From the IMG/VR virus record IMGVR_UViG_3300025828_003628, positions 1-26,078 of that record: a stretch of 26,078 bases of DNA, one strand, 5' to 3'. This document shows, piece after piece, positions 1-26,078 of this stretch. The position numbers were made by a program, and so were the translations under genes. A model generated the notes under the pieces. The model had not been told where the DNA came from. It searched no databases and saw only the letters and a list, made by a program, of their open reading frames with translations. Numbering within the stretch: the stretch's first letter is position 1; the number at the start of each line of letters is the position of its first letter. The stretch is from a virus.

Positions 1-1
1 A

Positions 2-1645
2 GATGATAAACTTCAACTAATAAATTTAGCCAGAACCATATGCCACAAAGGACACGTTCCATATGAAGATGTGTATTATGCATCTAAATACCTAGATGGA
101 GCGGCTATTGTTGATTTGAAACGCAATGGTTATGTGGCACCGAACAAGCAGTTTCGTTTTATCGAAGAAGAAACTCAATCAGATTCATTGGCTGGTGCAT
201 ATGTAATGCCACCTGTCCCAGGCTTGTACAAATGGATATATGACCTTGATTTGACATCACTATATCCTAGTATCATTATGAGCTTGAATATATCTCCAGA
301 AACAAAAATAGGAGTTATACATAATTGGGATGAAAACTGCATGCTCAGATCAGATGCTGTTCAAGCAGAACTAACAAATGGTTTGGCAATAACCGATATC
401 AAACAATGGTTACAAGACAACAAGTATACAGTTGCTAGCAACGGAGCAGTTTATCGCACAGACACCCGAGGATTCTTGCCGACAATTCTGGAAAAATGGT
501 TCGATGAGCGAGTTGAATTTAAAAACAAGCGAGATGAATATGAAGTAGGATCGGAAGATTATAAATTCTACGATGCTATGCAGTTAACGCAAAAGGTACT
601 GCTTAATTCATTTTATGGAGTATTAGGATTAAAGACATTCCGATTCCATGATCTAGACAATGCAGGAGCAATTACTGCTACAGGTCAAAGTGTGATTAAA
701 TTTTCGGCTCTAGCAATCAACAAGTATTATGCTAAAGAAGTAGGTCGAGATTATTTTGTAAATGCAACTGGAGATAAATGTGAATTTTCATTTTACACAG
801 ATACAGATTCGACATTTGTTTCTAGTTTACCACTCATAGAAAAACGATATCCTGGATTCGATGAAACGGATGAGCAATTCATGATCAAAGCAACCAATGA
901 TATTGCATCAGAAATTCAACAACATGTTAATGCAATGTATGATGTGTATGCAGTTAAATTTCATAATACAGATTCACATCGTTGGCAGATTAAACAAGAA
1001 TATGTTGCAAAGTCCGGTCTGTGGATAGCTAAAAAGCGTTACGCACAATGGGTTATCTTTAAAGAAGGTAAACCTACGGATAAAATGGATATAAAAGGAC
1101 TCGATGTAGTTAGATCAAGTTTTCCTACGGATTTCAAAAAAATAATGACCGATGCATTGTGGATGATTCTGCGTGAAGAAGGAAAACAAGCGACATCTGA
1201 TGTTATATTGAATTTCCGAAAAGACATACATAATTCGGATATATTGAATGTGATGAAAAACACCGGTGTTAAAGATATTGCCAAATATATCAAACAACGA
1301 GAACCATTCGGTGGTTATCCAAGCGGTACTCCTGCTCATGTTAAATCAGCAATCAACTTCAATGATATGCTCACGAAAATAGCTAAGACAGATGCTACTG
1401 ATATTACAAATGGAGAAAAGATCAAGTGGGCTTATCTGAAAAATAATCCGTATGGTTTTGATACCATTGCTCTGCGAGGATATGAAGACCCTGCCGAAAT
1501 TGTAGAATTTGTAGAAACGTATATTGATCGAGACAAAATCTTTGACAGAGAGCTTCGTGGTAAATTTGATGATTTCTATGCAGCAATGAATTGGGGTGTA
1601 TTACCACAAAACAACAACATGGGGAAATTCTTTTCCTTTGGATAA
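2..1645 (+). CDS. 43: Family B DNA polymerase, C-terminal part (T4 gp43-like), 5'-truncated
   Basis: This is the replicative DNA polymerase of the phage. The reading frame is already open at base 2, so the N-terminal exonuclease region lies outside the window. The three polymerase motifs are visible in order: motif A DLTSLYPSII (about 248-277), the KVLLNSFYGVLG motif B helix (about 593-628) and motif C TDTDS (797-811), whose aspartates, with the motif A aspartate, bind the catalytic metals. The DNA-binding thumb follows and the protein ends with a short hydrophobic tail (GKFFSFG), as expected for a clamp-interacting C-terminus; that last point is inference. A GTG at 71 could be mistaken for a start, but in-frame coding sequence continues upstream of it. 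The clamp and both clamp-loader subunits are encoded a few kilobases downstream, which supports the assignment. Confidence 0.95.
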   Translation, partial: DDKLQLINLARTICHKGHVPYEDVYYASKYLDGAAIVDLKRNGYVAPNKQFRFIEEETQSDSLAGAYVMPPVPGLYKWIYDLDLTSLYPSIIMSLNISPETKIGVIHNWDENCMLRSDAVQAELTNGLAITDIKQWLQDNKYTVASNGAVYRTDTRGFLPTILEKWFDERVEFKNKRDEYEVGSEDYKFYDAMQLTQKVLLNSFYGVLGLKTFRFHDLDNAGAITATGQSVIKFSALAINKYYAKEVGRDYFVNATGDKCEFSFYTDTDSTFVSSLPLIEKRYPGFDETDEQFMIKATNDIASEIQQHVNAMYDVYAVKFHNTDSHRWQIKQEYVAKSGLWIAKKRYAQWVIFKEGKPTDKMDIKGLDVVRSSFPTDFKKIMTDALWMILREEGKQATSDVILNFRKDIHNSDILNVMKNTGVKDIAKYIKQREPFGGYPSGTPAHVKSAINFNDMLTKIAKTDATDITNGEKIKWAYLKNNPYGFDTIALRGYEDPAEIVEFVETYIDRDKIFDRELRGKFDDFYAAMNWGVLPQNNNMGKFFSFG

Positions 1646-1660
1646 TCGAAATATATTCAT

Positions 1661-1680
1661 TATATTAAATAAAAAGTTAT
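1661..1680 (+). promoter_or_regulatory. Putative phage promoter, TATATTAAATAAAAAG motif
   Basis: The 35-base gap after the polymerase gene ends in TATATTAAATAAAAAGTTAT directly before the ATG. Almost the same string lies before the gene at 8630, and close variants lie before 10773, 13556 and 22495. Repetition only in the few intergenic gaps suggests a promoter -10 element plus A-rich leader, but no transcript data are available. Confidence 0.45.
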
Positions 1681-2127
1681 ATGTACGGAAAAAAGCAATG
1701 GCGCGGCTTAGAAGTAGAAGGTCGTTATTCAGATATCATGACATTTTTTGTCAGAGAATTGATTGATAATAAGTTATCAGTAAAAGAATACAAAGAATAT
1801 CCTCATTATTATTTTACAATAGAATACATGAGAAACGTGTACAATAATTCCAATAATCCACAACATGTTTCAGTTATACGACACATACTAGATACTACCA
1901 ATTGTGCAGTAACCATAGAAGCCGATAAAGGCACTTTAAAGCACATTCCTGTGGATCTTGTTAATAGATGTCATATTATATACCGTATACAAGATGATGC
2001 ATTACAAGTTCTAAAAGACACCGATACATTGAGTATTGATGCTGGTTGGTACCGAGTGTCCCAAGTAACCAAATGCAACATGATGCATATTAATCCAGAT
2101 AACTATAAATTTGACGAAGAACTATGA
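1681..2127 (+). CDS. Hypothetical protein, 148 aa
   Basis: I do not recognise this protein. It is a soluble, mixed alpha/beta-looking 148-residue product with no signal peptide, membrane segment or clear catalytic motif. It is the first gene after a putative promoter and its stop overlaps the start of the next gene by four bases (ATGA), so it is probably co-translated with the cytidylyltransferase-like gene. Tyrosine-rich stretches occur at both ends of the N-terminal half (for example around residues 37-55). The position between polymerase and nucleotide-related genes suggests an early gene, but no function can be assigned. Confidence 0.75.
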   Translation: MYGKKQWRGLEVEGRYSDIMTFFVRELIDNKLSVKEYKEYPHYYFTIEYMRNVYNNSNNPQHVSVIRHILDTTNCAVTIEADKGTLKHIPVDLVNRCHIIYRIQDDALQVLKDTDTLSIDAGWYRVSQVTKCNMMHINPDNYKFDEEL

Positions 2128-2567
2128 TTGGAATTATAGCAGGAAATTTTGATATTATACATCCTGGGTATATTGCAATGTTCACGGAAATGAAACAACA
2201 TTGTGACCACTTAATAGTAATGTTACAAACAGATCCTACAGTAGAACGACCAGAAAAATGTAAGCCTATACTGTCAGTCGATGATCGCATTGATATTTTA
2301 AATTCATTGAGACAAGTAGATGAAGTTCATACATACACACTAGAATCTGAATTATATGAATATCTTAAACAATTTACGGTTGCTCATAACGACGAATCTT
2401 TACAGGCTAATTACGTAAGATTTTTAGGTGATGATTATATCGGAAGGTCCTTTACTGGAGATGATTTAGATATTCCAATTCATTATATAAACAGAGACCA
2501 CGGATGGTCCACAACTAAATTTAAAAAACAGATAGCAGATGAAGTACAGCGTAGTAGTAACATTTAG
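2124..2567 (+). CDS. Cytidylyltransferase-like nucleotidyltransferase
   Basis: This resembles small enzymes of the TagD/RfaE-domain class, which join a nucleotide to a phosphorylated alcohol or sugar. The N-terminus carries the family pattern G-x-F-D-x-x-H-x-G at residues 7-15, and a C-terminal NRDHGWSTTKFKKQI segment is placed like the family's ISSSxIR motif. The length of 147 residues suits the single-domain family. The second histidine of the usual HxGH signature is replaced by tyrosine (Y16), and the C-terminal motif is also loose, so activity or substrate may differ. It starts in an ATGA overlap with the upstream gene. A product such as a CDP-activated sugar or alcohol could feed the many glycosyltransferases nearby, which is inference. 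Confidence 0.75.
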   Translation: MIGIIAGNFDIIHPGYIAMFTEMKQHCDHLIVMLQTDPTVERPEKCKPILSVDDRIDILNSLRQVDEVHTYTLESELYEYLKQFTVAHNDESLQANYVRFLGDDYIGRSFTGDDLDIPIHYINRDHGWSTTKFKKQIADEVQRSSNI

Positions 2568-2883
2568 CATGGAAGGCTTTCATAATTGGCCTGAAGCAAA
2601 AGACATATTTCCTGAAGTAGACTTTCTCTCGGATAGACACAGACATCAATTTGGGTTTCGTTGTTATGCTCGAGTAACACATACAGATCGAGACGAAGAA
2701 TTCATTTTAATGCAACGCAGAATTAAAAAACAACTCAGAACTAATTTTGGAGGCAATATTCTAGAGTTTGGTCGTATGAGTTGTGAAGATATCGGAGAAT
2801 GGTTGCTAGAAAACAATGAAAATTTGTATCGAGTAGAAGTGTGGGAAGATTGGGAGAATGGTGCTATTATTGAACGAGATTAG
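2539..2883 (+). CDS. QueD/6-pyruvoyl-tetrahydropterin-synthase-like protein, apparently degenerate
   Basis: The 114-residue protein can be aligned by eye with QueD, the 6-carboxytetrahydropterin synthase of 7-deazaguanine synthesis. FSMEGFH (H15) matches the family's FxFxAAH, RHRHQFGF (H34, H36) matches the HGH zinc pair, SCEDIGEWL matches the PTxExxAxWI helix, and VEVWED (E103) matches the substrate-binding VxVxET. The catalytic cysteine expected four residues before the HxH pair is leucine here, and the family's later LDHxxLN segment is not visible. It may therefore be a non-catalytic or repurposed T-fold protein. It begins 29 bases inside the preceding gene. A DpdA-like transglycosylase lies 1.2 kb downstream, which makes the deazaguanine link more plausible. 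The gene is clearly coding, but the family call is tentative. Confidence 0.5.
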   Translation: MKYSVVVTFSMEGFHNWPEAKDIFPEVDFLSDRHRHQFGFRCYARVTHTDRDEEFILMQRRIKKQLRTNFGGNILEFGRMSCEDIGEWLLENNENLYRVEVWEDWENGAIIERD

Positions 2884-2919
2884 GTTGGAAATAACTAATA
2901 TATTTTATACTATATTAAT
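2884..2919 (+). promoter_or_regulatory. AT-rich intergenic gap, possible weak promoter
   Basis: These 36 bases between two genes are almost entirely A and T and end in TATACTATATTAAT immediately before the ATG at 2920. The TATATTAA core resembles the motif before 1681 and 8630 but lacks the AAAAAG part. No Shine-Dalgarno sequence is present. Confidence 0.25.
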
Positions 2920-4125
2920 ATGACAAACAAAGATACAAGAACGGTGTGGTATTTTGGCTTAGAACCACTTAAAGCCCGTTATACTTATCAATTATCAAAA
3001 GAATGGATGCCAGCAACATTCGAGCCATATCAAAAAGCTGGTAAATTAACATTTGTAGATGTTCCTGGCGAATTTGATCCTGATCAGCAGATAAAAGTTG
3101 GAGCAGTATTAGATGCGGTAGGTCGTGGTAAGTTTGCCATGAGTCAGTGTAGCAACTTTTTGGATATGCTGAACATAGATCAAGTTAAAGATGGCGATGT
3201 GTTATTTCTTCAAGACTATTGGCATCCGGGAATTGAGTCTATATTATATGCATTAGATTTATATGATATCGATGTGAAGATTTATGCAATGCTTCATGCT
3301 CAGAGTGTAGACGAATATGATTTTACTTGGCCGATGCGAAATTGGATGCGTGGGTTTGAATTAGGTTTAGATCGCAGAATGGCTGGAATATTTGTTGGAT
3401 CTACAGTTCATAAAGAACAATTGAGAGCAGCAGGATTCGAAGCTCCGATTCACGTGGTTTCATTGCCATTACACAGAAAACTAACACAAGCAAAACTTCC
3501 TGATTTTGTTCCTGGTAAGTCTCGCAAGAAAAATGTAGTAGTATATTCTAGTAGATTAGACAAAGAAAAGAATCCATTTTTCATGATGAAAGTGGCAGAA
3601 CTGTTCCTACAAGAAAATAAAGAATGGGAATGGCACGTCACGACATCAGGTAAATCATTTAGATCCATGTTGCCAGGTGCAATTGACGCACTAGAATCAT
3701 TAGCAGCAAGACAACCTAGATTCAAATTGCTGTCTAATTTAACTAAACAAGAATATTACACAGAATTAGCTGAAGCTAAGATTCAATTCAATAGTTCATT
3801 GCAAGATTATGTTTCATGGACCGTTCTAGAATCAACGACATTTGGTTGTGATTTAGTATTCCCGGATTTTAGATCATTCCCGGAATTTGTGCCACAAGAC
3901 AAAATGTATAAACCATTCAATGTTAAATCAGCAATCGCAGTTTTAAATCAAGTTAAATCTATGAGTACCCATGGAATATATTATAATTATCCGTTACTTG
4001 CAGATTTAGGACGAAGAATGGAAGCGTATATTATTGCAAACGATATGGAACAAGAAATCAATGTTTGGCATGAATCCGAATATTGTGAGCATCTATTAAA
4101 TGAACAAGGAATACATGAAGACTAA
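2920..4125 (+). CDS. GT-B fold glycosyltransferase (GT4-like)
   Basis: This 401-residue protein has the two-lobed layout of GT-B enzymes. The second lobe opens with VVVYSSRLDKEKNPFF (about residues 206-221), the typical start of the nucleotide-sugar lobe, and carries an E-x(n)-E type segment, LESTTFGCDLVFPDF followed by PE (about 302-322), which in GT4 enzymes contacts the sugar donor. No membrane segment or signal peptide is seen, so it should act in the cytoplasm. It directly precedes, and overlaps by 26 bases, the transglycosylase-like gene. That coupling raises the possibility that it glycosylates a modified base, but donor and acceptor cannot be read from sequence. Arginine codons are mixed CGN and AGA, as in the replication genes, unlike the cassette downstream. 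Confidence 0.8.
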   Translation: MTNKDTRTVWYFGLEPLKARYTYQLSKEWMPATFEPYQKAGKLTFVDVPGEFDPDQQIKVGAVLDAVGRGKFAMSQCSNFLDMLNIDQVKDGDVLFLQDYWHPGIESILYALDLYDIDVKIYAMLHAQSVDEYDFTWPMRNWMRGFELGLDRRMAGIFVGSTVHKEQLRAAGFEAPIHVVSLPLHRKLTQAKLPDFVPGKSRKKNVVVYSSRLDKEKNPFFMMKVAELFLQENKEWEWHVTTSGKSFRSMLPGAIDALESLAARQPRFKLLSNLTKQEYYTELAEAKIQFNSSLQDYVSWTVLESTTFGCDLVFPDFRSFPEFVPQDKMYKPFNVKSAIAVLNQVKSMSTHGIYYNYPLLADLGRRMEAYIIANDMEQEINVWHESEYCEHLLNEQGIHED

Positions 4126-5374
4126 AAAGGACTTTTTATACATCCCATCGTTGTCAGCCGGATCAATGGTATCTGCATTTAAAAAGGATACTAAGTTTGA
4201 GGATGGCACAACAATGAGATTTTTCTCAGAAGATTATCCAGAAGAATGGCGACATCCTTATTTTCTGGTAACTGCAGGACACCATTACAAGAAAATGGAT
4301 TTTCGTCAGCAGTTAGGATTAGGAGCAGGTACCTTTGTGTTTGGAGATTCAGGAGGATTCCAGATTGCAACTGGAGCACTTAAATGGGATAGTACAATTC
4401 GTGAAAAGATCTTTCATTGGTTAGAAGCCAATTCAGATGTAGCAGCAAATTTAGATATACCTCCCCGAGTGACATTTGAAAATCGTTTCAATGACTCAAT
4501 GGATATATCATTTGACAATTTTAAATGGTTTGAAAAACATCAATCAGGTAAAACTAAGTTCTTAAATGTAATTCAAGGTACATTTAATGAAGAATATTCT
4601 ACCTGGTATCACAAGTTCAAAGATTTTGATTTCAATGGATGGTGTATCGGCGGTCCTAAGAAGCTTGTAGACTTCATGTATGTTATTGCATTAATGTTGC
4701 AAGAAAGAGAATTTGAAAAAGAACATGTACAATATGTGCACTTGCTCGGCATAAGCAAAATATCAGATTTCTTTATATTAGGAACACTGCAAAAACTGAT
4801 GAATGATTTAACTGACAACCGAATTCAACTTATGTCAGATTCATCTTCTCCGGGGCAATATCCGGTATTTGGAACATATTTACATTCTCCAAATTACAAG
4901 ACACAGACATTCACTGAATTGTATTTCCCGAAGAATGCTGAATATCGCAGAAAGACTCATGTTAAGCAAGGTAAAGGCGGAAGTGTTGAAATTGACAAAA
5001 CTAAACATGTTCCTTGTAGCATTGACTGTCCTGCTTGTCGCGATTTTACATATGAATACCTAGGAGGACAAACGACTACGGGATTAGATAGATATTCACA
5101 AGAAGGAATGCCTAGAATGGTTGTGCATAACACGCATTTATACTGCGAAATTGTAAAAGACATCAACAAAATGACAGATAGTCATGTAGAACTTCTAGAA
5201 ACAGTGGTTCCAAAAGATTTATTTGCAGTAATTTTGTCTTTGCATGAAATGTTTGCAAATCCTGATGATGCAATGCACGTGTATTCAAAATACAGAAAAA
5301 CATATAAAAAGTTTGGAGGAGATTCGATATCAACAACAGACGCTAATAAATTCAATGAATTCTTTAAATTTTAA
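4100..5374 (+). CDS. dpdA: tRNA-guanine-transglycosylase-like enzyme, DpdA-like
   Basis: The protein belongs to the TGT superfamily, which exchanges guanine for a 7-deazaguanine base. GDSGGFQIATG (D83) matches the conserved DSGGFQ active-site motif. CIGGPKK matches the glycine-rich base-binding loop. MSDSSS (D247) lies where the nucleophilic aspartate is expected. C306, C310, C313 and H343 (in HNTHLYC) match the zinc site, though the first spacing is C-x3-C rather than C-x-C. Phage members of this superfamily, called DpdA, insert deazaguanines into DNA, whereas bacterial Tgt modifies tRNA; the phage setting favours DpdA. The genes that make preQ0 are not in the window apart from a doubtful QueD-like protein. 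Two starts are possible, 4100 and 4115, both inside the preceding gene; 4115 gives the smaller overlap. At 424 residues it is longer than bacterial Tgt. Confidence 0.8.
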   Translation: MNKEYMKTKKDFLYIPSLSAGSMVSAFKKDTKFEDGTTMRFFSEDYPEEWRHPYFLVTAGHHYKKMDFRQQLGLGAGTFVFGDSGGFQIATGALKWDSTIREKIFHWLEANSDVAANLDIPPRVTFENRFNDSMDISFDNFKWFEKHQSGKTKFLNVIQGTFNEEYSTWYHKFKDFDFNGWCIGGPKKLVDFMYVIALMLQEREFEKEHVQYVHLLGISKISDFFILGTLQKLMNDLTDNRIQLMSDSSSPGQYPVFGTYLHSPNYKTQTFTELYFPKNAEYRRKTHVKQGKGGSVEIDKTKHVPCSIDCPACRDFTYEYLGGQTTTGLDRYSQEGMPRMVVHNTHLYCEIVKDINKMTDSHVELLETVVPKDLFAVILSLHEMFANPDDAMHVYSKYRKTYKKFGGDSISTTDANKFNEFFKF

Positions 5375-5386
5375 GGTAAAATAAAA

Positions 5387-6097
5387 ATGGAAAAATCAAA
5401 ATTACAATCATTTATTAATCGATATTACCTAGGAGGTAACTGCGAGGCTGTTAAATTGGTCGATGACACAGACAATATTACTTGCGAATTGATTGATATC
5501 GATCAAACAGTAGTAGGTAAAATTAAATGGAAAACTACTCCTTTCGCTTCAGGTGATTTAGGAATTAATCACACAGGCGGTTTAATCAAAATGCTTTCTG
5601 CAGTTGGTGAAAATATTGATATTGAAGTCAAAGAAAATGCTGGAAAGAATTATGCAATGATGATTAAAGAAGGAAAAACTAAGATGACTTTCATGTTAGC
5701 AGATACCACAGTTATTCCATCAGTACCAGCAATTAATTCCGAACCTCCATATGATGTAACTATAAACATTGACGATGAATTTATTAGTAAATTTATTAAA
5801 GCTAAAAATGCACTACCAGATGCAAAGAACTTCGCAGTGCAGGTTAAGAATGGTAACATTCACTTCATTATTAATTACACGACTATTAATGCAGATAATA
5901 TTCATTTCGAAGTAGGTCCTACTAATCTCACAAACATGGATCCTATTTGTTTTTCTGCAGAAAAGCTCAAAGAAATTTTAACTGCAAATAAAGGCGATGC
6001 TGGTAAAATTCTAGTTTCATCACAAGGATTATCACGAGTTGAATTTGAAGGATCTGATTTTGAATCAACATATTGGTTAGTTCAATTACAAAATTAA
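5387..6097 (+). CDS. 45: DNA polymerase sliding clamp (T4 gp45-like)
   Basis: This 236-residue protein matches the T4 gp45 clamp in length and character. It is an acidic beta-rich protein with repeated half-domains. It contains an N-terminal helix (SKLQSFINRYYLGG), a GLIKMLSA segment that fits the hydrophobic helix of a clamp domain, and a C-terminal half with SAEKLKEIL. Gp45 forms a trimeric ring that tethers polymerase to DNA and, in T4, also activates late transcription. The loader subunits lie two genes downstream and further on. The gene starts 12 bases after the previous stop with an A-rich leader (GGTAAAATAAAA) and no Shine-Dalgarno sequence. Family divergence is high, so the call rests on length, composition and context as well as motifs. 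Confidence 0.85.
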   Translation: MEKSKLQSFINRYYLGGNCEAVKLVDDTDNITCELIDIDQTVVGKIKWKTTPFASGDLGINHTGGLIKMLSAVGENIDIEVKENAGKNYAMMIKEGKTKMTFMLADTTVIPSVPAINSEPPYDVTINIDDEFISKFIKAKNALPDAKNFAVQVKNGNIHFIINYTTINADNIHFEVGPTNLTNMDPICFSAEKLKEILTANKGDAGKILVSSQGLSRVEFEGSDFESTYWLVQLQN

Positions 6098-6101
6098 TAA
6101 C

Positions 6102-6539
6102 ATGATAACGGTAGACGTAGTAACGACAAGCAATAACATGTTGCCGAATTACGAAACTCCACAGAGTGCTGGGTGTGATGTAAGAGCAAATCTAGAATAT
6201 GATGCAGAAATACCACCAGGTGGTAGTATGCTTATCCCAACCGGATTATCTGTTAAGATTCCCGCAGGTTATGAAATACAAGTGAGACCTAGAAGTGGGT
6301 TGGCTTTAAAGAAAGGCATAACTGTATTGAATACTCCGGGTACTATAGATGCAGATTATCGTGGAGAAATTGGCGTTATTCTAATGAATCACAGCAAAAG
6401 GTTTTTTGTAGTTAAGAATGGAGATCGTATCGCTCAACTAGTACTAAATCGAGTAGAACAAATAGATTGGAATCAAGTTTTATTTCTAGATGGCACTAAA
6501 CGAGGAGAAAACGGATTCGGTAGCACAGGAGAAAAATAA
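6102..6539 (+). CDS. dut: dUTP diphosphatase (trimeric dUTPase)
   Basis: The enzyme converts dUTP to dUMP and pyrophosphate, keeping uracil out of DNA and supplying the dTMP precursor. All five motifs of the trimeric family are visible: AGCDVRAN (motif 1), PRSGLALKKGI (motif 2), NTPGTIDADYRGEIGVI (motif 3, with the catalytic aspartate in TIDADYRGE), NGDRIAQLVL (motif 4) and the C-terminal glycine-rich RGENGFGSTG (motif 5). The length of 145 residues is standard. It is placed between the clamp and the clamp-loader gene, four bases after one and six before the other, so it belongs to the replication operon. Confidence 0.97.
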   Translation: MITVDVVTTSNNMLPNYETPQSAGCDVRANLEYDAEIPPGGSMLIPTGLSVKIPAGYEIQVRPRSGLALKKGITVLNTPGTIDADYRGEIGVILMNHSKRFFVVKNGDRIAQLVLNRVEQIDWNQVLFLDGTKRGENGFGSTGEK

Positions 6540-6545
6540 TTAATT

Positions 6546-7472
6546 ATGTTTGGAGCACAAGAAAATACACTCTGGGTCGAATCCTTCCGGCCAGACACAT
6601 TAGAAGGATATATTGGCAATGAACACATCATTGAAAAGGTTAAAATTTTCATTGAGAATGGTGATGTGCCACACTTATTATTTTATGGACCGGCAGGAAC
6701 TGGTAAAACTACTCTTGCTAAAATTATAGCAAATTCAGTAGATGCAGATTTAATGTATATCAACGCATCAGATGAAAACTCAGTGGATGCAGTCCGAGAC
6801 AAGATTAAAAGATATGCATCAACAGTAGGTTTTAAACGTTGGAAAATTATTATTCTTGATGAAGCTGATTATTTAACACCGAATGCTCAGGCAGCTCTTC
6901 GAAATCTAATGGAAACGTATAGCAAAACAACACGTTTTATATTAACATGTAACTATGTGGAAAAGATCATTGATCCAATTCAGTCTAGGTGTCAAACATT
7001 TGGCATTACGCCTCCGAATAAAACGGATGTAGCTAAACGATTGGTAACCGTGTTACAAGAAAAAGGTGTTGAGTTTGATATTAAAGATGTAGCAGCAATT
7101 ATCAATGCATCATACCCAGATATTCGTAGAGCCATTAACTCAGCTCAGAGTCATGTTGTAAACGGAAAATTAGTTTTAGACAAAACTAGCATAGTACAAG
7201 CCAATTACATGACGGAAATACTTGAAGTGTTGAAAGATTCAGCAAATAAAAAAGCAGCTTTCACTAAAATACGGCAGATTATTGCTGACAGCAAAGTAAA
7301 AGACTTTACACCACTTTACACTTTCTTGTATGACAATCTAGATGAATTTGCAACAGGTCATATCGGCCCATGCATTTTAATTGTAGCAGAATCACAATTT
7401 AAAGATGCAAGTGTAGTAGATAAAGAAATTAATGCCATGGCAATGTTTGTTAACTTAATAAATGAATTATAA
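6546..7472 (+). CDS. 44: Clamp loader large subunit, AAA+ ATPase (T4 gp44-like)
   Basis: This is the ATPase that opens the sliding clamp and places it on primer-template DNA. Walker A is GPAGTGKTT (residues 48-56) and Walker B is ILDEAD (residues 103-108). The sensor 1 region is ILTCNY and the SRC motif with its trans-acting arginine finger is at residues 147-149. The length of 308 residues is close to that of T4 gp44, and a helical collar domain follows the AAA+ region. Eight of its eleven arginines use CGN codons by my count, a useful contrast with the glycan cassette. In T4 four copies pair with one small subunit, for which the gene at 7910 is the candidate here. Confidence 0.95.
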   Translation: MFGAQENTLWVESFRPDTLEGYIGNEHIIEKVKIFIENGDVPHLLFYGPAGTGKTTLAKIIANSVDADLMYINASDENSVDAVRDKIKRYASTVGFKRWKIIILDEADYLTPNAQAALRNLMETYSKTTRFILTCNYVEKIIDPIQSRCQTFGITPPNKTDVAKRLVTVLQEKGVEFDIKDVAAIINASYPDIRRAINSAQSHVVNGKLVLDKTSIVQANYMTEILEVLKDSANKKAAFTKIRQIIADSKVKDFTPLYTFLYDNLDEFATGHIGPCILIVAESQFKDASVVDKEINAMAMFVNLINEL

Positions 7473-7474
7473 TT

Positions 7475-7714
7475 ATGGATAGACAACTCAATATCAATGT
7501 TAAGCCAGAAGATATGCGACCAATTCAATGTGATGAATGCGGCGGTATATATTTTCGGCAAGTAGTAGCAATCAACAAAGTATCACGTTTTATTACTGGT
7601 GGGGACAGGGACACGATCGTGCCAGTACCAACATTCCGTTGTGATGACTGCGGAGCTATCCCAGAAGAATTTCAACCAGTAAAACTCAAAAAAGATCAAG
7701 ATGGCGATAATTAG
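7475..7714 (+). CDS. Small zinc-ribbon protein
   Basis: This 79-residue protein has two CxxC pairs, QCDECGG near residue 19 and RCDDCGA near residue 55, separated by a beta-rich stretch. That is the classic layout of a zinc ribbon. No other domain is present. It starts three bases after the clamp-loader stop and overlaps the next gene by 14 bases, so it is part of the replication operon. Similar small zinc ribbons in phage genomes are usually of unknown role; binding of nucleic acid or of a protein partner is the likely type of function, but this is inference. Confidence 0.75.
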   Translation: MDRQLNINVKPEDMRPIQCDECGGIYFRQVVAINKVSRFITGGDRDTIVPVPTFRCDDCGAIPEEFQPVKLKKDQDGDN

Positions 7715-7910
7715 AGGACCAATAACAATTGTTTTTAAAACATCTAATCGAAGCAATGCAAAGGTTAGACTAAAAACTTACAAGAATAAAACAATTGATG
7801 ATGTTTTAACTAAAACTAAAATTCCAGGAATACCAGAAAAAGCAATTATTCTAGAAGTTGGTATGGGATCGGCATTTGAAGAAAAATTTAAAGAAAAATA
7901 TAATTTATAA
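7701..7910 (+). CDS. Hypothetical protein, 69 aa
   Basis: I do not recognise this small basic protein. It has a short beta-rich N-terminus, a central KTIDDVLTKTKIPGIPEKAIILEVG segment split by prolines and a charged C-terminus. It has no cysteines, membrane segment or signal peptide. It is supported as a real gene because it starts inside the zinc-ribbon gene and its stop shares one base with the ATG of the probable clamp-loader small subunit (TAATG), leaving no gap in the operon. Confidence 0.65.
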   Translation: MAIIRGPITIVFKTSNRSNAKVRLKTYKNKTIDDVLTKTKIPGIPEKAIILEVGMGSAFEEKFKEKYNL

Positions 7911-8365
7911 TGGCAGATAATAAAAAGGGTGCAACTATTTTCGATTTTATTAACGGTGTTACTCACAAAAAGAAAGAATGGTCTGAATGGTCTGAAACTG
8001 ATCAGAAAAAATTCTCTCCTTTTATTGTGAATCGGTGGTTATCGATGCGAATGGAACTAACAGAATTTGTTAATGAACTGCAACACTACACAATCGGGTT
8101 ATTACGTCCTTCTGAAACATATCGATTGTATCATGACTTCTTGCCAGTATCCAAAGGTTTTGCAAAATACATAAAAGGCAAAACTGCTGACAAGTATGAC
8201 AAACAACTAGTTACGCAATTAGCAGAACATTATCAAGTTAGTCAATCAGAAGCTATTGAGTACATTGATTTAATGGATTGGGATAGTTGCAACTTTTTAT
8301 TATCAAAATACGGTTATAATGATGCCGAGAAAAAGAAACTGCTTAAAGGAGTAAAAAAGAAATGA
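7910..8365 (+). CDS. 62: Probable clamp loader small subunit (T4 gp62-like)
   Basis: Gp62 is the single non-ATPase subunit that completes the T4-type clamp loader. The 151-residue product has features seen in gp62-like proteins of T4-type phages: a PFIVNRWLSM segment near residue 43 resembling the PFI-NRALS region, an aromatic and charged FLPVSKGFAKYIKG segment (about residues 77-90), and a C-terminal helix with a tyrosine-rich EHYQVSQSEAIEYIDLM stretch. It is shorter than T4 gp62 (187 residues). It lies downstream of gp44 with two small genes between, where T4 has the two genes adjacent. The identification rests on weak similarity and position. An alternative is an unrelated replication accessory protein. 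Confidence 0.7.
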   Translation: MADNKKGATIFDFINGVTHKKKEWSEWSETDQKKFSPFIVNRWLSMRMELTEFVNELQHYTIGLLRPSETYRLYHDFLPVSKGFAKYIKGKTADKYDKQLVTQLAEHYQVSQSEAIEYIDLMDWDSCNFLLSKYGYNDAEKKKLLKGVKKK

Positions 8366-8604
8366 GTATCAATACACAATCACATTATCGAGGCAAAGAT
8401 AGTTTATACAAATTTGCAGAAGATTGGAATTTAAATAGCTATGAATTTGATATACTCAAACGAGTAGTACGGTGTCGGCATAAAGGCACCTTTATAGAAG
8501 ATTTACAGAAAACTAAAGACTTGATTGATATATATCTTCGAGAACAATCAGAAAATCAAGAATCGGTAACAGTTCCCACAGAATACTTGGATTTGTCTAA
8601 ATAA
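8362..8604 (+). CDS. DUF3310-like small protein
   Basis: The 80-residue protein resembles the DUF3310 family, small proteins common in phage genomes and sometimes labelled nucleotide kinase without strong proof. The visible pattern is an N-terminal SHYRGKDSLYKFAEDWNL, then a helix ending in KRVVRCRHKGT, then EDLQKTKDLIDIYL, which parallels the family's HY-x(n)-KYxxRxxxKGxxxxDLxKAxxYL order. It overlaps the preceding gene by four bases (ATGA) and ends the replication operon, since a 25-base gap with a promoter-like motif follows. No catalytic role can be asserted. Confidence 0.6.
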   Translation: MSINTQSHYRGKDSLYKFAEDWNLNSYEFDILKRVVRCRHKGTFIEDLQKTKDLIDIYLREQSENQESVTVPTEYLDLSK

Positions 8605-8609
8605 TTTTT

Positions 8610-8628
8610 TATATTAAATAAAAAGTAT
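8610..8628 (+). promoter_or_regulatory. Putative phage promoter, TATATTAAATAAAAAG motif
   Basis: The 25-base gap holds TATATTAAATAAAAAGTAT just before the ATG at 8630. Sixteen consecutive bases, TATATTAAATAAAAAG, are identical to the copy at 1661. An exact shared string this long at two intergenic sites argues for a conserved promoter or leader element and a new transcription unit starting here. Confidence 0.5.
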
Positions 8629-8629
8629 A

Positions 8630-9178
8630 ATGGCAAATGAAGTTAGTACTGAATTGGTAATAAATTTTACCGATGCATCGTTATTGGATCGGTTTTTAGA
8701 TGAAAATTTGAATTATAATACTATTATCAATAACGAAGAAAAAACTTATTATGAAAGAGTTACCGATCTTGGCTTAGACTATTTAGCAAAACTAGTTCCA
8801 GATACTCTAACAACAGCATCCAGTTTTATTCATCAATTTGGAGCAAAGTGGGTGTTTTTTGAATCAATTTCATTTGATGATTCTGTGTTATATATTTATT
8901 TAGAATCGGCATGGTCTGCTCCTTTACGATTCTTTGAAAAACTATTCAATGATCTCAAGACATTAGATCCAGGCGTTACCATGACAGCACAATGGTCAGA
9001 TGAACGATACAATTTTATTGGTGCTGGCTATTATTGTGCTACTGGAATTGATTGGGAGGAATATGAGCCAACACAAGCTGAACTAAACATGTTCGAAATG
9101 TGGGATGAAGAATTCTATGAGATCATCGAAACTAGATTTGCCGAGTTATTACAAACATCGAAAGAAATATTAACATGA
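8630..9178 (+). CDS. Api92-like / DUF1281-type protein
   Basis: This acidic 182-residue protein resembles phage and plasmid proteins of the Api92/DUF1281 type. Features in common are a segment with HQFGAKWVFFES (about residue 68), an ESAWSAPLRFFEKL helix (about residue 92) that follows a beta strand, and a later AGYYCATG stretch; in the family these match the HWGxKW, xTAWSPP and GxxxG landmarks. The family has a ferredoxin-like fold and no established function. It is the first gene after a strong promoter-like motif and is ATGA-coupled to the nuclease gene that follows. The family call is moderate. Confidence 0.6.
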   Translation: MANEVSTELVINFTDASLLDRFLDENLNYNTIINNEEKTYYERVTDLGLDYLAKLVPDTLTTASSFIHQFGAKWVFFESISFDDSVLYIYLESAWSAPLRFFEKLFNDLKTLDPGVTMTAQWSDERYNFIGAGYYCATGIDWEEYEPTQAELNMFEMWDEEFYEIIETRFAELLQTSKEILT

Positions 9179-10131
9179 AATCAGGAAATTACATAAACCC
9201 GTTATACAAATTATCACAGATAGACGCCAGCACGGTTCCTAGAAAGATTTCATATTCTCAGTGGTCTATGTATGAAAAATGTCCTAAACAATGGGAGCTT
9301 TCATACATAAAGAAACTAGCACCATTTACACACAATATTAATACAGTATTTGGAACTGCTTTTCACGAAACGTTTCAAGAGTATTTAACAACCATGTATA
9401 CTAAAACTGTGAAAGCAGCAAATAGCATGGATTTAGAACAAATGCTTCAAGAAAAAATGAGAAGCGAATATATCAAATGTGTAGAAGATAACAACGGAGA
9501 ACATTTTTCTACTCCGGCTGAAATGGAAGAATACCTGTCAGATGGAATAGCTATTTTAAGATGGTTCCTAAAAAGAAGAGCACATTATTTTTCTACCAAG
9601 TATTGGGAATTGGTTGGGATAGAAATAGAATTATGCACACCGGCTTCAGAAAACAACAATTCTGTGTATTGGTATGGATTTATTGATATAGTAATTAAAG
9701 ATACACAGGATAATAAGATTATTGTGCTTGATATTAAAACGAGTCGAAACGGTTGGAATAAATATCAGAAAGCAGATAAATTAAAAGCAGCTCAATTAAT
9801 TGCTTATAAGAATTATTATTCAGAACAGTTTGGGTTTCCTAAAGATAATATTGATGTAGAATTCTTTGTGGTAAAAAGAAAGATTCAAGCCGAATCAATG
9901 TTTCCTCAAAAAAGAATACAACAAATAAGACCGGCATCTGGTAAAGTTACGCAGAAGCGAGTACAGCAACAAATTGACAAATTCGTTGAAGATTGTTTTG
10001 ATTCTGAAGGAAATAAAAATGAAACTAGAACCTATCAGGCAGTTGCCGGCAAAGGAGCGAAGAATTGCAAATGGTGTCCTTTCAAGACAGACTATGAAAA
10101 TTGTCCTAAAGAAAATCGAATAAGAATATGA
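9175..10131 (+). CDS. PD-(D/E)XK nuclease, RecB/Cas4-type with probable Fe-S cluster
   Basis: The 318-residue protein is a RecB-like exonuclease-fold enzyme. It begins with YSQWSMYEKCPKQW (C36), then FGTAFHETF (H64), GFIDIVI (D171) and VLDIKTS (D186, K188), followed by a QLIAY helix; these are the ordered active-site motifs of the family. C298, C301 and C310 near the C-terminus, together with C36, match the four-cysteine iron-sulphur site of Cas4/AddB-type nucleases. Such enzymes resect or process DNA ends; in a phage it could serve recombination-dependent replication, DNA degradation or defence interplay. There is no CRISPR array or cas1/cas2 nearby, so a CRISPR role is not suggested. Confidence 0.85.
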   Translation: MKSGNYINPLYKLSQIDASTVPRKISYSQWSMYEKCPKQWELSYIKKLAPFTHNINTVFGTAFHETFQEYLTTMYTKTVKAANSMDLEQMLQEKMRSEYIKCVEDNNGEHFSTPAEMEEYLSDGIAILRWFLKRRAHYFSTKYWELVGIEIELCTPASENNNSVYWYGFIDIVIKDTQDNKIIVLDIKTSRNGWNKYQKADKLKAAQLIAYKNYYSEQFGFPKDNIDVEFFVVKRKIQAESMFPQKRIQQIRPASGKVTQKRVQQQIDKFVEDCFDSEGNKNETRTYQAVAGKGAKNCKWCPFKTDYENCPKENRIRI

Positions 10132-10337
10132 TACAGTTTAAACATGCTCATTGTTATGTGTATGAATTCGTTCTATCACGACGCGAAGGCGGATATGAAG
10201 CTATCAAGTATGAACTATTAACAGACATTACCGGACCTAAGCATAAACAGAATCGGGAATGGCTAGAACAAGGTATTCGAATTGCATATGGATTCAAGCC
10301 TAAGGGCATAACATATAAATACGATAAATACAAATGA
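10128..10337 (+). CDS. Hypothetical protein, 69 aa
   Basis: I do not recognise this small basic protein. It has no membrane helix, cysteine pair or known motif; it is rich in tyrosine and lysine, ending in YKYDKYK. It overlaps the nuclease gene by four bases and the SLOG-like gene by four bases, both as ATGA, which is the main support for it being translated. Its role may be tied to either neighbour, but nothing in the sequence shows this. Confidence 0.6.
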   Translation: MIQFKHAHCYVYEFVLSRREGGYEAIKYELLTDITGPKHKQNREWLEQGIRIAYGFKPKGITYKYDKYK

Positions 10338-10735
10338 AGATTGCAGTAATCGGAAACACGGATTGGCAGAATCGCCGCAAAGTAAAAGATGTATTATACA
10401 ACATAAAAAATAAATTTGGCAGTGAAGCTACGATACTAGGTGCCGGAGGTAAAGAAGGCGCAAACCATATGGTTCGTAAGTATGCATTAGAATTTGATTT
10501 AAATTACCTTGAATATAATCCTTCTTTTTCTGGATACAACATCTATTCAGCAATGAATGAATCATATTACGGCAAGAAGTATCATTTCAGTCAATTGCAC
10601 CACAGAATGAAAATGCTAGCAGAAAACTGTGATTACATGATTATCATGAGCAATCAAGAAAAATTAGATCCGGTGTTAAAGACTGCATACAATCACACAA
10701 AAAAACAAGATAAATCGGTTGTTATTTTAAAATAA
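10334..10735 (+). CDS. SLOG-like (YspA/DUF2493-type) Rossmann protein
   Basis: The 133-residue protein starts with a Rossmann-like MKIAVIGNTDW strand-turn and carries GAGGKEGANHMVRKYA (about residues 36-51), which matches the GGAxGAD-xxA loop of the YspA branch of the SLOG superfamily. A later HRMKMLAENCDYMIIMSN helix-strand fits the second conserved part. SLOG proteins are thought to bind or process nucleotide-derived ligands and recur in phage and defence contexts; no specific reaction can be claimed. It ends the operon that began at 8630, since a 37-base gap follows. Confidence 0.65.
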   Translation: MKIAVIGNTDWQNRRKVKDVLYNIKNKFGSEATILGAGGKEGANHMVRKYALEFDLNYLEYNPSFSGYNIYSAMNESYYGKKYHFSQLHHRMKMLAENCDYMIIMSNQEKLDPVLKTAYNHTKKQDKSVVILK

Positions 10736-10772
10736 TATATTTATAATAAAGTTATAAAAAAGAAAAGGTTTT
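10736..10772 (+). promoter_or_regulatory. Putative promoter and leader
   Basis: The gap reads as TATATTTATAATAAAG, then an A-rich leader, before the ATG at 10773. TATAATAAAG is also present before 13556 and resembles the TATATTAAA core at 1661 and 8610. The leader contains AGAAAAGG about five bases before the ATG, one of the few purine-rich stretches in this window that could act as a weak ribosome binding site. Confidence 0.4.
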
Positions 10773-12254
10773 ATGGAGTTACCAAAACTACAACCAGTAA
10801 CAGACAAGAAAAAACGAAAAATTTTATTGTTATCAGATGATTTAAGACTTCCATCTGGTATTGGAACTATATCACGTGAAATTGTGTTGAATACAGTTGA
10901 TGAATTTGATTGGGTTCAACTAGGTGCGGCACTAGAACATCCAGACCACGGAAAAGGAATTGATATATCACAGGAAGCTGTAAAAGAAACCGGTGTGCAA
11001 GATGCATCAGTTAAAATTATTCCGTGGACAGGTTATGGAGATCGCAACATATTAATGGCTCTTATCAACAACGAAAAGCCAGATGCTATTATGCACTTCA
11101 CAGATCCTAGATATTGGACGTGGCTGTATGCATTAGAACACGAAATTAAGAATACTTATAATATTCCTATTATATATTATTCAATTTGGGACGATCTTCC
11201 ATTTCCAATGTGGAATGCTCCATACTATGCAAGTTGCGATTTGATTATGGGTATTAGCAAACAATCACATAATATTCACAATGAAGTTCTCAACCAGAAC
11301 GGGTTTAAAACTATTAACCTAGATGAAGTATCACCTGACGCAGTTGTTGATAGCAAAACCATACTAACTAGTTTCGTCCCACATGGATTAAATCATCGAT
11401 TTTTCAAACCTTTGCCTGAAGATGACCAACAATATCAACAAATGTTTGCTGATATCAAAACGGTTAATGATGTAGACTTTTTAGTAATGTGGAACAACAG
11501 AAACATCAGAAGAAAACAACCAGGCGATGTTATCTTGGCATTCAAAGAGTTTCGTTCCAAACTACCAAAAGAAAAACAAGATAGAGTTGCACTATTAATG
11601 CACACTAATATATCAGATGCGAATGGAACCGATTTACGTGCTGTATGGAAGGCGGTTGCTCCAGAATGTAAAATTATATTCTCAGAGAAAAAACTAGCAA
11701 CAGATGCACTTAATGCCATGTATAACGTAGCAGATGTAGTGATTAATATAGCATCCAACGAAGGATGGGGTCTAAGTAGCACCGAAGCAATGTTATCAGG
11801 TACTCCGATTATCAACAATGTTACCGGAGGTCTTCAAGATCAATGTGGGTTCTTAGATGAAAGCGGAAAATGGATTCGATTCTCCGGAGAATTCACAAGC
11901 AACCATACCGGTAAATATGAAATACACGGCGAATGGGTAAAACCAGTATTTCCAGCTTCTCGATCGCTTCAAGGTTCGCCAGCAACACCATATATATTTG
12001 ATGATCGAGTAAAATTTACAGATGTAGCCGATGCAATCATGTATTGGTATGAGAAGTCAGCAGATAAAAGAAAAGAATGTGGCGAAGCTGGTAGAGAATT
12101 TTGTTTAGCTAATGGATTAACAGCAGAACAAATGGGACAGTCAATGAAACGTGATATTGCAAAGCTATTTGAATATAAACCAAATGTAGCAAACAGATAC
12201 ACTATTAAATCAGTTACGCCGAAACAATACGAAAATATAGGAATTACCCAATGA
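10773..12254 (+). CDS. GT-B fold glycosyltransferase (GT4-like), large
   Basis: This 493-residue cytoplasmic protein has the two lobes of a GT-B enzyme. The first begins KILLLSDDLRLPSGIGTISRE (residues 17-37), the acceptor-side glycine-rich start. The second carries WNNRNIRRKQPG near residue 241 and ASNEGWGLSSTEAMLSGTP (about 327-345), the E-x7-E donor-binding region of GT4. No membrane segment is seen. Arginine codons are about evenly CGN and AGA (10 of 19 CGN by my count), so it looks native to the phage, not part of the transferred-looking cassette that begins at about 14 kb. It is ATGA-coupled to a second GT-B gene, so the two may act in series on one acceptor. Donor and acceptor are unknown. 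Confidence 0.85.
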   Translation: MELPKLQPVTDKKKRKILLLSDDLRLPSGIGTISREIVLNTVDEFDWVQLGAALEHPDHGKGIDISQEAVKETGVQDASVKIIPWTGYGDRNILMALINNEKPDAIMHFTDPRYWTWLYALEHEIKNTYNIPIIYYSIWDDLPFPMWNAPYYASCDLIMGISKQSHNIHNEVLNQNGFKTINLDEVSPDAVVDSKTILTSFVPHGLNHRFFKPLPEDDQQYQQMFADIKTVNDVDFLVMWNNRNIRRKQPGDVILAFKEFRSKLPKEKQDRVALLMHTNISDANGTDLRAVWKAVAPECKIIFSEKKLATDALNAMYNVADVVINIASNEGWGLSSTEAMLSGTPIINNVTGGLQDQCGFLDESGKWIRFSGEFTSNHTGKYEIHGEWVKPVFPASRSLQGSPATPYIFDDRVKFTDVADAIMYWYEKSADKRKECGEAGREFCLANGLTAEQMGQSMKRDIAKLFEYKPNVANRYTIKSVTPKQYENIGITQ

Positions 12255-13525
12255 GAAAAGTAGTTATAGCATCACCAGTAGCAACACAATCGGGTTACGG
12301 ACACCATGCCCGCGAATTTATTACCAATGCAATGGAACTAATGAGCGAAGAGTGGGATATTAAATTGGTTTCGATGCCATGGGGTAACACTCCATTTACA
12401 TATCCACTGCCTATTCATTGGCAACAGGCAATGATTGGATTACCTTTAAAGGAACAGCCTGATGTTTGGGTTCAAATAACAGTACCAAATGAATTCCAAC
12501 CGGTAGGTAAATACAATATTGGAGTAACTGCAGGAACAGAAGGAGATACTTGCCCGAAAGAATGGATTGAAAGTATTAATCGCATGAATACGGTTGTGGT
12601 GCCAAGTGAATTCACCAAGCAAGTTTTTGAAGATACTGCAAAACAACACGGATTAACCATTACTTGCAAGTTGCAGGTAGTTTCTGAATATTATAGAAAA
12701 TCAGTGTATTCCACAGAAACAGAAAGTGCACAGAACCCAGCTCAAATATTACCAAGTCTCAACGATATACCAGAGTCATGGTGTTTTCTTTCAGTAGGAC
12801 ATTGGTTGTCTGGAGTATTAGGAGAAGATCGAAAAAATATATCCGGATTATTATACACGTTCTTTGATGCATATAAAAACAAAAAGAATGCACCTGCTTT
12901 GATACTAAAAACTAGCGGCGCAACCTATTCAGTATCAGACAGATTTGATATTGAGAATAAAATCAATCAAGTACAAGATTTGTTTGAGTCACATCGATTG
13001 CCAAATGTGTATATTGTGCACGGAGACTTAACTGACACGGAAATGAATGCGTTGTATAATCATCCTAAAGTTAAAGCAATGCTGTCATTCACAAAAGCAG
13101 AAGGATTTGGAAGACCACTTTTAGAATTTTCAACTACAGGTAAACCTATCATTGCTCCACATTATTCCGGCCAGAAAGATTTCTTGCATGAAGATTATGT
13201 ATGCCGATTAGCAGGAGGATTAACACCGATACATAAAACGGCTCAAAATCAATTTTTAATAGATGGAGCTAAATGGTTCACAGTTAATCCAAAACATGCA
13301 ATCCAGATGATGAAGGATGTTCAGAAGAACTACAAAAAATGGTCAGAGCTTGGTAAACGACAACGATACTATGTGAATCAGAATTTTGAAAAACAACATG
13401 TGCAAGAAACACAGTATAAAGCATTATTTGAAACAATTGCAAAAGATTTACAAGCAATACCACAACAAATAGAATTGAAACTTCCTAAACTAAATTTACC
13501 TAAACTGCAAAAGGTTGGAGAATAA
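12251..13525 (+). CDS. GT-B fold glycosyltransferase (GT4-like)
   Basis: This 424-residue protein begins KVVIASPVATQSGYGHHARE, a typical GT4 N-terminal strand and glycine loop, and has KAEGFGRPLLEFSTTGKPII (about residues 281-300), the E-x7-E donor site. SVGHWLSGVLGEDRKN in the middle fits the start of the second lobe. It is related in layout to the preceding gene and overlaps it by four bases, so they probably form an enzyme pair. The C-terminus ends in a short leucine/proline repeat, LKLPKLNLPKLQKVGE, which may be a docking tail. A gap with a promoter-like motif follows, so this is the last gene of its unit. Confidence 0.85.
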   Translation: MRKVVIASPVATQSGYGHHAREFITNAMELMSEEWDIKLVSMPWGNTPFTYPLPIHWQQAMIGLPLKEQPDVWVQITVPNEFQPVGKYNIGVTAGTEGDTCPKEWIESINRMNTVVVPSEFTKQVFEDTAKQHGLTITCKLQVVSEYYRKSVYSTETESAQNPAQILPSLNDIPESWCFLSVGHWLSGVLGEDRKNISGLLYTFFDAYKNKKNAPALILKTSGATYSVSDRFDIENKINQVQDLFESHRLPNVYIVHGDLTDTEMNALYNHPKVKAMLSFTKAEGFGRPLLEFSTTGKPIIAPHYSGQKDFLHEDYVCRLAGGLTPIHKTAQNQFLIDGAKWFTVNPKHAIQMMKDVQKNYKKWSELGKRQRYYVNQNFEKQHVQETQYKALFETIAKDLQAIPQQIELKLPKLNLPKLQKVGE

Positions 13526-13534
13526 CAAATTATT

Positions 13535-13555
13535 TCATATAATAAAGAAAAAGTT
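13535..13555 (+). promoter_or_regulatory. Putative phage promoter, TATAATAAAG motif
   Basis: The 30-base gap contains TCATATAATAAAGAAAAAGTT directly before the ATG at 13556. The AAAAAGTT ending matches the copy at 1661 and the TATAATAAAG core matches 10741-10751. It is the last such motif before the glycan cassette, so cassette transcription may begin here. Confidence 0.45.
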
Positions 13556-13762
13556 ATGAGAAGTAAACATCCTGGAGATATTTTGAATTGGTTGGAAAAA
13601 ATAATAAATTCGTGCACTGATGTACGACAATTATTTGTAGCGAAACGATGTGTAGCACATTTTGAAAAAACCTACCAACCCACAGATTCGTATTTATACG
13701 AAACATGGAGATTAAAGGATAGAGTACTTTACAAAATAGCTCAACTTCAACAAAGTAAATAA
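13556..13762 (+). CDS. Hypothetical protein, 68 aa
   Basis: I do not recognise this small, helix-rich, basic protein. It contains a central VRQLFVAKRCVAHFEKTY helix and a second amphipathic C-terminal helix. There is no membrane segment or metal site. Support comes from the promoter-like motif directly upstream and from the close spacing (six bases) to the next gene. Small helical proteins of this kind are common in early regions of large phages and usually have no known role. Confidence 0.65.
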   Translation: MRSKHPGDILNWLEKIINSCTDVRQLFVAKRCVAHFEKTYQPTDSYLYETWRLKDRVLYKIAQLQQSK

Positions 13763-13768
13763 ATTAAA

Positions 13769-14020
13769 ATGACAGAAAAAGAAATACAACTTCTAGGTTT
13801 TGAAAAACATGTTGAGGAAGATACTGAACATCCATTCTATTACTATACATTGGATATAGTAACTGGTTTAAGTTTCATCTCTAATTCAAGCGACGAAGTA
13901 AAAGAAGATGCTTTTGGATGGTATATTGAACTTTTTGACACTGAACCATCCATTATATACACAAACTTCGGAGATGCAATGGGTTTAATAAACAATCTCA
14001 CAAGACACATAGTAAAATGA
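13769..14020 (+). CDS. Hypothetical acidic protein, 83 aa
   Basis: The product is a small acidic alpha/beta protein: an N-terminal LLGFEKHVEE, a tyrosine-rich strand (FYYYTLDIVTG), GLSFISNSSDE, then FGWYIELFD and a C-terminal helix. It looks like a small phage protein family that I know only as unnamed, so no function is given. It starts after an A-rich leader and overlaps the first cassette glycosyltransferase by four bases (ATGA), linking the cassette to the phage transcription unit upstream. Confidence 0.65.
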   Translation: MTEKEIQLLGFEKHVEEDTEHPFYYYTLDIVTGLSFISNSSDEVKEDAFGWYIELFDTEPSIIYTNFGDAMGLINNLTRHIVK

Positions 14021-14646
14021 AAATAAGTTATGCAATAACAGTTTGCAATGAACGAGAAGAAATAGAACGTCTCATATCATTCCTCCTCAAACATAAACGA
14101 GATGAAGATGAGATTGTCATACTTGTTGACGAAACCAACAGTACTGGAACGGTTCAAGACTATGTTGAGATGATAGCACAAGAGTGTCTAGATCAAAACG
14201 TAACAAGATCATATCATCCATTACGAAACGACTTTGCTGCTCATAAGAATTATCTGAACTCTAAATGCACAGGAGATTATATCTTCCAAATCGATGCAGA
14301 CGAAATGATTACAGAATACATGTTACATACATTGCCTCTAATTTTAGAAAATAATCGAGTAGACATGATACGCGTACCTAGAATCAATACGGTTGTCGGA
14401 TTAACTGAAGAGCATATTAAGAAGTGGGGTTGGAGAGTTGATGAAAAAGGCAGAGTTAATTTTCCAGACTTTCAAACAAGAATCTATCGCAATGATGCAT
14501 CAATATCTTGGCAAGGCAAAGTGCACGAAAAGATTACAGGTTGTAAATTTGTTTCATATTTACCGCTTAATGATGAATATTGCTTGATACATCACAAAAC
14601 AATAGATAAACAAGAACAACAAAACGAATTTTATGATACGATATGA
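14017..14646 (+). CDS. GT2-family glycosyltransferase
   Basis: This 209-residue protein is a short GT-A fold transferase of the GT2 type. It begins ISYAITVCNEREEIERLISFLL, the usual nucleotide-sugar strand, and has the metal-binding DAD in FQIDADEM (about residues 92-99). The later FPDFQTRIYRN and ISWQGKVHEKI segments are typical of the subgroup related to lipopolysaccharide core transferases. It has no membrane anchor. It is coupled by ATGA overlaps on both sides and opens the eleven-gene cassette. Which sugar it moves is not visible. Confidence 0.85.
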   Translation: MKISYAITVCNEREEIERLISFLLKHKRDEDEIVILVDETNSTGTVQDYVEMIAQECLDQNVTRSYHPLRNDFAAHKNYLNSKCTGDYIFQIDADEMITEYMLHTLPLILENNRVDMIRVPRINTVVGLTEEHIKKWGWRVDEKGRVNFPDFQTRIYRNDASISWQGKVHEKITGCKFVSYLPLNDEYCLIHHKTIDKQEQQNEFYDTI

Positions 14647-15836
14647 AAACACCTAAAAACCCAATACAACTATTTAAAGTACATATGAGCCCAAATGCTA
14701 AAGAGGAGGTGGGCAAAGTATTAGATTCAGGATACATTGGACAAGGTCCAAAAGTAGATGAATTTGAAAATAATCTTAAAGAATACTTCAATAACGATTA
14801 CCTTTTAACCCTCAACTCAGGCACTTCGGGTCTACACCTAGCACTCCACCTACTTAAAAAACCTCAAACAGTTACCAAAAATTTCGAGAGTATAGCTTTT
14901 TGGGATGTCTATTGGCCTGGAATTGAAGAAGGAGATGAAATATTGGCAACTGCCCTAACATGCACAGCATCAAATTTCCCAATTTTAGCAAATGGTTTAA
15001 AAATAAAATGGGTTGATATAGACTCCACCACTCTAAATATGGACTTAGATGATCTCGAAAGAAAAATTACCCCAAAAACAAAAGCAATTATATTAGTTCA
15101 TTGGGGAGGGTATCCCAATGATCTCAATAGAATTCAAAAAATTCAAGAAAAATCCAAAAAATTATATGGATTCAAACCCGCTATCATAGAAGATGGAGCA
15201 CATTCATTTGGATCCAAATATCAGGGAAAATATTTGGGAAACCACGGAAACATAGTAATGTATAGCTTACAAGCTATTAAACATATTACTTCAATTGATG
15301 GAGGGGTATTATCATTGCCCCACCAAGAATTATATAATAGAGCTAAATTATTAAGATGGTATGGAATTGATAGAGAATCAAATAGAAAAGATTTTAGATG
15401 TGAAGCTGATATTGAAGAATGGGGGTTTAAATTTCATATGAATGATATTTGTGCTACTGTAGGAATTGAAAATCTTAAGCATGCTAATGAAATAATAAAA
15501 AAACATCAAGACAATGCTTCCTACTATGATAAGAACCTTCAAGGAATAGATAAGCTTACCCTACTAACCCGACATAAAGACAGAGAATCAGCATTTTGGA
15601 TATATAGTATGTTAGTTGAAGATAGAGATAAATTTATGGAACATATGAAAAACTGCAATATTGTTGTTTCTCAAGTCCATGAAAGAAATGATAAACATAC
15701 TTGTGTTAGAGAATACAAATCCTCCCTACCAACATTAGATAAAACCATAGATAAAATAGTTTCAATTCCTGTAGGCTGGTGGGTAACCGAGGAAGAAAGA
15801 GAATATATTGCTAACTGTATTAAAAAAGGATGGTAA
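14643..15836 (+). CDS. DegT/DnrJ/EryC1-family sugar aminotransferase
   Basis: The enzyme should be a PLP-dependent aminotransferase that converts a keto-sugar nucleotide to an amino sugar. Visible family features are NSGTSGLHLALHL (about residues 58-70, phosphate binding), EDGAHSFGSKYQGK (D184, pyridine nitrogen) and MYSLQAIKHITSIDGGVL, where K213 is the PLP lysine. The C-terminal NDICATVGIENLK helix also fits. A stretch of about 20 extra residues (roughly 72-93, VTKNFESIAFWDVYWPG) lies where most relatives go directly to GDEV; the family lysine and aspartate are intact, so it is probably active. Twelve of thirteen arginines use AGA, unlike the replication genes. The formyltransferase and the Gfo/Idh/MocA dehydrogenase in the same run could act before and after it. 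Confidence 0.93.
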   Translation: MKTPKNPIQLFKVHMSPNAKEEVGKVLDSGYIGQGPKVDEFENNLKEYFNNDYLLTLNSGTSGLHLALHLLKKPQTVTKNFESIAFWDVYWPGIEEGDEILATALTCTASNFPILANGLKIKWVDIDSTTLNMDLDDLERKITPKTKAIILVHWGGYPNDLNRIQKIQEKSKKLYGFKPAIIEDGAHSFGSKYQGKYLGNHGNIVMYSLQAIKHITSIDGGVLSLPHQELYNRAKLLRWYGIDRESNRKDFRCEADIEEWGFKFHMNDICATVGIENLKHANEIIKKHQDNASYYDKNLQGIDKLTLLTRHKDRESAFWIYSMLVEDRDKFMEHMKNCNIVVSQVHERNDKHTCVREYKSSLPTLDKTIDKIVSIPVGWWVTEEEREYIANCIKKGW

Positions 15837-15837
15837 T

Positions 15838-16398
15838 ATGAAATACATAAACCCTGACATAGAGTCATCTTACAAAGCAAATAATTTAGGTGAAACACTA
15901 TATAATTATGTAATAGAAAACAAACCTAAGAAAATTATTGAATTCGGAACTCTTTATGGATATTCAGCGGCCTGTATGGCTATGGCCTTAGATGAGTTAA
16001 ATAATGGTGGTAAAATCATATGTTATGATTTATGGGAAAAATATCCATATAAACATTCTATTATTGAAAAAACAAAACAAAATCTACAAAACTATAATAT
16101 ATCCCAATATGTAGAATTTAAAGAATTGAATTTTAAAGAATGGATACCTGAAGATTTTGATTTACTTCATGTAGATATTTCAAATGATGGTAATACTATT
16201 GTTGAATTAAGTATAAATTGTTTTAATCAATTAAAACAAGGAAAACATATTTTATTTGAAGGAGGAAGTATAGAACGTGATAATGTTGACTGGATGATAA
16301 AATACAACAAACAACCTATTAACACAATAAAATCTATAATTAATTATACTGTAATTGATAAAAAATTCCCCTCAATATCTAAACTAGAACTTAAATGA
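15838..16398 (+). CDS. SAM-dependent methyltransferase-like protein (class I)
   Basis: This 186-residue protein has a motif I-like KKIIEFGTLYGYSAACMA segment (about residues 29-46) and an acidic ICYDLWEK at the end of strand 2, where the SAM ribose is bound. FDLLHVDISNDG fits motif IV. It resembles the Methyltransf_24 and cephalosporin-hydroxylase-like group of small class I enzymes, which often sit in glycan clusters. The chosen start is the ATG at 15838, one base after the aminotransferase stop, with AAGGATGG upstream; an ATG at 15808 would overlap by 29 bases and is less likely. It may methylate a sugar, but the target is not shown. Confidence 0.75.
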   Translation: MKYINPDIESSYKANNLGETLYNYVIENKPKKIIEFGTLYGYSAACMAMALDELNNGGKIICYDLWEKYPYKHSIIEKTKQNLQNYNISQYVEFKELNFKEWIPEDFDLLHVDISNDGNTIVELSINCFNQLKQGKHILFEGGSIERDNVDWMIKYNKQPINTIKSIINYTVIDKKFPSISKLELK

Positions 16399-17162
16399 AA
16401 AAATTAGCAATAGTAGCATCAGGGTGGCATTTTCCTTATAGTTTTTATAAGTCCATATCAACTCAACTTCTCCCAGAAAATTGGAAAATGGATTTATTTT
16501 GTATATCCCACAGAAACCCTTTATTTTCAGCTGAAGAAAAATCAAACATAACTTTAGAAGGAGAAAGAGCTTATTTAGATTTAAAGTTATATAGTAATAT
16601 TGCTTCTATAGGAGATATTAAAAATTTAGGTTGGTATTATAAAGAATATCCTAACACTATAGGAGATTGGGGATGCTCAAATCAATGGTTGGAAGAAAAT
16701 AATTATAATAATTATGATTTAATTTTATTTACACATGATGATAATTTAATATTATCTGAAAATTGGTTTTTAGATATTATAAAAGATAGTGAATCTAATG
16801 ATTGGGAAATCCTTTCAAATAGTTGTGGAGCACCATCAGGTTGGTTAAGAGGATCTTGTGAATTTTTTAAACCTAACCTTCTTAATAAGATAGGAGGAAA
16901 ATTTGACCTATCATTAGTAACATTAAATCGAACTGATAAACTATATGGCTCACAAGATATAGCAGAATTATCAAATTGGAATAATACTGTAATACCTTTA
17001 ATGAATTTTATTAGGAATAACAACATTAAAGTAAAATATTTATCTAATTTTTATAGGGTATCTAAATACTGTTTAGAAGGAGAACGTGGATTTATTTCAA
17101 AAACCACACATACTAATACTCGAAGTGAAAATGAAGGACTTAAACATTTAAATTTAATATGA
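16395..17162 (+). CDS. GT-A-like glycosyltransferase
   Basis: The 255-residue protein looks like a GT-A type transferase. It has an N-terminal strand (KKLAIVASGWHFPYSFY), a DLILFTHDDNLIL segment (about residues 109-121) with the HDDN that corresponds to the DXD metal motif, and a later NSCGAPSGWLRGSCEFF region. No membrane helix is visible. The DNA is very AT-rich here (the 60 bases from 16741 have ten G or C), and more so than the replication genes. It is coupled to both neighbours by ATGA. The subfamily cannot be named from sequence alone. Confidence 0.65.
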   Translation: MKKLAIVASGWHFPYSFYKSISTQLLPENWKMDLFCISHRNPLFSAEEKSNITLEGERAYLDLKLYSNIASIGDIKNLGWYYKEYPNTIGDWGCSNQWLEENNYNNYDLILFTHDDNLILSENWFLDIIKDSESNDWEILSNSCGAPSGWLRGSCEFFKPNLLNKIGGKFDLSLVTLNRTDKLYGSQDIAELSNWNNTVIPLMNFIRNNNIKVKYLSNFYRVSKYCLEGERGFISKTTHTNTRSENEGLKHLNLI

Positions 17163-17845
17163 AAAAAGATTTCTTAGTTTTAACTTGCACTTTAGGGGAA
17201 AAAGACATAATAAAAGATCCCCCAACACCATTTGAATCATGTGATTATATTGCAATAGTTGATAAAGATCATGATGTAAAAATTTGGCAACAGTTTGGAT
17301 ATTATAATTTTTCATCAATTGATAATTATACGCATAGGAGAAATGCAAAATTATATAAAGTACTATCTTCAATGTTATTTTCAGAATATAAATACATCAT
17401 ATGGCATGATGCTAATCATCAATTGATACAAGATCCAATTGATATTATAAAAGAATATGGAGAACATGATTTTTATTTATTGAAACATCCTTTGCGTAAT
17501 TGTTTATACGACGAAATGAATATAATTTCAGGATATTTAGATTCTGCAGATATTATAAAACAACAGCGTGAATATTATATAAAATGCGGGTTTCCTAAAA
17601 ATTATGGATTATTTGCTATGGGTAATCACATGAAACGTGTAAATAATAAAACTACAATATTAGGACTAAAATGGTGGGAACAGATAACTAGATTTAGTTC
17701 GAGAGACCAATGCAGTTTTGCATATTGTTTATGGGACATGAAAAACAATAATCAAGAAATAGATTTTATAACACTTAATGCACCATTAGAAAATACATTA
17801 GTATTAAACAAATACTTTATAGACTATGGTACTAGATTAAAATAA
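17159..17845 (+). CDS. DUF616 (TOD1/MUCI70)-like glycosyltransferase
   Basis: This 228-residue protein matches the DUF616 family, whose plant members are glycosyltransferase-like. Landmarks are RRNAKLYKVLSSMLFSEY followed by KYIIWHDANHQL (about residues 60-91), the histidine-rich FYLLKHPLRNCLYDEM, and RFSSRDQCSFAYCLWD near residue 178. In the family these are the RxxK helix, the DXD-like WxDAN motif, the HxxRxxxYxE motif and the RDQxSFxY motif, all present in order. Bacterial members are often found in surface-polysaccharide loci, which fits this cassette. The gene starts in a four-base overlap and ends ten bases before the next. Confidence 0.8.
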   Translation: MKKDFLVLTCTLGEKDIIKDPPTPFESCDYIAIVDKDHDVKIWQQFGYYNFSSIDNYTHRRNAKLYKVLSSMLFSEYKYIIWHDANHQLIQDPIDIIKEYGEHDFYLLKHPLRNCLYDEMNIISGYLDSADIIKQQREYYIKCGFPKNYGLFAMGNHMKRVNNKTTILGLKWWEQITRFSSRDQCSFAYCLWDMKNNNQEIDFITLNAPLENTLVLNKYFIDYGTRLK

Positions 17846-17855
17846 AAATTACATT

Positions 17856-18563
17856 ATGAAAAAATTAACTATAAATATACCTACTTTAAACAGTCATGAA
17901 ATTGTAAAATCACAAATTACTAGATTTCAAAATATTTTGAAAAATTATAAAAATGACGTAGATGTATTAATAATTGATGATGGTAGTACTCCATCACTAA
18001 TAGATTACCTTAAAGAACATAAAATCAATTTTATTAAACATGACAAAACTGAAAACAATTTAGATGTTTGGAAATTAGATAATATTTTTATTATAGAAAC
18101 AAAAAATTATACAAATTGGACTCAAGCAATTGCATCCAATATTGGTGTTCGATATGCTAATAGTGATTATGTATATAACACTGCTATCGATCATTTTATA
18201 ACTTTAGAAAACATACAAGAAGTTTTAAATTTTAATGGAGACTGTCTAAAATTTCCAAGAAAATATGGAGTAATTCAAGAAAATGGTAATGTTAGTACTG
18301 ATATTGAATTATTAAAAAAGCATCATTATGATGGAGGTAATGTTAATGTTGCTTGGGACATATACTCAATGAAACGAAACTTATTTTTAAATATTAATGG
18401 ATACAACGAAGAAAAATTTGGTGATTATTGGGCCGTAGATATAGATTTTTTTACTAGATATAAAAATCAAGGTAACAGTGTCGACATTGCAAATAATCAT
18501 ATTTTCGTGTATCCAGAACCAGATAAAAATACTGAAATATTTCATAATTTAAAGAGAAGTTAA
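17856..18563 (+). CDS. GT2-family glycosyltransferase
   Basis: The protein is a 235-residue GT2 enzyme. It opens KLTINIPTLNSHEIV and has VLIIDDGSTPS (about residues 37-48), the UDP-sugar binding turn. NSDYVYNTAIDHFIT lies where the DXD is expected. NGYNEEKFGDYWAVDIDFFTRY (about residues 179-200) matches the acceptor-side helix with its ED/D residues. There is no membrane segment. It starts ten bases after the previous gene with an A-rich leader, and its stop shares one base with the next start (TAATG). Confidence 0.85.
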   Translation: MKKLTINIPTLNSHEIVKSQITRFQNILKNYKNDVDVLIIDDGSTPSLIDYLKEHKINFIKHDKTENNLDVWKLDNIFIIETKNYTNWTQAIASNIGVRYANSDYVYNTAIDHFITLENIQEVLNFNGDCLKFPRKYGVIQENGNVSTDIELLKKHHYDGGNVNVAWDIYSMKRNLFLNINGYNEEKFGDYWAVDIDFFTRYKNQGNSVDIANNHIFVYPEPDKNTEIFHNLKRS

Positions 18564-19249
18564 TGAATATAGGAATATTTACATATAATTTTCCACATTG
18601 GAAAACGCAAGAAGGATTACATAACTTATTCTTACATGGATATAAACCTCAAGTAATACTTGCAGCAAACCCAGTTAAATTAAATTTTTATCAATCAAAA
18701 ATAAGAATTGCTCCGAAAGATTTATTTTTGCAACATCCTATAGATTTAGCAAAACGTTATGACATAGATTATCATGTTGTTGAACATAATTCTGAACGTA
18801 CAGCTAATATTGTTAAACAATATAACTTAGATTTAGGAATTATATTAGGCGCACGGATATTAAAACCTATAGCATTTGAAAATTTTAATATTGGAGTTTT
18901 AAATATGCACCCGGGTATACTTCCAGAAAATCGAGGATTAGATAATGTTAAATGGGCTATTATAAATGGACATGCCCAAGGCGTAACAACACATTTAATT
19001 GATAGTAAAATAGACCGTGGAGTCATGATAGAACAAGAAACAATTGATATATATCATGATGATACTTTAATGGATATGCATATACGTATTCAACATTTAG
19101 AACAAAAACTAATGATATCATCAATTGAAAAAGTAAAAAACGGAAAAATGGGAAATAAGTTAGAACAGGGTAATTATTATAAATCTGTTCCCGAAGATAT
19201 TGAGCAAACTCTTTTAACTAAATTAAAGCAATATAAAAATGAAATATAA
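18563..19249 (+). CDS. Sugar N-formyltransferase (Fmt-like fold)
   Basis: The protein should transfer a formyl group from 10-formyltetrahydrofolate to an amino group. The catalytic triad of the methionyl-tRNA formyltransferase fold is visible: N114 and H116 in GVLNMHPGILPENRG and D151 in HLIDSKIDRG, with WAIINGH between. It is 228 residues and lacks the C-terminal domain that Fmt uses to bind tRNA, as is usual for sugar formyltransferases such as those that make N-formylated amino sugars of O-antigens. Neighbouring aminotransferase and dehydrogenase genes support a sugar substrate; which amino position is modified is unknown. It overlaps the dehydrogenase gene by 11 bases. Confidence 0.85.
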   Translation: MNIGIFTYNFPHWKTQEGLHNLFLHGYKPQVILAANPVKLNFYQSKIRIAPKDLFLQHPIDLAKRYDIDYHVVEHNSERTANIVKQYNLDLGIILGARILKPIAFENFNIGVLNMHPGILPENRGLDNVKWAIINGHAQGVTTHLIDSKIDRGVMIEQETIDIYHDDTLMDMHIRIQHLEQKLMISSIEKVKNGKMGNKLEQGNYYKSVPEDIEQTLLTKLKQYKNEI

Positions 19250-20270
19250 AGTAGGTATTATAGGTTGCGGAGCTATACTTCCTAGACATCTTGAATCAAT
19301 TGAAGCAAATGATAATTTTGAATTAGTAGCGATTTGTGATATTCAAGAAATATTAGTAACAAGCATATCAAAAAGATTAAATATTAAATCATACACTGAT
19401 TATAAGGATATGATATGTAGTGGAGAGGTTGATTTTGTGGTAGTAGCTACACCAAATTCTTTACACGTTGAGCAAGCAGTATTTGCCTTACAAAATAAAT
19501 GTGATGTTTTAATAGAAAAACCTGTAGCTTTTTCTTTAAAAGAAATTGAATTTATTAATAGCATTTCTCAAAAGACAAAACAAAATGCATATTGTGTGTT
19601 ACAAGTTAGATTAAATCCAACAGTTCAATTGTTAAAAGAAATATTAGCCGAAAATTTATTAGATGAAATTAGAGGTGTTACCTTAATCCAGCGTTGGCAA
19701 AGACCATTAGAATACTTTACAGGATGGCGTGCTGAACCAAATGTTGGAGGAGGGACTTTATATGAATGTGGTATTCATTATTTGGATGTATTACAATACC
19801 TTTTTGGGAGGCCTACAGTTATTGGTTCAAAAACATATGAAATAAAACATAAAAATATAGGGATTGAAGATACAATATATTCAATATTTGATTTTGGAAA
19901 TTTTGGGGGAACTTGTGAAGTAACCATTGCCGCTGAACCACAAAATCTAGAATGTTCCATTTCAGTAATGGGTGCTAATGGGTATATTAAGTTAGGAGGC
20001 AAAGCTCTTAACATAGTTGAATCAGCTAAATTTTTATCACATGGAAGTCAAATAGAATTTAATAAATTGCAAAAGAAATATAACATATCTATACAACCTA
20101 ATTCATACGGGTCATATCAAGGGTCATGTCCTAATCACCCATATGTTTATCAAAATTTAGAGCAATTTTCTTTATCTCAAACAAACAATGTTATAAGTTT
20201 AATTGATGATATATATTCAAAGTCAGGAATAAAGTATAGAAAAAAAATAATTAATGAAAATAATATATAG
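19239..20270 (+). CDS. Gfo/Idh/MocA-family sugar dehydrogenase (WlbA/WbpB-like)
   Basis: This NAD(P)-dependent enzyme has the Rossmann start YKVGIIGCGAILPRHLE (residues 3-19), VVVATPNSLH, the catalytic lysine in IEKPVA (K94) and ECGIHYLDVLQYLFG (H179, D182), all in the expected order. The segment VGGGTLYECGIHYLD is reminiscent of WlbA/WbpB, which oxidise UDP-GlcNAc uronate at C3 ahead of a DegT-type aminotransferase. That pairing is inference; the family also includes many other sugar dehydrogenases. The length of 343 residues is normal. Only two of nine arginines use CGN. The gene overlaps the formyltransferase by 11 bases and the following gene by 17. Confidence 0.9.
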   Translation: MKYKVGIIGCGAILPRHLESIEANDNFELVAICDIQEILVTSISKRLNIKSYTDYKDMICSGEVDFVVVATPNSLHVEQAVFALQNKCDVLIEKPVAFSLKEIEFINSISQKTKQNAYCVLQVRLNPTVQLLKEILAENLLDEIRGVTLIQRWQRPLEYFTGWRAEPNVGGGTLYECGIHYLDVLQYLFGRPTVIGSKTYEIKHKNIGIEDTIYSIFDFGNFGGTCEVTIAAEPQNLECSISVMGANGYIKLGGKALNIVESAKFLSHGSQIEFNKLQKKYNISIQPNSYGSYQGSCPNHPYVYQNLEQFSLSQTNNVISLIDDIYSKSGIKYRKKIINENNI

Positions 20271-20952
20271 AATATCAGATGCGGGTTATAATAAAATAAA
20301 ACCAGAATATATCAACAACGAATTATGTTTAAAAAACTTTTGTAATGTTTTCTTTGATCATATTTATGACATTCATATTATAGCTGATAATTGTAGTGAC
20401 GATACTAAGAAAATGATCAAAAAGTATATCGATCCACATAATATAGATATAGTATCAGTGGGTCATGGTGCTGGAACATTCAATTTAGCACTAGACAGAG
20501 CTTTAACTTACAATGATGATGACATAGTTTATTTTATAGAAAATGATTACTTGCATAAACCAGAATCAGTAAAAATACTAAAAGAAGGATTTGAATTAGG
20601 AGCTTCATTTGTAGCACTATATGACCATCCTGACAAATACCTTGACCCAAGCAAAGGAGGTAATCCGTATTGTGTTGGGGGGGCTGAAGACACAAGAGTT
20701 TATTTGACTGATAGTTGCCATTGGAAAATAACCAATAGCACGACTATGACATTTTCATCAAAAATATCCACACTAAAACGAGTAGAACCCATATTGAGAA
20801 AACATACCGCGGGAACTCATCCAAATGATTTCCAAATGTTTTTAGAATTGAGACAACAAGGAGAACTATTAATAACGCCGATACCAGGTTATGCAACACA
20901 CGGAGAAACTGCTTGGTTATCACCTTTAACAGATTGGGAGGCATACTTATGA
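20254..20952 (+). CDS. GT-A-like glycosyltransferase
   Basis: The 232-residue product starts KIIYRISDAGYNKIKPEYINN, continues with IHIIADNCSDDT and has DDDIVYFIENDYLHK (about residues 88-102), where END takes the place of the DXD motif. A C-terminal RKHTAGTHPNDFQMFLELRQQG and PGYATHGE segment resembles phage and bacterial relatives of unknown acceptor. It starts 17 bases inside the dehydrogenase gene and overlaps the next by four bases. No membrane segment. I would call it a glycosyltransferase on pattern and context, but the subfamily is not clear. Confidence 0.65.
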   Translation: MKIIYRISDAGYNKIKPEYINNELCLKNFCNVFFDHIYDIHIIADNCSDDTKKMIKKYIDPHNIDIVSVGHGAGTFNLALDRALTYNDDDIVYFIENDYLHKPESVKILKEGFELGASFVALYDHPDKYLDPSKGGNPYCVGGAEDTRVYLTDSCHWKITNSTTMTFSSKISTLKRVEPILRKHTAGTHPNDFQMFLELRQQGELLITPIPGYATHGETAWLSPLTDWEAYL

Positions 20953-21659
20953 ATAAACAAGAAAAATTAAATCAATTAGAAAATAAATTAATATTAGATA
21001 TTAATAATAAATCATACTATGAAGACTTTGATCATGAAATCTATGGTAATACATTGGAGCCTGGTTCAATGCCCGCTCCATATTTTTATGATTGGGTAGC
21101 TAATGAAACATCGAATAGATTAAATAATCAGCCAGTATTAGGGATCGAAGTGGGTAGTTTTTTAGGGTATTCTGCAATAGGATTTGCTAAAAAATTAAAA
21201 GAAACAGCTCCAGGATCTAAATTAATATGTATTGATACATGGTTAGGTAGTCCGGAGCACTATAGATTTTTAAAACGAGATGGCGATAATAGACTAGGAT
21301 GGAAAAATGGCTATCCAACCATGTATCATAAATTCATATCGAATGTAATTTATAATGATTTACAAGATGTTATTATACCATTAGCATTTCCTTCAACGAT
21401 AGCATTTAAAGTTTTAAAGTCTTTGTTTGATGAAATTGATATTAAAGCAGATTTTGCTTACATCGATGGTTCTCATGAAGAACACGAAGTTTATATGGAT
21501 TTGTATTATTACTACCAACTTTTATCCACAGATTCTTATTTATGTGGAGATGATTGGGCTTGGGAGTCTGTTAGAAATGATGTTACTAAATTCGGCCGGG
21601 AACATGATTTGAAGGTTAATGTTCATCAAAATCAAGTACATTGGAATATTATAAAATGA
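20949..21659 (+). CDS. SAM-dependent methyltransferase (Methyltransf_24-like)
   Basis: The protein has a well-formed class I methyltransferase core: VLGIEVGSFLGYSAIGFAKKL (about residues 54-74, motif I), KLICIDTWLG (strand 2 acidic) and ADFAYIDGSHEEHEVYMDL (about residues 164-182, the Methyltransf_24 DGSH signature), then LSTDSYLCGDDW. The target is probably a small molecule or sugar. The ATG at 20949 sits in an ATGA overlap with the previous stop and gives a start at MNKQEK; an in-frame ATG at 20913 lies deep inside the upstream gene and is less likely. It differs from the shorter enzyme at 15838 but shares its motif I style, so the two may act on the same glycan. Confidence 0.85.
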   Translation: MNKQEKLNQLENKLILDINNKSYYEDFDHEIYGNTLEPGSMPAPYFYDWVANETSNRLNNQPVLGIEVGSFLGYSAIGFAKKLKETAPGSKLICIDTWLGSPEHYRFLKRDGDNRLGWKNGYPTMYHKFISNVIYNDLQDVIIPLAFPSTIAFKVLKSLFDEIDIKADFAYIDGSHEEHEVYMDLYYYYQLLSTDSYLCGDDWAWESVRNDVTKFGREHDLKVNVHQNQVHWNIIK

Positions 21660-22438
21660 TATCAGTAATAATACCAACATATAAATCACCAGATATGCTT
21701 GATCTATGTTTACGGTCAGCTATCAAAGGACAACAACACAAAAATCAAATCATAGTTGTGGTTGATGGGTTCTATGACCTTAATAAAGAGGTATTAGAAA
21801 AATGGGAAGAACATATCAACATTCTTAATTTAGAGGAAAATGTAGGCTTGTGCCGGGGAACTAACCTAGGAGTATACAATGCAAAGTATAATAAAATACT
21901 AATAGTTAATGATGATAATGTTTTCCCAAAAGATTGGGATGCAATATTAGAAGAAGAATGGGAACTTTATCAAGAATTGAATAAAAAAGTAGTAATCTCT
22001 CCAAATCAAATAGAACCTTATCCTTCAATGTTTAAACAATTCGTACATAAAGATTTAGGGAAGAATGTGGGTGAGTTTGATTTGAACAAGTTTTGGGAAT
22101 ATGAAGCCCTTTTATCGGGAGCATCCCCAACTCGAAATGACGAAACCGGATCCACACTCCCAATTTTTATGAGTAAAGTAGACTACCTTCGTTTAGGTGG
22201 ATGGGATGAAAATTATGAAATGGGAATGGTAGCGGATTGGGATTTCTTCTTAAAATGTCAATTATCGGGATTAAAAATGATTAGAAGTTATAGATGTAAT
22301 TTTTACCACTTTGCCTCGGCTTCAACAAATGGAGAAAAAAGACAAATAGCAGAAAGAAATGGACATGCTTACGCACAATATAAATGGGGTTCACCTATAA
22401 TGCACGAACCTAATACAAACAAAAAATATTTAATCTGA
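21656..22438 (+). CDS. GT2-family glycosyltransferase
   Basis: This 260-residue GT2 enzyme opens ISVIIPTYKSPDMLDLCLRS and has IIVVVDGFYD, NVGLCRGTNLGVY and ILIVNDDNVFP (about residues 79-90), where NDDN is the DXD metal motif. LRLGGWDENYEMGMVADWDFFLK (about residues 178-200) is the acceptor-side region with the conserved D-W-D. The chosen ATG at 21656 overlaps the methyltransferase stop (ATGA); an upstream in-frame ATG at 21641 would overlap by 19 bases. It is the last cassette gene; a 56-base gap with a promoter-like motif and a short palindrome follows before the lysis genes. Confidence 0.9.
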   Translation: MISVIIPTYKSPDMLDLCLRSAIKGQQHKNQIIVVVDGFYDLNKEVLEKWEEHINILNLEENVGLCRGTNLGVYNAKYNKILIVNDDNVFPKDWDAILEEEWELYQELNKKVVISPNQIEPYPSMFKQFVHKDLGKNVGEFDLNKFWEYEALLSGASPTRNDETGSTLPIFMSKVDYLRLGGWDENYEMGMVADWDFFLKCQLSGLKMIRSYRCNFYHFASASTNGEKRQIAERNGHAYAQYKWGSPIMHEPNTNKKYLI

Positions 22439-22445
22439 TGTAATA

Positions 22446-22489
22446 TGTCCCAAGTTTATATTTATATTAAAATAAACAAGTTTAGGACA
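22446..22489. repeat. Nested inverted repeat with 8-bp direct repeat
   Basis: TGTCC (22446-22450) pairs with GGACA (22485-22489), and inside it GTTTAT (22454-22459) pairs with ATAAAC (22472-22477). CAAGTTTA is also repeated directly at 22451 and 22477. The arms are short and AT-rich and there is no U-tract, so a terminator is unlikely; an operator or RNA hairpin before the lysis genes is possible. Confidence 0.4.
22463..22477 (+). promoter_or_regulatory. Putative phage promoter, TATATTAAA motif
   Basis: TATATTAAAATAAAC lies 17 bases before the lysis start and matches the TATATTAAATAAAAA copies at 1661 and 8610 apart from one inserted A. It sits inside the loop and inner arm of the inverted repeat. 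The leader also has TTTAGGAC, a weak ribosome-binding candidate. Confidence 0.4.
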
Positions 22490-22494
22490 ACATC

Positions 22495-22785
22495 ATGAAA
22501 TTTTTTCGAGATATTTTAACTGAAATCAACAACAAGACAAATTCCAGAGAATGGTCACAAGGTCGTGTATATTTAATGATTTCGGTTATTGCATATTATG
22601 CTGTATTAACAGTGTTGACAGTAGCAGGAATGCACCGAGACAACAACGTAGACTTAAATAAATTCCGAATCGTTATAGATGCATTGGAATTCGCAATGGT
22701 TCTGTTTGGTGGATATGTGTTTGGCGGTAAAATTGTCAGTGTATTCAACGCAATCAAATCACCAGAAAAGGAATCTGAAAAATGA
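22495..22785 (+). CDS. Small two-helix membrane protein, holin candidate
   Basis: This 96-residue protein has a charged N-terminus, a first hydrophobic helix at about residues 25-45 (LMISVIAYYAVLTVLTVAGM), a short polar loop and a second at about 59-84 (with AMVLFGGYVFGGKIVSVF), then a charged tail KSPEKESEK. That layout fits a class II type holin, and its four-base overlap with the amidase gene fits a lysis pair. Holins have little sequence identity, so the call rests on topology, size and position. It could equally be another small membrane protein. A putative promoter directly upstream suggests it starts the lysis transcript. Confidence 0.6.
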   Translation: MKFFRDILTEINNKTNSREWSQGRVYLMISVIAYYAVLTVLTVAGMHRDNNVDLNKFRIVIDALEFAMVLFGGYVFGGKIVSVFNAIKSPEKESEK

Positions 22786-23660
22786 TTATTCGAAAAGGAA
22801 GCAGAGGATCGCAAGTTAAACTAATCCAGGAATTCCTAGAAATTTCTGCAGATGGTATTTTTGGAAGCGGTACCGAAGCAGCAGTCAAAGCATGGCAATC
22901 TGAAAATGGATTAACTGCCGATGGTATTGTTGGTCCTAACACATGGGATGCAATGGGATTGGCAACTACTGACAATTCAGAACAAATTGTTAGCCATGGC
23001 GATTTAAAAATTATTCCGAACTTTCTTCCAGCTGGAGAATACAAAGCAGGACCAACTCGTAAAGAATATGCATTTTTACATCACACCGCAGGTTGGAATA
23101 ATCCATATAACACGATTCATGGTTGGGCTAAAGACAGTAGAGGAGCGGTTGGAACAGAGTTTGTGTTAGGAGGTCAAAAAATTGATACTGGTGATGATAC
23201 CTATGATGGTGTATTACTCCAAGCTATTCCAGAAGGCGGATATGGTTGGCATCTAGGAAAGAATGGATCACAACATATGCATACACATTCGGTTGGAATA
23301 GAAGTGTGTAACTTCGGATGGCTGAAAGACGGAAAAACATATGTAGGCACCAGAGCCATCCCTTCACAGATTGTTACTCTAAAAGAACCATTCAGAGGAT
23401 TCCGAGAGTGGCATAGATATTCAGATACTCAAATAGAACAAATGAGAAAATGGATCCTGTTTATTGCAGAACGAGATTCAATCAACATAAGAGAAGGCTT
23501 GCCTCAATGGGTTCGAGAAAAAGGCGCAAAAGGTTTCGAATTCAACTCAGACGCATATTACGGACGAGTGAAAGGGTTATTAACACACACTAATACTAGA
23601 AAAGACAAATGGGACTTGTTCCCTCAACCTGAACTTTTAGATATGTTAATGGGACTATGA
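22782..23660 (+). CDS. Endolysin: peptidoglycan-binding domain plus N-acetylmuramoyl-L-alanine amidase
   Basis: The protein cuts the amide bond between MurNAc and the stem peptide. Residues about 4-60 form a PG_binding_1 domain (VKLIQEFLEISADGIFGSGT, then AVKAWQSENGLTADGIVGPNTW). After a linker, residues about 90-285 form an Amidase_2 domain: FLHHTAG carries a zinc histidine (H100 or H101), QHMHTHSVGIEV is the middle strand, and LTHTNTRKDKWDLFPQP holds the other histidine (H270) and the catalytic lysine region. There is no signal peptide, so export would depend on a holin, which the preceding gene may provide. Binding domain first and catalytic domain second is a recurring order in endolysins of phages of Gram-negative hosts. 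Confidence 0.95.
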   Translation: MIIRKGSRGSQVKLIQEFLEISADGIFGSGTEAAVKAWQSENGLTADGIVGPNTWDAMGLATTDNSEQIVSHGDLKIIPNFLPAGEYKAGPTRKEYAFLHHTAGWNNPYNTIHGWAKDSRGAVGTEFVLGGQKIDTGDDTYDGVLLQAIPEGGYGWHLGKNGSQHMHTHSVGIEVCNFGWLKDGKTYVGTRAIPSQIVTLKEPFRGFREWHRYSDTQIEQMRKWILFIAERDSINIREGLPQWVREKGAKGFEFNSDAYYGRVKGLLTHTNTRKDKWDLFPQPELLDMLMGL

Positions 23661-23746
23661 AACGAATGAAATCTACAAATGTTCGAAAAGGTAAAATGGA
23701 TTGTTATCCACATCCTAGGTTAGTTAAAATACTAGAAAATTTATGA
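23657..23746 (+). CDS. Tiny basic ORF, 29 aa
   Basis: A 29-codon ORF, starting MKRMKSTNVRKGKMDC and ending PRLVKILENL, fills the whole gap between amidase and histidine kinase. Its ATG overlaps the amidase stop and its own stop overlaps the kinase start, both as ATGA. The peptide is strongly basic in its first half and includes one cysteine and HPRLVK. I do not recognise it. The double coupling is good evidence for translation, but it could also be a leader that only helps ribosomes reach the kinase start. Confidence 0.5.
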   Translation: MKRMKSTNVRKGKMDCYPHPRLVKILENL

Positions 23747-24987
23747 TACGGTTAGACGCAAAGACAATAACAGCAATTGCATTAGCAGTAGTAATAATGC
23801 TATCATTCTTTGTGGTTAAAACTTTAGTAATGGTTGATTGGATTGAATATACTCTGATGGTAAAATGGTATGAATATTTATCTGTTATAGGATTTATGCC
23901 TCCATTCTTTTATGCAATGAGTAAAATATACCGTATTCAATACCTAGAAACACTTAAAAAACGAACCCTCGAATCTATACTAGATGAATCATGCCTAGTA
24001 TCCCGTACAGATAAACATGGACTAATTACAGATGTTAATAACAAGTTCTGTGAAGTATCTGGATATAAACGGCAAGAACTTTTAGGTAAAGATCATCGAG
24101 TATTAAATTCTGGTACACATCCACGTGCATTATGGACTCAGATGTATGAAACAACTATCAAATACAAATCGATATGGCATGAGATTGTAACGAATCGAAA
24201 GAAAGATGGTGATTTATATATCGTAGATTCACATATAATGGCTACGTTTGATGCCGCTGGTAGACACTCAGGCTTTATTTCTGTGCGGCAAGATATCACT
24301 CAGCTAATGAATTCTTTGCAAGAGGTCGATCGAAAAAACGCTTACCTCGAACATGCAGCTAAAATTTTAAGACATGATATGCATTCCGGAATCAATACGT
24401 ACATTCCACGGGGTATATCTTCGCTTGAAAGGCGCTTAAATAAAATGGTGTGTGATAAAGAATTGAAGAGTATTGATGCACCGATGAAGATGTTGAAAGA
24501 AGGATTAGCGCATGCACAGAAGGTGTATAATGGGGTTAAGGAGTTTACTAATCTTGTGAAAAAAGATGCAGTGATGGAAAGACAGTCTCACAACCTCAAA
24601 TGTATAATTGATGCCTATCTCAAATCAACATCTTACAAAAGTAATGTAGTTGTTGATGATATGGGAGAGGAGATGGTAAATGAATCACTCTTCTGTACAG
24701 CTATTGATAATTTGATACGTAATGGATTACGATATAATGATAACGATACTAAGTATGTAAAGATATATAGAGAATCAAATAAAATTATTGTGGAAGATAA
24801 TGGTAGGGGAATGTCTCAAGAAGATTTTGAGGAATTATCTAAACCATATACACGTAAAACAGGACAAAAAGAGCCGGGTTCTGGATTAGGTTTAAACATA
24901 TGCATAGCCATCATGAAAGAACACGGATTCGAAGTTACATGCGAGAAATTAGAGACAGGAACAAAATTAAAAGTAAAGGTATCGTAA
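23743..24987 (+). CDS. Membrane-anchored PAS-domain sensor histidine kinase
   Basis: This 414-residue protein is a two-component sensor. Two hydrophobic helices at about residues 8-30 and 44-60 anchor it, leaving almost no periplasmic domain, so sensing is probably within the membrane or cytoplasm. A PAS domain spans about 80-187, with LVSRTDKHGLITDVNN and FCEVSGYKRQELLGK, then HSGFISVRQDIT, a PAS/PAC layout. The phosphoacceptor is H211 in LRHDMHSGINTY. The catalytic domain shows the N box (IDNLIRNGLRYN, N323 and N327), G1 (EDNGRGM, 351-357), F box (FEELSKPYTR) and G2 (GSGLGL, 379-384). All key residues are intact. It is coupled directly to a response regulator, and lies after the phage lysis genes. 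Phages rarely carry complete histidine kinases. Confidence 0.95.
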   Translation: MIRLDAKTITAIALAVVIMLSFFVVKTLVMVDWIEYTLMVKWYEYLSVIGFMPPFFYAMSKIYRIQYLETLKKRTLESILDESCLVSRTDKHGLITDVNNKFCEVSGYKRQELLGKDHRVLNSGTHPRALWTQMYETTIKYKSIWHEIVTNRKKDGDLYIVDSHIMATFDAAGRHSGFISVRQDITQLMNSLQEVDRKNAYLEHAAKILRHDMHSGINTYIPRGISSLERRLNKMVCDKELKSIDAPMKMLKEGLAHAQKVYNGVKEFTNLVKKDAVMERQSHNLKCIIDAYLKSTSYKSNVVVDDMGEEMVNESLFCTAIDNLIRNGLRYNDNDTKYVKIYRESNKIIVEDNGRGMSQEDFEELSKPYTRKTGQKEPGSGLGLNICIAIMKEHGFEVTCEKLETGTKLKVKVS

Positions 24988-25424
24988 TGATAGAGTCAAT
25001 CATGTTAGTAGATGATGAAGATCTATTTCATTTAGTGTTTGAAGATGCATGTAGCTTGTTAGACATTACATTGTCACTACAGGCACTGAGTAGTGCAGAT
25101 GAAGCTGGAAAATTATTTAAAAAGTGGTTTGAAAACGGACCTATAGAAGAAAGACCAGAGTGTGTGTTTGTTGATTTAAACATCATTGGATCTACATTTG
25201 ATGGAATTGAATTAGTTAGACGTATTAACTTTGAATATGGAGACAATGTTGTTATTGGTATTATATCTTCAAGCAACGAAGTTTCAGAGCAAGCAAAGGC
25301 AGTACAAGCAGGAGCTCAATTCTGGATAGTTAAATCAGATGAAATTGAACCTAGGTTAGAAGAATTCTTGCAAGACTACGAAGGATATAAAACAAAGTCT
25401 GCTCCTTTTAAAGTTTATAAATGA
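24987..25424 (+). CDS. Single-domain response regulator (CheY-like receiver)
   Basis: The ATG at 24987 is within TAATG at the kinase stop, giving a 145-residue protein; an upstream in-frame ATG at 24900 would add an implausible tail inside the kinase gene. The receiver residues are all present: D9/D10 in MLVDDED, the phosphoacceptor D63 in VFVDLNI, S94/S95 in GIISSS and K116 in IVKSD. No DNA-binding or enzyme output domain follows; only a short C-terminal tail is left. It should therefore act by protein contact, as CheY or Spo0F do, or pass phosphate on. The next coupled gene encodes a membrane coiled-coil protein that is the obvious candidate partner. Confidence 0.95.
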   Translation: MIESIMLVDDEDLFHLVFEDACSLLDITLSLQALSSADEAGKLFKKWFENGPIEERPECVFVDLNIIGSTFDGIELVRRINFEYGDNVVIGIISSSNEVSEQAKAVQAGAQFWIVKSDEIEPRLEEFLQDYEGYKTKSAPFKVYK

Positions 25425-25981
25425 AAAAAATAAAGTTACATAACGAAACAGTAAAGCAGTTATTAGAATTAAAAAAAAGTCGAAGAGTTACATTAGAAGG
25501 CAACCTTTTAAAACTGATAGATGCAGAGCATGATGCTGAGTTTAACAAGTATCTGCAGGATGCTATTGAAGAAGGCAAAACTAAGCAAAGACAACGTTTA
25601 GACATTACTAAAAAAATACAAACTCAGAACAAAGAGTTATTAGAATCGCAACAAGAAAAAGATAAATTAATGAGTCAATTGGAATCTGCATTGACTCAAG
25701 CCGAATCAGCAAAAAACGAAGCATTAAATGATTTGGATGTGTTGCAACGAAAAACTCAATTTAAACTCATACAAACCATAGTACGGATTGCATTGGCAAT
25801 AATCATTGGAGTGGGTGTATGCACTACGGTATTATACATATACTCAATGACTCTAGATCGAGATACTGAATTGATTGGAAATACCTGGAGCAACATGTTC
25901 GGCATCCTGCTAACTAATGCTTTTAGTATCATAGGTACTATAATGGGTGTTAAATATGCCAGCAAAGACTCTGCAGACTGA
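25421..25981 (+). CDS. Coiled-coil membrane protein with two transmembrane helices, possible output of the two-component system
   Basis: The 186-residue protein is charged and helical to about residue 112, with a heptad-like stretch (KKIQTQNKELLESQQEKDKL, then MSQLESALTQAESAKNEALN) that should form a coiled coil. Two hydrophobic helices follow, at about 118-142 (with LAIIIGVGVCTTVLYIY) and 155-178 (FGILLTNAFSIIGTIMGV), then a short polar tail. I know no name for the family. It begins in an ATGA overlap with the response regulator, so the three are made together. A cytoplasmic coiled coil plus membrane pair could change conformation on binding phosphorylated regulator, or bind other membrane proteins; this is inference. 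Confidence 0.75.
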   Translation: MKKIKLHNETVKQLLELKKSRRVTLEGNLLKLIDAEHDAEFNKYLQDAIEEGKTKQRQRLDITKKIQTQNKELLESQQEKDKLMSQLESALTQAESAKNEALNDLDVLQRKTQFKLIQTIVRIALAIIIGVGVCTTVLYIYSMTLDRDTELIGNTWSNMFGILLTNAFSIIGTIMGVKYASKDSAD

Positions 25982-26000
25982 TTTGATTTTTAGTTGATTT

Positions 26001-26015
26001 TTCATATTATATATT
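26001..26015 (+). promoter_or_regulatory. AT-rich gap, weak promoter candidate
   Basis: TTCATATTATATATT precedes the ATG at 26016 in a 34-base gap that also has ATTTGATTTTTAGTTGATTTTT, where TTGATTTTT repeats in part. The likeness to the TATATTAAA motif is weak and no ribosome binding site is seen. Confidence 0.2.
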
Positions 26016-26078
26016 ATGAATTTCAAAGTAATATTTAGTGCATTCTTAATGTTTGCACTCGGCCAAGCTATTGTTTGG
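26016..26078 (+). CDS. Membrane or secreted protein, 3'-truncated by the window edge
   Basis: Only 21 residues are inside the window, reading MNFKVIFSAFLMFALGQAIVW. They form one hydrophobic stretch after a lysine, which could be a signal peptide or the first transmembrane helix. It is separated from the signalling operon by an AT-rich gap. Family and function cannot be told from this fragment. Confidence 0.45.
   Translation, partial: MNFKVIFSAFLMFALGQAIVW

Follow-up and report, generated by a model that had tools for sequence, protein, structure and literature searches.

The window, the whole 26,078-base IMG/VR contig, carries a run of glycan biosynthesis genes flanked on the 5′ side by a T4-type polymerase, clamp and clamp loader and on the 3′ side by a holin and an amidase endolysin, the placement given in the preliminary description. 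Structural genes are absent from this 26 kb. The run comprises a SLOG/YspA-like gene, three scaffold glycosyltransferases (the third being the first gene of the cassette described earlier) and the rest of the cassette:

10334-10735, + strand: SLOG/YspA-like protein, between a nuclease and the first scaffold glycosyltransferase (PF10686, E 3.5e-6)
10773-12254, + strand: scaffold glycosyltransferase 1, GT4-like, GT-B (PF00534, E 6e-7)
12251-13525, + strand: scaffold glycosyltransferase 2, GT4-like, GT-B (PF00534, E 3.8e-7)
14017-14646, + strand: scaffold glycosyltransferase 3, GT2 with DxD, first cassette gene (PF00535, E 2.3e-12)
14643-15836, + strand: DegT-type sugar aminotransferase (PF01041, E 6.5e-74)
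15838-16398, + strand: SAM methyltransferase, Methyltransf_24 (PF13578, E 1.2e-10)
16395-17162, + strand: probable GT-A glycosyltransferase (AlphaFold core match to GT-A folds; DDN motif)
17159-17845, + strand: TOD1/MUCI70 glycosyltransferase-like protein (PF04765, E 5.6e-14)
17856-18563, + strand: GT2 glycosyltransferase with degenerate DxD (PF00535, E 1.9e-7)
18563-19249, + strand: sugar N-formyltransferase (PF00551, E 9.6e-19)
19239-20270, + strand: Gfo/Idh/MocA sugar-nucleotide dehydrogenase (PF01408, E 5.6e-24)
20254-20952, + strand: GT2 glycosyltransferase, first of a recurring closing pair (PF00535, E 1.3e-5)
20949-21659, + strand: SAM methyltransferase, Methyltransf_24, inserted within the closing pair (PF13578, E 3.6e-11)
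21656-22438, + strand: closing GT2 glycosyltransferase, last before the holin and endolysin (PF00535, E 1.1e-14)

The 11 ORFs at 14017-22438 are all intact on the + strand, and adjacent genes either overlap or are separated by no more than 10 bases, in agreement with the original report of eleven genes without any meaningful gap. Three ORFs were listed with an upstream TTG; they probably begin at the ATGs at 15838, 20949 and 21656. The proposed contents (six glycosyltransferase-like genes, an aminotransferase, a formyltransferase, a dehydrogenase and two methyltransferases) are borne out by Pfam and by a structural model of 16395-17162, which is counted among the six. This gene has no family match in Pfam, and its DDN motif is kept in three homologues. 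The AlphaFold model (from three homologues; mean pLDDT 62) has a core that matches GT-A and nucleotidyltransferase folds; with this moderate-confidence model, the gene product is probably a glycosyltransferase. The G+C content is 25-31% across most of the cassette versus 32-37% in the surroundings. The concern that the cassette might be an assembly join was addressed with a second contig, IMGVR_UViG_3300007640_006527, which has the same arrangement and covers the complete cassette together with its two junctions at 99.91-99.99% nucleotide identity, so a join is unlikely. Related sampling campaigns could be the source of both contigs.

We compared the locus among 82 close relatives, whose clamp loader is at least 80% identical, taking into each count the contigs that reach the position; most of the uncultured contigs compared are fragments. 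The first scaffold gene (10773-12254) was present in 35/35 close relatives and the third (14017-14646) in 28/28, while 12251-13525 was syntenic in 86 loci, all of them with 14017 as well. The same nuclease, GT4, GT4, GT2 order is seen again in more distant phages, among them the cultured Flavobacterium phage vB_FspM_immuto and Microcystis phage Mel-JY01, and just 9 INPHARED records match 10773-12254. Given this universal presence and recurring order, the first cassette gene is part of the scaffold, which puts the beginning of the locus near 10773. The real unit exceeds the reported cassette and consists of the scaffold (10773, 12251 and 14017) and the array behind it. The idea of the eleven-gene cassette as one unit therefore holds for its genes but not for its self-containment, as its first gene belongs to the scaffold and its interior is exchangeable. 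A viral-contig scan with GT12251 returned three loci only, its peptide patterns being too specific.

The SLOG/YspA-like protein, whose PF10686 match falls just below the curated cut-off, occurs as 62 ORFs in the fetched loci and adjoins the scaffold glycosyltransferases in close relatives; it is possibly a nucleotide-sugar sensor. In divergent relatives, the second and third scaffold glycosyltransferases are separated by an unassigned gene of some 150-175 residues (L242:18905-19363, L124:2869-3393 and L163:6799-7266), and this gene is absent in close relatives.

Behind the scaffold, the arrays differ in nearly every phage. The third scaffold gene was recovered in 69 distinct copies, and the array behind it could be traced to an end in 28 cases with a simple ORF caller and heuristic array ends. 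Counting genes of 130 residues or more, these closed arrays contain 270, which fall into 180 clusters at 40% identity, and 152 of the clusters are confined to one locus. The mean pairwise Jaccard index between arrays is 0.064. Array overlap is unrelated to scaffold identity up to about 80%, and only nearly identical pairs depart from this. Interior families include nucleotide-sugar enzymes, glycosyltransferases, methyltransferases and NeuB; the frequency of the aminotransferase is inflated because many of the loci were fetched with an aminotransferase query. The far end is more regular: the closing GT2 profile (21656) is matched by the final large gene in 23 of the 28 arrays and by the penultimate one in 2 more, and homologues of 20254 that are 78-84% identical adjoin the 21656 homologue in L257, L254, L252, L247 and L159. 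The methyltransferase at 20949-21659 has no homologue among the fetched loci.

Locus L163 illustrates how such interiors move. Its genes corresponding to 14643-18563 encode proteins 87, 81, 85, 74 and 74% identical to those of the window (80.7% at the nucleotide level), whereas its nuclease and three scaffold glycosyltransferases are only 46, 44, 41 and 50% identical, which shows module exchange. The nucleotide similarity sets in some 50 bases short of the third scaffold gene's end and extends to the end of 17856-18563; one epimerase/dehydratase then replaces the formyltransferase and dehydrogenase, after which a 20254 homologue returns. In other phages, too, a formyltransferase lies near a Gfo/Idh gene, mostly with an epimerase in between (L269-L272). 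The interior is thus swapped wholesale among related viruses around a fixed glycosyltransferase frame; the comparison with related phages suggested in the preliminary description yields a universal scaffold and an interior that changes from one phage to the next. A megablast search of INPHARED with the cassette matched nothing. In the viral collection 132 relatives of the aminotransferase were found (65-100% identity among the 80 kept), against one relative, at 57%, in the collection of bacteria and archaea; this pattern-based scan, which favours close relatives, shows a phage-centred clade, and bacterial absence does not follow from it. The cultured relatives, the one basis for assigning a host, hint weakly at Bacteroidota.

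Non-functional cargo that fills a headful-packaged genome has been offered as one option for cyanophage LPS clusters (PMC3037559). Here, every frame is intact, the scaffold is universal in close relatives, and in the pairs tested dN/dS was similar for the shared cassette genes (0.09-0.16) and two scaffold genes (0.11-0.17), values that are approximate as several dS estimates exceed 1. With ratios this low the genes are clearly maintained, and the estimates indicate that the shared genes are under purifying selection; we regard the cargo explanation as very improbable.

The biosynthetic genes give some indication of the sugar. The nearest solved chains to the DegT aminotransferase are 4xau, 4zwv and CalS13 4zas (E 1e-108 to 1e-118), that is, sugar aminotransferases of the AtmS13/CalS13 type. 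The formyltransferase is nearest to PseJ and also matches VioF and ArnA, and the dehydrogenase at 19239 is nearest to 3q2i and 3q2k, which are WlbA structures. None of the NCBIfam equivalog cut-offs was reached. It is reasonable to infer from these similarities that the product would be an N-formylated amino sugar, derived from a nucleotide sugar of the host and carrying its amino group at C3 or C4. A cytidylyltransferase-like gene also lies in the replication module at 2124-2567 (PF01467, E 4.1e-11), under the glycerol-3-phosphate cytidylyltransferase equivalog cut-off.

The glycosyltransferases of the locus are soluble GT-A and GT-B types, and the earlier remark that no flippase, polymerase or export gene is seen extends to the relatives sampled. 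Neither a Wzx-type flippase (PF01943) nor a lipid-initiating transferase (PF02397) was matched in 26 records, nor a PF13440 flippase or PF04932 Wzy/ligase domain in 14 records, while bacterial controls were positive in both searches. The flippase, polymerase and initiating transferase required of a Wzx/Wzy surface polysaccharide locus were accordingly not detected in these 14-26 records. A hydropathy survey of array genes found no polytopic membrane protein within the arrays, bar one epimerase false positive; it otherwise flagged short holin-like proteins and others, all beyond the arrays. Matches to PF14667 were considered as flippase parts and rejected: the one examined, L245:5260-6327, also matches cupin families and fits a CapF-type enzyme, and the array proteins there are not polytopic. 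The gtrABC seroconversion system of temperate phages combines a GtrA flippase with GtrB and a serotype glycosyltransferase; here the cassette is without a polytopic protein, and the window has only weak GtrB-like matches.

These results bear on the suggestion, made in print for P-SSM2 (PMC2984593) and for pelagimyophage glycosyltransferases (PMC7029224), that such genes change a host surface glycan. Here the locus would alter LPS, capsule or a glycolipid via host lipid carriers and flippases and so block competing phages, and the interior families do resemble those of O-antigen loci. A lipid-linked surface polysaccharide built by the phage itself is disfavoured because the export genes are missing; host export machinery could be borrowed, so their absence does not exclude a surface glycan. 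In no record tested was the flippase, polymerase or initiating transferase found, the arrays bear no polytopic membrane protein, and the locus adjoins lysis genes, a hint of late expression. On balance, we consider a host surface target rather unlikely. Matches to the late-promoter motif TATAAATA were no commoner than in shuffled sequence and are uninformative on timing, and sigma-70 and terminator scans were at or below chance. Similar A+T-rich leaders (TATATTAAATAAAAAGT-like) occur in the gaps 1646-1680, 8605-8629, 10736-10772, 13526-13555 and 22439-22494; these could be promoters or leader sequences.

Phage DNA is another conceivable acceptor, the sugars serving as an anti-restriction modification. 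Virus-encoded glycosyltransferases that add several sugars to DNA have been reported (Pyle et al. 2024, as cited in PMC12619734), and in the window a GT-B glycosyltransferase (GT2920) and a TGT/DpdA-like gene lie at 2920-5374 with a 25-base overlap. The TGT/DpdA-like gene is present in 48/48 close relatives reaching the position, and a glycosyltransferase-like gene abuts or overlaps it in most of them: among 49 relatives with a gene just upstream of TGT, that gene is GT2920-like in 44, mostly overlapping or abutting. However, the TGT clade is missing from Mel-JY01 and from more divergent scaffold-bearing records, so the glycan locus is independent of it. Moreover, Mel-JY01, cultured, recorded as complete and scaffold-bearing, has no thymidylate-synthase-family gene, and the matches to this family checked in four relatives are ordinary thymidylate synthases; the dCMP/dUMP hydroxymethylase of T-even hydroxymethylpyrimidine glucosylation was thus found neither in Mel-JY01 nor among these matches. 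The T4 alpha and beta DNA glucosyltransferase families have no Pfam match among the window glycosyltransferases. Glycosylation of DNA by this locus therefore seems improbable, more so than a surface glycan.

The GT2920 model (AlphaFold pLDDT 81) matches GT-B, and the TGT retains D-S-G-G-[FY]-Q, a second Asp and a Cys/His cluster in every case but the distant immuto DpdA. This pair possibly yields a glycosylated 7-deazaguanine in DNA or tRNA; no 7-deazaguanine precursor pathway was seen in the window. Solved-structure searches with GT12251, GT2920 and TGT gave no useful match. PF01702 was rejected as a DpdA test: neither a 73% homologue in G001 nor the annotated immuto DpdA was picked up, an insensitivity that prevents other DpdA clades from being excluded with it.

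With a phage-built surface polymer and T-even-type DNA modification disfavoured, the acceptor would be a phage-made cytoplasmic molecule, most simply a virion protein. DNA, virion protein and host surface had been left unranked as targets in the preliminary description; the first and last lose ground (no hydroxymethylase-type gene in Mel-JY01 or among the matches checked, no export genes in the records sampled), and by elimination we place moderate confidence in a virion protein whose sugar diversity is selected via recognition of the particle. On this reading, a short oligosaccharide would be initiated in the cytoplasm by the scaffold enzymes, with nucleotide sugars taken from the host. An N-formylated amino sugar and methyl caps would come from the aminotransferase, dehydrogenase, formyltransferase and methyltransferases, and the remaining glycosyltransferases would extend and cap the chain without a lipid carrier or export. 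Diversity would then be selected as exposed sugars alter how the particle is recognized. We give about an even chance to this overall picture, in which a large clade of aquatic T4-related phages carries a modular, polymorphic glycan locus that builds an oligosaccharide stepwise in the cytoplasm on a virion protein. More tentatively, and with the balance somewhat against it, the locus may be the phage counterpart of an O-antigen locus, in which initiating and closing glycosyltransferases frame swapped sugar cassettes and give rise to phage serotypes on common particles.

Bacterial cytoplasmic protein-glycosylation islands, such as flagellin islands and GtfA/GtfB adhesin clusters, likewise have sequential soluble glycosyltransferases, a variable interior and no flippase. 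The locus appears to share these features, and GtfA is one of the many GT-B enzymes that the GT2920 model resembles, but the locus has neither sequence membership in such islands nor a bacterial-type acceptor gene. Virion glycosylation of the mycobacteriophage kind places a phage-encoded glycan on a capsid or tail protein (PMC12619734), and four core glycosyltransferases are reported in Bacteroidota-associated moraphages (PMC12619734).

Phage glycan clusters as such are already known, as LPS-type clusters in cyanophages and glycosyltransferase islands in pelagimyophages (PMC3037559, PMC2984593, PMC7029224). The locus belongs with the phage-borne LPS-type clusters of the P-SSM2 kind, having clustered glycosyltransferase and nucleotide-sugar genes in a T4-related phage. 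The cyanomyovirus clusters (P-SSM2, S-SSM7 and S-SM2) also hold many surface-polysaccharide-type genes in T4-like phages, with unknown function (PMC3037559, PMC2984593). By description, these are placed close to hli03, phoH and tRNA genes in a small number of large genomes, whereas here a fixed glycosyltransferase scaffold adjoins the replication module and the interior varies. The pelagimyophage host recognition cluster is a hypervariable glycosyltransferase-bearing island of T4-like phages as well, but it is situated in the structural part of the genome, together with tail-fibre genes, and GT8 is its favoured family (PMC7029224), in contrast to the position between replication and lysis genes and the conserved GT4-GT4-GT2 leaders found here. 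A fixed frame with an exchangeable interior was not found in the literature searched. In immuto and Mel-JY01 the interiors differ from that of the window, although immuto additionally has a DegT gene (57%) with a methyltransferase behind it; both loci are annotated gene by gene in the regions read, and we found no published description of either as a glycan locus.

Glycosyltransferase clusters of environmental phages have been sighted for two decades with no agreement on their target. The conserved frame singles out three scaffold enzymes for deletion, and since the cultured immuto carries this frame, it can be tested directly whether the target is the virion, the DNA or the host surface. If virions are sugar-coated, these phages would swap surface sugars much as bacteria exchange O-antigens.

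Beyond the endolysin, at 23743-25981, the window encodes a PAS-domain histidine kinase, a single receiver and a coiled-coil membrane protein, a set retained in about 20 fetched relatives; a two-component system on a phage is unusual.

Follow-up and report, generated by a model that had tools for sequence, protein, structure and literature searches.

The window, by which we mean the whole stretch of DNA analysed (26,078 nt), is a 26 kb IMG/VR phage record with a T4-type replisome, comprising a B-family polymerase, clamp-loader subunits and a PD-(D/E)XK nuclease. Three consecutive CDS in it, on the plus strand like all the features described here, specify a predicted sensor histidine kinase (HK, 414 aa, 23743..24987), a receiver-only response regulator (RR, 145 aa, 24987..25424) and a membrane coiled-coil protein (CC, 186 aa, 25421..25981) that we propose to be the effector of RR. 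The motif TAATG (24985-24989) couples HK to RR, and ATGA (25421-25424) couples RR to CC. An earlier examination of the letters without database searches (the sequence-only reading) had named both couplings; they are present as described, and such overlaps recur in relatives.

Upstream of this cassette lies a gene for an endolysin (22782..23660) with a peptidoglycan-binding domain and an amidase domain (PG_binding_1, 1.6e-15; Amidase_2, 8.7e-8), which also matches PHROG endolysins. It is directly preceded by the gene for a 96-aa membrane protein with two helices predicted by hydropathy (22495..22785), a candidate holin by virtue of its position, the product of which had no match in Pfam, PHROG or NCBIfam. 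The cassette had been described as lying directly after the endolysin gene; the endolysin is indeed upstream, but a 29-codon ORF (23657..23746) that had been passed over lies in between, overlapping both the endolysin stop codon (23660) and the start of HK. In L008, the closest relative that does not belong to the window's own lineage, this ORF is absent and the endolysin gene overlaps HK by 4 nt; the ORF is probably a mere coupling spacer. Downstream of CC is the start of a gene for a 115-aa, four-helix membrane protein (26016..26078, the rest being beyond the window end). Members of this family adjoin the cassette in about 20 loci, and since it is frequent but not universal, a small membrane protein as a fixed fourth gene was rejected.

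The predicted HK has two N-terminal membrane helices, a PAS domain, dimerisation/phosphoacceptor helices and an ATPase domain. Pfam detects HATPase_c (7.6e-15; 24688..24978) and PAS_9 (6.1e-11) in it, but not HisKA. The AlphaFold2 (AF2) model (pLDDT 88.7) shows the two membrane helices, the PAS domain and the ATPase domain, with the phosphoacceptor domain formed by two helices (residues 186-235 and 241-270). Foldseek matches the model to PAS-histidine kinases (best match 8e-20), and to HK853 and ThkA. From the sequence and an alignment of relatives, the phosphoacceptor is assigned to H211 (24373..24375) within an RHDMHS box, and RHD[M/L]HS is present in all complete kinases of the family. This histidine, the N box (N323/N327), G1 (D352-G356) and G2 (G379-G383) are invariant or nearly so among 70 relatives, and these residues are located where the sequence-only reading had placed them. 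By sequence and by model, HK thus has the hallmarks of a sensor histidine kinase, namely HATPase_c with N, G1 and G2 boxes and a phosphoacceptor histidine in a two-helix domain.

The best PDB matches of the HK PAS domain (23977..24306) include MmoS (3ewk, 2.6e-25), Aer (8dik, 3.9e-16) and NifL (2gj3, 4.5e-11), and its AF2 model superimposes on 3ewk with an rmsd of 1.3 at 42% identity. In Aer the flavin is contacted by H53, N85 and R115 (PMC9668731), and this triad aligns with H118, N151 and R182 of HK. Sequence, fold and the flavin-contact His/Asn/Arg residues therefore all point to a PAS domain of the FAD-binding Aer/NifL/MmoS type. Because it is closest to these proteins and retains their flavin-contact residues, our best guess is that a flavin-bound PAS domain in the window HK senses redox or energy state. 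Within the family, 41 of 101 PAS domains carry the triad and 55 belong to a second type (HRA). The sensor part as a whole varies, and may be membrane-only or include one or two PAS domains, GAF plus PAS, or an extracytoplasmic region; in some loci, two tandem kinases with different sensors precede a single RR. With sensors so varied, no single signal would serve the whole family. The suggestion that the kinase senses redox, oxygen or energy state at the membrane thus applies, as a likely redox or energy input, to the window HK, but does not extend to the family.

RR consists of a receiver domain (Response_reg, 3.8e-8 by Pfam) and lacks an output domain. Its phosphoacceptor, assigned by sequence and alignment, is D63 (25173-25175), and this residue is invariant among 46-54 relatives along with D9/D10, S94/S95 and K116, so that the DD, D, S and K residues previously described as intact are indeed so. 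RR has, by these features, the make-up of a single-domain response regulator. A search of the PDB with the RR profile gave three matches, two of which, being designed proteins, were uninformative. Receiver-only regulators of bacteria often serve as phosphorelay intermediates or act through protein contact. Since RR has no output domain, its signal would most likely be passed on by protein contact.

CC begins with a domain bearing the motif xLEGNILKxI (the LEGN domain), which together with the start of the coiled coil occupies 25421..25720, and ends with a two-helix membrane hairpin (25778..25951). The second helix of the hairpin is the most conserved part of the protein and nearly invariant (GILLTNxFSIIGTIMGVKYA). 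By hydropathy, aa 120-138 and 159-177 are the membrane-spanning parts, and the AlphaFold2 model shows short N-terminal helices, a helix of about 106 residues (39-144) and a second helix at 150-184. Searches that included Pfam, PHROG and NCBIfam assigned CC to no convincing known family, and its fold had no significant structural match in the PDB; a match in BFVD was to one uncharacterised protein of an uncultured phage (45% identity). The topology fits a membrane-hairpin holin or antiholin, but no holin family was matched.

The IMG/VR database was scanned separately with RR, the CC alignment and the HK alignment as bait. RR found 88 relatives, of which 80 were retrieved (65-100% identical), while the CC and HK alignments found at least 484 and at least 550 relatives, respectively, in viral contigs. 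HK adjoins RR in 91 of 94 distinct loci, and CC does so equally often (91/94). Loci seeded with HK were complete in 74 of 79 cases; most or all of the other five adjoin a tandem kinase or the end of the contig. An overlap of 4 or 1 nt joins the RR and CC genes in 70 distinct loci, most gaps between HK and RR are -8 to +14 nt, and extra genes stand between RR and CC in a few loci. Pairwise distances of the HK core, RR and CC are correlated (Mantel r 0.49-0.63, 0/999 permutations), and all three genes are under purifying selection, with pN far below pS. From these comparisons, the three genes are a conserved unit in hundreds of uncultivated T4-like phages. The sequence-only reading had recognised a complete, translationally coupled kinase-regulator pair in a phage, and had allowed that the pair might prove absent from relatives; instead, pair and CC recur nearly wherever their parts are found. 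The two-component framing needs widening, since the pair is complete but the system comprises three genes. It had also held that full pairs are rare in phages, and in 50,697 isolate-dominated phage records (INPHARED) neither RR nor CC had a match, and HK had generic matches only; among uncultivated T4-like phages, however, the pair is common.

The carriers are T4-like. In the window this is seen from the polB and clamp-loader genes, a capsid gene being absent from the fragment, and a gp23-type T4 capsid gene is present in 12 of 15 large carriers. A bacterial or chimeric contig, which had been raised as a possible source of error, was rejected in view of the phage replisome of this phage record, the rarity of relatives in bacterial and archaeal genomes and gp23 in the large carriers. 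Among cultured phages, Microcystis phage Mel-JY01 has the closest polymerase (47%), and it matches the window's gene order around the polymerase, clamp loader, nuclease and glycosyltransferases; in the part of its syntenic region that was compared there is no cassette, and a GH19 endolysin-like gene occupies the corresponding place. Shine-Dalgarno sites are few in many carriers (5/28 in the window; compare 2/36 in Flavobacterium phage immuto), while a minority have a share of 40-60%, which equals or exceeds that of the cyanophage and pelagiphage controls (32-45%). The gp23 proteins of carriers also show affinity to phage immuto. The T4 late promoter TATAAATA had 6 matches in the window against 5.95 expected by chance, which gives no evidence of its use.

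Chromosomal relatives are extremely rare, with three loci found in 84,980 bacterial and archaeal species, one of them on a phage-like contig. Among 396 genomes of the same phylum, a relative occurs in one, namely the query's own, and in none of the other 395. Two Bacteroidota MAG contigs, L088 and L089, carry the HK-RR pair and share the HK core and RR with the phage cassette. L088 lacks CC. L089 has bacterial genes on both sides, and its third gene, following the same HK core and RR, fuses the N-terminal module of CC (CC positions 1-109) to a HisKA/HATPase kinase, which replaces the membrane hairpin of the phage protein. Since this module is shared by the third genes of both systems, it is the best candidate for the docking site of RR. 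In an unrooted tree the chromosomal pair falls among the phage sequences, a placement that does not give the direction of transfer between phages and Bacteroidota. Together with the low use of Shine-Dalgarno sites and the affinity of gp23 to phage immuto, these Bacteroidota relatives make Bacteroidota the likely hosts of most carriers, with other hosts for some.

Genes for peptidoglycan enzymes of four types with unrelated catalytic domains (GH19, GH24, amidase, M15) cluster around the cassette, with 35 within 2 kb and 3 at 2-6 kb, or 1.15 versus 0.08 per 10 kb, a 14-times difference; 34 of the 35 lie on the same strand as the cassette. One more neighbour family, the fifth, corresponds to an endolysin PHROG; nine loci have a member of a Phage_holin_4_1 family, always within 2 kb. 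As the lysis seeds had been picked from conserved neighbours, a Pfam check was run over 15 whole large contigs, and here 5 of 18 lysis-domain matches fell within 2 kb of the cassette against about 0.4 expected (by hand arithmetic from coordinates). Related loci are not independent, which makes the enrichment p-values optimistic, and these figures show an association rather than its exact strength. Recurrence beside lysis genes, put forward earlier as a check on the pair, thus exceeds chance, but in about two thirds of loci, among them those of most larger, Shine-Dalgarno-using phages, the 2 kb around the cassette hold no recognised lysis enzyme. In five of the latter (L067, L072, L078, L085 and L086) the cassette lies among structural or internal-head-like genes.

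The reading we favour, although we hold it with about even confidence, is that HK, RR and CC form a phage-owned pathway that adjusts lysis or an equivalent late decision at the membrane. HK would monitor the infected cell, here probably through a flavin-bound PAS domain reporting redox or energy state at the membrane. It would autophosphorylate on H211 and then pass the phosphate to D63 of RR. Phosphorylated RR would most likely bind CC at its N-terminal domain; the fusion of this module to HisKA and HATPase domains in the third gene of L089 suggests that the RR signal is received there. CC could then relay a change along its coiled coil to the conserved inner-membrane hairpin. The pathway would most probably serve to match the time of lysis, or of a comparable decision at the membrane late in infection, to the host's condition, and lysis timing is plausible because peptidoglycan enzymes cluster in the 2 kb around the cassette. 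In its broadest form, the evidence suggests that carriers respond at the membrane to what they sense of the infected cell, with the timing of lysis as a possible aim.

A stronger version, which we consider possible but rather doubtful, gives CC itself the role of holin or antiholin, its hairpin being opened or held shut by phosphorylated RR. A large T4-like group would then time lysis via interchangeable redox or energy sensors, in a purpose-built alternative to the RI/RIII lysis inhibition of T4. The trigger of lysis could, however, be a protein other than CC, because the window encodes another holin candidate (22495-22785).

Somewhat less probable still is that lysis is not the target, and that HK and RR act on host phosphorelays, as a source or sink of phosphate or by keeping host kinases and regulators occupied, with CC as a mere membrane tether. 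The habits of bacterial receiver-only regulators noted above speak for this, as do the second kinase that ends the nearest chromosomal system (L089) and the position of most loci away from lysis genes. There is precedent for phage proteins acting on the two-component systems of a host, an example being PIT4 of phage LSL4 (PMC10714779). Yet the strong conservation of the second hairpin helix goes beyond the needs of a simple anchor, HK, RR and CC occur and vary together as a closed set, and a conserved host partner is not evident, given that close chromosomal relatives are so rare.

We think it unlikely that the cassette is directed at competitors, sensing membrane or redox damage from another infecting phage, which CC then blocks or aborts. 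A membrane effector with exchangeable sensors does resemble the logic of defence, but the cassette is kept as a unit across the lineage and is not mobile, lysis genes are often close by, and its neighbours included no other defence genes. PADLOC gave no real match for HK or RR, and for CC only a weak one to LeoBC (E 0.0017), probably a coiled-coil artefact; a known anti-phage defence system was rejected on these grounds. Pickup of host genes without a role in the phage, or a chimeric or bacterial contig, might be read from the HK-RR pairs on the two Bacteroidota MAG contigs, but is very improbable in view of the hundreds of viral relatives against three loci in bacterial and archaeal species, the single same-phylum genome with a relative, the gp23 genes of the large carriers and the purifying selection on the genes.

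If the favoured reading of a phage-owned pathway is correct, many uncultivated T4-like phages gauge the condition of the host during infection and act at the membrane via a previously undescribed effector. They would exchange sensors to suit hosts and environments, as bacteria do, and the timing of lysis by lytic phages would become testable with a known sensor, relay and output. In open-access PubMed Central papers, no report was found of a complete, phage-owned sensor-kinase pathway as a conserved unit. The cassette is real, widespread and functional-looking, and consists of known parts in a combination for which no description was found in that literature.

The nearest precedent is the agr locus (AgrD-AgrB-AgrC) of Clostridium difficile phage phiCDHM1, in which a histidine kinase is encoded in a phage genome near an endolysin gene (PMC3901668). 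The phiCDHM1 locus resembles the cassette in these two respects, but has no response regulator, serves peptide quorum sensing and is found in a single phage type, whereas the cassette is a set of kinase, regulator and putative effector in hundreds of phages. Bacterial systems with single-domain regulators (CheY-, Spo0F- and DivK-like, with output by protein contact) share with it the H, N, G1 and G2 boxes of the kinase, the DD/D/S/K receiver and the absence of a DNA-binding output; the cassette differs in that HisKA is undetected by Pfam, and in its fixed RHDMHSGIN core, swappable sensors, near-constant CC and carriage by phages. The FAD-PAS domains of MmoS, Aer and NifL are like that of the window HK in best structural match and in the conserved His, Asn and Arg, but here the domain is joined to a phage kinase whose phosphoacceptor region differs, and the FAD type is confined to a subset of the family. 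Class II holins and antiholins, finally, have two membrane helices, as does CC, whose ends are probably both cytoplasmic and whose gene is often close to endolysin genes; CC departs from them in its long cytoplasmic coiled coil and N-terminal domain, and in matching no holin family.

In some loci of other contigs, the single receiver-only response regulator of the cassette is preceded by two tandem histidine kinases, with a common core and differing sensors: L013, L067, L072, L073, L079, L117, L131, L139, L144, L156-L158 and L162. This arrangement suggests that two signals may feed one output. On chromosomal Bacteroidota contigs, the N-terminal domain of the membrane coiled-coil protein is fused to a second histidine kinase (L089:8041-9090), and a PAS-kinase is broken into two frames (L088:5032-7998), with near-identical PAS repeats upstream of the break; the split may be a frameshift or an assembly error.

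A 115-aa four-helix membrane protein with the motif GQxIVWxQxNGPxIWP adjoins the cassette repeatedly (about 20 loci), in Shine-Dalgarno-poor as well as Shine-Dalgarno-using phages. The start of its gene lies at 26016-26078 of the window, and in the nearest relative (L002:8274-8621) it is directly followed, downstream of the cassette, by a gene for a 699-aa protein of no recognised family (L002:8658-10757). Neither protein matched a PHROG. Many unrelated neighbours of the cassette, HAD phosphatases included, begin with MKITRRQLRQLIxE or near variants (L067, L072, L073, L078, L079 and L085). This start resembles a tag that directs proteins to the capsid and carries a T4 gp21-type cleavage site (L/I-x-E); if it is one, a large set of internal proteins would be packaged.

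Near GH19 and holin genes is a 203-aa family (L015:1315-1926 and 13 other loci) that matched no Pfam model but does match the endolysin PHROG phrog_33083 (4e-12), and its H...SAGC motif recalls L,D-transpeptidase folds. In the window, positions 10773-22438 are taken up by an extended series of glycosyltransferase, methyltransferase, aminotransferase and oxidoreductase-like genes, probably for sugar modification, and a similar series occupies the equivalent position in the Microcystis phage Mel-JY01, the nearest cultured relative by polymerase.
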